From positions 558,001-622,000 of the forward strand of contig JBBELK010000450.1 of the NCBI GenBank assembly GCA_037783545.1: a stretch of DNA of 64,000 bases, written 5' to 3'. Source of the DNA: Henricia sp. BOLD:AAB3569. Taxonomy: Eukaryota; Echinodermata; Asteroidea; Spinulosida; Echinasteridae. Position 1 is the first letter of the stretch; each line of letters starts with the position of its first letter. The translations under genes were made by a program, and so were the position numbers. The notes beneath the pieces are model-generated. The model saw only the letters and a program-made list of their open reading frames with translations. It did not search any database and was not told the DNA's origin. Shown here in pieces: positions 1-64,000 of the stretch.

Positions 1-515
1 CCCTGAACCATTTCGCCCTGAACCACGGCCTGTGTACGAAGTGGTTTTAGGGCGAAGTAGCATTTGGGAGATGTAGTGTTTGGACGAACTGATTTGGGGC
101 GAAATGGCACTTGGGGGCGAAATGGCACTTGGGGGCGAAATGGCACTTGGGGGCGAAATGGCACTTGGGGGCGAAATGGCACTTGGGGGGCGAAATGGCA
201 CTTGGGGGCCGAAATGGCACTTGGGGGCCGAAATGGCACTTGGGGGCGAAATGGCACTTGGGGGCGAAATGGCACTTGGGGGCGAAATGGCACTTGGGGG
301 CGAAATGGCACTTGGGGGCGAAATGGTTTTGGGGCGAATTGAATTTGTCTCATGAGACGAAAACTAATTGTTTTACTCATTTCTCAAAGACTATAGCACT
401 TCAGACAAAACCATTTCAGGGGAGGTTTTCTACGGTCATGTTTATATTGTGTAAGTTAGGCGTAAATCTGAACATTTCTCATTTTCAAGATACCAATCAT
501 GTATACTGCCTTTAA
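1..515 (-). mobile_element. TTAA-flanked MITE, family 1 (left end outside window)
   Basis: Ends ACCAATCATGTATACTGCCT then TTAA (512-515), the reverse complement of the start of the copies at 13573 and 50292. It carries the GTCTCATGAGACGAAAA palindrome and the GGCGAAATGG minisatellite. No protein of its own; a non-autonomous element probably moved by a piggyBac-type transposase (inferred from TTAA). Confidence 0.8.
97..324. repeat. 18-bp minisatellite, about 12 units
   Basis: GGCGAAATGGCACTTGGG recurs about 12 times at 18-bp spacing (a few units are 19 bp). Because the period is a multiple of three, all three forward frames stay open, giving meaningless repeats such as RNGTWG, GEMALG and AKWHLG. 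It is an expansion of a motif present once or twice in other copies of the same MITE. Confidence 0.95.
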
Positions 516-814
516 TGATACTGTGTATACATGTATGTAGGCCTATTCTTTATTTTTGCTTTTTTTCAGTGACTGCATTAATTCCCAATCACAAGGCCTT
601 GGCCCCTAGACCCTGCCAATTTCCAAGCCCCAGTTGTTAGTTGTCTTATTGCTACCCCTGTATTGTAATTTTCACAGTGTTGATGACATTGGCCCATTGG
701 TCAGGCTGAACTGCAAGGACACTGTAATCGAGGCCTATGACACAATTGACATTGTGAAACACTGCACTGTCTGCACACATCAGTCGAGAGTGTGCTTCAT
801 GTAGCAACCACACC

Positions 815-869
815 ATGGGTTGCGGTGGCTCTGCACAGCCACGCTATGAAATGAGCAAGTCGGAAAAAT
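815..869 (+). CDS. PPEF: PPEF exon 1 (N-terminal MGC start)
   Basis: ATG at 815 opens [18 protein letters not shown] and stops at a strong donor (AAAAAT|GTGAGT), leaving one base. That base completes a Tyr codon with exon 2 and the frame continues with no stop. Vertebrate PPEF proteins also begin MGC with Ser-rich residues, a signal for N-myristoylation at Gly2 and palmitoylation at Cys3, which would tether the enzyme to membranes. The exon is 10.4 kb from exon 2. The context of the ATG (CACC) is good. The match to the family start and the phase fit make it likely although the exon is short. Confidence 0.8.
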
Positions 870-3800
870 GTGAGTACACTCTAATAAATTACAAATGTAC
901 CATTGTGTTGAAGTGAGTTTGTATAGTAAACTCTCTTTATAGAGCTCTTCCAGGGATCAAACTAAAACTTGTTATTTATATTTTTGTTAAATTATCAGAT
1001 TCGTACAGAAGTAGCATCATTTGTTTCTCGGTTCAGGTTTTGTTTTTTATTTTGTTTTTGTCTATGTCAAAATTATTTTTTTCCCCTGGTTAGCACATTA
1101 GTAAATAATGATTTGAGGAAACTTGTACCAGTTAGTTACATACGGTATGTAGCATTTTGTCAGTTTATTGTGTGCTGGTTAGTGGCATAATCAGGTTCTT
1201 TTAAATACAGGAATACAATTCTTGGGTTTCACTTTCTTAACAACCAGTTGCTACAGTATCCGCCATTACTGTGTCCATACTAGGGCACGCCAAAGCGGAA
1301 ATAATTCAACACCAATAGTTCTACCATTAATCCTGAAAAACAAGTCTCAACATTTGTAAAAACTTGCCAACAAAAGCACGGTATACCGGTTTTAAACAGT
1401 CTATCAACATTTAAAAGTCATGCCAATCTCCTTTTTTTTTCTTGCGCAACATTTGCGAAAATATGCATCAACTTTTTAAAAAATTATTTTCGCTTTGGCG
1501 TGCCATAGTATGGACACAGTAATGGCAGATAGCAACCGGTTGTCAAGCCAAGTGAAACCCAAGAATAACTAGAGGTATGACGTTTGTTGTTACAAACGCC
1601 AGGTGATCGGGTTAAATGAACATTTTGTGATGAATTTCAGACGTTGTTATCACCTGTGGAATGGCAAAAATGGAAGTTCAGCAGCCGATTTCACGAAACT
1701 TTACGCAATTGCGCAAGTCCACTTACGCCATTACTTGCGCAATAACTTATGGCGTAAGTGGACTTGCGCAATTGCGTAAAGTTTCGTGAAATCGGCTGCT
1801 GTATACACTAATCCGGTAACTAATATCTCCTCCCTGCATATCCGCCATAGCTGGGGGTTGATAGCTTGCACCGTTTTGAGATATGAATTGTTGAAATAAT
1901 AACCTTTGAAATCTTGTAATGTGACACCTGTGACGACATCATGACGTCACAATTTTGTGCACAAATTGTTCAACAATTTGATAAACATCAAGTTCTTAAA
2001 TGTGGCGAAAGAATCATGCAAATATCTGCTGTAGTTCTCAAGATACAGCATTTTAAAACATCTCAGCTCCAAATTTGCGTGATTTGACACCACATTACGT
2101 AACCACCGTCCATGTAATGACGTCACCAATGGTATAGTCAAAAGGTCCACATGTGTGGAAACATTTCGTTCCGTAGAAATATGGTCAAATTCACTACCAC
2201 TTTGAATCTATTTGCATTCAAAATGCTAAAAAATTGCACATTTTCGAACAACTTCCGGTTTGGACCGGAAGTAGGCGTCACACAGGGGTCATGACATCGT
2301 ATGATTTGTTCAGTTCATTTAGACTTATCATGTTGTGAAAGAATTGTTCAAGTATCTATTACGGTTCTTGAGATATGAATTTTGAAAATAATAACCTTTG
2401 AATTTTTGTAATTTGACACCTGTGACGATATCATGACGTCACAATGTTGTGCACAAATTGTTCAACAATTTTATAAACATCAAGTTCTTAAATGTGGCGA
2501 AAGAATCATGCAAATATCTGCTGTAGTTCTCAAGATACAGCATTTTAAAACAATTCAGCTCCAAATTTGCGTATTTTGACGCCACATTACGTAACCACCG
2601 TCCATGTGATGACGTCACAAATGGTATAGTCAAAAAGTCTACATGTGTGGAAACATTTCGTTCCGTAGAAATATGGTCAAATTCACTACCACTTTGAATC
2701 TATTTGCATTCAAAACGCTTACAAAATGCACATTTTCGAACAACTTCCGGTTTGGACCGGAAGTAGGCGTCACACAGGGGTCATGACATCGTATGATTTG
2801 TTCAGTTCATTTAGACTTATCATGTTGTGAAAGAATTGTTCAAGTATCTATTACGGTTCTTGAGATATGAATTTTGGAAATAATAACCTTTGAATTTTTG
2901 TAATTTGACACCTGATGACGTCATGATTACGTCACACTTGATGCCATCGTGATACTATACATTCTGGTGAAAGTCTGCCGTAGGGCCTATGTCTGTATCT
3001 AATTTACTAACGATTCAGCTTGGTTAAATAGGCATTGTTGCTGGTAAGTGTAAAAACTGAGATTCTCAGTTTCGTTGAACTTTGACCTCCAATTGACCCC
3101 AGAAGGAAGGGTCAGATGAAAATGCCCACACAAAGAAAATTGTAGCACAGAATGTCATCTGTAAACCTGCCAAATACGAAGATCCTGGGTCACGTGGTTT
3201 TCAAGACGGAAGCATTTTAAAATATGCATATTTTGTTTTTTTGGGGGGTGTAATTTGATACTTGATGACGTCACGATGACGTCACGCTTGATGCCATCAT
3301 AATATTATACACGCTGGTGAAAGTCTGCCATAGGACCTATGCCTGTACTTAGTTACTTAAAGATTCAGCTTGGTTTGATGGGCATTGTTGCTCAATAAGT
3401 GCAAAAATTGCGATTTTCGTTTTCGTTGAACTTTGACCTCAGATTGACCCCAGAAGGAAGGGTCAGATGAAAATGCCCACACAAAGAAAATCGTAGGCCA
3501 TGATCTTATCTATAAGCCTGCTAAATACGAAAATCATGGGTCACGTGGTTTTCCAGACGGAAGCATTTTAAAACATGCATATTTTAGTCATTTTTGGGTT
3601 GTAATTTGATACCCAATGACGTCACAATGACGTCACCCTTGTATGCACACCTTCACATATGGGTTGATGTTCCTACAAAGTTTCAAGTTGATAGCTTGAA
3701 CCGTTTTGAAGAAAAGCTCTGGAAACGTTTGAGTGGAAAAAGAAAAAGAAAAAAAAAAAAAAAAAAAAAAGACAAAGAAATCGTACGAGAGTAATAGGTG

Positions 3801-6800
3801 ATCGGGCTGTTGGCCCGATCACCTAAAAATCATGGAGGAGGGATGTTGCCCCCTTTTTCCATTGTGTTCATAGTTTAATGAAACTGTTCAGTCACTGCCG
3901 ATGTTTGTACACCTACAGTTGTTTAAAATCTACCGTAGCGCTCTATATTAAATCCTGCAAGACCTTGTTCAAACAAACTAATATCTATTGAGAATTACTT
4001 CAGCCTCAGTAGAAATGCCGTCATCCACCGCCTCGACGCAATTTGGCATTGCTCATTTGGGTGGAATTCTGGATTACATCTGGCCTTGCTTGGCAGTGAG
4101 GCATATCATATATGCATGTTTGCCCGGTTAATTGGCATGTAATAAGCGGTATGAAATGAGATGTCCCCTGGGGAATAAAACAGCTATTGTAAAGCAGTGT
4201 TGGGAGATAATGGTGCTTTTGATGGGGGAGGGAGGGGGTATTATGTGAAAATTGCTTATCAGCCAAAATCGTACGTACATGTACATGTGATATGTATGGT
4301 ATAGACCCTTTGCACAAACGGCCATGACAGGGGGCAGTCACTTTTCCACCGTGCGTCTTGCACGAGTAGGCACTTTGTGGATCTACATGTACATGTGTAT
4401 TGTCACATCATTTAAATATGAAAACCCTCCCTTGTCATGGCCGCTGGTGCATAGGGTCTATAGCTGTCATCTCATGGGTCAGTTTCTTCGTTCCTTGAAG
4501 ACATGCATGATATTATTGATAGGTAAAACTTGATTCTTGAGTGCTTAGTGACATTACTTGCTTGCTTAGTGACATACCCGTACTTGGCTTGTTATGATGA
4601 TAGAGTTCTTTCCCCAGCTTATCAATAATATGCTGATACTCGAAGCTACTTGTTAAGCCAAACTTGGTCTGAACAAGCCATGGATTTACACAATTAGCAT
4701 TATACATACTGTGTTGACGGATTTTTATTACATAAAACTATAGTACAGGATATGTTTTACACATTTCAATCAATTTCAGAGAATTTAATAGTCGTGTTTT
4801 TGTGTAATTGCAAGTTTTCTATTTTTATGCTAATGAATTTCCATATTCAAGAGCAAAGATGTGATGTCATCTCAGGACAACAGAGGAATTCTCCATAGAA
4901 TTGTGTACAAAAGTGGGTGTCATTTTCAGTGGCTTCTTGATATCATGAACTGTATCAGGTTACTGAATTTGTTTAGTATGTCATTTGCAACATTTTTGAC
5001 AAGTTTGTTTGAGCCAAAAATTGATCAGTGGGGTACCGTTACCGTTTGAAATGTAATGTTTTTTCTTTGTTTTTCAACTGTGGGTTCCCTCCATGACTAG
5101 CTATAAACAGCGCTCTCATCCGTCATGAACATTTTGAAGTAGAGAAAAGGCCAAATTTTTCTGAAATAAAACAAATTTGAGTTTGCCCCTTTGTCTGCAG
5201 CAGTTTGATCCTTTGATTTGTGTATAAAACCAGCTTGTTGTTAATTTTCACTTCACAAATCCTTTAAAGATTGTGTACAGCATTTTTCTGCCGAGTTTAT
5301 CCCCATAACCATGGTGATCTGCTCCTGTAAATTGTGAAAAGGCTCGTCTGTACTATGGCCAGAGTAATAAAAAATATATATCCATGAAACGGACATTGGT
5401 TCAATGCTTTAGACTGTCGTTGAACTTCGGTGATGAATGGGATTTTTGCTATTAACTTGCACGTTTTTGTTGACTAATTTAATTAAAAACTGATTAAAGG
5501 GGAGTTAGTAGCATACTCAAGTGCTGTGTGTACAAACTATCATTTTATGCGGTTGTTTGAAACCTTTTTTGGAAATGAATGGCGAAAGTACATTTGGTCA
5601 TTGTGTCGTGGTACAGTCTGCACGTGTACAAAACCCCTACCTGCAGTATAAAAAATTAAGTGAATATCTACATTTTTTTGAAAAATACGTTTTAAAACAG
5701 GAACTTTCAATCTTTAGGAGATTGAGGACTGTTTAATAGGGTTAATACACAGTTTCCATTTTCATGACAATGATGCAAGTCATACCTAAAAGCATAATAA
5801 CATGCCATACTTTTGAGGGAAAAAAATATTGAATTAATACCTTTCTGGAAAAGGTTTTGGGGCCATAAAAACACCCTCTGAATAGTAGGGTCACTCAACT
5901 ATGGGTGTTTGTTAAAAAATTATAAAATAGCATTCCCATAATTATTGCAATTATTTTGTGTCAAGTTGCTGCTTGTTTGGTTTTTGACCCAAGTGTACTG
6001 TTTTGCTAAATTCCGAGCTTTCTGTCATAACGCAAGAGATTCACAGGTGGACCTGAGGCCAGCATTATGTAGAAGGCATTATACATGTACATCATTGGTA
6101 ATCTCGAAAATTAGAAATGTTCACAATATAAACATGATGACCGTAGAAAACCTCCCCTGAAATGTTTTTGTCTGAAGTGCTATAGTCTTTGAGAAATGAG
6201 TATAAAACAATAAGTTTTCGTCTCATGAGACGAAAACTCAATTCGCCCCAAAACCATTTCACCCGAGTGCCATTTCGCCCCAAACCACTTCGCCCGAGTG
6301 CCATTTCGCCCCAAATCACTTCGTCCAAACACTGCATCGCCCAAATGCCACTTCGCCCCAAAACCATGAAAACCACTTCATGCACAGGCCGTGGTTCAGG
6401 GCGAAGTGGTTTTGGGGTGAAATGACTGCAAACCCTTTTTTTAGTGTTTTCTCAAAAGTCAGACAAAGTACGGAGCTGAGTTTTTGCTTATAGTTGGTTT
6501 TAATCATGCATATCTTCAATCACACAGGGGGATAAAACTATTTGTAACAGTTTACCAATCATGTATACTATCTTTAAGCCTCTCGCACTGCCTCGCTTAG
6601 CTTTACACAGTGGGAATGTTTGTAGAGCAAATCTGTGTGTGTAATCAATAGAGCATCAGTCACCATGGACTGACGGTGGAAGGAAATTAGGATCCTATAG
6701 GACCCTTCACTGACTGTTGACTTATTGCAGAATACGCTGACTGCAGTGCTATCAAAAGCTATATTCAAGGGGTCACGTTTTTGTCAGGAATTTTGTCATT

Positions 6801-9800
6801 GAAAACGATCAGACCCGTATCTGATTAACCTTTTTTACTACACTTTTTGGGTTGGGTTGATACAGCAAGGTTAAACAGGGCTTGAATTTCGGTAAAAAAA
6901 CCACTGGACTACCGGTCTAGTACCAAAAACCATTTACAAGACCGAAAATATTTTTACTGGACCAAACTCGAAATAAGACAAAGCACAATTTCCTGGAATG
7001 TCCGTTTCCCACGTTTTTCAAACTGCCGGGCGGCCTCAAGTTTCTCTTTTGCAGACTGCTTAGGAGGCTCTTTGGGTCTAGATACAACTTCTAAAAATCG
7101 CCACATTTTAGTACAAACTTACGTGCACGTGTAGTCAAAATTCCCGTGCATGCCGTGGGGTGTGGTTGAAACCCGGAGTAACCCGGAAGTAGAATTTTTT
7201 GTGACCGTGTAGTACATGCTACAACCTACCTCCGGCTTGTTATTTTAATACAACGTATCTCTGAGCTACCGTCAATGCACCAACTACACGTTAGCAAAAC
7301 AAATCTACCTCCGGGGACCTCCGACAGGTTTTATAAATTTCCCATGCCGTGTCCAACGACAACATGACATCCGACATGTCTGAAGCACGACCAGCAGTGT
7401 GTTATTCCGACTCTGATACGTCACACTATGAATAATAATATCGTCTACCCACGTGTATTATTTTGTGCATGTACCGTGCCAATGAAAATATACATGTATT
7501 ATTCATATATGACGTACTGTATTCCGGCGTTGCAAAACAGTGCATCAAACCTTAGCGTGACTGGTACTTTGGACTGGAAACCAACCAGGCTAGGCGAAGC
7601 GGAGATGGCCAGCATGCACGCGCACGGTACGCCGGTCGACATGGTCGATCATCCCGTACATGTACCGTCCGCATTGCGTTGAGCCCGGTGCACCGGGCTC
7701 CGAGTCCACGCGGACGGTACGGAATGATCAGAGTGCAATTTCACGCGCACATGCCGCATGATTTTACAGTAATGATGGTGCGACATGGGACTTAAGTGTG
7801 AGTTGTTTATTTCACAAAAAAACACATGTCTTTCTGTTTCACTGTCCAAGAAATAAATCACTAGACAGCCGATCTAGTCGGTCATAAAAACCACTAGACC
7901 GGCGCTTAAAATACTACACCGTGTTTACACTGGTCCCGAGCTCCGGATCAAGATTGACCCCCTGATAAGAATGTGTTGAGGTTAACCGCAATGGTCTCGA
8001 GTGCCGCGTTTATATCTGTTGTTGATCCCGAGCGCGGAGCCAGAAGTTGCAGTCAAAGGTCAAGCTAACGCAGCAGAATTCCGAGATGTTCCGTCCAGTT
8101 TAGCCATTATTTCTGCGCTGGCCCAAATGTCCAAAAACTTCGCCAGTTTGTCGTTGCTCCACGAGCGCCCGCGAACTTCGTTTGCCATCTTTTCACACGA
8201 AGACAACTCGACTCGGCTACTTCGTCTTCGTCAACTTCTCTTCACGACGAAATAATGTCAACTTATGCTATGTCGGAAATCGTTGAATGACACTCCGAAA
8301 TCCTTGATATAACAACTAAAAACTAAGCTGTATGATAATGACAAAGTGTCGCTAGATAGTTGCAGAAAGTAGAGAAGTTGCAGAAAGTATAGGAAATACA
8401 GAAACACTTTTTCTCAACGTGTGAAGTTTGTATCGGACACGCAAAAGAGATTGCTGAATGCAGGATACCAATTACGTTTGTAGTACGTTGTGTTTTCGTA
8501 ACGGACACCAGCGAGATTCTCAGCGTTGCATCACATGAGTCGCGTTGGGGTATCATGCATTTTGTCCAGGCATATGCCTGCACACAATGCATGGAACCAG
8601 TGGTACCTGTGTGCGTGTATATATACACATGTACTACGTGTACACGTGTACATAATACGAGCGCGGGCTCCCCTGGAATTTTCGCGCGCTTTAGCCCGCA
8701 ACAGGATGTGGGGAAGATTTATTGCCCAGCTAACCGCAAACTGATCCCGAGCTCGGGATCGAACCCTCCGCCATCGCGAGACCAAAATCTCGGGGTCTGA
8801 TCCGGGGCCAGTTTGGTTCCGAGAGCGTTTACACCTATTTGTGATCCGGGGCTGATCCCGAGCTCGGTGTTCGATCCCGAGCTCGGGATCAAGTGTAAAC
8901 ACGGTCCTAGACTTGGTCCAGCGGGTATTTCGAGCCCTGTTAAACCCTGCCATTATCATGGTCACTGTGGGACAGACCCATGGGGCTGTGCATGGGACAG
9001 ACCCTGTAGAGTGTGCACCATGGGGTAGATTTATCTGAAGAATCCAGGGCCAGTTACATTGTGTATGCAACACAAAACATCCCACTCATGCACTGCATGC
9101 ACAATTAGTGGTGACTTTTGCAGTTACATTGTTCACATACACTATTGGATTGAAGCTGAATTGAGATGTAAACATGGCAAACGTTCAGATTTGTGGTTGC
9201 AATAAAAATTCTTAATCTGTATCCACCCTCACTCTTTCAAATGTAAACACAGCATAATTTAGTATCTCTCAAACAGTACACAAATGTATTTCCTGAACAA
9301 CCTACAGTACCACAAGCAGTGAATAAGCAGTGAATTATGAGTACTACATGTAGCTACACTAGTGTGCATGCTTTTGCAGTTACATCGTTGTAGTGGAGTA
9401 CTAGAGTACCCAATTCAAATCTCGTTTAGTTTGTTTGCATTACCGAATGTCGGCAGTACGAGATTTTGAAGAGGGCACTTAATGGCTAATTGCAGTATGC
9501 CGGTAGCGGTACAAGAATGCTTCATGTGTTGCACTTCTAACAGTAATTCATGCATGTGCATATTCCTGTAAATTATTTCACAATGTGCTCGGGAACTATT
9601 TGGAAGGGAATGAAATTGTTCCAATTTAATTAGCCTTTTAGAAGTATGGCGGAACAAAAGGAGAGGGCGCAATTTCATTTGGGTATGAATTTTTTTATCA
9701 ATTGTATTTCTTTTCAAAAACTTGATTTACATGTTGTAATTATAATACATAGACAGAATTATAAATAAAATTAATAAGTGTAAAGTGAAAAACTGAGTTA

Positions 9801-12800
9801 TTTTGCATTTTAGTTGATTTTTATACCCACTGCAAAGTGCACCCTCCTATTGTGTCCGCCATACTTCAAAAAGGCTACCGGGTAATGATGTCGGCTTTTG
9901 TGATAAAAACAAGCAAAATGTCTGTTTTATTCGCAGCATTCAAAAGGCTGTGCTCCATATGCCATTGAATTTTCAATGTTTTACTGTTATTTACATACAG
10001 TACAATAACCTCATTATACTATAATGCTCTATAAAGGACTGCACTCATGAGCCTTGCATGTAAATCCAGAGAGTGCTACATGTATAACCAATCCATCACA
10101 ATAAATAATGGTCAGGAGTTAAAAATATAGCTTTTATAATCATAATAATAATAAAAGTTCTTATGACGCATTTAACAAGGCTCAATGCGTTTACAATATC
10201 CTATGACATTAAAATAACTGGGGAAAAAAGGAAACATTTACCCCAAATCAGAACATTTTAAAAAGTGAGTTTCAAGAGCAGTCTCAAACATCTGAAGGGA
10301 CCGCAAATTTCTGATGTCAGAGTTAAAGGGCCTGTGACATGCTAAACAACTTTGTGCCTAAGCTTTGCTTCATAATGACGGATTACTTGTTCAGCAAGAC
10401 ATACTATTGTTCGTTTTGATGTAAAATCAATAAAAGGTGGCCTTTTTCAACTTTGAAGATTTCATTGCAATAAATCACAGACAGAGGGCGCCGTTTTGAG
10501 TGCATCACATAAGGAAGACAGAAGGGAAAAGTTAAGAAAAAACATTTATAAGACTTCAAGTTGGACTTGTGGCAAATTGCTGCAGTTTCTACCCCCAGTT
10601 TTGCCATGGCTTACAGCAGGCAACATGTAAAACAAACTCAAACAGCCATGGATTACAAAAGTTTCAGGAAAATTGAGAAAAAAGTGAAGTCTTTTGTGCA
10701 CAGTTGAATGTGATTTTCCTGTGTTTGCCTCTTGTGACATCGTGACCTTGGTCATGAATATGCATATTCTCATTAGCATAAAAATTAAAATCTTTGTTTT
10801 AACCCCCAAAGCAAGCTCCAAATAGGATTTTTATGACTTTAACTGAATAGGGGGCGGGATGGGGGTGTGGCCCGAGAGAGACACACATTTTTTTTTAAAC
10901 TCTCGTCCCAATGTTGAAAATGTGATATAACTGGTACCTGGACTACTACCATATACTATGGGAAGGGGAGTGTGTTCTTCCCTCTCTCTCTCTTCTTCCT
11001 TCTCTTTTTTTCCTTTTTTCCCCTTTTTAAAATATATTTTTATGGGGGGTGGGATGGCTATATCCCCCTCAGCTCTCCCACACCCTTGGATCCGCCAATG
11101 AATTAAATTGGTGCAAGAAAGTGTTAACTAAGTATTTTCCTAATCTTGTCCCCAAAACAATGGGTACTATTCCCCTGTAATTGGATGTACCGGTACATGT
11201 ATGGATCTGTTTTTGTGAAGCTTTGAAGGCATTGTTATTTTCCCATTCTTGTTTCTAACTCATTAGATATTATTTCAATGACTGATAAGTTTCAATCTGT
11301 TTTTGTTAAAGCTTTAAAGGCAGCGTTGTTAATCCAGAGATGGTATCGTCGTTACCAGGCTAGACTGGAGGCAAGACGGAGATGTACCTGGAACATATTC
11401 CAGAGTATAGAGTACTCCGGGGAACAAGACCAACTTAAGGTTAGTAACTCCTCCACAGAATTGATGCAAAGATTAGATAAATTTGATCCTGATCAATTGT
11501 CACATTTTAGTTGTGTATTAAACCAATGTAGCCCGTATATTTGTCCAAAGGCGACTGGTACAAAACCCTCTCATGGAGTTTTTTTTTCCCACTAATTTTC
11601 CCCCCCCTAATTCCAGCAGGCACAAATTAGCCCTGCAAAAGTGACATGACATTGCAATACTTAAAGGGCCCATGACATGCTAAACAACTTTGTGCCTAAT
11701 CTTTGCTTCATATGACGGATTACTTGTTCAGCAAGACATACTATTGTTTGTTTGGATGTAAAATCAATAAAAGGTAGCCTTTTTCAACTTTGAAGATTTC
11801 ATTGCAACAAATCACAGACAGAGGGCGCTGTTTGGAGTGCATCACATAAGGAAGACGGAAGGGAAAAGTTAAGAAAAAACATAAGACTTCAAATTGGACT
11901 TGTGGCAAATTGCTGTAGTTTCTACCCCCAGTTTTGTCATGGTATACAACAGGAAACAAGTAAAACAAACTCAAACAGCCATGGATTACAAAAGTTCCAG
12001 GAAGTTTGAGAAAAAAAGGTGGAATCTTTTGTGCACAGTTGAATGTGATTTTCCTGTGTTTGCCTCTTGTGACATCATGACCTTGGTCAAGAGTATGCAT
12101 ATTCGCATTAGCATAAAAACTAAAAACCTTTGTTTTTACCCAAAAAACAAGCTCCAAATAGGATTTTTATGACTGTAACTGAGTAGAGTGGTTTTATAGC
12201 ATAGATTTCATTGATAAAATCCCAAATCATGGGCCCTTTAAACAATGGGCTTGCAAAGTTTACTGCATATATGCAGGGTTGTGGTAACTTTCTGCATGGT
12301 CACTGAACACAAATGGCAAATGGGAACGCATGGTAATATTACAGGAGGAATGTTCTTGCAAGGCCATGGTTACCTTTCGTGTGGTAGCGGGAAGAGAAAG
12401 TCCAATGAAAACATGCCTCTGGATTGTTGTCAAACATTCTAGTCCCAGTGAGCATAATATACGGTACAGTTAACCTGCTGAACTCCAGTGCAATGCAATT
12501 TCCATCCCTGTGGGGAGTGTTGGATGTAATATATACCTACGTGTACAGTACATATCCCACAGGACATCCAATTATATTTGTATCCTTCAGGCGCTAGGCA
12601 TGCAGTTTTTCAACTGAGAAACACAAATATGCATAGTTATCTTAGTTTGCCCAAGTCAAACACAGAACTGGTACAAATCCACCTTCTCATTCGCATATTT
12701 GTGGCACCTCTCATTCGCATATTTGTGGCACCTCTCATTCGCATATTTGTGGGCACCTCTCATTCGCATATTTGTGGGCACCTCTCATTCATTTACTTTC

Positions 12801-15800
12801 GGACACCACATTTTCATTTTGGTAATAGTTCCAAACTGGAAATTGCCAGCATGTTAAGTTGCTATTTTACTTGGTGATTCCGTATACATGTACGTACAGT
12901 ATGCAGGCCTGCATCAGATAAGCATCAGTTGTATTATTGAATATTAGCACACACTCCACACAGTATGTTAACTGGTTTTGAGCGGTTTGGTTTGCATACA
13001 TACATGTACGTGTAGCGTGTTTCAAACATAAAATGCACGTTAAGAGAAAATACACCTTTACATCTCCCTATGACAATTTCCGCTATATATTACCATTCCA
13101 TGAGATACATACATGTACATGAAAGTACAGATACACACATCTTCACCTTTTTAGTGTACTAAAAATAGTAACCAGTGCTTGTTCAACTGATGGTGACTAT
13201 GGCAATTACCTAAAATAGCACATCGTTTGGCATTCTATATCGATGGTCTTTACCCTCAATTAGCTAATGGATCACCGTATTGCTTAGTACCGTAGTTGCT
13301 GGTTTGTCCAGTGAATTCATGAAAGCATCCCTGATAGAAGGGTGTTGACATTTGGAAAAAGATACACCTGCACGGTGTGTAGTAATGTAGTTATAAGCAT
13401 TAAAACCCCAGTGAACTCCCAAGGGGTGCATAAAAATTGCATTGATTTTAAGAATTAAGGAGCATTTAGGTACAATTCCAAGTGGGTCTTTCCAAAGTAA
13501 TGGGGTAAATTTCTGTGACATACAAGATCTTACTGTAGGTCCCAGTTCACTTCAAATGTCTTAGTTTTATCTTTAAAGGCAGTATACATGATTGGTACGG
13601 TATCTCAAAAATCAGAAATGTTCACAGATTTACGCATAACTTACACAATATAAACCGATGACCGTAGAAAAGTTCCCCTGAAATGGTTTTGTCTAAAGTG
13701 CTATAGTCTTTGAGAAATGAGTAAAACAATTATTTTTCGTCTCGTGAGACGAAAATTCAATTCGCCCCAAAACCATTTTGCCCAAATGCCCGTTCGCCCC
13801 CAAACCACTTCGCCCGAGTCCCATTTCGTCCCAAATCACTTCGTCCAAACACTACATCGCCCAAATACTACTCCGCCCCAAAACAACTTTGCCCCAAAAC
13901 CACTTCGTGCACAGGCCGTGGTTCAGGGCAAAATGGATCAGGGCGAAGTGGTTTTGGGGCGAAATGACTGCAAACCCTTTTTTGACTGTTTTCTCAAAAG
14001 TTAGACGAAGTATGGAGCTAGTTTTTGCTCAGGTTGGTTTTAATCATGCATATCTTCAATTACACAGGGGGATAAAACTATTTGTAACAGTTTACCAATC
14101 ATGTATACTACCGGTATCTTTAAATTATGCAGCTAAACTAAGGAAATAACTTTTGCACCAAGGAGTAAGAAAAATAGTCCTACAACACACATTTGTGAAA
14201 ACCCTGTGCACAAATTTTTCCCTTACATGTAACAAAGACAGAAAAAAATGTCACAATTGGTCTGTCCACGTTACAAACGTAAAGGGGAAATTTGTACACA
14301 GCTTTTCAAAAATGTATCTTGTGGCAGCAATTTCTTACCTTTTTGGGCAAAAGTTAATCTCCCGAGAAACAGTAAAAGGAAATTTCTTTAAGTTTGAGAT
14401 AAACTAATAATAAGGCCATCTGAAAGGAATGATTGACGTATTTTTAAAATTACCCCATTACTGTGAAAAGACCCAAATAGAGCTTATCCAAGGTCCGATT
14501 GTTACAACTTTCTATGTTGTACTACAGACATTGCTTTTTGTAGCTTTTCTACCCCAATTTAAACAGCAAATGTGTATTTTTCTCACTGCAGTGGATATCT
14601 TTGTTCCAGTATAACCTTTAGCCCTTTTCACACGACATCAAAAAAACTCGCAAGGCTTGAGAGAGATTTTACGAGTGGCGATTGTTTACTTTACAATTAC
14701 GCGGTTGGGCGATTTCGCATACTTTCACACGGCACAGGAAAACGTTTCGCTAACGTTCCTTGAGACGAGTATGCTTTTTTCGCTGGTCGCCAGCAGACCA
14801 ATAAAGTATGCGCGTAAAGGTTGCTAGTACCAGCGGTTAACACAGACAAAATGGCCGACAACAACATGTCAACGAAAAAGCGTAGCGCGACAGAAGAAAC
14901 GGATTCGTCGAAAAAGCGGAAAAAGTCGTGGAGCTATGATGAGACTGTTAGTCTAATCGAAGCTATGGAGACCACCTCCGTCCAGTCTAAAATGGATGGA
15001 ATGGTATACAAATATTGACTGCAATGAGGGGCATGGTTAAGATTATAGGCCCAAGGTGATCTCGAAGCCATGACTATGTCCCGAGGCGGAAGCCGAGGGG
15101 CATAGTCATGGCTTCGAGATCACCGAGGGCCTATAATCTTAACCATGACCCGAATAAACAGCAGTCAATATTTGTTTTATATACCGAATGTGTAGATTGT
15201 TGTCATCTGGTTGGTTAAAAGTAACGAGACATCATACAGTCATGACAGTGGTCCTTCGCGTTTCGATTTCGGAAGCTGGTCTACGGCGGAAAAGTTGTAT
15301 ATTTACAGCAAACATTGTAGCATAATCACCTGGCACTTTAGTAGAACATTTCACCTGACACAGTTTTAACTGTAGGCCACTTCTCTTACTTTCTTAAGGA
15401 CTTCATCATCTACGACAGACGACAAAATGACGTCGAGATTCCGCCATTACCGTCCTGATGAATGTTTACGTGAAGCGCACAGCTGCATAGTTGGTGCACA
15501 GCTATAGCTATGCTAACACATGTAATGCGCGCGTCCGGAACCCGCTAAATGACTATGCCCAGCTGCATAGTTGGTGCACAACTAGCTATATGCTAACACA
15601 TGTAATGCGCGCGTCCGGAACCCGCTAAATGACTATGCCCGGGGCATGGCAAAGACTATTGACCAGTTGGCATACGCGCCGGGTCTAGCCGATTCAATGC
15701 CCCCACTTTTAACCAATCAGATGACTGGAATCTACGCATGAGGTATATAATACATAATAGCCATGTTTGGAGGGAAATTGCCCAGAAGATCGAGATACAG

Positions 15801-18800
15801 AGTGGAGCCAAAATAGCAGTAAAATCATGTTGGAGTTGGCCATCGCTATACAATTCGCACGGGGAAGATCGGAGTTTCGATCATCGGCCGGATCTCTGCA
15901 GTGCAGAGTGCACACACGTGGCTAGGGCGCGCTATCACAAAGGTCGTGTGTTGAGGTCCCTGCGCATTGCGTTAGCTGTCGCAAAGGACGTTGTACATTT
16001 CCTTTCACACGATCGTTCTCAAGCATACCTTGAGAAATCTTCCGCTAGCGGAAGATTTTGTCGTAGGTTCGGACCTTGAGACTGTCAAGAATGGTGTCCT
16101 TTCACACGATGGCACTTTTGTAAAATTTTCTCAAGCATGAGAAAATATCTCAAGCCTTGCGAGTTTTTTGGCCTCGTGTGAAAAGGGCTTTTGAGTCATG
16201 ATTTTAACTGAAATTCGAGCAGCGCTACTCAAACACAAATGTAGCAGGAGCTTACCGGTACAGTGTTATACCTATTGTGGGGTCTGCATTTAAGCACAAA
16301 AACACAAATATTTTACTACACATGACCTTGCTGTCTCATTATCGGTTAAACCTCGCTGCTAAATCAAATCATATCCTCAAAAACGTTTTAATTTAATTTA
16401 GTGTAAATCATACAGAAATTTTTGTTTAGGCCTGCATTGTACACGTGTATTTGTGCAAAATTTCATAAAGGCAGTTTTTGGCACGCAGTCGTTGGCATGC
16501 GTACTGTGGGATTTTGCAATGTCATTGACTAAACCCTAAAAAATACTGAATTTGGGAAGGATGTAAAATAGCACTACATGTAGATTAGAGGAAAAGATTG
16601 ATGTAAACATGCACAATTTGTAAAGAGACCCTGTCTTTTTCAACAAAGCGTAAAATCATTGGTTTAAATTAGGGAATAAAATTGGGTTTGGCCAGTCTTG
16701 AACATACGTTTAAAACCGGATAGGGGCCTGTATGGGTGATAGGACCCTAGCCGGTTTTAAACGTATTGTTTAAGACTGGCCAAACCCACTTTTATTCCCA
16801 TTCATAAATACTTTTTTGTGTAAATTAGTAAAACTCACCAAAATTTGCTTGCCATTTTGCCATATTTTGCATTGTATTTTTGTATGCATGTTAAACTGCT
16901 AGTTGTTTTTGTTCGATCACGTGCATTAGGACGGGGTACTTTGCACCTTTTGCTTTCAGGCGTGTGCAGTTTCTGTGTGCGTGTGCATGTTCCATACGCG
17001 CTGACTAGGGCGCAGGCACAAACGCGGGCCAGGCAAGAAACTGGCCGGATGGTCTTTATCGTTCGTTTAAGACTGGCCACATGACGTGCTCTCAGCCAAT
17101 AGGGATGTGTAAACTGTCTAAGGTACCGGTACCATGTATTTATGAATATGGGATAAAATGTTTGGATTTATATGTAGTTGATAATGCACACGTTACAATT
17201 TTCAGACTGATTTAAAAGATTTTATTATTATTATTATTATTTCTTTCTGGTATTCACACCAAGGATTCCTCAATAGTGCTCATTGCACTGTCACTCGCAA
17301 GCGTGAGGAAACCCATGAAGAATTCGAATTAGAAATGACCAGAGACACCGGGGAATATCCCCTTGCTCTTTACGAAAGAATGCTCTGGGATCTTTAGAGT
17401 GCGTTACATTACCTAACACACTGGACCAACGGCTTTTCATCCCTTCCGAAGGATGGAGCAAGTGTGGTTGAGTGCCTTGCCCAAGGGCACAGGTACCGCG
17501 GCCGGATTCGAACCCGCAACCCCAAGTTTTCACCCATGATTGCGAGTCAATGGCCCTAACCACTCGGCCACGGTACCCCACTATTTGATACAAATGTGGA
17601 CAAATGTCCATGAGTTTGGGATGCAGTGAAAAGGAACTTAATTAGCTCCACCGGGAGCTTTTCACTGCATCCAGATTTCCCAAACTCATGGGTATTTGTC
17701 CACATTTGTATCGAATTTATTCACCCCGGTGGTCCCTGGGTCATAATCCCTACAAATAATCACTAGTTATTCGTGTTTTAAAAGATCTCGGTAATTGTAT
17801 TTTCTTAATTCTCTGTACAGCTGTACAATTTCTTCAATGACATGCTGACATCAGTAGAAGACTCGCCCAAAGCAAGCTTCTTGTCCGAACAGAACGTGTC
17901 TGAAGATGGTAATGTATATCCTATAGCATTCCTACTGTACGTGCAGAAGCCAGTAGTTTTCTGTGTTAATAAGGAGATTTGCGAGATCGTAATCAGGAAT
18001 ACACCCTTGGGGCAGTTTTGTGTGATATGCTCTTGAAATGTGTACGTGCTTCAAAATTCATCCCGGAGTCAATTCATGGGACTGTGATATGGGTCATTCT
18101 ATAAATTTGGGGTCCACTTTTTCTGTCCCCGTTACATCTGACATCTTGTAAAATGTTGTATTTTGTAAATTCAGGACATATTCTTTAAATGCCTTCTATT
18201 TCAAAGAGTGATTACATAAAATACAATTCATAAAAATATGGTTTGAAGGCATTTTTAATGATACTTGTATGGCAAATAGCAGTATGTCAGGTGTAACGGG
18301 GACAGAAAAATGTCACCCGTTGGACCCCAAATTTATAGAATGACCCATATGGGGAGTGTAGTACATGTACATGTACATATACTGAGCATCAAAAGAATAT
18401 AATCAAGATATTTTTTGTTTTCTTATTGTATGCATAAACTTTTATGACTGATGACAACTATTCCTAAATGTCAATTTCACCTATAGGTAACCCGAAATTG
18501 AGCATGACATGCTTGAGTGCCTCTCTATTTGTGAACTGCTCAATTTGACCTTTCTGTTGAAAGTTTTTTTGACTTTTCAGTGCATACAGTTTACTCCTTT
18601 TAATTTTGTATTTGAGGCTTGTACATGTAACTCGCACCGGCATACCTCAATGATATCATCAGTCCCAAGGTTTCAACATCATCTATCATGTCTATTAGTC
18701 TTCGTTCACATTCCATGTTACACCTTCAACTCGCTCCGGGTCCACGCACCAGCACTCGTTATGGTCAGCGGGCATTTCCAGTCGCTGCACCATCTCTCTG

Positions 18801-21800
18801 GAACAGACTCCCTCCGCAAATCCAGGACTCACTTTCGATAGACACATTCAAAACTTGATTAAAGACTCACTTACTCAAATTTATAGTTACTGCTTAGAAA
18901 CGCCCGTTAAAGCGCTTTATAAATGCAATGTATTATTATTATTATTAACTAAAAAGGGAGTTGAAGCCGGGTAGGCACTAAGTGTAAACACAAAAGGTGA
19001 ATTGAAAAAGGCGGATCATGTATAAAAATGTTCATAAAGTACTTTCATTGCAGGTTAGACTACATGTAAGCCTTTGCACATTGGTAATTTGAAAGAAATG
19101 TACGTACAGAAAGAATTGAGAAGATGATCGTGGCTTTAGACTTTATGCACACAAAAAATAAGCCTGGCTTTACAAGAAAATCTTAATTTTTTTCCCCATT
19201 CCAAAATTTGGCTTTTTTATAGCAAATCTGCACACGATTTAAATGTACTAATGTTTGATATTAAAGTTATTTTAAAGGAAAACATTTTCATGATCAACTT
19301 CTTAATTCTTACCGAACGTACATTTAATGCAACGGAGTCAAATGTATCCCTGATGTGAAATACATGTACAGTAGAAACCATTACATCAGATGAACACAGT
19401 TAATCATAATTCCGTTCAGGACGGCTAATAGCTTAAATGGTCCACTATCGTGCGATAATTAATGGAAACAAACACCTGTTCACGATAAAACCTTTTCCGC
19501 AACGCACACACATTTAGAGGACAAACAGTTATATTGTTAGATTAACTTTATCATTTCTTAATTATGACGTACAGTCATCTGGCCTTTTATTGATCAAATA
19601 ATCAGCAGCCAAAATATTTTTCTTTTGTAATATTTTTCTCACAAAACATGTAATAGGATGCAGTGGAAAGCTGCTGCATTTTATAAAGAACAACATAATT
19701 GTGTTCATTACAGTAGTTGTTTGTTGGAGAGCGTGATCCAATTCCGTCCCTCACATGAGGGATGGAAATCAAGAGGCAAATGCCTTTCCTTAGTCGATAC
19801 AACAAATGAAAACTAAAGTGAACCCGTTTGTTTACCTGCTACACCCAGTTTATCACATGTTCAAATTAACTTTACAGTTTAATGCAGAGGTTGTTTTTAT
19901 GCGTGAGGGACGGACAATCAATAAAATTGACAAAAACTACAATTTGTGTACATGCATTTTCAACTATCTTGAAAATGTGATGGCACAGTGTGCCCAGCCA
20001 AATTTATTCTGTTAGTTTTTGTAATATGATTGTAAAATATGGACAGTTCTTTACTGTTCGAGGTATTACTTTGATTAATTTTTGAAATTTTTATCCAGTG
20101 TTTACCAGTTTTGGATCACGCTCTACAGTGAACAATGAAATACATTGGCATAACAAATTGGGAGCCATAAAATTATGCCAGTTTGACATATTTGCCGGTT
20201 TGCCAGGGGTCTCGGGTTCGAATACTAATGAGGACTCGGGACTGTAAGATTTCTTTCATCCCATAATTGGTGATTTCATTTCAATTGTGTCTAGAGGAGG
20301 TTGTTCAGATTTTTCCAGAAAATGAATTCCGTTCTAATCCAACAATCACATAAAATACCTCCCACAAGTACTATACATGGGAAGAAAACAGGAAATTTGC
20401 AGTCTTCAATTTGGATGTGGAAGCAGAAAGGTTGGTGTAATTATTGCAACATTTTATGGAATGGATGAATTACATGTGTTTTTTTTATGATATCCATGGA
20501 AATATGTGACGGGCTCTAGGAAAATGAGTCACAAGTCGCGCTAGCTAGTATTCTTTTTGCGACCATAAAAAGAAATCTGTGGCATTTCTACGCTCATTAA
20601 AATACCTAAACACAAAAGAAATTCCAGGCGTAACACAGACATTCCAGGGGGAACAAGGACATTCCAGGCGGTATCTGGGCACCGCCAGGAATTTCCATTG
20701 TGTTTTGGTATTTTATTGAGCGTGGATTTGCCGCGGATTTCTTTTGATGGTCGCAAAAAGAATACTAGCCAGCGCGACTTGTGACTCATTTTCCTAGAGC
20801 CAGTCACATATATATGTGGATTGGGAGCGCGAAATTTCAGAATGGTAATGAGAAAAATATGACTGGAATCAAAATCTCAACACCCATGGGGAAAATGGAG
20901 GGCTCAAAAATGTGATCTAAACACGCTACTTTAAGCACCGTACCAAATATTGCAAAACGTACAGTTATTTGTCATGTTTGTAATCCTGTTTTATCTAATT
21001 TTTTTCTGTTGTACAGAAAGCCAGGGACATCTCATTATTGATGATAAACTAGCACAGTTGGATGTCAACAAAATCCCCATAGAGAAGGCCTACCAAGGAG
21101 TGCATCTAACATTCCCACTAACACCCATACAACTTCAAGACATTATATCCAGCTTGAAAGAAGACCAACCCATCCATGCTAAGTACTGCATACAGATCTT
21201 GCTAGAAGCTAGAAAGATGCTTAAAGACAAGCCTAACATCAACCAGGCTACTACGGCTCTTGCTAAGCAGATTACGGTATGTGGTAAGTACTGCATTCAG
21301 ATCTTGCTAGAAAGATGCTAAGAGACAAACTCAATTGTCAATATCCATATACATTGTGCTGTAGATATAGACCGTATCGAATAGCTGCCATCTTGTGGAG
21401 CAACTTTTGTCATTTAAATTGTCAACAATGTAAGCACAAACTGCATGTCCAGCTATGCATGTTCTCGGGGAACAAAGAAACTGTCCTACAAGATGGCAGC
21501 TATTCGATATGGTCTATTAATTTTTCATCGTGGAAAAGGATTCCTACAAATAAGCTTCATGTTTGTAAAGACGGGTCTTTATTTATTTAGCTGCCTTTAT
21601 TTCCCAGTGGATTTCTCGTTACTTTCTCATCCCTCATTTATTATGCCCCTTATGCATGTTTGATGTTTGTGTTCCCTCACAGGTGACCTACATGGCAAAC
21701 TGGACGATCTTCTCATCATTTTTTACAAGGTGAGCATGTTTGTGATTGCATGGCGTGAAATGGCAAACAGCCATCGCACGCTTGGGACTTGGGGCAAATT

Positions 21801-24800
21801 TTCTCAGTCTGTCGAATGACATATTTCTTCAATATATGACACTTTGTTTCTCATAAGGTTGGATTCATACCGAGCCTTTTCGTGCATCACTTTGAGAAAA
21901 AGCAATGTGGAGGAAATTTGGAGTGAAATCAAGCACTAAAAATCACAGATCTACAAAAACATATCCATGGAGTACCATATGGCGGAGCGATTTGTTGCAT
22001 TGAATTATAGACCGCGCTTAAAATCTATGGTTGTGGGATCGAATCCCGGTCGCGACCAAGGTGTGTTGTGCCCTTGGGCAAGGCACTTTGCCATAAGTTG
22101 CCTCTCTCCACCCATGAGTAAACGGGTAGCTGCAAGGGTCACAGCCGTTGAGCGCTTGTGTGGCAGGCTGCCGGGACTGCGTACTCCCCAGGGAGTTGTG
22201 CCCAATGACCAGGGTAATAATGTGTAAAGCGCCATGAGTATCCCACGGGATAGATATGTGCGCTATGTAAGATGCCATTATCATGTCATCATTAGCCACC
22301 CAAGTTGATTCTGTAGTTTTTAATGTGTCGTTTGTCTCTTCTTCTTTTTTCCCTCAAAGCAACGCACGTTGCATTTACGTGCAAAAAGGCCGTGTGACTC
22401 CACCCTTGGGGCGCGAAAGCTGAAATTACCCACTGGTGCAATAATTTGTAAAGCCCTTGGCGAAAATGAGTCGCTTCTTGTACAGTCGGGGCTGAGTTTT
22501 TGCAACCGTACATGTAGGTAGAAATTGGCGGTGGATCCAGGCTCATTAAGATACAAAAATAGAATATAATTTCTATGCAGTAATTCCACAAGGTGTCCTA
22601 GTACCACCAGGAATCTCCATTGTGTTCGTGTTTTAATGAGCTTGGATCTGCCACTGATGTCTAATTATACTGTAGTTGCATAAACAAGACCCTGGCTGTG
22701 TGAGAAGCAACTCATTTTGGCGTCGCATTTCTGTCCTACGCCAACAGCCCAGTGTTTTTTTAAATCTTTTCTTCCCCAATGTAAAGGTAGAACACATGAT
22801 TGGTATCTCGAAAATCAGAAATGTTTGCAAATTTACCCATAACTTACACAATATAAACATGATGATGGTGGAAAACTTCCCCTGAAATGGTTTTGTCTGA
22901 AGTGCTATATTCTTTGAGAAATGAGTAAAACAATGAATTTTCGTCTCATGAGACGAAAATTCACTTTGTCCCAAAACCACTTTATCATGGACCACTTCGC
23001 CCTGATCCATTTCGCCCAAAAACCAATTCGTACACGGCGGTGGTTGTTCAGGGCGAAGTGGTTTTTGGGCGAGGTGGTTTTTTGGTGAAGTGACTGGAAA
23101 GCTTTTTTTGACTGTTTTCTCAAAAGTACAGAGCTGACTTTTACTTGGGTTGGTTTTAATCATGTATATCTTCAATCACACAGGGAGATAAAACTATTTG
23201 TAACAGTATACCAATCATGCGTTCTACCTTTAAACAGTACAATGTAATTTTCTGGCTGTAGTCTAGTAAAAAAATTATAAAATGCATCGATGGCACCATA
23301 ATTGGAGAATCTAACAACCATGCAAGTTAATAATAATAGCCCATGGCACTGTAAATATGCTGGAAAAGTAACAAAAATAACCATTTCCCCCAAACGTTTT
23401 GTTTTTCCTTTTTCTTTTTCCCCCCCGCCTTTAGAAACAACTAAATCAAATAAGCTCACACTTTATTTCATTCAGAATTGCGCAAGTATCGCTACAACGT
23501 CAAGGACCAAGCCTAATTTGTATCGTGCAGACTTACTCAATTTGTGTTTCGAGGAGAAACAAGGCATAAGACAGCCTTGGTGTTGTACATGCGTTACCAT
23601 GGCAATGGAAATGCTTGACTTGTTCTATATTATGTTGTCATAGTTACACAAGGCTAGATGTTTTGCCTCCTGTAGCTGTGGTCGTACAGTGTCTAAATAC
23701 CACTCAAGGACCAGTGCTAAGGATCATTGATCTTTTCATACATATTTTTTTCTAAAATGTAAGCAAGAATCTTTAGGGCAAATATGTTTATATTGATCCC
23801 CTATGTAAAAAAACAAATTACAAAACATACACATCTTGCATAATTTCCAGCATTCAGAAAAAAATTGTCAAAAGTATAGGCCTGTGCATTTTCACGTAAT
23901 TTACAGCTTGCTTTTTCGCATTTAGGTCGACCGGTTATGGGTAAAAAAGGCGTATTAGGACGACCGACCGCATTAGGGCGACCGATAGCCGGTCGTCCTA
24001 ACGCCAAGTGCTTCAAAAACCATCTTTATTAGGTCAAAAACCATTTTTATTAGGTTCTTAATCATTTTTATTAGGTCACAAACCATTTTCGTCTGGGTCG
24101 CAAAACATTTTTTTTCAGAGAATTAGGTCGAGAAAATGGGTGTCAATTCATGAGTTTCTTTCCGACAATTGTGGTTTTAGTGGTCTCTGTAAGCACTCTA
24201 CCCAAAACGGTCGTCCTAATACGGGAAAAATAGTTATTTAACTATTCGAAAATTTGGTTTTATTTTCAATCGAATATTCGATACTTGATGTGTAAAATTT
24301 ACCCAAAAAAATCCACCATTAATTTATTTCCCAAAATTAATCTTGGCTTAAACTATGGACTTTGTTGTACAGTAACTTGCATAATGGTCTCTCGCCAGAA
24401 GAGTTTTTTTGCAGAAGTTATTGTCCGCTCTAACCATAGGCCTTGTGTTTGTGGTGTTACATCTGTACACTGGACTCGTAGTTGGAAGCAAATGTGTCAT
24501 CAAAGCGGCCGTTTTGGCTACAGAAAGGGATTTTCACCTTTTCTTAACTGAGTGACATGTTTGGTTTGGAGTGAAAAAGCACATGCTGAATATTCGATTC
24601 GGTAAAATGCTATTCGAATATCTGATGAACAATCAAATATTCGAACATTCGATCCGTGAGGCACAGCCTTACAAAATTAGTATGTAATTCATAGCAAATT
24701 TTGATTACAGGTAGGATGTGTTGTACAAGTTCTAGTCGGTCAGTAAGGCCCGCTTCAAACTTCGTGCTTATGCCACGTCGAATTAAATTTAACTTGATTT

Positions 24801-27800
24801 TTTTTAAATTTGACACGGCACAAGCACGACGTTTGAAGCCATTTGGCTCGGCAAAATGAGTTCGACACGGCAGAAGATTTTAGCTCGACAGGGTCTGCCG
24901 TTCTAACTCAATTTAGTGCGGCACAAGCACGGCTTGGCTTCAAACGTCGTGCTTCTGCCGTGTCGAATTTAATTCCAGTTCGAAGTTGGTCCGCAATTTT
25001 GTTCCGACTAGGAATGCGCATGCTCGCAGCGCGTATATGAGTAAAGAAATAACCAACAAACAAGTGCATAAAAATAATAAAATGGCGACGTACAATGGAC
25101 AGAATGAAAAACGCACATGTACAACGTCCATGACGTGCACACGACTCATCCGCCATGTTGGATGTATTTAAGCTCGACTGGGAGTTTGCAATTAAGTTCG
25201 ACGTTTGAAGCCACTGCTGTGCTAACGTCGTACCAACGTCGTGCCAAGTTGAATTTATTTCGACACGGCATAAGCGCGACGTTTGAAGCGGGCCTAAGTC
25301 TAGTCAGTGCTAGAAAAAAAAAAGATCTTTGAAAATTTAAATTTAGGGTAATAAATCACTCGTTTATTATTGAAAACCAGTAGTACTTTATAACGGGTCT
25401 ACTTGTATCTAAATTATAATACTGGAGATTTGGGCAAAAGAAAAAGGAAAATTATGTGTAGCTATTGATTATCAAAATCACTGAGTGAATGTAATTGATT
25501 TAACACTGCAAGCCTAGACAATAGACTACTAAAGTGTGACGTCGGTTGCCATGGTAATTGGGTCTAAACATTCGCTGGTAATCTGAAATGTCCATTGGTA
25601 TAGCGCAGGGAAACAGTTCACTGGTTTGAGTGTAGACCCAAAAACCATGGCAACACACAAAGGGTGACGTTTTCACTTTAGTAGTCTATAGTTCTGTATT
25701 TTAAACTCCAAGCCCTTTTAAAAATATAACCAGACAACAATATAATCAAAGTAAAAACACTTTTGCATTCTGAATTTTATGATATAAATAACACTGGAAA
25801 ATAAAAATCTATCACATGGATCCTTTAAAACCACAGCGTAAGAATCTGTGCTGATCTTTCTTTTGTTTTGCATAACTTCTCTTGCCTATCTTTGTACGTT
25901 TTGGTTTTTTCATCTTTTTGTAGAACGGCATGCCCTCTAAGGAGAACCCCTACGTCTTCAATGGTGACTTTGTGGACAGGGGACCCAACTCTGTCGAAGT
26001 TGCAGTCTTGTTGTTTGCATTCTTTCTTGTCTACCCCAATTCGGTTTACTTGAATCGAGGAAACCACGAAGATCACATTATGAATCTGAGGTTGGTACCC
26101 CCTGGTTAGGGAATTTGGGCAATTTCAGAGCCATATATATATATAGAGAGTTGAGACAATAAGGTCCCGACTTTTGGGGGCACGGGACGCCATTTTGTCC
26201 GTCGGCGTCACTTCATGCAAATAAGTATACAATTTGTGCATGCGGCCGCGTGCAGGCATGAGAATTTCCCGCCGTTTTGCGGTTTCCCGCTTTTTGGAGG
26301 CCAAAATATGTTCTCTCCGAGTTCAATGTAAATCCGGTTTAAAATTTGGGGGGTAGAGGTGGCCCAGGGTGATTTTGTTTTTTAGGCAGAATCTGCTAGA
26401 TCACTAGAAGGCGCTACACACGTGTTGCTGGGCAGACAATTTTCCATCGTTTAAGTTTTGCGACAACCCGTCAATATCCTTTGATTTTTGGACATTTTGA
26501 ATGCGCCCAATGTTGTGAGTACAATTGTTTTGTATTTATAATGGCCTTTAGATAATAGCGGTCATTTTGAGATAAAGAAGAATCTAGGATGGTAATCCTT
26601 AAAGGAGTGTGACCAGGGGCCGATTTCACTAACGCTTTGCGATAATCGCTAATGCCAAAATCAATCGCTAAACTCGAAATCCATCGCAACTTAGCGATTA
26701 ATTTCGAAGAGCGATTTCACAAAAACTTAGCGATGGCGTTGGCCATCGCTAATTTGTCATCGTAAATGGAAACATTCATCGCTAACATACAATTTCGCGC
26801 CATTTGATTAGTATTTGGAAGGTTTGGTGATTTTCAGTGTGTCTCGAAATGGCGTTTCAGTTGTACAAACAATGCAATAACATTACAGAGAGAGAGGATT
26901 TTCAGGGACAGGACAAATCCTCTGGATTCATACAGTGACAAAAAGATGCACAAATATTATCGGTTTACGTGGAATGGTGTCATGAGAATTATTGACATTT
27001 TAGAGCCACATCTCCGCCCTTCAACTCTTAGGAGCCACGCAATAGATGCAACCGTTATTTGTGGCTCTCAACATCCACAACATCCGAGCACCATGGCATA
27101 TATCTGAAGCCATATTTCTGGTTGTTTACGCGTTACTAAGCGATCGTCCTCGTCCAATAAATGTATTTATAATTAATACTCATCGCTATTACGACGGCTT
27201 TAGTGAAATGCAAAATCCACCGCCATCGCAATAACGATGGATTTGAATTTAGCGATCGTTCTAACGATGATCGCAAAATTTCGTGTTAGTGAAATCGGCC
27301 CCTGATCACTTTTTTTTACCCATAACTCCCCGGGACTTACCTTATGGGTCATGAGATTTTTATATCATAACATCCGTTATATTTTTCTGATTACGAAACT
27401 GAAACTCCCGCGCTTCTAGGCCGCATATTTCCGAGGATATCGTCGAAAATCCACCGATTATTTGTAAACTAATTTTCCAGTATCAACGTTTATCCGCTGA
27501 AAGCATACTCGATAGTTTTGTTAAATTTTTTACTGGAAATTGCGAATGTTTTCGGGTTTTTAGGACATAGGAGGTGTGTATGGGAGTTAATTGATAATAT
27601 TGGTAAGTTACATCGAAAACTATTTTCCAGAAACTCTGGTCACGCTCCTTTAATTGTAAAATTTTTGGTTGAAATTACAGCGAATTTTTGCGACATGAAC
27701 ATTCTGCAGAATGCACATATATACATGTACATGTATGTGCGTGTATGCTACACGCGGGTAAAAATGATGGTTTATCATTGCATAGTGGTTTTCGCTTTGA

Positions 27801-27988
27801 AGTTTGATAATTATTTGGCAAAAATGTTAATTTAGCAGTACACTTTATTCATAATTGGTATAATTTTTGCAGCTAAGGTGACACAAGACACAGAAATAAT
27901 TCACACAAAACATTTTGGGGTTTATTTGTTTCAGGTTTAATTTAATCATCATACTGACAACCCCATAAGGACAGTGTACCGGGGCATG

Positions 27989-28020
<32 letters not shown>

Positions 28021-31000
28021 CCTTTTCATGCCTGCGCGTGCCGCATGGTAACAAGATGACTAGGTGCAGCTGACTCCGTTTCGATTTCCAGCGAATAAAA
28101 CGATGAGAAAAATATGGCAACCCAACCCACTTTTTCCCCAATCATAGCCGTGCCATTGAAGTTTTTTTTGCATTTTTGAAGGCTTGTATAGATCTCAAAT
28201 TATTACCATCATTTAATCGACATTTGATTACGAGTGTGTACAGAGCATTACACTAATGATTAAACTTGAATTTCCCCACGATAATGCAAAAAGGACGCTT
28301 GCACAATGTATGCATGTCCCTATGCTTACACAACTGGCATCAGACACAAAATGGCGCTCTAAACGTTAATTGTCGCAACGGCTCTGGGCAATTTAAAATA
28401 CATGCGCCACCAAGAGTTTGGCGCTAAAGAGGTAACTTTTGCTATGAGTTGCGGGAAAAGAGTCGGCCTGAACATTGCCAGACATATGTTGTGTATCCTT
28501 GAGAAAAGGTATACATTTTTTTCCTCGCAAAAAATCGTGTTTAAATAATCTCGGCTTCCTAAATAGACTTCGGGGTAATTCCCAAAATTAGGGGGTCCAA
28601 AACGTTTGGTATCCCAGTTATGTACGACACTCTGTGCTTCAAAAATCACCACTCATGATCACAAATTCTCAGTAGTAGACTGTGACCTGTGATTATAGGG
28701 GACAGCATCATATTCTTGAATATTTTGTCCTCTGATTACTGACAAATATTCGAAACAAAAGACCATAAAGCTCATAATTGAAAATCTTTAAAAGCATGTC
28801 ACACTTTCGGACCCCTAATTTTGGGAATTACCCTTCAACCTCTAAATCAGGTATTTGTTTTCAATTCCAATATGAATTGTTTGTACAATAAACAAATGTA
28901 CCGACGTAGACAGCAGACACAAAATTCACTCTTTGACAAACTCTTAGTTTGCTATGTATTTTGTAACCCCAAAGTTATTTTGGCTGTGGCGTAATAAAAT
29001 TATCTTTTGTTAACGTTCGAGTCGCTAACAAGGTGATCTAATATATTACCGGAAATTTGAAGTAAAAAAGACTAAATGTTAGATTCAAACAGGTAATATT
29101 ACACTGTCCCCCTTATTGCCTTCTGACCAAAGTCGCCCTTTAACTTATAAACTCCTGTAAAAGGGGAAATTGGGTGCATTACTAAGCAACCCAAAGCAAC
29201 CAGTCATTATACTGACGGGTGTTTGCAGAATCCGTGTTTGCTTTAAACCACACTCCGCTGTGTGTAATTTGATAACATGTTTGATTTATGTTCATGATTG
29301 AAATTCATGATATAGATGTCGTACTTGTGAACGGAAGTGTGTCAGTTGCCCTCATTTTACAGCATGTGGCCTGATCCTACTAAACCAATTTACATGTATG
29401 GCTTACAAGTACCGTACTGATTTTCCAAATTTTTCTTCCAGGTATGGGTTTATCAGAGAAGTCCAAATGAAATACGGAAAGGTGAGAAATATAATTATAA
29501 TCAGAACAAAAAATACAGAACATAATTTTTGTTGTGGGGGAGAGGGGTGGGGGCAGGAGCATGTAATTTGTTAAAACCTTCACAACATGTCATGAATTTA
29601 GACTCGGATATAAAAAGCATTGTCAGATATTACATAATGTTGTAAGCTTAAAGACCCAGTGTATCATTTGCAATGACCCCAAAAAGTAATCGACGAGTTT
29701 ACAGGGAAAAAGTTCTGAAAGTAAAGATTTAATTAATAGCAACTACCCAATGAAAGGTTTCCGCTCAAAATTATATAATTTTGTTAGAAAATAATCCGTA
29801 AAGATGAAATTATTTAGATCGTTTGCAAAAGATTTACTTATTTTTGGTTCGCATCTACGCGGTCCAAAATACATGGGCGCTGTGTACTTTGTGGGCGTGT
29901 TCCAACGCGATGCATTTTTATGGATCGCGCGCACACGCAGTATATGATGTGCGCCACAGAGTGCATGATGCAAACCACAAAGTACCCGATCAACTGAGAA
30001 CGAATATTTGAAACACCCCGCCAAGACCAGGAAAACGCATATGGATTTTCATGGTTTTTTTTAACGTGGTACATTTGACAAAGCTGAAATTTCTTCGGAT
30101 GAGTTTGTTGATGTCTTTCTTTTGATTTATAATGGTTTTATTCGCAGAATCGCTCAAAAACAGATCATCTACAGGGCCTTTAACAGCTCAATCCATTATG
30201 AGTAATTGGATTCCTAACGCGTCAGAAACCTTGGTCTCAAGTATTCATCCCCATTTGCAAATCAAGGACAACTATTTACTTACCAACCATCAAAAATAAG
30301 GGACAGTGTCATTTAAGAGTAAATGCAGTTTGAGTTTGGATAGTCGTGTGCTTCACAATTCAGAAAGATTTTAAAATTATTTGTTTAAATGTAAGATAGA
30401 AAAATTGTTTTTACAAAGTTTTGTTTAAAATGAAAGGACTCCACATCTAACATGTTTGTCGTTGTCTTGTCGTATCTTAGCCAAACTGCAAGCAGCAAGC
30501 CCAGTGGCTTATCCCACTCTTCAAGGAAGTCTTTGCGAGGCTGCCCTTAGCAACAGTCATTGATGGTAAAATCCTCGTCGCTCATGGAGGCATCTCGGAC
30601 AAGACGGATTTGACGTTACTTAACAACTTGGATCGACACAAGGTGACGCAGTACATACCTTATTATATAACTGCTGATTCACATACGTACAATATTTTGG
30701 TGGGTCCATGTTAAGCCACCTTAGGGTCAAACTTGCGCTGACACAAATCAGTCAGCGACTGGCTTTTTAGGACTAAGCTACGTCTGAGCCACGCATGTCA
30801 GCATCAAAATTGTCGGTGATTGTTTAGAGTCCTATGTGTAGCTCCAACAAAATTAAAACAATCAAACTGCGCTTAAAGTCCCACTATCATTTGCAATGAC
30901 CCCAAAAGTTTATCAACGAGTTGATAGGGAAAACCTTCCTCAAAGTAAAGATTGAAATGGTAGCAACTCTCCAATGAAATATTTCCGCCTGAGATGATAT

Positions 31001-34000
31001 AATTTTACCAGAAAATAGTCCACGGAGATGAAATTATTTACTTCTCATCTGGGCGGTCCGAGATGGGCGCTGTGTACTGCGTGTATGCTGTTCCAACGAG
31101 ATGCATTTTTTAGTGCATCGCGTGGGTCACGCGCACTTGCAGTATGACGCGAGCCACAAAGTACGCGACTGACTAAGAACGAATATTTGAAACGCCCCCC
31201 CAAGATCGGTAAAGCGCACAATTGGTTTTTAATGTTTTTAGAAGACGTGGTACATTTGACAGAGCTGAAATTTCTTCAGATGAGTTCGTTGATGTCCTTC
31301 TTTTGATTTATAATGGTTTTATTCCCAGAATCGCTCAAAAACAGATCATCTATATGGCCTTTAAAAACAGTCACAAAAGTAGAACATGTTCACCTTTTGT
31401 GACGAGAACCCAACTTTTGCAGCCAAATTGATTGAAAGAAAACTGGCAGAGCATGCATCACATGTGTATCAAATTTGTACAGCCAATCGGTGTAAGGAAT
31501 CTTGGGGCCGATTTCACAGTGCTAAGATGCGTCTTAGGAAGAGTCACTCTTATCTTGGGACATTGATATGGGAAATAGGACGCATTGAACTTTTCTTAAC
31601 TTTGGTGAAATCCACCCCTTGTCACATACATGTGTAGTCCTGCATAACATGAACATGGTTGCAATTATTTTGTGTCGAGGTGCTTCTTGTTCACCAATAC
31701 TCAAACATTTTGTTCAGTTTTGATTTTTGCTTTATACCGAGATTGTTCGCTGGCTTCACATAAACGCTACTAGCACAAACGTTTTGCTGGCTCCTTTACT
31801 ACATGTACAAAAGTTTGAGTACACCTGTTGAAAACTATGTTTAGTAACATTTTACAGCATTTTATGCCCAGTACAAAAAACACATTATGCAACCAATATA
31901 TTCAATGCATGTCATAGAAATGTCCTTGAAACTTCAGAAATGTCTCTATCTTTCATTCCTCAAAATAGTCATCTCTGGCTTCATATTTTAAAAAAAGAGT
32001 AGCCTCTGGAGGTCACAAGTTTTAAGAAGTATACAATGAATACAGTATTGTATTATGTAACAGATTATGTGTAATGGTTGTTTTGCATGTGTTCTGACTG
32101 TTCTCTGATTTTTTTTAGGTCCCTGGAGCGTGTCCAAAATCACTTTGTACTAGCTGAATGCACAGTATTGGCACCAGTCAGTTCTTGACCACTATCAGAT
32201 AGCTATCTAGTCTATATTTGCCTTTCTTGCATACACAACTGTTGTAAAATGGCAAAATAAAGGACCCCAGTTGAGTAAAGAAAAGGGCAAGCTGTGATTA
32301 CTCTACGAAATGAGGGTCAATCTTACAGACAAATTGCAAGTACATAGATGGGTCTTTCCACAGTAATGGGGTACATTACTGTGACATACAAGATCTTAGG
32401 TCCTAGTTCAGTTCAAATGTCATAATTTTATCTCTAAATTATCCAGCTAAACTGAGGAAATAACTTTTGCACGAAGGAGTAAGAAAAATAGTCCTACAAC
32501 ATACATTTCTGAAAACCCCATGCACAAATGTTCCTATTACGTATGTAACAAAGACAACAACAAAATGTCACAAAATGGTCTGTCCACGTTACATACGTAA
32601 TAGGAAAATTTGTGCACAAGCTTTTCAAAAATTTCTTACCTTTCTGGGCAATTTCTTACCTTTCTGGGCAAAAAAGAGAGAACAGTACAAGGAAATTTCT
32701 TTAATTTGGGGATAAACTAAAGACATCTGAAAGGAATTATCGACTTATTTTTCAAATGTACCCCATTACTGTGGAAAGACCCAGTTTTTAACAAGTGTAC
32801 TCAAACCTTTGGCCGGTACTGTATGTTCTTACAAAACCATATTAAATTCTGGTCATCGTCTATTGTATGTTGTTACAGTACAAGTCAGTTCTCAAACCAC
32901 CTCTGAAGGACGGTGCTGATGAAATAACGGGAGACGAGGAAGACCTCCAGGACAAAGTAGACTTCACCGAGTGGCGTCAGATTCTAGACATCTTATGGAG
33001 TGACCCTAAGATGGTTAATGGATGTCAACCGAACCTGTTTAGGGGCGGAGGAAGCTACTTCGGTCCTGATATCAGCAATAAAGTGTTGAAGAAACATGGA
33101 CTGGATTTGCTGATTAGATCGCACGAGTGTAAATCGGAAGGCTATGAATACACACACAATGGACTGGTATGGTTAAGGCAAAATTTAATTGTCTTTTTAC
33201 ATTCAACATTTTATTTTATTTTTTAAAATTTTATTTAATGGATTTAATGACTTTTACATCGCAGCCCGTAGGCTGAATTGTATGAAGCTTACAAGTATCT
33301 AAACATCGAGATACATAGGTGGGTGGCGCCATTGGCAGCCGATGGTCAGAAACACCAGGGAATCCCCTTACTCTTCACAAAAGAGTGCTCTGGGATCTTT
33401 TAAGTGCGTTACACAACTCACTGGACCAACACACAACACTCTACAATACCTTCTAAAGGATGGAGCAATGCATAGTTCCGACCTGTCAATCAAGCCGAAC
33501 CCGCGGACCAATCACAACAGAGCTAGCAGACAGCGCCCACATAGGTCAAAGTGATGCAATCATCACACAATCACGCTATTTTCTGCCCATACAGTTTGTA
33601 TGTTATATGCGCCAGTGACCGGGTGAATTTTGGTTTCAATGTCGGGCAATTCGCTGTTCAAAGGTAGGAAAGCGCATTTTTATGAAATATATGTCATCCC
33701 TGCATTACTAGCCCTTCGCTCAGTGTGTGCTACGGTAACTGTCGACCCTAAAACATAAATACCTTTGAGTTTTCTCTAATGAACCTGTGCTTTCCATGCC
33801 GAGTCCCGTTGCTTTATTATTATTTATTCGTTGTGTCGCCATTTTTTTGCGATGGCTTGTGAGCACATAGCAACAATATCTAAGGGGCGGGGTTAACTGG
33901 GCAATCTCGGAATAATGCATTGTAGTCGAGTGCCTTGCTCAAGGACGCAGGTACCACGGCCGGGTATCAAACCCGCAACATCAAGTTTTCACCCCTGTTG

Positions 34001-37000
34001 TGAGTTAACGACCTAAAGCAACTCGGCCATAGTACCCCACACACTTGGGTGTTCAGCAACAGATAAGTGGAAACTCTAAAACGAGCTTGAAAGCACACCT
34101 GCCAACTAGTCCGATTTTATTGTATTTGTTCCGATTTTTAAGTGTTAAAAGTGGAACAGTTGGTAAACGGTCGACTTGACCTGACTCCTTGCGCGCGCCG
34201 CATGTGTTGTGTACATGAAAACGGTTGCAGTACTAGGTCAACTTGACCGTTGTACCAACTCGACCGTTGCAAGTTTCACTACAGTCCTATTTGTTTTACT
34301 CGGCAATATTGGCAGGTGTGGCTTTAAAGCTGTTTTTTTATGGTCCATTTTCCGCAGGTCTTAACAGTTTTCTCTGCGTCCAACTACTACGAGATGGGAA
34401 GCAATCGAGGTGCTTATGTCAAGATGGGAACGGACCTAAAACCGCGCTGTATACAGTACATGGCTTCCAAGTCACACCAGAGACTGTCAGTGGCACAGAG
34501 GTATTGTATGATGGATAGACCATATCCAATAGCTGCCATCTTGTAGGGCAGTTTCTTTTCTTATTATCTCGTTGATTCCAAGAAGTACCTTCTGAAATTA
34601 CCAAAATCTGGGAATTTAGCAGTGTTTGGTATTAATACTGAAAGGTACACACCGGCCTACTGTTTACATGATTCAGTGATGTAGCAGCATTGACAATACT
34701 TTTTAATGGTCGTTGTGAAAAAAAATCATCAAAATATCCCGTAATTTACTAAAGTGCAAAAAACGGTCAAAAGACGGGTTATACGCTTTACCAGCCGTTG
34801 CAACTACGTGCGAGCTTCACGACTTTGTCACAAACGATTCGCTCTTCTCCTACTCGGGATATCTCCAATTTTCTGCTCGCGGTTTCACTGGACAGCCCGG
34901 ACGACCGAATAGGAATTTCCGTTTTCTTTGGAGAAGTTGGCATCATGTTGTTTTCTTCACAAACGTACATCGGAGCAACCAGCCCAACTGCACTCCACCG
35001 TACATGTAGTTTGCCGTAGCACGCGCTCGCTGAGTCCCGTTCTCCGGACTCTCGAAACAAACATTTATGTTCGAATTTTCATTCTTATGTTCAACTTTGT
35101 TTCATACCTGTATAAATAGTCTCTCTTTTGTCAATTACTTATAAATATTGGGGGAAAATCAGAGTTGAATTTGGTGCAGTTCTGCAGTAAGAAACTTTCA
35201 TGCGACTGGACACAAAACTAACTCGGAAGACCATGTGACCTCAAAAACGGCAAAATTACGTGGTTTCTTTCCAGGATATTTTCAGTTTATTTCCGAAGGG
35301 CATTCAGAATCTTGTATGGGTCAATTTCGAGCCCAAAATAGCCCAACGAAGCCGGTGTGTACCTTTAAACATGTACTCGTGTAATGCTGTCCATTAAGAT
35401 TCCTGTCTTCTATTTTACTAGCTTTTTTTATTTTCCATAACACTTGTTTGTTTGGTTTTTTTATTTTATTTCTTTAGACTAAGCATCATTGAGGAATCGG
35501 CATTGAGAGATTTGAAGGATAAGATGGGATCGCACAAAACATCCTTGAAACAAGGATTCCAGCAGTTTGATCCAAACCACACAGGTTAGTCTCATCTCAA
35601 GACTTGCATTCTATTGAGACCGAGTATCATTGAGGAATCGGCATTGAGAGATTTGAAGGAAAAGATGGGATCACACGACATCCTTGAAACAAGGATTCCA
35701 GCAGTTTGATCCAAACCACACAGGTTAGTCTCATCTCAAGACTTACATTCTATTGAGACTGAGCATCATTGAGGAATCGGCATTGAGAGATTTGAAGGAA
35801 AAGATGGGATCGCACAAGACATTCTTGAAACAAGGATTCCAGATTAATTTTAGGCTTATAGATTTGGCAGAAAAATTGATCTACTGTCCCACTAGTATTG
35901 TAGTCACTCCTCCTGCACAGCGAGTCTCTTTACCTTCCTAGCATGATGCTGGTACCCATTTATACACCTGGGTTAAGAGAAGCAATTCATGGCAAAGTGC
36001 CTTGCCCAAGAGCACACGCACATGGACGGGATTCGAACCCACTCCCTGTGGATTTGCCAAAGTCTTGGATTCAGTACGCTATACCACTCGGCCATGGTGC
36101 CCCCAAAACCATGAATTTATAATCCAAATGTTTATGTGATTGTCATGGTAATCAAACAGTCCATTGATACTAATCATGCAGTGTCTATCAATCAATCAAT
36201 CATTTCTGCCTCGCGACGCGTCGATACGTGCTATGAGGGGTGCTTGCATTTAAGCACCTAATTCAAAACTCCCCACTTCAAGCCGTACGGATAAACTGGT
36301 CTCTTTCAAGCTGGGTGGATGAAACTGTTTGTTCGAGAAAAGTTCCAATATATGATTACCCGACTGTTTATATCCGTTGGAGTTAAATAACGGCTGTTTA
36401 GTGTGGCGTGAGTTTGGTTGGCGGATCGTATGGGCGACAAATTTTTGGTTGAGGATGCGCTCGTTGGTCAGGACTAGACGGAAGTCGTGCTCGTGCTCGT
36501 TGCGTCGTTTAAACCCTCCTCGAATCATGCGACGTAGAAATTGCATGTGCGTTCTGTTGAGTTTGCGTGTTTGTTTGCTGGTTAGCGTCCAGGTTTGACA
36601 TGCGTATTTGAGACGACTCCGGATGAATGCGTTGTAAAAGAGAATGCGGGTACCAAGTCGGATGTGCCTGTTCAACATCACGTTCCGCATAGACTCAAAC
36701 TTGCATTTGGCTGCCTCGATTCTGGCGTTGACCTCTATCGCCAGTCGCCGGTTGGTCATACTGAAGGCAACTACCTAGGTATTTAAGGTCTCGTGAGTTT
36801 GGTATTTGGATGCCATGTATCACAAGTTCACTGGTAACCTGGGGCCAATTTCATTAACGACCGATTTTCTGTTAACCGAGCATCTGCTATTTCATAGGCA
36901 TCGTTAATGGTAAGCAACTGAAAACGTGCCTTAACTGCAGGGCCAAACTTTGCTTTAGACAGTGACGCAACAATAGCCATTTCCAAGCATACGCATGATT

Positions 37001-40000
37001 AACCACACTGTGACCTTGAAATAGCGCTGAACTCGTCTGCTACAGTAAGCACGTCATTACTGCTTACGCTTAAAGGGACAAACCGGCTAATTTGGGCTCG
37101 AAATAGACCCATAAATGATTCTGAAAGTTTTTCCGAAATAGACTGAAGAGAACCTGAAAAGAAACCACCAAATTTGGCCGTTTTTGAGCATTTTTCAAAA
37201 ACATCGAGGTCACATGATTTATCGGAACCAGATTCTGGTTCTGATAAATCACGTGTCCTTGGAGTTAGTTTTATTTCCAGCCGCATGGCCGTGTGATACC
37301 GTTTATTCCTGAAGTTTATTACCGCAGTACTGCATCAAAAGAGACTATTATTCAGGTTATAAAACAAAGTTGAACATAACTCTGAAAAATCGAACATAAA
37401 ATTGACACAAGTTTGAGAAACCGAAGCGAGTTCCACCGTGGACAGTCTACCGGACAATGTGACATTTAGTCCCATGGCACACACACGTTGCCCGCCCAAA
37501 ACCGGTGCGTTCGTGAAGACAAACCATGAATGTCAGCTCCTCTACAGAAAACAGAAAACCCCCATTCGGTCGTCCAGGCTGTCCAGTGAAATCTTCAGCA
37601 GAAAATGAGAGATATCCAAAGCAAAAAGCTGCCAAGTGAAGAGCGAATCGCTTCCGACAAAGTCGCGAGTCTCGCGCGATAGTGAACGGCTGGTAAAGCG
37701 TATAACTCGACTATCAAGCATTTTTATATATTTTAAGCTTTCGTGGTTAATTACGGGACATTTTGACTATCTTTTTTCACAAGGGCCATCACAAAATTAT
37801 TGTCAAGGATGCTGTATCACTAAATTACGTAAACAGTAGGCCGGTGTGTACCTTTAAGCGGCTCTATTAAATCGGCCCCTGATGTAGTAATCAAGAGCCT
37901 TTTCTGTGCTTTAGCAAATGTTTGTGCTAATAAGCAGCTACTTGAAATTGAACCTTGATTCTTAAGTGTAATAACGAATTAACCTATATTTGTATGATTT
38001 CTTATCAGGGTTTATTACATTGACTCAATGGGCGCATGTAATGGAGGAGGTGTTAGAGTTGACCATTCCTTGGCGGACACTCAGAAGCAGACTTATAAGA
38101 ACCAATGATCAGGTAAAAAAATCACTCATTCTGTGGCGTAACGGAGGTGTTTGTTATGGTGGCTTAAAGGCAGAGGCTCGTCAATGTGCGCGTGAGGCCA
38201 AATTCGTGCCATGAAATACTCAGCTCCATGCCTTTGCTATGGAGCTGTGTATTTCGTGGCACAAATTTGGCCTCATGCGCGCATTGACGAGCCTGTGCCT
38301 TTAATGTTGCTGAATGTGATTTGTTTTGTATCTTGCTGTAACGGGGAATGGTTGAATACGAATCATGCATGGAAATGGAGCTAACCATTAAGGGACATGA
38401 CGGAGGATCTAGCGTAACGGAGGTGTTTGTTATGATGGCTTACGTTACTGAATGTGATTTGTGTGTGTCTTGCTGTAACAGGGAATTGTTGAATACGAAT
38501 CATGCATGGAAATGGAGCTAACCATTAGGGTCATGACGGGGGACCTAGCGTAACGGAGGTGTTTGTTACGATGGCTTAACGTTACTGAATGTGATTTGTT
38601 GTTGTCTTGCTGTAACAGGGAATGGTTGAATACGAATCAAGCATGGAAATGGAGCTAACCATTAAAGGGCATGACGGGGGACCTAGCGTAACGGAGGTGT
38701 TTGTTACGATGGCTTAACGTTACTGAATGTGATTTGTTGTCTTGCTGTAACAGGGAATGGTTGAATACGAATCAAGCATGGAAATGGAGCTAACCATTAA
38801 GGGTCATGACGGAGGACCTAGCGTAACGGAGGTGTTTGTTATGGTGGCTTAACGTTGCTGAATGTGATTTGTTTGTGTTTTGCTGTAACAGGGAATGGTT
38901 GAATACGAATCATGCATGGAAATGGAGCTGACCATTAAGGGTCATGACGGAGAGCCTAGCGTAACGGAGGTGTTTGTTACGATGGCTTAACGTTACTGAA
39001 TGTGATTTGTTGTCTTGCTGTAACAGGGAATGGTTGAATACGAATCAAGCATGGAAATGGAGCTAACCATTAAAGGGCGTGACGTGGGGACCTAGCGTAA
39101 TGGAGGTGTTTGTTATGGTGGCTTAACGTTGCTGAATGTGATTTGTTTGTGTTTTGCTGTAACAGGGAATGGTTGAATACGAATCATGCATGGAAATGGA
39201 GCTGACCATTAAGGGTCATGACGGAGAGCCTAGCGTAACGGAGGTGTTTGTTACGATGGCTTAACGTTACTGAATGTGATTTGTGTGTGTCTTGCTGTAA
39301 CAGGGAATGGTTGAATACGAATCATGCATGGAAATGGAGCTAACCATTAGGGTCATGACGGGGGACCTAGCGTAACGGAGGTGTTTGTTACGATGGCTTA
39401 ACGTTACTGAATGTGATTTGTTGTTGTCGTCTTGCTGTAACAGGGAATGGTTGAATACGAATCATGCATGGAAATGGAGCTGACCATTAAGGGTCATGAC
39501 GGAGAGCCTAGCGTAACGGAGGTGTTTGTTACGATGGCTTAACGTTACTGAATGTGATTTGTTGTTGTCTTGCTGTAACAGGGAATGGTTGAATACGAAT
39601 CATGCATGGAAATGGAGCTAACCATTAAGGGTCATGACGGAGGGCCTAGCGTAACGGAAGTGCTGTATCGCAATAAGAACAGTCTGGAGACGATATTCAG
39701 GGCCATGGACAAGGACCATTCAGGTAACTTCTGCTTAATGTTGAAGTGGTGTGTGATACATTTTAACTCTTTCAGTATGGAATCTTTTCAAGGTCTTTGA
39801 CAAGAAAATTGAAAGCCAGATTCGTTTACAGATGAGCCATTGGTAGCAGGTTTCTGGCCGGAAGTATACGTTTCTCAAACTGCTGTGAGCGGTGCACCGT
39901 AGTTTTAAAAAGAGGCCGTCGGCTGCCAATGGTGCCACCTACCGCTCGGCGAATAGCTCGATTAATCGCGAGTAGTAAACGGTACTCATACTCGTGACTA

Positions 40001-41949
40001 TCATTTTTAAACTACTCGATTAATCGTGGTGCCGCGAGTACCGTTACATACTCGCAATATTGTTACACTGTAACAGGCCTGTTTCCCAGCCACTTAAAGG
40101 CCCAGTGTATCATTTGCAATGACCCAAAAAAGTAATCAACGAGTTTACAGGGGAAAAGTTCTGAAAGTAAAGATTAATATCAACTACCCAATGAAAGGTT
40201 TCCGCTCAAAATAATATAATTTTACCAGAAAATAATCCGTAAAGATGAAATTATTTAGATCGTTTGCAAACGATTTACTTATTTTTGGTTTGCATCTAAG
40301 CGGTCCAAAATGAATGGGTGCTGTGTACTCCGTGTGCGTGTTCCAACGCGATGCATTTTTATGGATCGCGCGCACACGCAGTATATGATGTGCGCCACAG
40401 AGTGCATGACGCAAGCCACATAGTACCCGATCAACTGAGAACGAATATTTGAAACACCCCGCCAAGACCAGGAAAACGCATATATGGATTTTCATTTTAT
40501 TTTTAAACGTGGTACATTTGACAAAGCTGAAATTTCTTCGGATGAGTTTGTAGATGTCTTTCTTTTGATTTATACTAGTTTTATTTGCAGAATCGCTCAA
40601 AAACAGATCATCTACAGGGCCTTTAAAAGGCGACCTGTGACTTAGCAAGTGACTTAGCCTCTTTGTTGTTTATGCCGACTATTTCAATTCTTCAATGTAT
40701 CCTTTGTGCTATCGGAAGTCCGACAAGCATGTTTTGAACCACAACGACCGAGCTAGTACAACAACTGCAGATCTCTGCGTGTCATCTGCCGCGTACGCCA
40801 TGGTTCAATGTACTGTTTCATTGCGCTACTCATATTACTCGCGATTAATACACGCTATGTTACATATGTGACATAGCTACATGCACGGGTTGAAGGAGAA
40901 TTATGGCAAACTTATGCCGTCGCGTCGCGGAGCAAGACGTTAGATTTTCATTACTCAAAGGTAATCGAGGTAGTTTTTAAGAGAGAAATACGAAATATAA
41001 ATCCTTGTTGAAGTTCACCATTTATGCATTGTTTGAAACAGAATCGGGGCGGCACAGATTAGGCAAATTTCCACTGTACGGTTGGTTACTTATACACACA
41101 AATGTGCATTTTGTTTTTTCATCCCTTTTGAAAATATAAACGCCCCATGTAAATTATTTATGTAACATGAATTTAATATATTTTGCAACTAAGGCTAATA
41201 AAAGTTTCAAAGTGTCACATGCGGCATTTATAATTTTGTTCAGTGTATTTTAGTCTGTATACTTGTGTTTGTGAGTTATGTTTGTCTATTTTAGCCAAAA
41301 TAAATAAATATAAAATATAAAATGTGTGCTATATAAAAATAATCATCATATAGCAGTCGCGTATCTTCCTATACATGTTAGAACTGTTCACATGAACTCT
41401 ACCTACATGAAATTCAGCCATGAAGTTTGCGTGATAAAAACCTGTGTGAAATTCCAGCATGTAGTTGACAGGATTGACAATGTTGTCACTGGCTTGGTCC
41501 GGTGGTTAAGACGTCTGCCTTGTTTGTAGGAGGTAGTGGGTTCGAGTCCCACCCGGGCACGCTATGAGGTTGTTCATAGTGTCTTGGGAAAGCACTGAGT
41601 ATACAGTATTAATAATTACATCGGTTAAGGGCAAAACAAACCCTAATTAACTTGACAATTTTGATTACCCCTCTCCGCAGGCACAATAACAATGGATGAA
41701 TTTGAAGAGGCATGTAGTCTACTCAGTAAACACGTCGGCTCGGAGATCCCCAAAGAATCGGTTCAGGACTTGGCACGATGTATTGACATCAATAAAGACG
41801 GTTACATTGACTTCAATGAGTTCTTAGAAGCGTTTCGATTGGTGGACACTGAGGTGAATAACGACCAATTGGAGAGTGGTAAATCAAAAGCGGATTTGAA
41901 ACTGGAGACTAACGGTACCAAGAACACCCAGGCGAATACGGTGATCTGA
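815..41949 (+). CDS. PPEF: PPEF/rdgC-like Ser/Thr protein phosphatase with EF hands, whole gene (14 coding exons)
   Basis: Joined coding exons: 815-869, 11267-11439, 17821-17908, 21017-21283, 21683-21729, 25924-26090, 29442-29481, 30481-30642, 32879-33166, 34358-34500, 35478-35584, 38009-38112, 39582-39723, 41681-41949. Every junction is GT-AG and every phase fits, giving 2052 nt and 683 residues, close to human PPEF1 (about 650) and PPEF2 (about 750). Domain order: MGC lipidation start, IQ motif (about 41-52), phosphoesterase motifs GDLHG (195-199), GDFVDRG (224-230), GNHED (256-260), HGGIS (314-318), RSHE (413-416) and SASNYY (435-440), then EF loops at 508-519, 590-601 and 630-641. The family dephosphorylates phospho-Ser/Thr using two metal ions and is controlled by Ca2+ and calmodulin; fly rdgC acts on rhodopsin in photoreceptors. 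A sensory-cell role here is inferred from the family. All catalytic residues look intact. Confidence 0.95.
1218..1566. mobile_element. Foldback MITE
   Basis: ATTCTTGGGTTTCACTTTCT at the left and AAGTGAAACCCAAGAAT at the right; the inverted arms continue for about 80 bases through CATTACTGTGTCCATACTA. Confidence 0.88.
1680..1800. mobile_element. Near-perfect 121-bp palindrome
   Basis: Arms of 52 bases starting AGCAGCCGATTTCACGAAAC are exactly complementary, around an 18-base centre. It sits inside the intron 1 repeat block. Confidence 0.93.
1942..3635. promoter_or_regulatory. Cluster of nine perfect CRE palindromes
   Basis: TGACGTCA occurs at 1942, 2118, 2434, 2610, 2916, 3266, 3277, 3617 and 3628. 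This octamer is the consensus full CRE bound by CREB/ATF proteins. The sites are carried by repeat units in PPEF intron 1; whether they act as an enhancer is unknown. Confidence 0.6.
4300..4462. mobile_element. Inverted-repeat MITE
   Basis: TATAGACCCTTTGCACAAAC and the diverged complement ending ATAGGGTCTATA; GGCCATGACA/TGTCATGGCC pair inside. A half copy of the GCTGCCATCTTGTGG family abuts it at about 4463-4510. Confidence 0.75.
4804..5267 (-). mobile_element. TTAA element, family 7
   Basis: Ends TTTTCACTTCACAAATCCTT and TTAA (5264-5267), the reverse complement of the start of 60292. Homology continues back to TTGCAAGTTTTCTATTTTTA; the other terminus is not clear. In PPEF intron 1. Confidence 0.7.
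5268..6071. other. Intron 1 sequence without recognised feature
   Basis: AT-rich single-copy-looking DNA. I see no exon, tRNA or repeat in it. Confidence 0.5.
6072..6577 (+). mobile_element. TTAA MITE, family 1
   Basis: Starts near AAGGCATTATACATGTAC and ends ACCAATCATGTATACTATCT followed by TTAA (6574-6577). Shares CGTCTCATGAGACGAAAA and CGCCCCAAAACCA motifs with the copies at 1, 13573, 22781 and 50292. Lies in PPEF intron 1. Confidence 0.8.
6890..7917 (-). mobile_element. Degenerate hAT-like or ZNF862-like transposon fragment
   Basis: A frame on the - strand at 6954-7106 reads [20 protein letters not shown], then [19 protein letters not shown], resembling the start of hAT-derived zinc-finger proteins in invertebrates. 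ACCGGTCTAGT near 6917 and AACCACTAGACCGGCG near 7888 suggest inverted borders. No catalytic region is seen. Confidence 0.4.
7918..8905. mobile_element. GTGTTTACACT-ended inverted-repeat element
   Basis: Starts ACCGTGTTTACACTGGTC and ends GGATCAAGTGTAAACACGGT. CCGAGCTCGGGATC-type subrepeats recur at both ends (about 7935-8040 and 8745-8890). No protein recognised. In PPEF intron 1. Confidence 0.75.
8906..10322. other. Intron 1 sequence without recognised feature
   Basis: Contains short direct repeats such as TGGGACAGACCC (8968 and 8994) and AT-rich DNA with TACATGTA words. No coding exon fits PPEF here; the frame from exon 1 to exon 2 already joins. Confidence 0.5.
10323..10845 (+). mobile_element. 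TTAA MITE, family 4, right end lost
   Basis: TTAAAGGGCCTGTGACATGC begins a close relative of the element at 11661; homology runs to about 10845 and then stops before the right terminus. In PPEF intron 1. Confidence 0.8.
11267..11439 (+). CDS. PPEF: PPEF exon 2 (IQ motif)
   Basis: Codes residues 19-76. The acceptor is CATTAG at 11261-11266 and the donor is AAG|GTTAGT. The IQ motif, [12 protein letters not shown], at residues 41-52 is the expected calmodulin-binding helix and is followed by IFQSIEY, which is nearly identical in human PPEF1. An ATG at 11278 is in frame but internal, because the frame is open back to the splice site and exon 1 supplies the lipidated start. Confidence 0.95.
11661..12241 (+). 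mobile_element. TTAA MITE, family 4
   Basis: TTAAAGGGCCCATGACATGC at the left and CATGGGCCCTTTAA at the right (12238-12241), a clean 14-bp inverted terminus with TTAA. In PPEF intron 2. Confidence 0.88.
12679..12790. repeat. 24-bp minisatellite, four to five units
   Basis: CTCATTCGCATATTTGTGGC plus ACCT repeats at 24-25-bp spacing; the last unit is degenerate. In PPEF intron 2. Confidence 0.9.
13484..14474 (+). mobile_element. GGGTCTTTCC element split by a TTAA MITE
   Basis: Left GGGTCTTTCCAAAGTAATGG and right CCATTACTGTGAAAAGACCC are inverted. Interior matches 32350-32782 and 61561-61988. The MITE 13573-14123 lies within it. Confidence 0.85.
13573..14123 (+). mobile_element. TTAA MITE, family 1, nested in another element
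   Basis: TTAA at both ends (13573-13576 and 14120-14123), with termini AAAGGCAGTATACATGATTG and TACCAATCATGTATACT. It interrupts the GGGTCTTTCC element 13484-14474. Intact relatives at 61561 and 32350 show the uninterrupted site. Confidence 0.9.
14851..15018 (+). pseudogene. Myb/SANT-like N-terminus of a Harbinger accessory protein, broken
   Basis: Reads [20 protein letters not shown], then [21 protein letters not shown] basic stretch followed by W-S-x-D-E-T-x-x-L-I-E-A is the usual first helix of Myb/SANT-like domains in Harbinger accessory proteins. The frame ends after KMDGMVYKY, where the palindromic MITE 15003-15185 begins. Confidence 0.55.
15003..15185. mobile_element. Palindromic MITE interrupting the Myb-like gene
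   Basis: GGTATACAAATATTGACTGC at the left pairs with GCAGTCAATATTTG at the right. The inner arms GTGATCTCGAAGCCATGACT and its complement form a long stem with a short CCGAGGCGGAAGCCGAGG loop. Confidence 0.85.
15479..15638 (+). repeat. 80-bp tandem duplication
   Basis: AGCTGCATAGTTGGTGCACA to CTAAATGACTATGCCC occurs twice back to back (15479-15558 and 15559-15638) with only a few differences. Confidence 0.9.
16672..16799. mobile_element. Foldback MITE
   Basis: GGGAATAAAATTGGGTTTGG and CAAACCCACTTTTATTCCC are inverted, with ACGTTTAAAACCGG in the arms. Related fragments occur at about 17060 and 45245-45295 (GTTTAAGACTGGCCACA). Confidence 0.85.
17222..17580 (-). mobile_element. tRNA-derived SINE, family A
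   Basis: On the - strand it starts GGGGTACCGTGGCCGAGTGG, with a box A (TGGCCGAGTGG) and box B (GGTTCGAATCC) as in tRNA-Ser/Leu-type heads, then a 200-bp body and an (AAT)n tail. Pol III transcribed in principle. Copies at 33341, 44907 and 62845. Confidence 0.88.
17821..17908 (+). CDS. PPEF: PPEF exon 3 (linker after IQ motif)
   Basis: Codes residues 77-105, starting [14 protein letters not shown]. The acceptor is TCTCTGTACAG and the donor is GATG|GTAATG (phase 1). It matches the LSTFFSFML segment that follows the IQ region in human PPEF1. It links the calmodulin-binding part to the catalytic domain and is otherwise poorly conserved. Confidence 0.9.
18087..18350. mobile_element. Foldback MITE
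   Basis: ATATGGGTCATTCTATAAAT and ATTTATAGAATGACCCATAT are perfectly inverted over 20 bases; the arms continue with GGGGTCCA/TGGACCCC and CTGTCCCCGTTACA. Confidence 0.92.
18600..18952 (+). mobile_element. 5'-truncated LINE (CR1/L2/Jockey-like) 3' end
   Basis: The + strand encodes [20 protein letters not shown] with [14 protein letters not shown] at about 18742-18858, the characteristic C-terminus of ORF2 in CR1/L2/Jockey-type retrotransposons. A CTTTATAAATGCAATGTATT end and (ATT)n tail follow. Everything upstream of the C-terminus is missing. In PPEF intron 3. Confidence 0.85.
18953..20290. other. PPEF intron 3 sequence with one repeat remnant
   Basis: Mostly unfeatured AT-rich DNA. GAGAGCGTGATCCAATTCCG near 19726 and TTTGGATCACGCTCTAC ending near 20126 are inverted and suggest an old element of about 400 bp. 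Confidence 0.4.
20503..20810. mobile_element. Foldback MITE
   Basis: GGGCTCTAGGAAAATGAGTC at the left pairs with GACTCATTTTCCTAGAGCC at the right; AAAGAATACTAGC is also mirrored. A diverged relative lies at about 22452-22715. It interrupts a family 6-like element (about 20290-20935). Confidence 0.85.
21017..21283 (+). CDS. PPEF: PPEF exon 4 (start of catalytic domain)
   Basis: Codes residues 106-194. The acceptor is TTGTACAG and the donor is TGTG|GTAAGT (phase 1). It carries the segment with [17 protein letters not shown] and ends ITVC just before the GDLHG motif. Part of this exon (21178-21233) is repeated immediately after the exon, at about 21283-21331, so the functional donor GTAAGT lies inside the duplicated sequence. 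Confidence 0.95.
21283..21331 (+). repeat. Partial copy of exon 4 in intron 4
   Basis: The intron begins GGTAAGTACTGCATTCAG and continues ATCTTGCTAGAAAGATGC. Exon 4 at 21178-21233 has GCTAAGTACTGCATACAG followed by ATCTTGCTAGAAGCTAG. The copy lacks six bases and has several substitutions. The splice donor of exon 4 is created inside the copy by C to G. Confidence 0.85.
21366..21517. mobile_element. TATAGACC MITE
   Basis: TATAGACCGTATCGAATAGC and GCTATTCGATATGGTCTAT inverted, with GCTGCCATCTTGT inside. Other copies at 34512 (half), 47174 and 49062 (three). Confidence 0.88.
21683..21729 (+). CDS. PPEF: PPEF exon 5 (GDLHG metal-binding motif)
   Basis: A 47-nt exon coding residues 195-210, [16 protein letters not shown]. 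Asp and His of GDLHG bind the first metal of the phosphoesterase centre. The acceptor is CCCTCACAG and the donor is AAG|GTGAGC. The Gly codon is split by the intron. Confidence 0.95.
21967..22280 (+). mobile_element. tRNA-like SINE, family B
   Basis: Box B GGGATCGAATCCC at about 22036, then the GTGCCCTTGGGCAAGGCACT body shared by many invertebrate SINEs, and a GTAAAGCGCCATGAGTATCC end. Box A is degenerate. In PPEF intron 5. Confidence 0.65.
22781..23233 (+). mobile_element. TTAA MITE, family 1
   Basis: Begins TGTAAAGGTAGAACACATGA and ends ATGCGTTCTACCTTTAA (TTAA 23230-23233). The subterminal bases differ from other copies, but inverted symmetry is kept, so this is a distinct subfamily. Lies in PPEF intron 5. 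Confidence 0.8.
23951..24223. mobile_element. 16-bp-TIR element with internal CCATTTTTATTAGGTC repeats
   Basis: CGTATTAGGACGACCG and CGGTCGTCCTAATACG are exact inverted ends. Inside, AAAAACCATTTTTATTAGGT-like units repeat about five times. A related piece at about 44655-44880 has GGTCAAAAACCATTTTTG units. Confidence 0.82.
24747..25294. mobile_element. PIF/Harbinger-type MITE with TAA target duplication
   Basis: TAA (24744-24746) then GGCCCGCTTCAAACTTCGTG; the right end is CGACGTTTGAAGCGGGCC then TAA (25295-25297). The TWA target and GGC terminus are typical of PIF/Harbinger. Internal inverted blocks of GACACGGCA and GCACGAC suggest nested copying. In PPEF intron 5. Confidence 0.8.
25521..25689. 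mobile_element. TAGACTACTAAAGTG MITE
   Basis: ATAGACTACTAAAGTGTGAC and CACTTTAGTAGTCTAT are inverted; TTGCCATGG and CCATGGCAA pair inside. 169 bp. In PPEF intron 5. Confidence 0.88.
25924..26090 (+). CDS. PPEF: PPEF exon 6 (GDFVDRG and GNHED motifs)
   Basis: Codes residues 211-265 and two thirds of Arg266. GDFVDRG at 224-230 supplies the bridging Asp and the phosphate-binding Arg; GNHED at 256-260 supplies the metal-ligand Asn and catalytic His. The acceptor is TTTTTGTAG and the donor is CTGAG|GTTGGT (phase 2). Very similar to the human sequence [12 protein letters not shown]. Confidence 0.97.
26599..27653 (+). mobile_element. TTAA element, family 6, hosting a Harbinger fragment
   Basis: TTAAAGGAGTGTGACCAG at the left and CTGGTCACGCTCCTTTAA at the right (27650-27653). 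About 690 bp in the middle (26617-27303) belong to a second element. Partial relatives are at about 50004-50270 and 20290-20935. Confidence 0.85.
26617..27303 (+). mobile_element. PIF/Harbinger-like element with transposase remnant
   Basis: Inverted ends GGGGCCGATTTCACTAACG and GTTAGTGAAATCGGCCCC. Inside, about 26907-27060 reads as [20 protein letters not shown] and then [15 protein letters not shown], resembling the N-terminal part of HARBI1-type transposases. The frame breaks near 27050 and no catalytic DDE part remains. No TWA duplication is evident, so the family call rests on the protein. Confidence 0.7.
27984..28025. repeat. Short TCGCCTTCC tandem repeat
   Basis: CCTCGCCTTC repeated about four times at 10-bp spacing. 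Confidence 0.85.
28573..28833. mobile_element. GGGTAATTCCC MITE
   Basis: GGGTAATTCCCAAAATTAGG and CCTAATTTTGGGAATTACCC are perfectly inverted. In PPEF intron 6. Confidence 0.9.
29442..29481 (+). CDS. PPEF: PPEF exon 7 (40-nt microexon)
   Basis: Codes [13 protein letters not shown] (residues 266-279 including the split Arg). The acceptor is TTCTTCCAG and the donor is AAG|GTGAGA. The YGF sequence directly after NLR is conserved in PPEF enzymes. Confidence 0.93.
29648..30183 (+). mobile_element. TTAA MITE, family 3
   Basis: TTAAAGACCCAGTGTATCAT at the left, ACAGGGCCTTTAA at the right (TTAA 30180-30183). Long internal homology to 30873-31364 and 40094-40626. In PPEF intron 7. Confidence 0.9.
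30481..30642 (+). CDS. PPEF: PPEF exon 8 (HGGIS motif)
   Basis: Codes residues 280-333 in phase 0 at both ends. It contains [19 protein letters not shown]; the His of HGGIS at 314 is a metal ligand. The acceptor is CGTATCTTAG and the donor is AAG|GTGACG. Confidence 0.95.
30873..31364 (+). mobile_element. TTAA MITE, family 3
   Basis: TTAAAGTCCCACTATCATTT to ATGGCCTTTAA (TTAA 31361-31364). A more diverged copy of the element at 29648, in PPEF intron 8. Confidence 0.85.
31365..32349. other. PPEF intron 8 sequence without recognised feature
   Basis: No exon or repeat recognised. The exon 8 to exon 9 phase is already complete. Confidence 0.5.
32350..32782 (+). mobile_element. GGGTCTTTCC element
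   Basis: Left GGGTCTTTCCACAGTAATGG, right CCATTACTGTGGAAAGACCC, perfectly inverted over 20 bases. In PPEF intron 8. Contains no protein. Confidence 0.9.
32879..33166 (+). CDS. PPEF: PPEF exon 9 (acidic insert, ILWSDP and RSHE motifs)
   Basis: The longest exon, coding residues 334-429 in phase 0. An acidic stretch at 344-361 matches the variable insert that PPEF proteins carry inside the catalytic domain, here much shorter than in human PPEF1. ILWSDP, the Gly-rich [11 protein letters not shown] and LLIRSHE follow; RSHE holds the last metal-binding His and substrate Arg. The acceptor is TTGTTACAG and the donor is CTG|GTATGG. Confidence 0.97.
33341..34039 (-). mobile_element. SINE family A, interrupted copy
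   Basis: Head GGGTACTATGGCCGAGTTGC and body match the copy at 17222. The body is interrupted between 33474 and 33913 by another sequence flanked by AATGCAT. Confidence 0.85.
33474..33913. mobile_element. 440-bp insertion in the SINE with AATGCAT duplication
   Basis: AATGCAT lies on both sides (33467-33473 and 33914-33920). The ends AGTTCCGACCTG and CAATCTCGGAAT are partly inverted. The SINE at 17222 shows the uninterrupted order GGATGGAGCAAGTG. Confidence 0.65.
34358..34500 (+). CDS. PPEF: PPEF exon 10 (SASNYY, end of catalytic domain)
   Basis: Codes residues 430-476, starting [26 protein letters not shown] is the signature near the active-site groove in PPP phosphatases. The acceptor is TTTTCCGCAG and the donor is CAGAG|GTATTG (phase 2). 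Directly downstream (34512-34570) is half of a MITE related to those at 47174 and 49062. Confidence 0.95.
34512..34575 (+). mobile_element. Half TATAGACC MITE
   Basis: GATAGACCATATCCAATAGC then GCCATCTTGTAGGGCAG; the second arm is missing. Starts 12 bases after PPEF exon 10. Confidence 0.8.
34637..35368 (+). mobile_element. TTAA MITE, family 2 (about 730 bp)
   Basis: Termini AAAGGTACACACCGGCC and GCCGGTGTGTACCTTTAA (TTAA 35365-35368). Three more copies lie at 37070, 48041 and 57433. Contains no protein. In PPEF intron 10. Confidence 0.85.
35478..35584 (+). CDS. PPEF: PPEF exon 11 (helix and first half of EF-hand 1)
   Basis: Codes residues 477-512, ending DPNHT, the first five positions of EF loop 1. 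The acceptor is TTTCTTTAG and the donor is ACAG|GTTAGT (phase 1, inside Gly at loop position 6). Two degenerate copies follow in the same intron, at 35618-35756 and 35757-35842. Confidence 0.93.
35618..35842 (+). pseudogene. Two degenerate tandem copies of PPEF exon 11
   Basis: The 141-bp unit 35477-35617 (exon 11 plus the start of its intron) is repeated at 35618-35756 and, cut short, at 35757-35842. Copy 2 has lost two bases in the HKTSL region, so it is frameshifted, and it keeps the donor ACAG|GTTAGT. Copy 3 ends at GGATTCCAG and has no donor. The acceptor CTTTAG is replaced by ATTGAG in both. Confidence 0.9.
35884..36104 (-). mobile_element. tRNA-derived SINE, family C
   Basis: On the - strand GGCACCATGGCCGAGTGG, box B GGGTTCGAATCCCGTCC, then the GGGCAAGGCACTTTGCCAT body. 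Lies after the duplicated exon 11 copies. Confidence 0.78.
36250..36837 (-). pseudogene. LINE reverse-transcriptase C-terminal fragment
   Basis: The - strand frame at 36250-36759 has [20 protein letters not shown] and later [20 protein letters not shown] then [13 protein letters not shown], typical of the region after the reverse-transcriptase palm in non-LTR elements. Just upstream another frame reads [14 protein letters not shown], so a frameshift separates the parts. The element is truncated at both ends. Confidence 0.85.
36842..37879. mobile_element. GGGGCCAATTTCATTAACG element split by a TTAA MITE
   Basis: GGGGCCAATTTCATTAACG at the left and TATTAAATCGGCCCCT at the right. The left part (GGTAAGCAACTGAAAACGTG and onward) is mirrored at 45620-45880, a second copy. 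The MITE 37070-37857 interrupts it. Confidence 0.7.
37070..37857 (-). mobile_element. TTAA MITE, family 2, nested
   Basis: TTAA at both ends (37070-37073, 37854-37857). It is inverted relative to the other copies and inserted into a GGGGCCAATTTCATTAACG element whose remains are at about 36842-37069 and 37858-37879. Confidence 0.85.
38009..38112 (+). CDS. PPEF: PPEF exon 12 (second half of EF-hand 1)
   Basis: Codes residues 513-547, GFITLTQW then the PWRTLRSRL segment. The EF loop D-P-N-H-T-G-F-I-T-L-T-Q has Gln rather than Glu at position 12, so Ca2+ binding there is probably weak, as is common for PPEF EF-hand 1. The acceptor is CTTATCAG and the donor is CAG|GTAAAA (phase 0). Confidence 0.93.
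38131..39581 (+). repeat. Exon-13-derived tandem array (nine extra copies, about 137 bp each)
   Basis: The string GGGAATGGTTGAATACGAAT (or one-base variants) starts at 38344, 38481, 38618, 38753, 38891, 39026, 39165, 39303 and 39443, and at 39581 in the real exon. Spacing is 135-140 bp. Each unit holds intron 3' end, acceptor and about the first 78 nt of exon 13, then jumps to GTGTTTGTTACGATGGCTTA. Copies 2-9 keep TAACAG; copy 1 has TAACGG. Copies 5, 7 and 9, copies 4 and 6, and copies 2 and 8 are closest to one another, a pattern expected from unequal crossing over. Confidence 0.95.
38164..38304. mobile_element. TTAA MITE, family 5 (141-bp foldback), with paralogous empty sites
   Basis: TTAA flanks an almost complete hairpin beginning AAAGGCAGAGGCTCGTC and ending GACGAGCCTGTGCCTTT. 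It sits in the first unit of the exon 13 array; the sister units read GGTGGCTTAACGTTGCTGAA with a single TTAA and no insert. Confidence 0.95.
39582..39723 (+). CDS. PPEF: PPEF exon 13 (first half of EF-hand 2)
   Basis: Codes residues 548-594, [20 protein letters not shown], then [20 protein letters not shown], ending DKDHS. It aligns with human GNVEY and LVETLYRYRSDLEIIF. The acceptor is GCTGTAACAG and the donor is TCAG|GTAACT (phase 1). It is the tenth and only full-length copy of a tandem array in which the first part of this exon is repeated upstream. Confidence 0.93.
40094..40626 (+). mobile_element. TTAA MITE, family 3
   Basis: TTAAAGGCCCAGTGTATCAT to CAGGGCCTTTAA (TTAA 40623-40626). 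Closest to the copy at 29648. In PPEF intron 13. Confidence 0.9.
41488..41640 (+). mobile_element. tRNA-derived SINE, family D
   Basis: GGCTTGGTCCGGTGGTTAAG (box A-like) and GTGGGTTCGAGTCCCACC (box B with a paired T stem) at 41490-41558, followed by a short tail. Forty bases before exon 14 the intron resumes. Confidence 0.6.
41681..41949 (+). CDS. PPEF: PPEF exon 14 (EF-hand 2 end, EF-hand 3, C-terminus, stop)
   Basis: Codes residues 595-683 and the TGA. It completes EF loop 2 (DKDHSGTITMDE) and carries EF loop 3 ([12 protein letters not shown]); both have acidic or oxygen ligands at 1, 3, 5 and Glu at 12 and should bind Ca2+. The C-terminal tail is Lys/Asn/Thr rich and variable. The acceptor is CTCTCCGCAG. 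Confidence 0.96.
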
Positions 41950-42875
41950 TAGTGGGTCATGTGATCATGTGCCTGAGAAGAACGACAAAGGTTGTGACGC
42001 TCTGCAAACGGTGCAGATGAGATGTATATGTGAGGTTAATCATCACACTGCGTTCACATTAAAAATTGCCACGGTGGATTGAGATCCCACCAGTAAACAT
42101 GTCAGTTGTGTGAGCGTGTGCTTGGCAAAAACAACATGTGAGTTAGACACCACAAATGTTAAAAATTGTTGGAAGTCTTTTCAGTTTGGCAAGCAAATGC
42201 CAGATTGATGCCGACATTACGTTTACACTAGAAATAACGACGATGGATTGAGACATGGCAGTTTAATTCCAGCTACACGTCTCCAGGCATGGTGCATTTA
42301 GACTGTTATCTTCTTACTTCTTACAGAGCAGTTTATCTCGCAGTAAATTGACCCAGTACATGAAATTCAAGCCATTTCAAGTGCAAGGCCATGGCTATAG
42401 CCGTCAACTGTACACAACGGTTTTTTTCAGCATTATCTGACTTTAGTCTGGACTTGTGGGAACTGCTGAGTGAAATCTGCATCCGATCTGACAAAACCAG
42501 ATTTTATAACAAAAACGTCTTGCAAAAGTTGTCAACTCGGAGTGTAAAGTAAGCAACTTCAGCAAGGCCAGACCGAAAGGACATCGTGACTGAAGTATGA
42601 TTAGCCTTTTAGTGCCTGCTACTTGGGTAATTGCTGTTTTTTGCACGTGTTTTGTGAAAAAACTCTGGGGGAAAAAAACCAAGAATATGTTCTTGGGAAA
42701 TTATATATTTTATGGCCTTAACTTGCCCACTGGCAAATTGAATGGCCAGTGACTTTCAAGCATTACTAGTTACCATAATTTGTCTTTTTAAATGTACATA
42801 CTCTGTATACATTTTAGAACATATGGAGGTTTTTGTGTTCAACAATGCATGTACTGTGTGTGCATGCGCATTTGA
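41950..42875. other. PPEF 3' flank / probable 3' UTR
   Basis: Follows the TGA at 41947. No clear AATAAA close to the stop was found, so the 3' end is not placed. No other gene is seen. Confidence 0.45.
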
Positions 42876-43059
42876 GTCTTTCCACAGTAAAGGGGGTATT
42901 TTGGACACATTTTAGGCTGTCCCGGTTACGAGCGTATATTGGAAATTTATACACAGGGTTTTTAGAAAGGCATGTTGTCACACTATTTGTAACTCTTTTT
43001 GGGCATAAGTTATCTCTTCAGTGTCTGTTGCCAAAATGCCCCCTTTACTGTGGAAAGAC
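42876..43059 (+). mobile_element. Short GTCTTTCC element
   Basis: GTCTTTCCACAGTAAAGGGG and CCCCTTTACTGTGGAAAGAC are inverted; 184 bp. Flanks GCATTTGA and CCATTTGT resemble an 8-bp target duplication. Confidence 0.8.
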
Positions 43060-43129
43060 CCATTTGTGAATTATAATTATCACAAATGACTAGTTTAGGG
43101 GGAGGGGGTGGTCGTCGTCATCATTTGCG

Positions 43130-43440
43130 AGCCAATATTGGCTCATACGGCCGGTACTCATCCCTGGTTTCCGTGGCATGGAGTGACCAGGAGCATTGCT
43201 ACATGTACATATACTGATCCTCCTGGATGGGATGCCAGTCCATCGCAGGTCTACCCCCAGCAACTAGTTGGGTTTCCCCAACCGTATTTGCTGGTACCCA
43301 TTTATACACCTGGGTGGAGAGAGACAACGTGGAGTAAAGTGTCTTGTCCAAGGACACAAAGCGGTGCAATGGCCAGGTTTCGAACCATGGACCTCTGGAC
43401 CGAAAGTCCGACACGCTATCCACTAGACCACCACGTCTCC
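43130..43440 (-). mobile_element. tRNA-derived SINE, family E
   Basis: On the - strand GTGGTGGTCTAGTGGATAGC (box A) and ATGGTTCGAAACCTGG (box B), then a CACCCAGGTGTATAAATGGG body segment that family C also has. Confidence 0.75.
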
Positions 43441-43823
43441 ACAAGTTATGTTTGGATAACTCAAAAACAGAATGAATTCTCTTCAAAAGTGTGTATACGC
43501 TCTTTGCCAAAAAAAGTCGGCTTTAAGCTACGTGTAATAACTTTGGCAAAAGTAGAAAATTTTCAAAAAAGTTCTGTTGAAATACATGTTTTCTGTTTTC
43601 AAGGTATAGTGAACTCTGAGCACTAACCAATCGACCTATTACAGTCTTGTATAAAGTATCGTTCTGTAAAGAAAGAACAAATGTTTATGAATAAGTATTC
43701 AGTACATTCTATTTTTTCAACAAGCTTTAATGCATATATAGATCATTATAAAATGATGTTATAAAATCTGTAGATTAAATTGCCTTAGAGAGCTTCGCCA
43801 TTGTGAAAATAAGGGCCAAGTAA

Positions 43824-43937
43824 GGCTGGATCCAAATTAGTGGCTTTGGCTGTGGCTATGGCTGTTGCTATGGGCAGACAATGAAAGTCCTTAGAAACAG
43901 CATAGCAACAGCCAAAGCCACTAATTCGGATCCAGCC
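43824..43937. mobile_element. Foldback MITE
   Basis: GGCTGGATCCAAATTAGTGG and CCACTAATTCGGATCCAGCC are inverted; the arms continue with CTTTGGCTGT and GCTGTTGCTATG. Confidence 0.88.
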
Positions 43938-44171
43938 CGACACTGGTCTTAATTTTGTCAAAATTTCAACTGAGGCCAACTGGAGGGGTCACCACAGCCA
44001 ATTTTGTTCCAAATGTACACTGATTATTAGTGTACATGTATAGTGTACAAACCTCATGGGAATTTAAGAGGATATGGCATGCTGGCCAAGTTAGCTTCAG
44101 AATGTGTAGCTTTAAAGGTGCATTTGGGCCAACTCAGCACGGCATAAGGCCATTGGCTTTGGTGGCCTTGG

Positions 44172-44310
44172 TTAAAGGTACAGGCTCGTCAGCAATGCGC
44201 GCGCGCCAAATTCGTGCCACGAAATACGCAGCTCCATGCCTTTGCTATAGAGCTGCGTATTTCGTAGCACGAATTTTGCGCGCGCATTGCTGATGAGCCT
44301 GTGCCTTTAA
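44172..44310. mobile_element. TTAA MITE, family 5
   Basis: TTAAAGGTACAGGCTCGTC at 44172 and GAGCCTGTGCCTTTAA ending at 44310. Same hairpin design as 38164-38304, with GCGCGCGC in the arms. Confidence 0.92.
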
Positions 44311-44906
44311 TGTCGAGGCCTGGGCTAGGGCATATTGGCCAAGTTGGACTCGGAATGTGTACGTATATTTTAAAGGTGCATTGGGGCGAACTCGGCAGGC
44401 CATTAATCTCGTACTCGATTAATGTCGAGGCCTGCCGTAGGTTCAAGCTTGTCTACAATTTTTAGAAGCTGAGCAGATGTTTGTATTTGTGTGGTAATAC
44501 CTCTTGGCTGAATTAATTTTTAGATCAATTTTAAATGCGTGAATTTTAAATGAGTTTATATTTGCTTTAATGTTGTGTATACAGGCCAGCATACATGTAG
44601 TTGCTGCAGTTATTTCTCTATTTTATCCAATGGAGCGACATTTTGTGTAGAGAGTCATATAAGGGCGACGCGGTTGGTTAGGGCGACAATTTGGCGTAGC
44701 CCCAATATTTTGGAAGTCAAAAACCATTTTTGTTAAGGTCAAAAACCATCTTTTTAAAATTGAGAACCATTTTTGTTAGGTCTAGAACCGTCTCTGTTAG
44801 GTACGGAACCATTTTTGGAAGCTTCGGGTAAAGAAATTTGGTGTCCAATTTCGGTGGTCGTCTGGCAAAGTTTTACCGGTGGGTCGCCCATTTGCAGCAT
44901 TAAGAG

Positions 44907-45201
44907 ATATTATTATTATTTCTTTCTGGCATTCATACCAGGGATTCCTCAAAAGTGCCCATTGCACTGTCACTCGCAACCGTGAGGAAACCCATGAAGA
45001 ATTAGAAATGGCCAGAAACAACGGGGAATCTCCTTGCTCTAAGTGCGTTACTTACCTAACACACTGGACCAACGGCCTTGCTCAAGGACACAGGTTAGGT
45101 ACCGCAGCCGGTGGGGAGGTTCGAACCGGCAACCCCATGTTATCACCTATGATTGCAAGTCAACATGGTCAATGACCCAAACCACTCGGCCACGGTACCC
45201 C
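44907..45201 (-). mobile_element. SINE family A
   Basis: TGGGGTACCGTGGCCGAGTG at the right end on the - strand, box B GGTTCGAACC, and (AAT)n tail at the left. Slightly shorter body than the 17222 copy. Confidence 0.88.
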
Positions 45202-45619
45202 AGTTCATACGAACGCAGTGTAGTAGGAAAGTGAATGCAAAACGCATGGTTTTAAACGCATGTTTAAGACTGGCCACACCTACTTTTAATCCCTAATTAT
45301 AGTGCTTCAGGGAACCAAGCTAATGCAAGCCTTACACAGACCTGCCAACCCTCCCGAATTTTGCAACAGATTCTTCAGAAAATGACTAACTTGGATTGTC
45401 AATTAACAACCTTGGGGATTTTTAGATGTGTTTGGAGTCACGGAATGAACCTGTTTTCCCAGATTATTCCCAAAAGTCCAGGAGGGTTGGCAGCTCTGCT
45501 TACATCCAATAACCAATGCATACACAATTAATACGTAGACTTAGAAAAAGGAGCTTTGTATCGGAAGTTATAACGAGAGTTTGCTGCACATTGTGTGTAT
45601 GAGAAACCTGTCCAAATCG

Positions 45620-45882
45620 GGGCCCAATTTCATAGAGCAATTTCAATTTTACAAGCAGTAACGGCATGCTTACTGTAGTAGACGAGTTAAGCATTATTTC
45701 ATTGCTACGGCGTGCTTAAGCATGCGCGCGCTTGGAAACGGCTATTGTTGTGTCACTATCTTAAGCAAAGTTTGGCCCTGCAATTAAGGCACGTTTTCAG
45801 TTGCTTACCGTTAACGATGCCTATGATATATCAGATGCATGGTTAACAGAAAATCGGCCGCACTATGAAATTGGTCCCAGGA
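45620..45882 (-). mobile_element. GGGGCCCAATTTCAT element
   Basis: GGGGCCCAATTTCATAGAGC and the complement-like ATGAAATTGGTCCCA close a 260-bp element homologous in reverse to 36842-37069. Confidence 0.7.
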
Positions 45883-45887
45883 TAGCC

Positions 45888-46024
45888 AGGGCTGATGCGT
45901 TCCACTTGCGAGAATGATGCTAACGTTCGCCACTGGTTAGTGCTTTTGTGCACTTATCTATGGAAAGCCGGGTACCTGTTGGCGAACGTTGCAAAGTTCG
46001 CGTATTGGGAATGCAGCCCAGCCC
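45888..46024. mobile_element. Foldback MITE
   Basis: AGGGCTGATGCGTTCC and GGAATGCAGCCCAGCCC, with AACGTTCGCCA and TGGCGAACGTT in the arms. Confidence 0.75.
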
Positions 46025-46025
46025 T

Positions 46026-47173
46026 CATTGTTCATATTCACTTAACAACTTGTATTAATATATAAATCATATACTTTAATATTATATATTTAACAAATCT
46101 GAAAGTACACCTACCTTCAAACAAATTTATTTTTCCCCGAAGAGATTTTTCTAAAGGACCTGTTTTCAGATTTATGTAGATATTTATCAAATAATTTGTA
46201 TAATATATTGTGATATATATGAAAAGTACTGAATTTTTAAGTGCACTTTATTGAATCGTTTTTTAAAATTAATATGTAAATGTGAAATTTAGCTGCAAAA
46301 ATGCAGGGTCAGCTTTGTGCTGAGTTGTGTACTGTGTAGATCACCTTGAATTTAATTTTCCTATAATTCTAAATTCTTAGTGTTTTATTCCTAAGGCGTA
46401 CTCCTAGCTGTGTGAGTTTGCCACAGTTTCCCGGCTGGGCCAACAGTTCATTCTCGGAATTTTACATTTAAAACAATTAAGTAGTAATGGACCTTATTCC
46501 TGAGGGCGCTGTCAAGGGCAATTCCGTAGTGACTGACGTTACAGGTTTTAAGACATATTGTTCTGTATTCCCCAGGTTAATCAAGGGTGATCCCCAACTT
46601 CTAACTGAATAGCTAAGCCCCCATAGCTGTTAAAATAACTGTCACTTTGTTTACTAATGCAATATTGTATGCAGGGTAGCTCATTAAATGTGCGTGACTG
46701 ACGTTACAAAAAAAAGGACATGAACAAAAAATTAATCTTTATTTTCAATTTCTTCTCAAACTAATGATACATTCAAAATGGTTATTTTACCCCTCAAAAT
46801 AGAAGAGTTGGACCTAACAAACACACCATTTGGAGTCAGAAATATTGCATCAGTATATGTGTACACATGAAAATATACGTGACTGACGTTACATTTTCTG
46901 TCATTACAACTTATAACAAAAAAGTGGATACCACAATACAAAGTGTCCTATACAAATTTACAACCTTAAAGGCATACTCTAACCATCCTAAGTAGTTTCT
47001 AATAAATTTGGGGTGTTATTTTTTTTCCTCATGTCCACCTATTTGCCCTCAAGTGGCCTGCACCTATCGTGCGTTCTGACGTTTACTTTTAATGGAAATC
47101 TGTGCCCGCACCACGGGCCCGCCCTCACGCATACGGTCCATTGGCAATGCTGGGCGAGGGGTGCAGTTGGCAT
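46026..47173. other. Intergenic DNA with three copies of a 15-mer
   Basis: GTGACTGACGTTACA is identical at 46529, 46694 and 46879. Otherwise AT-rich DNA in which I see no gene. Confidence 0.6.
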
Positions 47174-47310
47174 TATAGATCATATCAAATAGATGCCATC
47201 TTGTAGGGCAACTTTTGTTGTTTAAACAATGTAAACACTAAGCAAACACGCATGTCCTCACACAAGGAAACTACTCTACAAGATGGCAGCTATTCAATAC
47301 GGTCTATAGG
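47174..47310. mobile_element. TATAGAT MITE
   Basis: TATAGATCATATCAAATAGA to GCTATTCAATACGGTCTATA; same family as 21366. Confidence 0.85.
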
Positions 47311-48040
47311 GCATGTCATCCACGGGTGTAGTAAGTACTGTACATTTTGAAAACATTCCTGTAGTCTGTTGAAAGAATCTTTAAACCAAGAACTCGTTCA
47401 GTATTCTTGCCTTGCTTGTTACATTATGTACATATTCAAGAGTTTTTTTATGTATTCATTCGTACTAAAAAATATTCAAATCGAGTGTTTTGTGAATTAT
47501 CCGACGAATTTTAATTTGTGATACTGTTTATAATTATCAAATATGAAATCGGTCCTCATTCTAACTAGAATTTCGAATTTTAATGATTGTGGACCAGCCG
47601 CTGATTTCTAGAATGTGTATGGACTAGAAATAAAGTTTAAACACACATATGTATATTTTGCATCATTTTATTATCATCCCCATGTTCATCTACAGCCGGG
47701 CTCCACTATGTGATTTTTGCCAAAGATTTCCCGCGATTAGGTAAGTCTTGTGTATTAGCTTTAACTACTACACTTGATTATCAACTTGCGAAAGCAATGA
47801 AGATGCTGTTTTAGAAGTGGGTAGAAAATCCCCAGAGAAATCTCCTGGGGTTAAACCAACATGGTCAAGTAGGGACTGCAAACCCAATCCACATACCCTG
47901 GAGATTGAACCCGGGACGCCAGAGGTGAAAGGCTTGGGCGACTCCGATTCCAAAAAAGAATCGTGATTCCATTTTTCGCTGGAAAAATCAAATAATTATA
48001 CTGAGCTGAGCAGGTTTATTTTAAAGGCAGATGAGCGTGT
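47311..48040. other. Intergenic DNA without recognised gene
   Basis: A box B-like CTGGAGATTGAACCC at about 47899 hints at an old SINE; nothing else is recognised. Confidence 0.4.
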
Positions 48041-48744
48041 TTAAAGGGACACACCGGCTTACTGTTTACATAATGTAGCATCCTTGACAATAATAGTTTG
48101 ATGGTCGTTGTGAAAAAACAATTATCAAAATGTCACGTAATTAACTATAAATGTTCAAAATTAACAAAAGAGACAAATGTTGGGCTATACGCTTTACCAG
48201 CCGTCGCGATGTATTATGTATCATGTGTTTGTAAATAAAGGTGGCATTCGATATGGGTTTAACCTCGATTCCTTGCATGATCCCTCAGGTCAGCGCTGAC
48301 TCGAGGAAGCACATCAAACGCAGTGTCTTTAGCGCCTTATGCCGTTTTTTTCTTTGGATGTTATTTATCGCCGTGAAGGGAAGACACGAAAAATCTGAGA
48401 GATTCTCTCGTCCATATCAACACCCAGAAACCCTTCTTATGAAATCTGTTGGCAGATTTGTGTACAAATTGGAAAATACGGTATATGTAGGACATTTTTT
48501 TCCAACAAGAAAAGAAACCAGCCGCGAATGACAAAAGCAACCCGCGCTGGCTGCTACGGCTGGAAATACAACTAACTCACAAGACCACGTGACTTTTCGA
48601 AAAGTCACGTGACCTTGAATTTTTGAAAAATGCTCAAACGGCCAAATTTGACGGCGTCTTTTCAAGATACATGTATATCTAATTTACTCTGGAAAGCGCT
48701 TCGGGTCTATTTCGAGCCCAACAAAGCCGGTGTGTTCCCTTTAA
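48041..48744 (+). mobile_element. TTAA MITE, family 2
   Basis: TTAAAGGGACACACCGGC at 48041 and GCCGGTGTGTTCCCTTTAA ending at 48744. Carries an internal hairpin around GTGACTTTTCGAAAAGTCAC near 48590-48610. Confidence 0.9.
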
Positions 48745-49061
48745 GTACGTTTACCATTGCGATGGCGACCCAATTATTCGCACCGAAGTCCATGAAATGA
48801 TGCCGGCCTGTACCACACACATTCTAAATAAATGTAAAAATGATCAGAGGCTGAATACTCTCACAGAATTTGGTGTTTTTGCTTTGAGATTGCTAGGTAA
48901 TTTCTGGAATCGGCAAGCTATGAAAGGGAATCGATTTCTACTGGGAATCAAATGCTGGAATCGCGATTTCGATTCTACTCGACTCCGTCGTGGAATCGCC
49001 CAAGCCTAGAAAGAACCCGACTGCCTTATCTGCTATACTAGCTGTACAGCCTCTGTCATAT

Positions 49062-49467
49062 GAACCATATTGAATAGCTGCCATCTTGTGGGGCACCTTT
49101 TGTTACTTAAACTGTTCAACAATGTAAGCATAAATTGTGCAACCTCGCATGTCCTAAAGGAACAAAGAAACTGCCCCACAAGATGGCGGCTATTCGATAT
49201 GGTCTATAGCTGCCATCTTGTGGGGCACCTTTTGTTACACTGTTCAACAATGTAAGCACAATATGTGCAACCATGCATGTCCTCAAGGAACAAAGAAACT
49301 GCCCCACAAGATGGCGGCTATTCGATATGGTCTATAGCTGCCATCTTGTGGGGCACCTTTTGTTACTTACACTGTTCAACAATGTAAGCACAATATGTGC
49401 AACCATGCACGTCCCCAAGGAACAAAAACTGCCCCACAAGATGGCGGCTATTCGATACGGTCTATAG
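49062..49467. repeat. Three tandem TATAGACC MITE units
   Basis: Three near-identical units joined at GGTCTATAGCTGCCATCTTG (49199 and 49330), period about 130 bp. The array ends 26 bp from the TIMM10B stop and so probably lies in or next to its 3' UTR. Confidence 0.92.
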
Positions 49468-49492
49468 AGGTATTAAGTGGTATATACATTTG

Positions 49493-49810
49493 CTATGATG
49501 GTGTTTCTTCCGTCGACATGTTTGTAGCACCGTTCTGTTCATGATTCTCTGTACTTTGTGTTTTATTATCTGCCTGTAGTCCATCCATTATAGGCACATC
49601 ATCAGTCACAACCGTGTCCGAACCAAACACCCTCTGCACCTGACTAGCTAGACTCGATGGCTTCTCCACCGTGTCTGAGGGTGGCGTATTCGCCTGGGCA
49701 GCCTCCATTGCTGCAACTTGCTTATGGAGTGGGTTAACGTCCATGTAGGTTGTAATCAATCGATGGTTCACATTGATCAGCTTCTCAGCACATCGGTCAG
49801 CACATGATTG
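49493..49810 (-). CDS. TIMM10B: TIMM10B last coding exon
   Basis: On the - strand the acceptor CCCTCCCCAG (49811-49820) is followed by QSCADRCAEKLINVNHRLIT and a Ser/Thr/Glu-rich tail to a TAG at 49493-49495. CADRC is the second CX3C pair; human TIMM10B has CLHSCAGKLIHSNHRLMAAY here. Small Tim proteins act in the mitochondrial intermembrane space as chaperones that pass hydrophobic carriers to TIM22, with the cysteines forming two intramolecular disulfides. The 105-residue C-terminal part is longer than in human. An ATG at 49832 is intronic and not the start. Confidence 0.92.
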   Translation of the reverse strand, partial: QSCADRCAEKLINVNHRLITTYMDVNPLHKQVAAMEAAQANTPPSDTVEKPSSLASQVQRVFGSDTVVTDDVPIMDGLQADNKTQSTENHEQNGATNMSTEETPS

Positions 49811-50291
49811 CTGGGGAGGGAACCAGCCAAGCATTTGAATTCATTTTAACAATGTGGAAACGGTAGCCCTGTTTATTCTGCATGGTGATGCTATAAAGAG
49901 TTGCAAGGTCTATTATTTAAAAAATCATTACAGTCGAACATCAATAAAATATAGGCCTATTATTAGTAATCGGATTGCCATTTATAATACAAAACTCCAC
50001 TTATTAAAGGAGCGTGTGACCAGATTTGGTCTAAAAATAGATTTCGTTCTAACCCAACAATCACATGAAATGCCTCCCCAAAACTATGGTAAGAAAACAG
50101 GAAATTTGCAATACCCAATTTGGATGTAGAAGCAAAAAGGTTAATGTAATCACTGCACTGCTTTAACCGGATAAATTAGTTTACTAATATACGGATTGAA
50201 GGCGCGAAATTTCAGAATATTGATGAGAAAAATATGACACATGATATGGTATCAAAATTTAGACTATTTGTTAAAGGCTACTTGTACTGCA

Positions 50292-50894
50292 TTAAAGGCA
50301 GTATACAATCATTGGTAATCTCGAAAATCAGAAATGTTCACAGATTTACGCCTAACTTACACAATATAAACATGATTTTTAAATAATAATAATAATGATG
50401 ACCATAGGAAACCTCCCCCCTCAAATGGTTTTGTCTGAAGTGCTATAGTCTTTGAGAAATGAGTAAAACAATTAGTTTTCGTCTCATGAGATGAAAATTC
50501 AATTCGCCCCAAAACCATTTCGCCCGAGTCCCATTTGGCACCCCCCAAATTACTTCGTCCAAACACTACATCGTGCACAAGCCGTGGTTCAGGGCGAAGT
50601 GGTTTTTGGCGAAATGACTTGCAAACCCTTTTTTGACTGTTTTCTCAAAAGTTAGACGAAGTACGGAGCTGGTTTTTGCTCAGGTTGGTTTTAATCATGC
50701 ATATCTTCAATCACACGGGGATAAAACTATTTGTAACAGTTTACCAATCATGCAGGGTAGGAATTTCGTCACCGAAAGGGCACTTCCATTGGAAAATCAA
50801 AATGTATATGAGAGGATTGCAAAAGGGCAACGGAGGCAATGGCCCTCCGTGGCCTCAGTGAAATTCCCACACTGATCATGTATACTATCTTTAA
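50292..50894 (+). mobile_element. TTAA MITE, family 1, carrying a 122-bp insertion
   Basis: TTAA at 50292-50295 and 50891-50894 with family termini. Near its right end it is interrupted at 50753-50874 by a second element flanked by ATCATG repeats. Lies in the intron between TIMM10B coding exons. Confidence 0.85.
50753..50874. mobile_element. 122-bp inverted-repeat element with ATCATG target duplication
   Basis: Begins CAGGGTAGGAATTTC and ends GAAATTCCCACACTG (12 of 15 bases complementary). ATCATG precedes (50747-50752) and follows it (50875-50880). Removing it restores ACCAATCATGTATACT, the normal end of the host MITE. Confidence 0.8.
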
Positions 50895-50998
50895 ACTTTT
50901 GATGAACTTATAAATACACGTAAAACTAAAAGACTTTTTTTTTTAACTTTTGACTTTGAGGCAGTTTGTGAAAGTAGGATCTATCGGATTTTTGTCAA

Positions 50999-51320
50999 AA
51001 ATGGCTGTTTAACGAACAGAAAGTACCTAGTTTGACTTCTAAATACGCTTACATACCTTTTACCACCATGTATTGCCCCAATTTCTAATCATACAGCACA
51101 TTGACTTCCCACAAAGTGAAATTTCCAAAGAGATAGGCATATATTGTGAAGTGCAGAACATTAAGAAAAAATAAATTGTTTCTCCCTGGTTTTTTTTCAC
51201 ACCGAAACTTTCTTTTGAAATGTCTGATTAAAAATTGGGGCCGTATACATGGTGGTAAAAGGTATGTACGCGTATTTAGAAGTCAAACTAGGCACTTTCT
51301 GTTCAATAAATAGCCATTTA
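50999..51320. mobile_element. Foldback MITE in TIMM10B intron
   Basis: AAATGGCTGTTTAACGAACA and the complement ending TAAATAGCCATTT; the arms include GACTTCTAAATACGC/GCGTATTTAGAAGTC and ACCTTTTACCACCATGTA. Confidence 0.88.
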
Positions 51321-51369
51321 AAAAAAAAGATCCTTAAGGATCTGGTGGGTTGACATCTCAAGTTTATAC

Positions 51370-51465
51370 CTCTTCTGGAACCAATTGTCTGTAGTTTAAA
51401 TTTTGGACGCAGTGATTAAAACACAGCTCGGTAAACTGGTTGTACATCGTCAGGAAATCCTTCAA
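51370..51465 (-). CDS. TIMM10B: TIMM10B internal coding exon
   Basis: The - strand reads LKDFLTMYNQFTELCFNHCV then QNLNYRQLVPEE. CFNHC is the first CX3C pair; 15 residues separate it from CADRC, normal for small Tims. Human: LRDFLLVYNRMTELCFQRC. The acceptor is TTTTCCTCAG and the donor is GAG|GTATAA; phase 0 on both sides. Only a few N-terminal residues should lie in an upstream exon, which I could not place (an ATG-ACG-TCA|GTAAAT at 54915 on the - strand is possible but weak). Confidence 0.93.
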
Positions 51466-51829
51466 CTGAGGAAAACAAAATAATTTGAATAATATTTAGC
51501 ATTATGCAAATGGTCATTTTCATTTCGAGTTCAGTTCGAGTTCTGGAAACCTGAGAAAAAAAATTTGTTAGATTATCATCCCCGCGCGCATCACTTTTGG
51601 CGAAATTCCAGATTTTTTTTGGTTTTTTTATTCGTTAATTTTTCCTCAAGTTTTCCGATCGAAGCAGAAATGTACCGAATTTGATCGTGCTTCAAATCGC
51701 AGACCTTTTTACACGTAAATTTTCCCTCAATTTTCCGATTGAAGCCGAATTTTACCGAATTTGATCGTCTAGAAAAAAACTTTTGAGCGAAAACTAAAAT
51801 GGTCGCATTGGCGCCTAAAAATGCTCACA

Positions 51830-51955
51830 TGCGACCAGTGATTAAATTCTTATCGCCATTGGCAACCACAATGGTCACATGCGACCAGTGATTAAATGCG
51901 ACCAGTGATTAAATTCTTATCGCCATTGGCGACCACAAAATTCGCACCTTAGTCG
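51830..51955 (+). repeat. Tandem duplication
   Basis: CACATGCGACCAGTGATTAA followed by ATTCTTATCGCCATTGGC occurs twice, with a third partial GCGACCAGTGATTAAAT between. Confidence 0.88.
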
Positions 51956-53368
51956 CCACAGTGTGGGCATCATTGATGTTTACGGGCAGTACAATCTAGT
52001 GTTCTGCTCTTTTTAATATACTTGCGGCATGCAAACGACGATTGCGCATTGCGATCACTTCATTAATTGTTCCATTTCGCCACGTGCAACACACGGCCAC
52101 AGCTTGGGTCTGCATTGTGTCCAACGCAGCTTGTGTGCAATATATGTGCATAGCCATACACGCATCTGGTATCCGACTGCGGCCCCAGACTGGCTCGGCC
52201 CCAGACCAACTCGGCCCCTATTGCATTGTGTACAAACTCGGCCCCAGACTGACTCGGCTCTAATTGCCTTGTGATTTCTGGCCAACACACTAAAAAAAAA
52301 ATTAAAAATGAGCCCTCCCTCATCACTTTTCTGAGCTTGGTAGGATGATAAGCTAACAATTTTTTTTATCGGGCCTTAGTAGTACTAAGTATAGTATCAT
52401 GTGATTTGATTGGCTCATCACAGGAGCACCATTCTGTAAAACCGACCAATAGGAGTTTCTGTCTAAAGTTGACTGTGCATCATCAGCCCGTAAAATAAAA
52501 GGCCTAGGCTAATGAATAATTTAAAAAATGGGAAAAATAGCCTCATCACTTTTCTAAATCCCTTGCATTGTACGGTAAACCGGATTTTTCATTCTCATGG
52601 CCAGAAACTGAGTGAAAGTCACTAAGCGAATAGGCCTAACTAGTTTTAATGCCACATTTAGGTGTAAGTTACATTTCTCCTCGCATATTCATCCATCATC
52701 GGATTCTTTGACTTTCTGCAACGGCTTCTGCAACATACATGTAGTTTGTAGGCCTATCATGAAAGTAAAAAATATGCAGTCAGCGTGTCGTCTGCTTCAA
52801 TCATTCACTTTCGCCCCCATCCGGATCCAAATGTAACTCAAATAGCACTGGGTGGGGCGAAATTTTAGTTAGAGCCCCATCACATGAAACATTGCGATGT
52901 ATATTATTCAGGATGGAAACCAGACAAAAATTATCCTTCACTGGTAACCGCAGCAGTGCATTTCTCTCAGCTCACAGTTCAATTTTGACGGGGTACCATT
53001 TGAGCGAAATAGAGCTCCCGGATGTTGACAACACGACCGACCGATGCTGCTGCGCCGAGTTGAAGAATTTCACCAATTTATGGTGTAAAAATCTTCAGTT
53101 TTAGGCATCCGGTGCTGTAAACAGAAGAAAGACCTGCGTTTGTGGAGCGTGTTCCTGATCATAGGCGCTAAGTAATTTTTGGTAAGCGTGCTAAGATGAT
53201 TGACAGTCGCGTTGATTCAACTTCAGTCAGTCATGTCAGTGGGCTGGCCATGCAAAAAATTTAAATATTTTAAAATGAAGAAATATTTTGTGAGGGTAAA
53301 AGTGGCAACAAATTACGACATTAAAAAAAAAATCATGCAAATCGGCTGTTGCATTCTTGAGTTACGTC
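51956..53368. other. Upstream region of TIMM10B without recognised gene
   Basis: Contains short CGGCCCCAGACTGGCTCGG-type direct repeats at about 52190-52260. It may hold the missing first TIMM10B exon and the promoter, but I cannot identify them. Confidence 0.4.
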
Positions 53369-54634
53369 CAATAAACCCTTTCACGGTTATCGACGCCATC
53401 TAGCCCAGCCTTGGACGTCGTCTTCATTGCATTACGAGTGACGTCCAGGTTACGATGTCTCTAAACAGGGGGACTGAAACTTCCACATAATCTTTAAGCT
53501 ATATTACCTTTTAATGGACGTCGAATTTATGTCCATATATGCTACCCCTAGAACTAACTATGGGGGATACTTATCCCCCATAGGTCATGTGGTTTTTTTC
53601 CAATATGGCGGCGCCTGAAGTTTAAGATCGGACAGAAACTTTTCTTGCTAGCGCAATAATCCGCTGCCCAATCGCCACCAATCTCCGTCTGATAGTTCTT
53701 GAGACACTCACCTTGCGTGTATCTACGGAATTTCAGTACTATTTGTCCATTAAATTGTCCAAAAATTATGTTTCAAAATCAACGGGTACATGTGCGATCA
53801 TCCACATGCGTGGTTCAGGCGCCTGAAACACGCACATGTGGATGGATCGCACATGTACCCGTTGATTTTGAAACATAATTTCTGGACAATTTAATGGACA
53901 AATAGTACTGAAATTCCGTAGACACACGCAAGGTGAGTGTCTCAAGAACTATCAGACGGAGTTTGGTGGCGATTGGGCAGCGGATTATTGCGCTAGCAAG
54001 AAAAGTTTCTGTCCGATCTTAAACTTCAGGCGCTGCCATATTGGAAAAAAACCACATGACCTATGGGGGATAAGTATCCCCCATAGTTCTAGGGGTACAT
54101 ATATGCTTGACGTCTTCATTTACAGGAACGGGAGGTTTACTTTAAATGTCGTATATATACCAAATTTGATGAACAAAATAGTGAAATCTAAGGCACAACC
54201 TATTTCAGAGAATTTTTTTGCCGTTTTCCTCCGGAATATGCAGTTCGGTGATGTGTAGTGGATTTCTAAACCCGGCAATCCCAAAGATTAGGACACATGG
54301 AACTTTGTTAGCACATTACCGGCTTCCAGCACAAGGTAGAAATATTGAATTTTTTTGTTACAAAAATGTTCCCCCTGTTTTTGGAACTTCATACCCTGGA
54401 CTCTGTATCCACATGTAGTATGCGGTACGGAGTCCAACCTGGGCTAGACGCCATCTTGTTCACGGGGCACTTCGAACCGGTTCGAACACGCGTTGCCGTG
54501 TGCGTGCGCGGATCGTAACTAATGCACAGTGACCTAACAATGCATTTGTATACGATCCGCGCACGCAGACAGCAACGCGTGTTTGAACTGCCCCGTGAAC
54601 AACATGGCGTCGATAACCGTGAAAGGGTTTATTG
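53369..54634. mobile_element. 1.27-kb inverted-repeat element hosting a large palindrome
   Basis: CAATAAACCCTTTCACGGTT plus ATCGACGCCAT at the left is exactly complementary to the right end at 54604-54634. A second hairpin at about 54449-54610 shares the GACGCCAT and CACGGGGC motifs. Confidence 0.85.
53534..54107. mobile_element. 574-bp near-perfect palindrome
   Basis: The arms mirror around GGC|GCC at 53820/53821. Outer ends are GCTACCCCTAGAACTA and TAGTTCTAGGGGTAC, flanked by CATATATGCT on both sides. Mismatches are few (for example CGCCTGAAG against CTTCAGGCG and one TGGCGGCG/CGCTGCCA difference). Confidence 0.93.
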
Positions 54635-56607
54635 AAATTGCTCGAAAGGAACTGTTGTGTAATTAATTTCAGAATAAGGCCAAAAATGTAAATTTTCCAT
54701 TTTCAAATCATTATATCTGTTTAAAAATATGTGTGATAACCCATTGTTTGTTGTTTTTTTGCATTACTGGTTGCAGACTAGACATGCAGCACAAGGGAGA
54801 CAATACCCATTAATTCACTTGTAACCAAGTATTGACATCCACAAACCCACGAGTAAACTACGTGTGCGAATTTGAAATATGTAAATTAGGCGAACAGCGC
54901 CGCTCATTTACTGACGTCATGAACATTTGCATACGCTGCGAGTGTTGAAGCTTGCGTCAAAATATCCACTGACCCGTTTCCGAAGCTCATGTTTCTACTG
55001 AAAATTGGTCCTGTTTTGGCTCGAAACTCATGGGCACCAGTGATATAATAATCACAGAATATGGCCGCTTTTGATGGCAACAAAAAACATGGAAATACAT
55101 GTAGTTGAAGTTTCAGTGAGTTCTTCCATTTCAAAAGGCCTGTGTCGTGTTTCTGTTTTCACGATCATAAATTTAACCTTAATGGACACTCGTAATTTTT
55201 GTGGTTGTTTTCTTTTTTTCAAAATTAGGTCTGAATTCAAGCAAATTAGTTTCGAATAGTTCAATGTTTGGGCCGTTTAGCTGTATGAGTTACATTGAAG
55301 GCCGGATTGAAAGTTCGATGGCCGCGAGCAATATGCAAGGCCTTTTTCTCCAGAGAATACCAAAAATTTGGCATTTAATGGATTTACACGGTCAACACAG
55401 GCCTAAACATAAGTGGGTTAACGGATAAGCGCTGCACGCACGGTTCGAAATAGGTGCCTAGAATTTGAGCATCTGAAAGGTGATTGGGCGTGGCATAAGG
55501 AGCGGAAAATTTGAAAAGCGCAGGCGCAAAAAAAAGCACACAGTAATAGGGACAGGTTTGCTTGTGAAACCTGCCACAAAGTTGAAAAATGGACAACGGT
55601 ACCCTGTGGAAGAACACACATTCGACCATTTTTGAGTCACTTTTTGTTGGCAGTATGGTACATACATAAGTACACAGAAAAATCCTTTTTCCTGTTCTAG
55701 GGCCACTTCTGAGTAAATAATTGAGAAATGAGTCGGTCTACCGAGCCACATTTGGTTATTTGGGTCACTGAAGTAGGTATCCTTGTGCAAAAATACTAAT
55801 ACCGGCTCCATCCACCTGGGGGTACCTGCTAAGTAACTGTGCATAAACAAATGGGAAAATGGACGACTTGGTATTTAAACAATAAAAATGATAAAATGCA
55901 TACATGTAATTTTGTCTATATATTTAATTTCTTTCATAGAATTTCTTGCAACCCATATGCAGTAACTAAGTAGGGGATATTCCCAGTTGGCAGAATGGTT
56001 TCACCAGCGAATGGCCACCCTATAAATAGACTGGTTGACTGTCACTAAGTGATAATGTGTGAACTTGCATTGGGTCTATAGCAGGGTTCTCCACGAGATG
56101 TTTTGCCAGGGTGGCCGCCCTACCTAATTTTTGGGCCGCCCGCGCAAAATCTCAACCGCCCGAGCAAAATCACGACTGCCCTAGCAAAAAAAAATTGTAA
56201 GCCCCTTTTTCCAGCTTTAAAACATCGTTTTTGGCAAGATCTTTGTTCTTACTTGAGGGTCTATTTCATGTACAAGATTAAAATATTAAAATTTCCATGT
56301 TGTAAAGCACGTACCATGTGTTTTGTGTCTTCATTTTATGGTGTTTTTTTCATCACATCGCCCGTATTTTGTGGGCGGTTTGCTGTGCTGCACGCACGCA
56401 CATACGTACGACCAGCGTGATTGCGTGATCAGTGCTATCCTGTACCTATAGAGGGCGCACTTGCCATTGTCCACAGTCTAGCAGGGGGAGGTGGGGGCGG
56501 GGCTTTAAGGGGGGTGGTGGGGCTTCGTGGGGTTAGTGCCGCCCTAGCAAATGAAAAACCCGTGGAGAACACTGTATAGGAAAAACCTGAGGGAGTATAC
56601 CAACTGT
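54635..56607. other. Intergenic DNA without recognised gene
   Basis: I see no exon matching TIMM10B or ARFIP and no clear transposon. GCCGCCC-rich words near 56115-56165 and 56520 (CCGCCCTAGCAAA and similar) suggest the ends of a degenerate element. Confidence 0.4.
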
Positions 56608-56680
56608 GCCTCATAGCTCAGCTGGTAGAGCATCTGCCTAGTGAGTCGGAGGTCTCTAGTTCGAATCCCGATAAGGCCCT
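56608..56680 (+). tRNA. tRNA-Thr(AGT)-like sequence, probably a pseudogene
   Basis: GCCTCATAGCTCAGCTGGTA, anticodon-position AGT, box B GTTCGAATCCC and a 3' ATAAGGC that pairs with the 5' end at six of seven positions. The anticodon and T stems have mismatches, so I favour a tRNA pseudogene or SINE head. Confidence 0.35.
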
Positions 56681-56905
56681 TACGATTTGGTTGTTTCATT
56701 TGTGTTAATTGAGCAATCGGTAAGTGCAGATTTGATGGGAAAACTTAAATTTTAGTGAGAAAATTAAGATTTTGTGAGGAAACACTTATAATGGTTTGTA
56801 CACAAGTTCTAAAGCCATGATCAACTAAACGATTCTTTCCGAAATTACCGGTAATGAGCACTAATTTTTTTCCCGATCATAGAGCCAAAAACTTCAGCTT
56901 AGGCC

Positions 56906-57026
56906 AAGTTTGATTAAGCAACTATAGTTAACTCTAGTCGACTAGAGTGCCTCGAACGACGGAAATTACCCGTCGTTCGAGGGACTCTAGTCGACTATAG
57001 TTAACTATAGTTGCTTGATCAAACTT
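56906..57026. mobile_element. 121-bp palindromic MITE
   Basis: AAGTTTGATTAAGCAACTAT is mirrored at the other end; TCTAGTCGACTAGAGT and CTCGAACGACGG continue the stem. Almost no loop. Confidence 0.93.
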
Positions 57027-57432
57027 GCTCTTATATAATCCCGAGATTATCAGATTTCAGGTTTCTTTGAATATTTGATGGCTCTATTTTCTGTTTAGGT
57101 CAGCTCTTAATGTGAAATCCTGTGTTGATATTCATTTACTCAATCATGCCTTAAATTACTGTATACATACAGTATATATATACTGTGCCGTATGTTAATT
57201 AGGTTTTGTTTTTCCATTACCTGAAGTACATACATGTACCTGGCTAAGGGCAAAAACAAACCCTAATTAAAATGTATTCACCCTGATACAAGCTAAATGT
57301 ACATGTGTATGTTAAACACATGTCAAACCTTTTTATAGCATTAATGAGGTCCTTGTGACGGTTGAAATTGCCTTGTTACAGGTACAACAGGAACCTGGTA
57401 TTACATGTATCAGTATGCAAAAAGAAATCTAG

Positions 57433-58218
57433 TTAAAGGGACACACCGGCTTACTGTTTACATAATGTAGCAATCTAGCATTCTTGACAATAATTTTTTG
57501 ATGGTCGTTGTGAAAAAAAAAATTCAAAATGTCACGTAATTAACTAGAAATGTTTAAAATTAACAAAAGAGACAGATGTTGGGCTATACGCTTTACCAGC
57601 CGTCGCGATGTATTATGTATCATGTGTTTGTAAATAAATAGGTGGCGTTCGATATGGGTCGACACGTGTTTAACCTCGATTCCTTGTTTTCCCTGACTCA
57701 TCACACCTTACATGATCCCTGAGGTCAGCGCTGACTCGAGGAAGCAACTCGAATGCAACATTTTGGTGTCTTTAGCGCCCTCAATAGTTAGATGTTTTTT
57801 CTTCGGATATTATTTATCGCCGCGAACGCGAAGCGAAGACACGAAAATCTGAGATATTCTCTCTCGTCCATATCGTACCCAGAAACCCTTATCAAATCCG
57901 GTATGTACATAGTATTCGTAGGACATTATTTTCCAACAAGAAGAGAAACCAACCGCGAATGTCAAAAGCTACTCGCACTTCGCGCTGGTTTCTACGGCTG
58001 GAAATACGACTAACTCACAAGACCACGTGACTTTTCGGAACCAGAATCTAGTTCCGAAAAGTCACGTGACCTTAAATTTTTGAAAAATGCTCAAAAACGT
58101 CCAAATTTGACGGCGTCTTTTCAGGATATATCTAATTTACTATGGAAAGCACTTCAGAATAATGTATGGGTCTATTTCGAGCCCAAAATAGCCCAACAAA
58201 GCCGGTGTGTCCCTTTAA
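57433..58218 (+). mobile_element. TTAA MITE, family 2
   Basis: TTAAAGGGACACACCGGC at 57433 and GCCGGTGTGTCCCTTTAA ending at 58218. Very similar to the copy at 48041, including the internal CACGTGACTTTTCGGAA hairpin. Confidence 0.9.
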
Positions 58219-58382
58219 ACAAAGACTTGGGACCTAATACACCGTGTTTACACTCGAACTGGCAAAGGTGGATACGGACCCAGCATTTTTATTGTGACCA
58301 CAAAACTGAACATTTGCCGCATTTACACTACACCTCGATTCGGCTTCAACTCGCCTTCAGAAACTGCAAAAGTCACCACTAA

Positions 58383-59404
58383 GGCATAAAAAAAAAATAT
58401 GTTATGTTGGCGTAACCCGACCGACCCTAAAAAATACGGCCGACCCTGGATATTTTTATTTTTTTCAAGGGAAGAAATTTAATGATTAAAATCTATATAA
58501 ATGAGTTATAAATACGTTTGAAACCATTTCTGACCGTTTCTCATTGTTGTATTGACTTGTCTGACGCTGGCGCGCGTGGAACTTTGGAGTGCACATTGTT
58601 GCACCAACGATCGAACATGCAGCATAGCAGAAGATTGCGCAGGCTCTACAACAATGTACCTTATGTACATGTACATGTACAGGTGTGATATCGATACGGA
58701 GATAGATGCACCAAGTATACATTGTACATGTATAGTCGCGTCCCCGACTCCCACTCAGAGAGCAGCCTCATGCTCGCTGAACCGAAGGAGCTCTACATGA
58801 AAAATATAGTTGCCTCGTCCTAGACTGTTGAACGGCGCGGACAACTACATACAATATTTAAAATATTTGGCTATTTATTTTGTGTTTAAAAAATAGTTTG
58901 TTACAATATAAATTATTTTAATTATTTTTTCAGCATTTTACACAATTAAAACTGATATATATATACATTCTAAAAATTGTAAACTATTTTGTGACCCCGG
59001 CGACCCGGCCCCGTGTTTTACACAGTCGCATCAACATGGCGCCTGGTTCCGAAGCGTACAGTGTTTCCATCAAGGGAAAATGTGGATCTGCGGTCATTTT
59101 TGATCGCTTAAAACGGATAAATTTAAGTAAACAGCTGAGGTTAATCGCCCAGAGCTGCGCCGACGATGTCAAGGTGGGGTACAAGGTGCTGAAAATACAA
59201 TCGTCAAAGGAAGAAGCGGGTCCATACAAAGATGTGGAATCAGATGAAAAGGCCAGCGTTTTGTCTGATTTTGGTTTCCACTTTTTCATGTCATTTTCGT
59301 TGCTGGGAGAAAAAATAAAAAAAAAAATAATAATAATAATCCCTACCTACCTACCCTATTTTTGGGGGCCCGTTACGCCAACATAACATATTTTTTTTGA
59401 TGCC
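58383..59404 (+). mobile_element. Harbinger-type element (1022 bp) enclosing an open reading frame
   Basis: TAA duplicates at 58380-58382 and 59405-59407. The terminal inverted repeats, about 34 bp, start GGCATAAAAAAAAAATATGT and end with the complement, including ATGTTATGTTGGCGTAAC. It contains an open frame at 59036-59386 and no transposase. It is itself inserted in the element 58241-59679. Confidence 0.85.
59036..59386 (+). CDS. Unrecognised open reading frame inside the Harbinger element
   Basis: From an ATG in good context (CAACATGG) the frame reads MAPGSEAYSVSIKGKCGSAV and continues with basic, Leu- and Lys-rich sequence to about SSKEEAGPYKDVESDEK, then into low-complexity and terminal-repeat sequence. 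The first 80 or so residues look like a real soluble domain; the tail (poly-Lys, Ile, Thr from AATAAT and the repeat) does not. I do not recognise the family. It may be a captured host exon or an element gene. Confidence 0.35.
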   Translation: MAPGSEAYSVSIKGKCGSAVIFDRLKRINLSKQLRLIAQSCADDVKVGYKVLKIQSSKEEAGPYKDVESDEKASVLSDFGFHFFMSFSLLGEKIKKKIIIIIPTYLPYFWGPVTPT

Positions 59405-60291
59405 TAATTGTAACTGCAGCGCATGCGTGAGCTGTTAGGTTTTCGGCACTAGTGCTTGATTGGTCAATTTAATCTACTACACGGCGGGCACCGCCCCAAG
59501 GACTCTCAAATTGCCGAATCTGTATTCGGGTAGCGATTACCCCACAAGCGACCTTGACAATTACGGGGTTCAACCCTACCCCAAAGGTGACGTTTACACT
59601 TAGCACCTACCCGGCTTCAACTCCCCTTTTTGGAAATTGCGGAGTTCGATTCGGCAAAGGCGAATCGAGTGTAAACGGGCCTACATTGTATATTGTCCTT
59701 GTAATTTTATAAACAGTATAAATTGTATTAGCATTGCTCTAATTATCATCAGTGTTCAACCTTGCACCACTTGTATGATGTACATTCAGGAAACTGTCCA
59801 AAGTTCAAGCCCGTTGATGTACATGTAGCACAGTGCTGGCTAAGACTAGAGGTTTCTGTCGTCATGCATAAATGAATCATCATAATCACAATGCTCAAAA
59901 GATAGCCACTAATCACTCGCACTAAAACCCAAGCAAAGATAACATTGCAAGGGTAATAGAGAGTCAGTTGCTATTTTTAAATGTCTAATAATATCATTTT
60001 GAGCAATTAATTTTGTAAATTTTCAGTTTGAACTCTGTATACAAAAGTGTAGTTGCAAAAATTATTATTCAGCAAAAACATTTTAATTTACCAACTGGAA
60101 TCCTTCTGTTATAAATTTGTTATCAAAGGAATGCACAGCAAAAATACATGTACCAGTACGTTTGTAAATACATAAATTAAATTGTTTTCATACATGTAGG
60201 TGTGGCTCTAATGGTTTTATACTGGTCTTGTTTCACTGTTAAAGGGGTATTTTTTTTGCAGCCAATGTTTACTTGAAATAATACCTAATGT

Positions 60292-60712
60292 TTAAAGGTT
60301 TAGTGAAGTGAAAATTATCAACCATTTGTTTTTATACACGAATCAGAAGATCAAAGTGTTTTCTCTACTTCAAAATTTTCATGACGGACGAAGGCGCTGT
60401 TTATTGCTAGTCATGGAAGGAACCCACAGTTGAAAAACAAAGAAATAACATTACATATCAAACAGTAACAGTAGCCCACTGATCCATTTCTGACCCAAAC
60501 AAGCTTGTCAGGATTGTTGCAAATGACATACTAAACAAACTCAGTAAACTGATACAGATCATAACACCAAGAAGACACTGAAAATGACAACAACTTTTGT
60601 ACACAAGTCAATGAAGAATTCCTCTGTTGTCCTGAGATGACATCACGGATTTGCTCATGAATATGAAAATTCTCATTAGCATAAAAATAGAAAACTTGCA
60701 ATTATATCAAAA
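60292..60712 (+). mobile_element. TTAA element, family 7
   Basis: TTAAAGGTTTAGTGAAGTGA at the left; homologous to 4804-5267 in reverse for about 420 bp, ending near TAGAAAACTTGCAATTA. Confidence 0.7.
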
Positions 60713-60723
60713 CGGAACAATCT

Positions 60724-60894
60724 AAATAAGCCAGTTCGGAGTCTCGACTGCGCATGCGTCTCCCGACTTTGGTTTGAGATAAACAAAGCGGTATGCATTG
60801 TGTTTATCTCAAATGACCTGTGTTTATCTCAAATGACCTTGACACAATCCCATAGACGTTCATTGCGCGCGCGAGATTCCGAACTGGCTTATTT
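60724..60894. mobile_element. Foldback MITE
   Basis: AAATAAGCCAGTTCGGAGTC and its imperfect complement ending CCGAACTGGCTTATTT. Internally GTGTTTATCTCAAATGACCT is doubled. Confidence 0.88.
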
Positions 60895-61210
60895 CTGAAA
60901 TTGACCGAAATGTGTAAAACACACCCTCTACTAGTATTATATTTAATAAAAAACCCATTTCACATGTCCTCTAAGCGAAATGTTGACTTTTACAGTCGAA
61001 CCTCAACAAAAGTACTGTTAATACAACATTCTGTTTATAACAAGAAAAATGTTAAATCCCAATTCGTTTTTCTTCATTTTTTTCATTCCTGATAATACAA
61101 GATTCCTGTTATGACAAGGTGTGTGGTAATGTGCAAAGTCCCAAGGACCTCTTCAACTCTAACCCCTAGGCTGTATTTAATCATATTGATTTTCGAGGAT
61201 TGAGTGTTCA

Positions 61211-61519
61211 GCCTTGTCCGCATTGTTACCAAGACCATGTGCAGTGTCCCTTGCGCAGTTTGACCTTCCCGGCCCAGATGTACATGTACGCTTTCAGAGC
61301 GCTTTTACCGACTTGCTGTGTCGCACTGGACTTATCGTTTCGGGAAAAGTTCCCTGGTCAATTTTCCTGGGCAGCAGTTGGCCAGGAAAAGTAACCGCTG
61401 GACTCGGGGAAAAGTTACTGAGAGGAAAACGTCCTAGGCTGTCCGTATTGGACTTAAAATGGGAAAAGTACCCATCGTCTCGGTAAGTTTTCCCCAAAAA
61501 CGTCCAATGCGGACAGGCC
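61211..61519. mobile_element. Inverted-repeat MITE
   Basis: GCCTTGTCCGCATTG and CAATGCGGACAGGC at the ends; GGGAAAAGT and related words repeat inside. Confidence 0.75.
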
Positions 61520-61560
61520 TTTAGGGTTAACAAGTTGGTCTGTACCAGTATTCACTATAT

Positions 61561-61988
61561 GGTCTGTCCACGGTAATGGGGTACAATTCTGTAACATTCA
61601 AGATCTTAGGTCCCAGTTCACTTCAAATGTCTTAATTTTATCTTTAAATTATCAAGCTAAACTGAGGAAATAACTTTTTCAGCAAGGAGTAAGAAAAATA
61701 GTCCTACAACATACATTTGTGAAAACCTCGTGCACAAATTTTCCCATTACACATGTAACAAAGACGGAAAAATATGTCACAAAATTGTCTGTCCATGTTA
61801 CATGCGTAATAGGAAAGTTTGTGCACTTGCTTTTTAAAAATGTATGTTGTGGCAGCAATTTGTTACTTTTTTGGGCAAAAGTTATCTCCCGAGAACAAAA
61901 CAAGGACATTTCTTTAATTCTGAGATAAACTAAAGACATCTGAAAGGAATTATTGACTTATTTTTCAAATGTACCCCATTACTGTGAA
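61561..61988 (+). mobile_element. GGTCTGTCC element
   Basis: Left GGTCTGTCCACGGTAATGGG and right ACCCCATTACTGTGAAC. It directly precedes the ARFIP coding exon and retains the uninterrupted TCTTTAAATTATC site. Confidence 0.85.
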
Positions 61989-62023
61989 CATTATATGATT
62001 TGGGCCGTTTTTATTCCACGCAG

Positions 62024-62379
62024 GTAACGTCAGCTACGCGCTGCATCCACACCAATCCAAGCTATGACCACAGAGAACGGTACATACCAACCAGAGGACG
62101 ATCTAGACGACACGTTTGAGCAAGATCTGAGGGACATGCTACGCGACGGCCCGTCGTTATCTGATGCAGCGGCGACCATTCAAACCGGTACAACGGCAAC
62201 GAAGAACGGCGCTAACAGTGGGAATAACACCGGTGGCGGCGGCGGTAGTGCCGGTCAGTTTACAGGCATTGATCTATCTAGTCCCCAGAAAGCACCTCCC
62301 ATGTCATCACCACCTCAACCCAGAGTCATCCAGAACCCTTCTGTGGGGAGCCGACTAGCCCAGCCTGTTAGGGGCGCGG
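62024..62379 (+). CDS. ARFIP: ARFIP (arfaptin) first coding exon, partial gene
   Basis: The acceptor TTATTCCACGCAG precedes 40 nt of 5' UTR; ATG at 62064. The protein starts MTTENGTYQPEDDLDDTFEQ followed by DLRDMLRDGPSLSDAA, which resembles human ARFIP2 (EDDGLEQDLQQVMVSGPNL). A Gly/Ser/Pro/Gln-rich disordered segment follows, and the exon ends at GCGCGG|GTACGT in phase 1 after 105 codons. Arfaptins bind Arl1, Arf and Rac GTPases at the trans-Golgi through a C-terminal BAR domain, which must be encoded beyond 64000. The start is upstream of a conserved acidic motif and no earlier in-frame ATG exists in the exon. Confidence 0.75.
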
Positions 62380-62844
62380 GTACGTTGGCTCATTTCATTC
62401 ATTCCATTTTGCACTGGGTCCATGTGGATGCGGACGAATGTTTATGAATGTTCTTATTGATTTATCATGGGCGGATCAACGATATTTATAGAGGGGGTGT
62501 GCTGAGAATCAAGAACTTTTTTTTTTCAGTACAGTAAACTCACATAGCATTCCCAAAGGTATCGGACTAATGCAAGCCATATTCAGAGAGCTCAATAACC
62601 AATGCATAATGAATAGCATAATGGCCGGGAATTGGTAAAAAAAACAGAGCAGTATAATACCAGAAAGCTTATATCAGGAATGTGTTATGAGTTTACTGCA
62701 CTGCAAAAATGACAATAAAATCATCAAAGAGAGAGAAGAGACAGTGGAGGTAAACATTAGGGAGAACACCTTCTCTCTCTGTTTTTAAACAGAGAGAGAA
62801 GATGTGCTACAGTTCCTGTAGCTTCCCCTCCCTTCCTGTATAAA

Positions 62845-63156
62845 GGTACCGTGGCCGAGTGGTTTGGTAATCACAGGTGAAAACTTGGGGTTGCGGGTTC
62901 GAAACTCGCCCCGGCAGGGGTAACTGTGCCCTTGATCAAGGCACCTAAGCACACTTGCTCCACCCTTCGAAAGGGAAGTAAAGCTGTTGGTCCAGTTAGG
63001 TATCGGTAATGCACTTTAAAGATTCTAGAGCATTCTTTCGTGAAAAGCAAGGGGATTCCCCGGTGTCTCTGGCCATTTCTAATTAATCATGGGTTTCCTC
63101 ACGCTTGCGAGCGGGAGTGCAATGGGTGCTTTTGAAATAATAATAATAATAATAAA
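62845..63156 (+). mobile_element. SINE family A
   Basis: GGTACCGTGGCCGAGTGG, box B GGGTTCGAAACTC, body and (AAT)n tail ending near 63156. Lies in the ARFIP intron. Confidence 0.88.
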
Positions 63157-63297
63157 CTTTGTGGTGTTACAGGTTGAGTTGTGCCCTTTGTACTGAAATA
63201 GTCTGTTTTCTGTTTTAACAAACTCACATCAATTGCTCATTGGTACATGGGTCTAGTAATATCCTATCTCTACATCTTTCTATTTCACATCTTCATA

Positions 63298-63571
63298 ATG
63301 CACCTATCAATTGTTCCCCCCCCCCCCCCCCCCCCCCACCCCCCGGGCTGCCCCAGGGGATTGTCACTTTTCGCGTGTCAAAATCCCCACCCCTGGGGCA
63401 CAATTTAGGTGACAAAAATCCCCACCCTCGGGTGCAAAACATGTATTTCAACATGTATTTCAATGGGTCAAAATCCCCACCCTGGGGCACGAAAAAAAGT
63501 GACCAAACCCCCACCTTAGGTGGGGCAGCGCGGGAGGTGCGAGGGGTGTGGGAAACAATTGATAGGTGCAT
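63298..63571. mobile_element. Inverted-repeat MITE with poly(C) and CCCCACC repeats
   Basis: ATGCACCTATCAATTGTT and AACAATTGATAGGTGCAT are exact inverted ends. A C-run of over 20 bases lies near 63316-63338, and TCAAAATCCCCACCCTGGGG-like units recur about four times. Confidence 0.9.
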
Positions 63572-64000
63572 AACTTTAACAAAACCTTTTAAACCATGAG
63601 AATTCATATTAAGATGTGCATTTAAAAAGCTACATGTCTGATTATAAATACCGATAGATATACTGTACACCGTGAAGACCCTCACAATCCAATCCAGTGT
63701 GTCCTTATTGTCAAGTCTACAGCACTTGTGATCTTGCTGATTAACGGCAGATAAATTGACACAGTGCACGCTGTGACTCATGCATCGTCTAATGCATTCT
63801 GCACATAGTATACCGGTACATACATGTACATGCACCTTATTTGCTTTCTTTCAACATACCGAGTAGCATTTAATGTACCTAGTTGTGATGTGATATACAC
63901 AATCTTGCTGATATTTTGTTTATACGCAAGGCTACAACTGGATTCCCACGGGCGACAGTTATAGCACAACAATTACAACATTCTCCACTGTCGGGTTTTG

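Follow-up and report, generated by a model that had tools for sequence, protein, structure and literature searches.

An array of ten units across the acceptor boundary of exon 12 in a sea-star PPEF gene

How does a coding exon come to be the last of ten tandem units, the nine others lying upstream and repeating its acceptor region and first codons, and how could the right acceptor then be chosen? These questions are raised by a gene in the 64,000-nucleotide stretch of Henricia sp. DNA that was analysed here as a whole (the window). It is a PPEF/rdgC-type phosphatase gene on the + strand, with 13 coding exons encoding 661 amino acids at 11267..41950 in a model built by hand from homology and splice sites alone. 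The predicted protein hits the Pfam models for Metallophos (E 1e-29) and for EF-hands, and its best PDB match is rdgC (E 2.4e-132, across 438 of the 439 residues submitted). The Metallophos domain is followed by C-terminal EF-hands and the protein is rdgC-like along the 439 residues tested, which bears out the identification as PPEF made in an initial annotation of this DNA. The same annotation had numbered the exon at the end of the array 13; in our model it is coding exon 12 of 13, at 39582-39723. A second PPEF copy was not found in the assembly (740.7 Mb, 2104 contigs). The exons of the hand-built model are the following:

11267-11439, + strand, PPEF exon 1, with the ATG at 11278
17821-17908, + strand, PPEF exon 2
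21017-21283, + strand, PPEF exon 3
21683-21729, + strand, PPEF exon 4
25924-26090, + strand, PPEF exon 5
29442-29481, + strand, PPEF exon 6
30481-30642, + strand, PPEF exon 7
32879-33166, + strand, PPEF exon 8
34358-34500, + strand, PPEF exon 9
35478-35584, + strand, PPEF exon 10
38009-38112, + strand, PPEF exon 11
39582-39723, + strand, PPEF exon 12 (the true exon), phase 0 in and phase 1 out, acceptor TAACAG, donor CAG|GTAACT; the encoded stretch aligns to rdgC
41681-41950, + strand, PPEF exon 13

The array and its landmarks were located as follows:

38136..39658, + strand, tandem array, ten units head to tail, each 135-141 bp except unit 1 (276 bp, insert included); TRF, seam search and alignment
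38136..38145, + strand, left border direct repeat GCGTAACGGA; border comparison
38164..38304, no strand assigned, near-palindromic MITE-like element (judged by eye) flanked by TTAA on both sides, confined to unit 1; sequence and alignment
38339..38344, + strand, first upstream acceptor, its AG lost (TAACGG); seam search
38476..39443, + strand, the eight upstream TAACAG acceptors; sequence
39649..39658, + strand, right border direct repeat GCGTAACGGA, within true exon 12; border comparison

TRF reported a 138-bp period with 9.9 copies at 38301-39662 (91% matches, score 2269), and cutting at the seam motif gave units starting at 38137, 38413, 38549, 38687, 38822, 38960, 39096, 39234, 39371, and 39512, so the ten copies first described were recovered. 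The array had been placed from 38131 onwards; the array itself stands, while its left border lies at 38136. Each unit joins 57-63 nt of intron end, acceptor included, to 26 codons from the start of exon 12; the tenth is the real exon 12. Nine acceptors precede the true one, and the earlier count of eight with TAACAG was reproduced, the 5'-most reading TAACGG. The exon-like parts after the TAACAG decoys start at 38482, 38619, 38754, 38892, 39027, 39166, 39304, and 39444. The divergence after codon 26 was likewise found as described, the copies continuing with GAGGTGTTT and true exon 12 with GAAGTGCTG; no similarity was seen between the unit sequence and the true exon in this part (the value was reached by 78% of shuffles).

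Pairwise identity among the ten units ranges from 87.8 to 99.3%, and no two are alike. The closest pairs are units 5 and 7 (99.3%), 2 and 8 (97.8%), 3 and 6 (96.4%), and 4 and 6 (96.3%), and unit 1 is the most divergent. The unit tree supports two pairs only (90/96 and 91/99); the stricter mark was reached by none of its seven inner branches, five of which are open, and unit 10, at the other edge of the array, is not set apart in this poorly resolved tree. When 165 nt of the last unit were compared with the 740.7-Mb assembly, the best candidates scored included ten matches, all within the array. Unit 1 is 276 bp long because a 137-bp insert with TTAA target duplication lies inside it; without the insert it measures 139 bp. 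A relative of this MITE-like element is found at 44172-44310 in the window.

The 10 nt of GCGTAACGGA are exactly the same at both borders, and 13 of 14 positions are identical once the repeats are extended over GTG. A sequence common to both borders points to duplication between a short direct repeat in the intron and its counterpart in the exon. The exon had been said to seed its own minisatellite; the exonic repeat does take part, but the exon is not the sole seed, the array being bounded by an intronic and an exonic 10-nt repeat. Before the array arose, GCGTAACGGAGGTG probably stood in intron 11, some 138 nt ahead of the GCGTAACGGAAGTG of exon 12. As suggested by the borders, slippage or unequal exchange involving this pair of sites would have duplicated the intron end, the acceptor, and 26 codons, and further unequal exchanges, some perhaps of two units at a time, would have brought the array to ten units. 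To judge from its divergence, unit 1, the bearer of the MITE-like insert, may have remained outside this turnover. This is the order of events that we infer. The array would sit in intron 11 and be spliced out along with it, and no function would be required of it. We consider it highly likely that the array is an acceptor-side minisatellite of the kind called a mirage, produced by direct-repeat duplication and unequal exchange and now neutral intronic DNA, with the true acceptor selected by exon definition. The array is probably harmless.

Mirages, tandem repeats across an exon-intron boundary, were described and named in amphioxus, according to the passages on them in PMC3087553 and PMC3902484. 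In the amphioxus globin gene BflGb6, units of 150-160 bp with 81-100% identity number six and three on two haplotypes; turnover is reported as concerted with the edge unit excluded, and RT-PCR suggests that splicing is undisturbed (passages in PMC3087553). The PPEF array resembles it in that an intron 3' end and an exon 5' part are repeated in tandem, with splice signals kept in many units. In contrast to the amphioxus case with its six or three copies and RT-PCR, it belongs to an echinoderm, has ten copies, and is known here from sequence alone. The relatedness of the PPEF units, with close inner pairs and unit 1 the most divergent, may also recall the turnover of BflGb6, as far as a poorly resolved tree allows. 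For the amphioxus mirages in Adh3 (Canestro 2002) and troponin C (Yuasa 1998), no aberrant mRNA is reported, as cited in the relevant passages of PMC3087553 and PMC3902484. The Adh3 mirage is length-unstable according to the same citations, and its units measure 10-72 bp (quoted in PMC3087553), compared with 135-141 bp in the exon 12 array. In potato RdRp, a tandem duplication across an intron-exon boundary gave a new intron supported by RNA-Seq (passages in PMC4974935). It shares with PPEF an acceptor-side boundary duplication and a cryptic exonic donor available in the upstream copy; the potato gene has a single extra copy plus the new intron, whereas PPEF has nine extra copies, seen at the DNA level. 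The abalone TSSK1-like gene carries a 27-bp intron minisatellite, and the passages concerned with it do not mention an exon boundary. An echinoderm array spanning such a boundary was not described in the literature searched, in which subscription papers were mostly outside reach. The array had been called unusual; this holds in part, since the structure already has a name, several amphioxus examples in the parts of PMC3087553 and PMC3902484 concerned, and a second representative in the same gene. The PPEF array is a known kind of repeat in a new phylum, and it extends boundary-spanning minisatellites from amphioxus to a sea star.

The second representative and two shorter exon-edge copies within PPEF are listed here:

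35473..35842, + strand, second array, on the donor side: true exon 10 and copies at ~35614 and ~35753, period 139, 2.6 copies; TRF and sequence
21285..21328, + strand, short (44-nt) copy of the exon 3 stretch 21180-21230, placed at the donor of that exon (TGTG|GTAAGTACTG); score 56, compared with at most 31 among 400 random windows
11205..11237, + strand, short (33-nt) copy of the exon 1 stretch 11295-11331, lying upstream of the acceptor of that exon (11266); score 42, compared with at most 25 among 400 random windows

The exon 10 array opens with the true exon; its unit spans the donor and has a period (139 bp) almost equal to that of the exon 12 array. The donor CACACAG|GTTAGT is repeated in copy 2, and copy 3 ends inside exon sequence, before the donor. 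Thus, the tandem unit crosses an exon-intron boundary in both arrays, and the AG/GT signals are kept at least partly, as TAACAG in eight of nine upstream acceptors and as GTTAGT in one of the two extra exon 10 copies. The exon 10 array can be likened to that of amphioxus BflGb9, which is donor-side with a 157-bp unit (passages in PMC3087553), and the 60- and 108-bp repeats over splice sites in amphioxus PGBD5 (passages in PMC3902484) are similar to both PPEF boundary arrays; BflGb9 and PGBD5 differ from them in being other genes of another phylum.

The flanking-copy scores were 175 for exon 10, 147 for exon 12, 56 for exon 3, and 42 for exon 1, compared with a random maximum of 31 for any exon (400 windows), and the remaining 22 of the 26 PPEF exon sides scored 24 or less. 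A flanking copy is present at four of the 13 exons, against a rotation mean of 1.3-1.5, with at least four in 1.8-3.5% of 399 rotations, and strong copies number two against a mean of 0.70 (10%), in a test that is biased since the gene was picked on account of the finding. The exon 3 donor GTAAGTACTG was seen to run into the copy of exon 3 inner sequence (TAAGTACTGCATACAG), and homology for its duplication may have come from the native donor. Separately, an element with inverted AATAGCTGCCATCTTGTGG-like ends was noticed at 49073-49452 (three in tandem) and also at 21380-21504, 34528-34546, and 47188-47294; such ends gave 11 matches within the window with at most three mismatches.

Exon edges elsewhere in the genome were compared with nearby intron-side windows as controls, using 40 exons from Metallophos (10 of 10) and myosin (30 of 83) matches, loci that are partly dependent, since some lie on paired contigs or belong, several at a time, to a single gene. 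A flanking copy with a score of at least 40 was found for 1/40 exons and 16/151 controls. When L027, which is PPEF exon 5, was left out, the figures were 1/39 and 14/147, the control hits being spread over 10 loci. Inverted similarity at the same threshold was found for 1/39 exons and 24/147 controls. Exon edges as favoured targets are not supported, as local duplications are commoner in the intron windows (14/147) than at the exons (1/39). Since intron windows are duplicated more often, the boundary arrays look like ordinary local tandem duplications that reached an exon edge by chance. The excess of such exons in PPEF over most rotations of its exon map speaks the other way, but for a gene picked on account of the finding. 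Two pairs of myosin loci deserve to be located:

C372:295874-296074 and C353:739300-739500, no strand assigned, myosin pair L041 and L042, with a G-rich spacer between the C353 copies
C316:543850-544053 and C80:176015-176218, no strand assigned, myosin pair L046 and L047, with a 78-bp minisatellite beside the exon

The sole exon hit comes from the first pair, in which a myosin exon end and its donor have an extra partial copy on C353 that is absent from C372. The two loci are 97.3% identical across 3011 aligned bases and are probably two haplotypes, with recent paralogues as the alternative, and the copy is a candidate presence/absence mirage. In the second pair, the 78-bp repeat adjoining the exon has 10.9 copies on C316 and 5.9 on C80, and the loci are 97.9% identical where aligned. 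For a Metallophos exon (L029), an exact copy of 18 nt lies 147 nt downstream. Judging from the exon 10 array and the myosin copy on C353, boundary duplication appears to be a recurrent kind of event.

Which features could single out the true acceptor? The eight decoys had been described as identical to it; this holds for the last six bases, while the preceding tracts are similar and not all identical. Their pyrimidine content is 0.65-0.70 in the decoys and 0.65-0.85 in the 13 model acceptors. As the decoys match the true site in the last six bases and are nearly identical to it in branch region, tract, and the first bases of the exon, the acceptor-adjacent sequence is unlikely to be the selector. 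Read-through from all nine decoys meets a stop after 22-58 codons, so mis-spliced transcripts would be degraded. The true acceptor is probably chosen as the only one followed by the remaining 21 codons and by a good donor 142 nt on, that is, by exon definition. The locus offers a natural test of how cells pick the right splice site, in which exon definition is directly testable. Recursive splicing was considered and rejected, the copies reading CAG|GGA, without a donor at that place.

The seam between units forms a putative donor, GAG|GTGTTT. On a crude donor matrix, this donor scores 4.6, compared with 8.9 for the true exon 12 donor and 3.8-10.6 for the 12 model donors. The crude-matrix score exceeds that of the exon 9 donor (3.8) and is near that of the exon 5 donor (4.9), so donor strength alone cannot exclude the decoys. 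The units could accordingly be read as 78-nt in-frame exons (26 codons, phase 0-0) closed by GAG|GTGTTT and separated by introns of about 60 nt, with at least one 26-residue repeat in some transcripts. The unit geometry of 78 nt plus 57-63 nt fits this reading, as do the position of the seam donor between those of exons 9 and 5 and the AG with an open 26-codon frame in upstream units 3, 4, 5, 7, and 9. The boundary duplication in potato RdRp did make a new intron, whose donor was recruited from exonic sequence (passages in PMC4974935), and boundary arrays are candidate sources of novel exons and introns. Among distinct decoy changes, 6/12 are synonymous, against 23% expected (one-sided 0.037), which also leans this way and hints weakly at passage of some variants through the true exon or at decoys that are not wholly neutral. 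However, one-base indels shift the frame in units 2 and 8 (1-nt deletion each) and in unit 6 (1-nt insertion), unit 1 has no AG, an intron of about 60 nt leaves, in our judgement, little room from donor to branch point, and the donor score rests on that crude matrix. Moreover, the exon-like parts of the decoys vary (pi 0.057) much like the intron parts (0.049 if the T/G run is left out, 0.069 if it is counted). We therefore regard such exons as very unlikely. A working exon factory, in which units of about 138 nt, each combining a 78-nt in-frame exon with a ~60-nt intron and five of the upstream ones being intact, give some PPEF mRNAs tandem 26-residue repeats before the C-terminal EF-hands, is slightly less probable still.

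The AG loss in the 5'-most decoy could hint at selection. Low-level, deliberate use of decoys, leading to transcript decay and so tuning the PPEF dose, would be in keeping with the early stop in all nine read-throughs and with the stop (TAG) met at once when reading past the exon 10 donor. A stop is usual in intron read-through anyway, however, conservation support for the decoys is absent, and related minisatellites of the same genome vary in copy number between paired contigs, which leaves this regulatory role highly improbable. An assembly with fewer true copies, or with alleles strung together, deserves equally little credence: many myosin matches are paired on two contigs (near-identity was checked for two pairs), so that haplotypes are probably not fully merged, but the second array lies within the same gene, the array contig measures 1.1 Mb, one unit carries an insert, and all ten units differ by private changes, which argues against simple assembly duplication. 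Neutral intronic DNA, spliced out with intron 11, is what we infer for the array.

The mitochondrial genome was also encountered in the assembly. Contig C955 has three COX1 copies, spaced 16,221 bp apart, and C2104 has one, so the mitochondrial genome stands in tandem; the tandem arrangement in C955 is probably an assembly effect. The spacing of the COX1 copies gives a mitochondrial unit of 16,221 bp. All eight AAA codons of COX1 face Asn in its best PDB match, which we take to be a mammalian entry, in agreement with code table 9 (used by echinoderms and flatworms); amphioxus was accordingly rejected as the host. The COX1 frame stays open when AGR is read as Ser, which is compatible with tables 9 and 5 alike. 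A search by a repeat motif, meant to trace the organism, matched one bacterial MAG in genome_contigs and nothing in viral_contigs and was of no help. With genes named by eye, the order is COX1-ND4L-COX2-ATP6-COX3-ND3-ND4-ND5-ND6(-)-CYTB, while ND2 and ND1 lie on the minus strand; this order is an echinoderm one and, with ND1 and ND2 inverted, presumably the sea-star arrangement.
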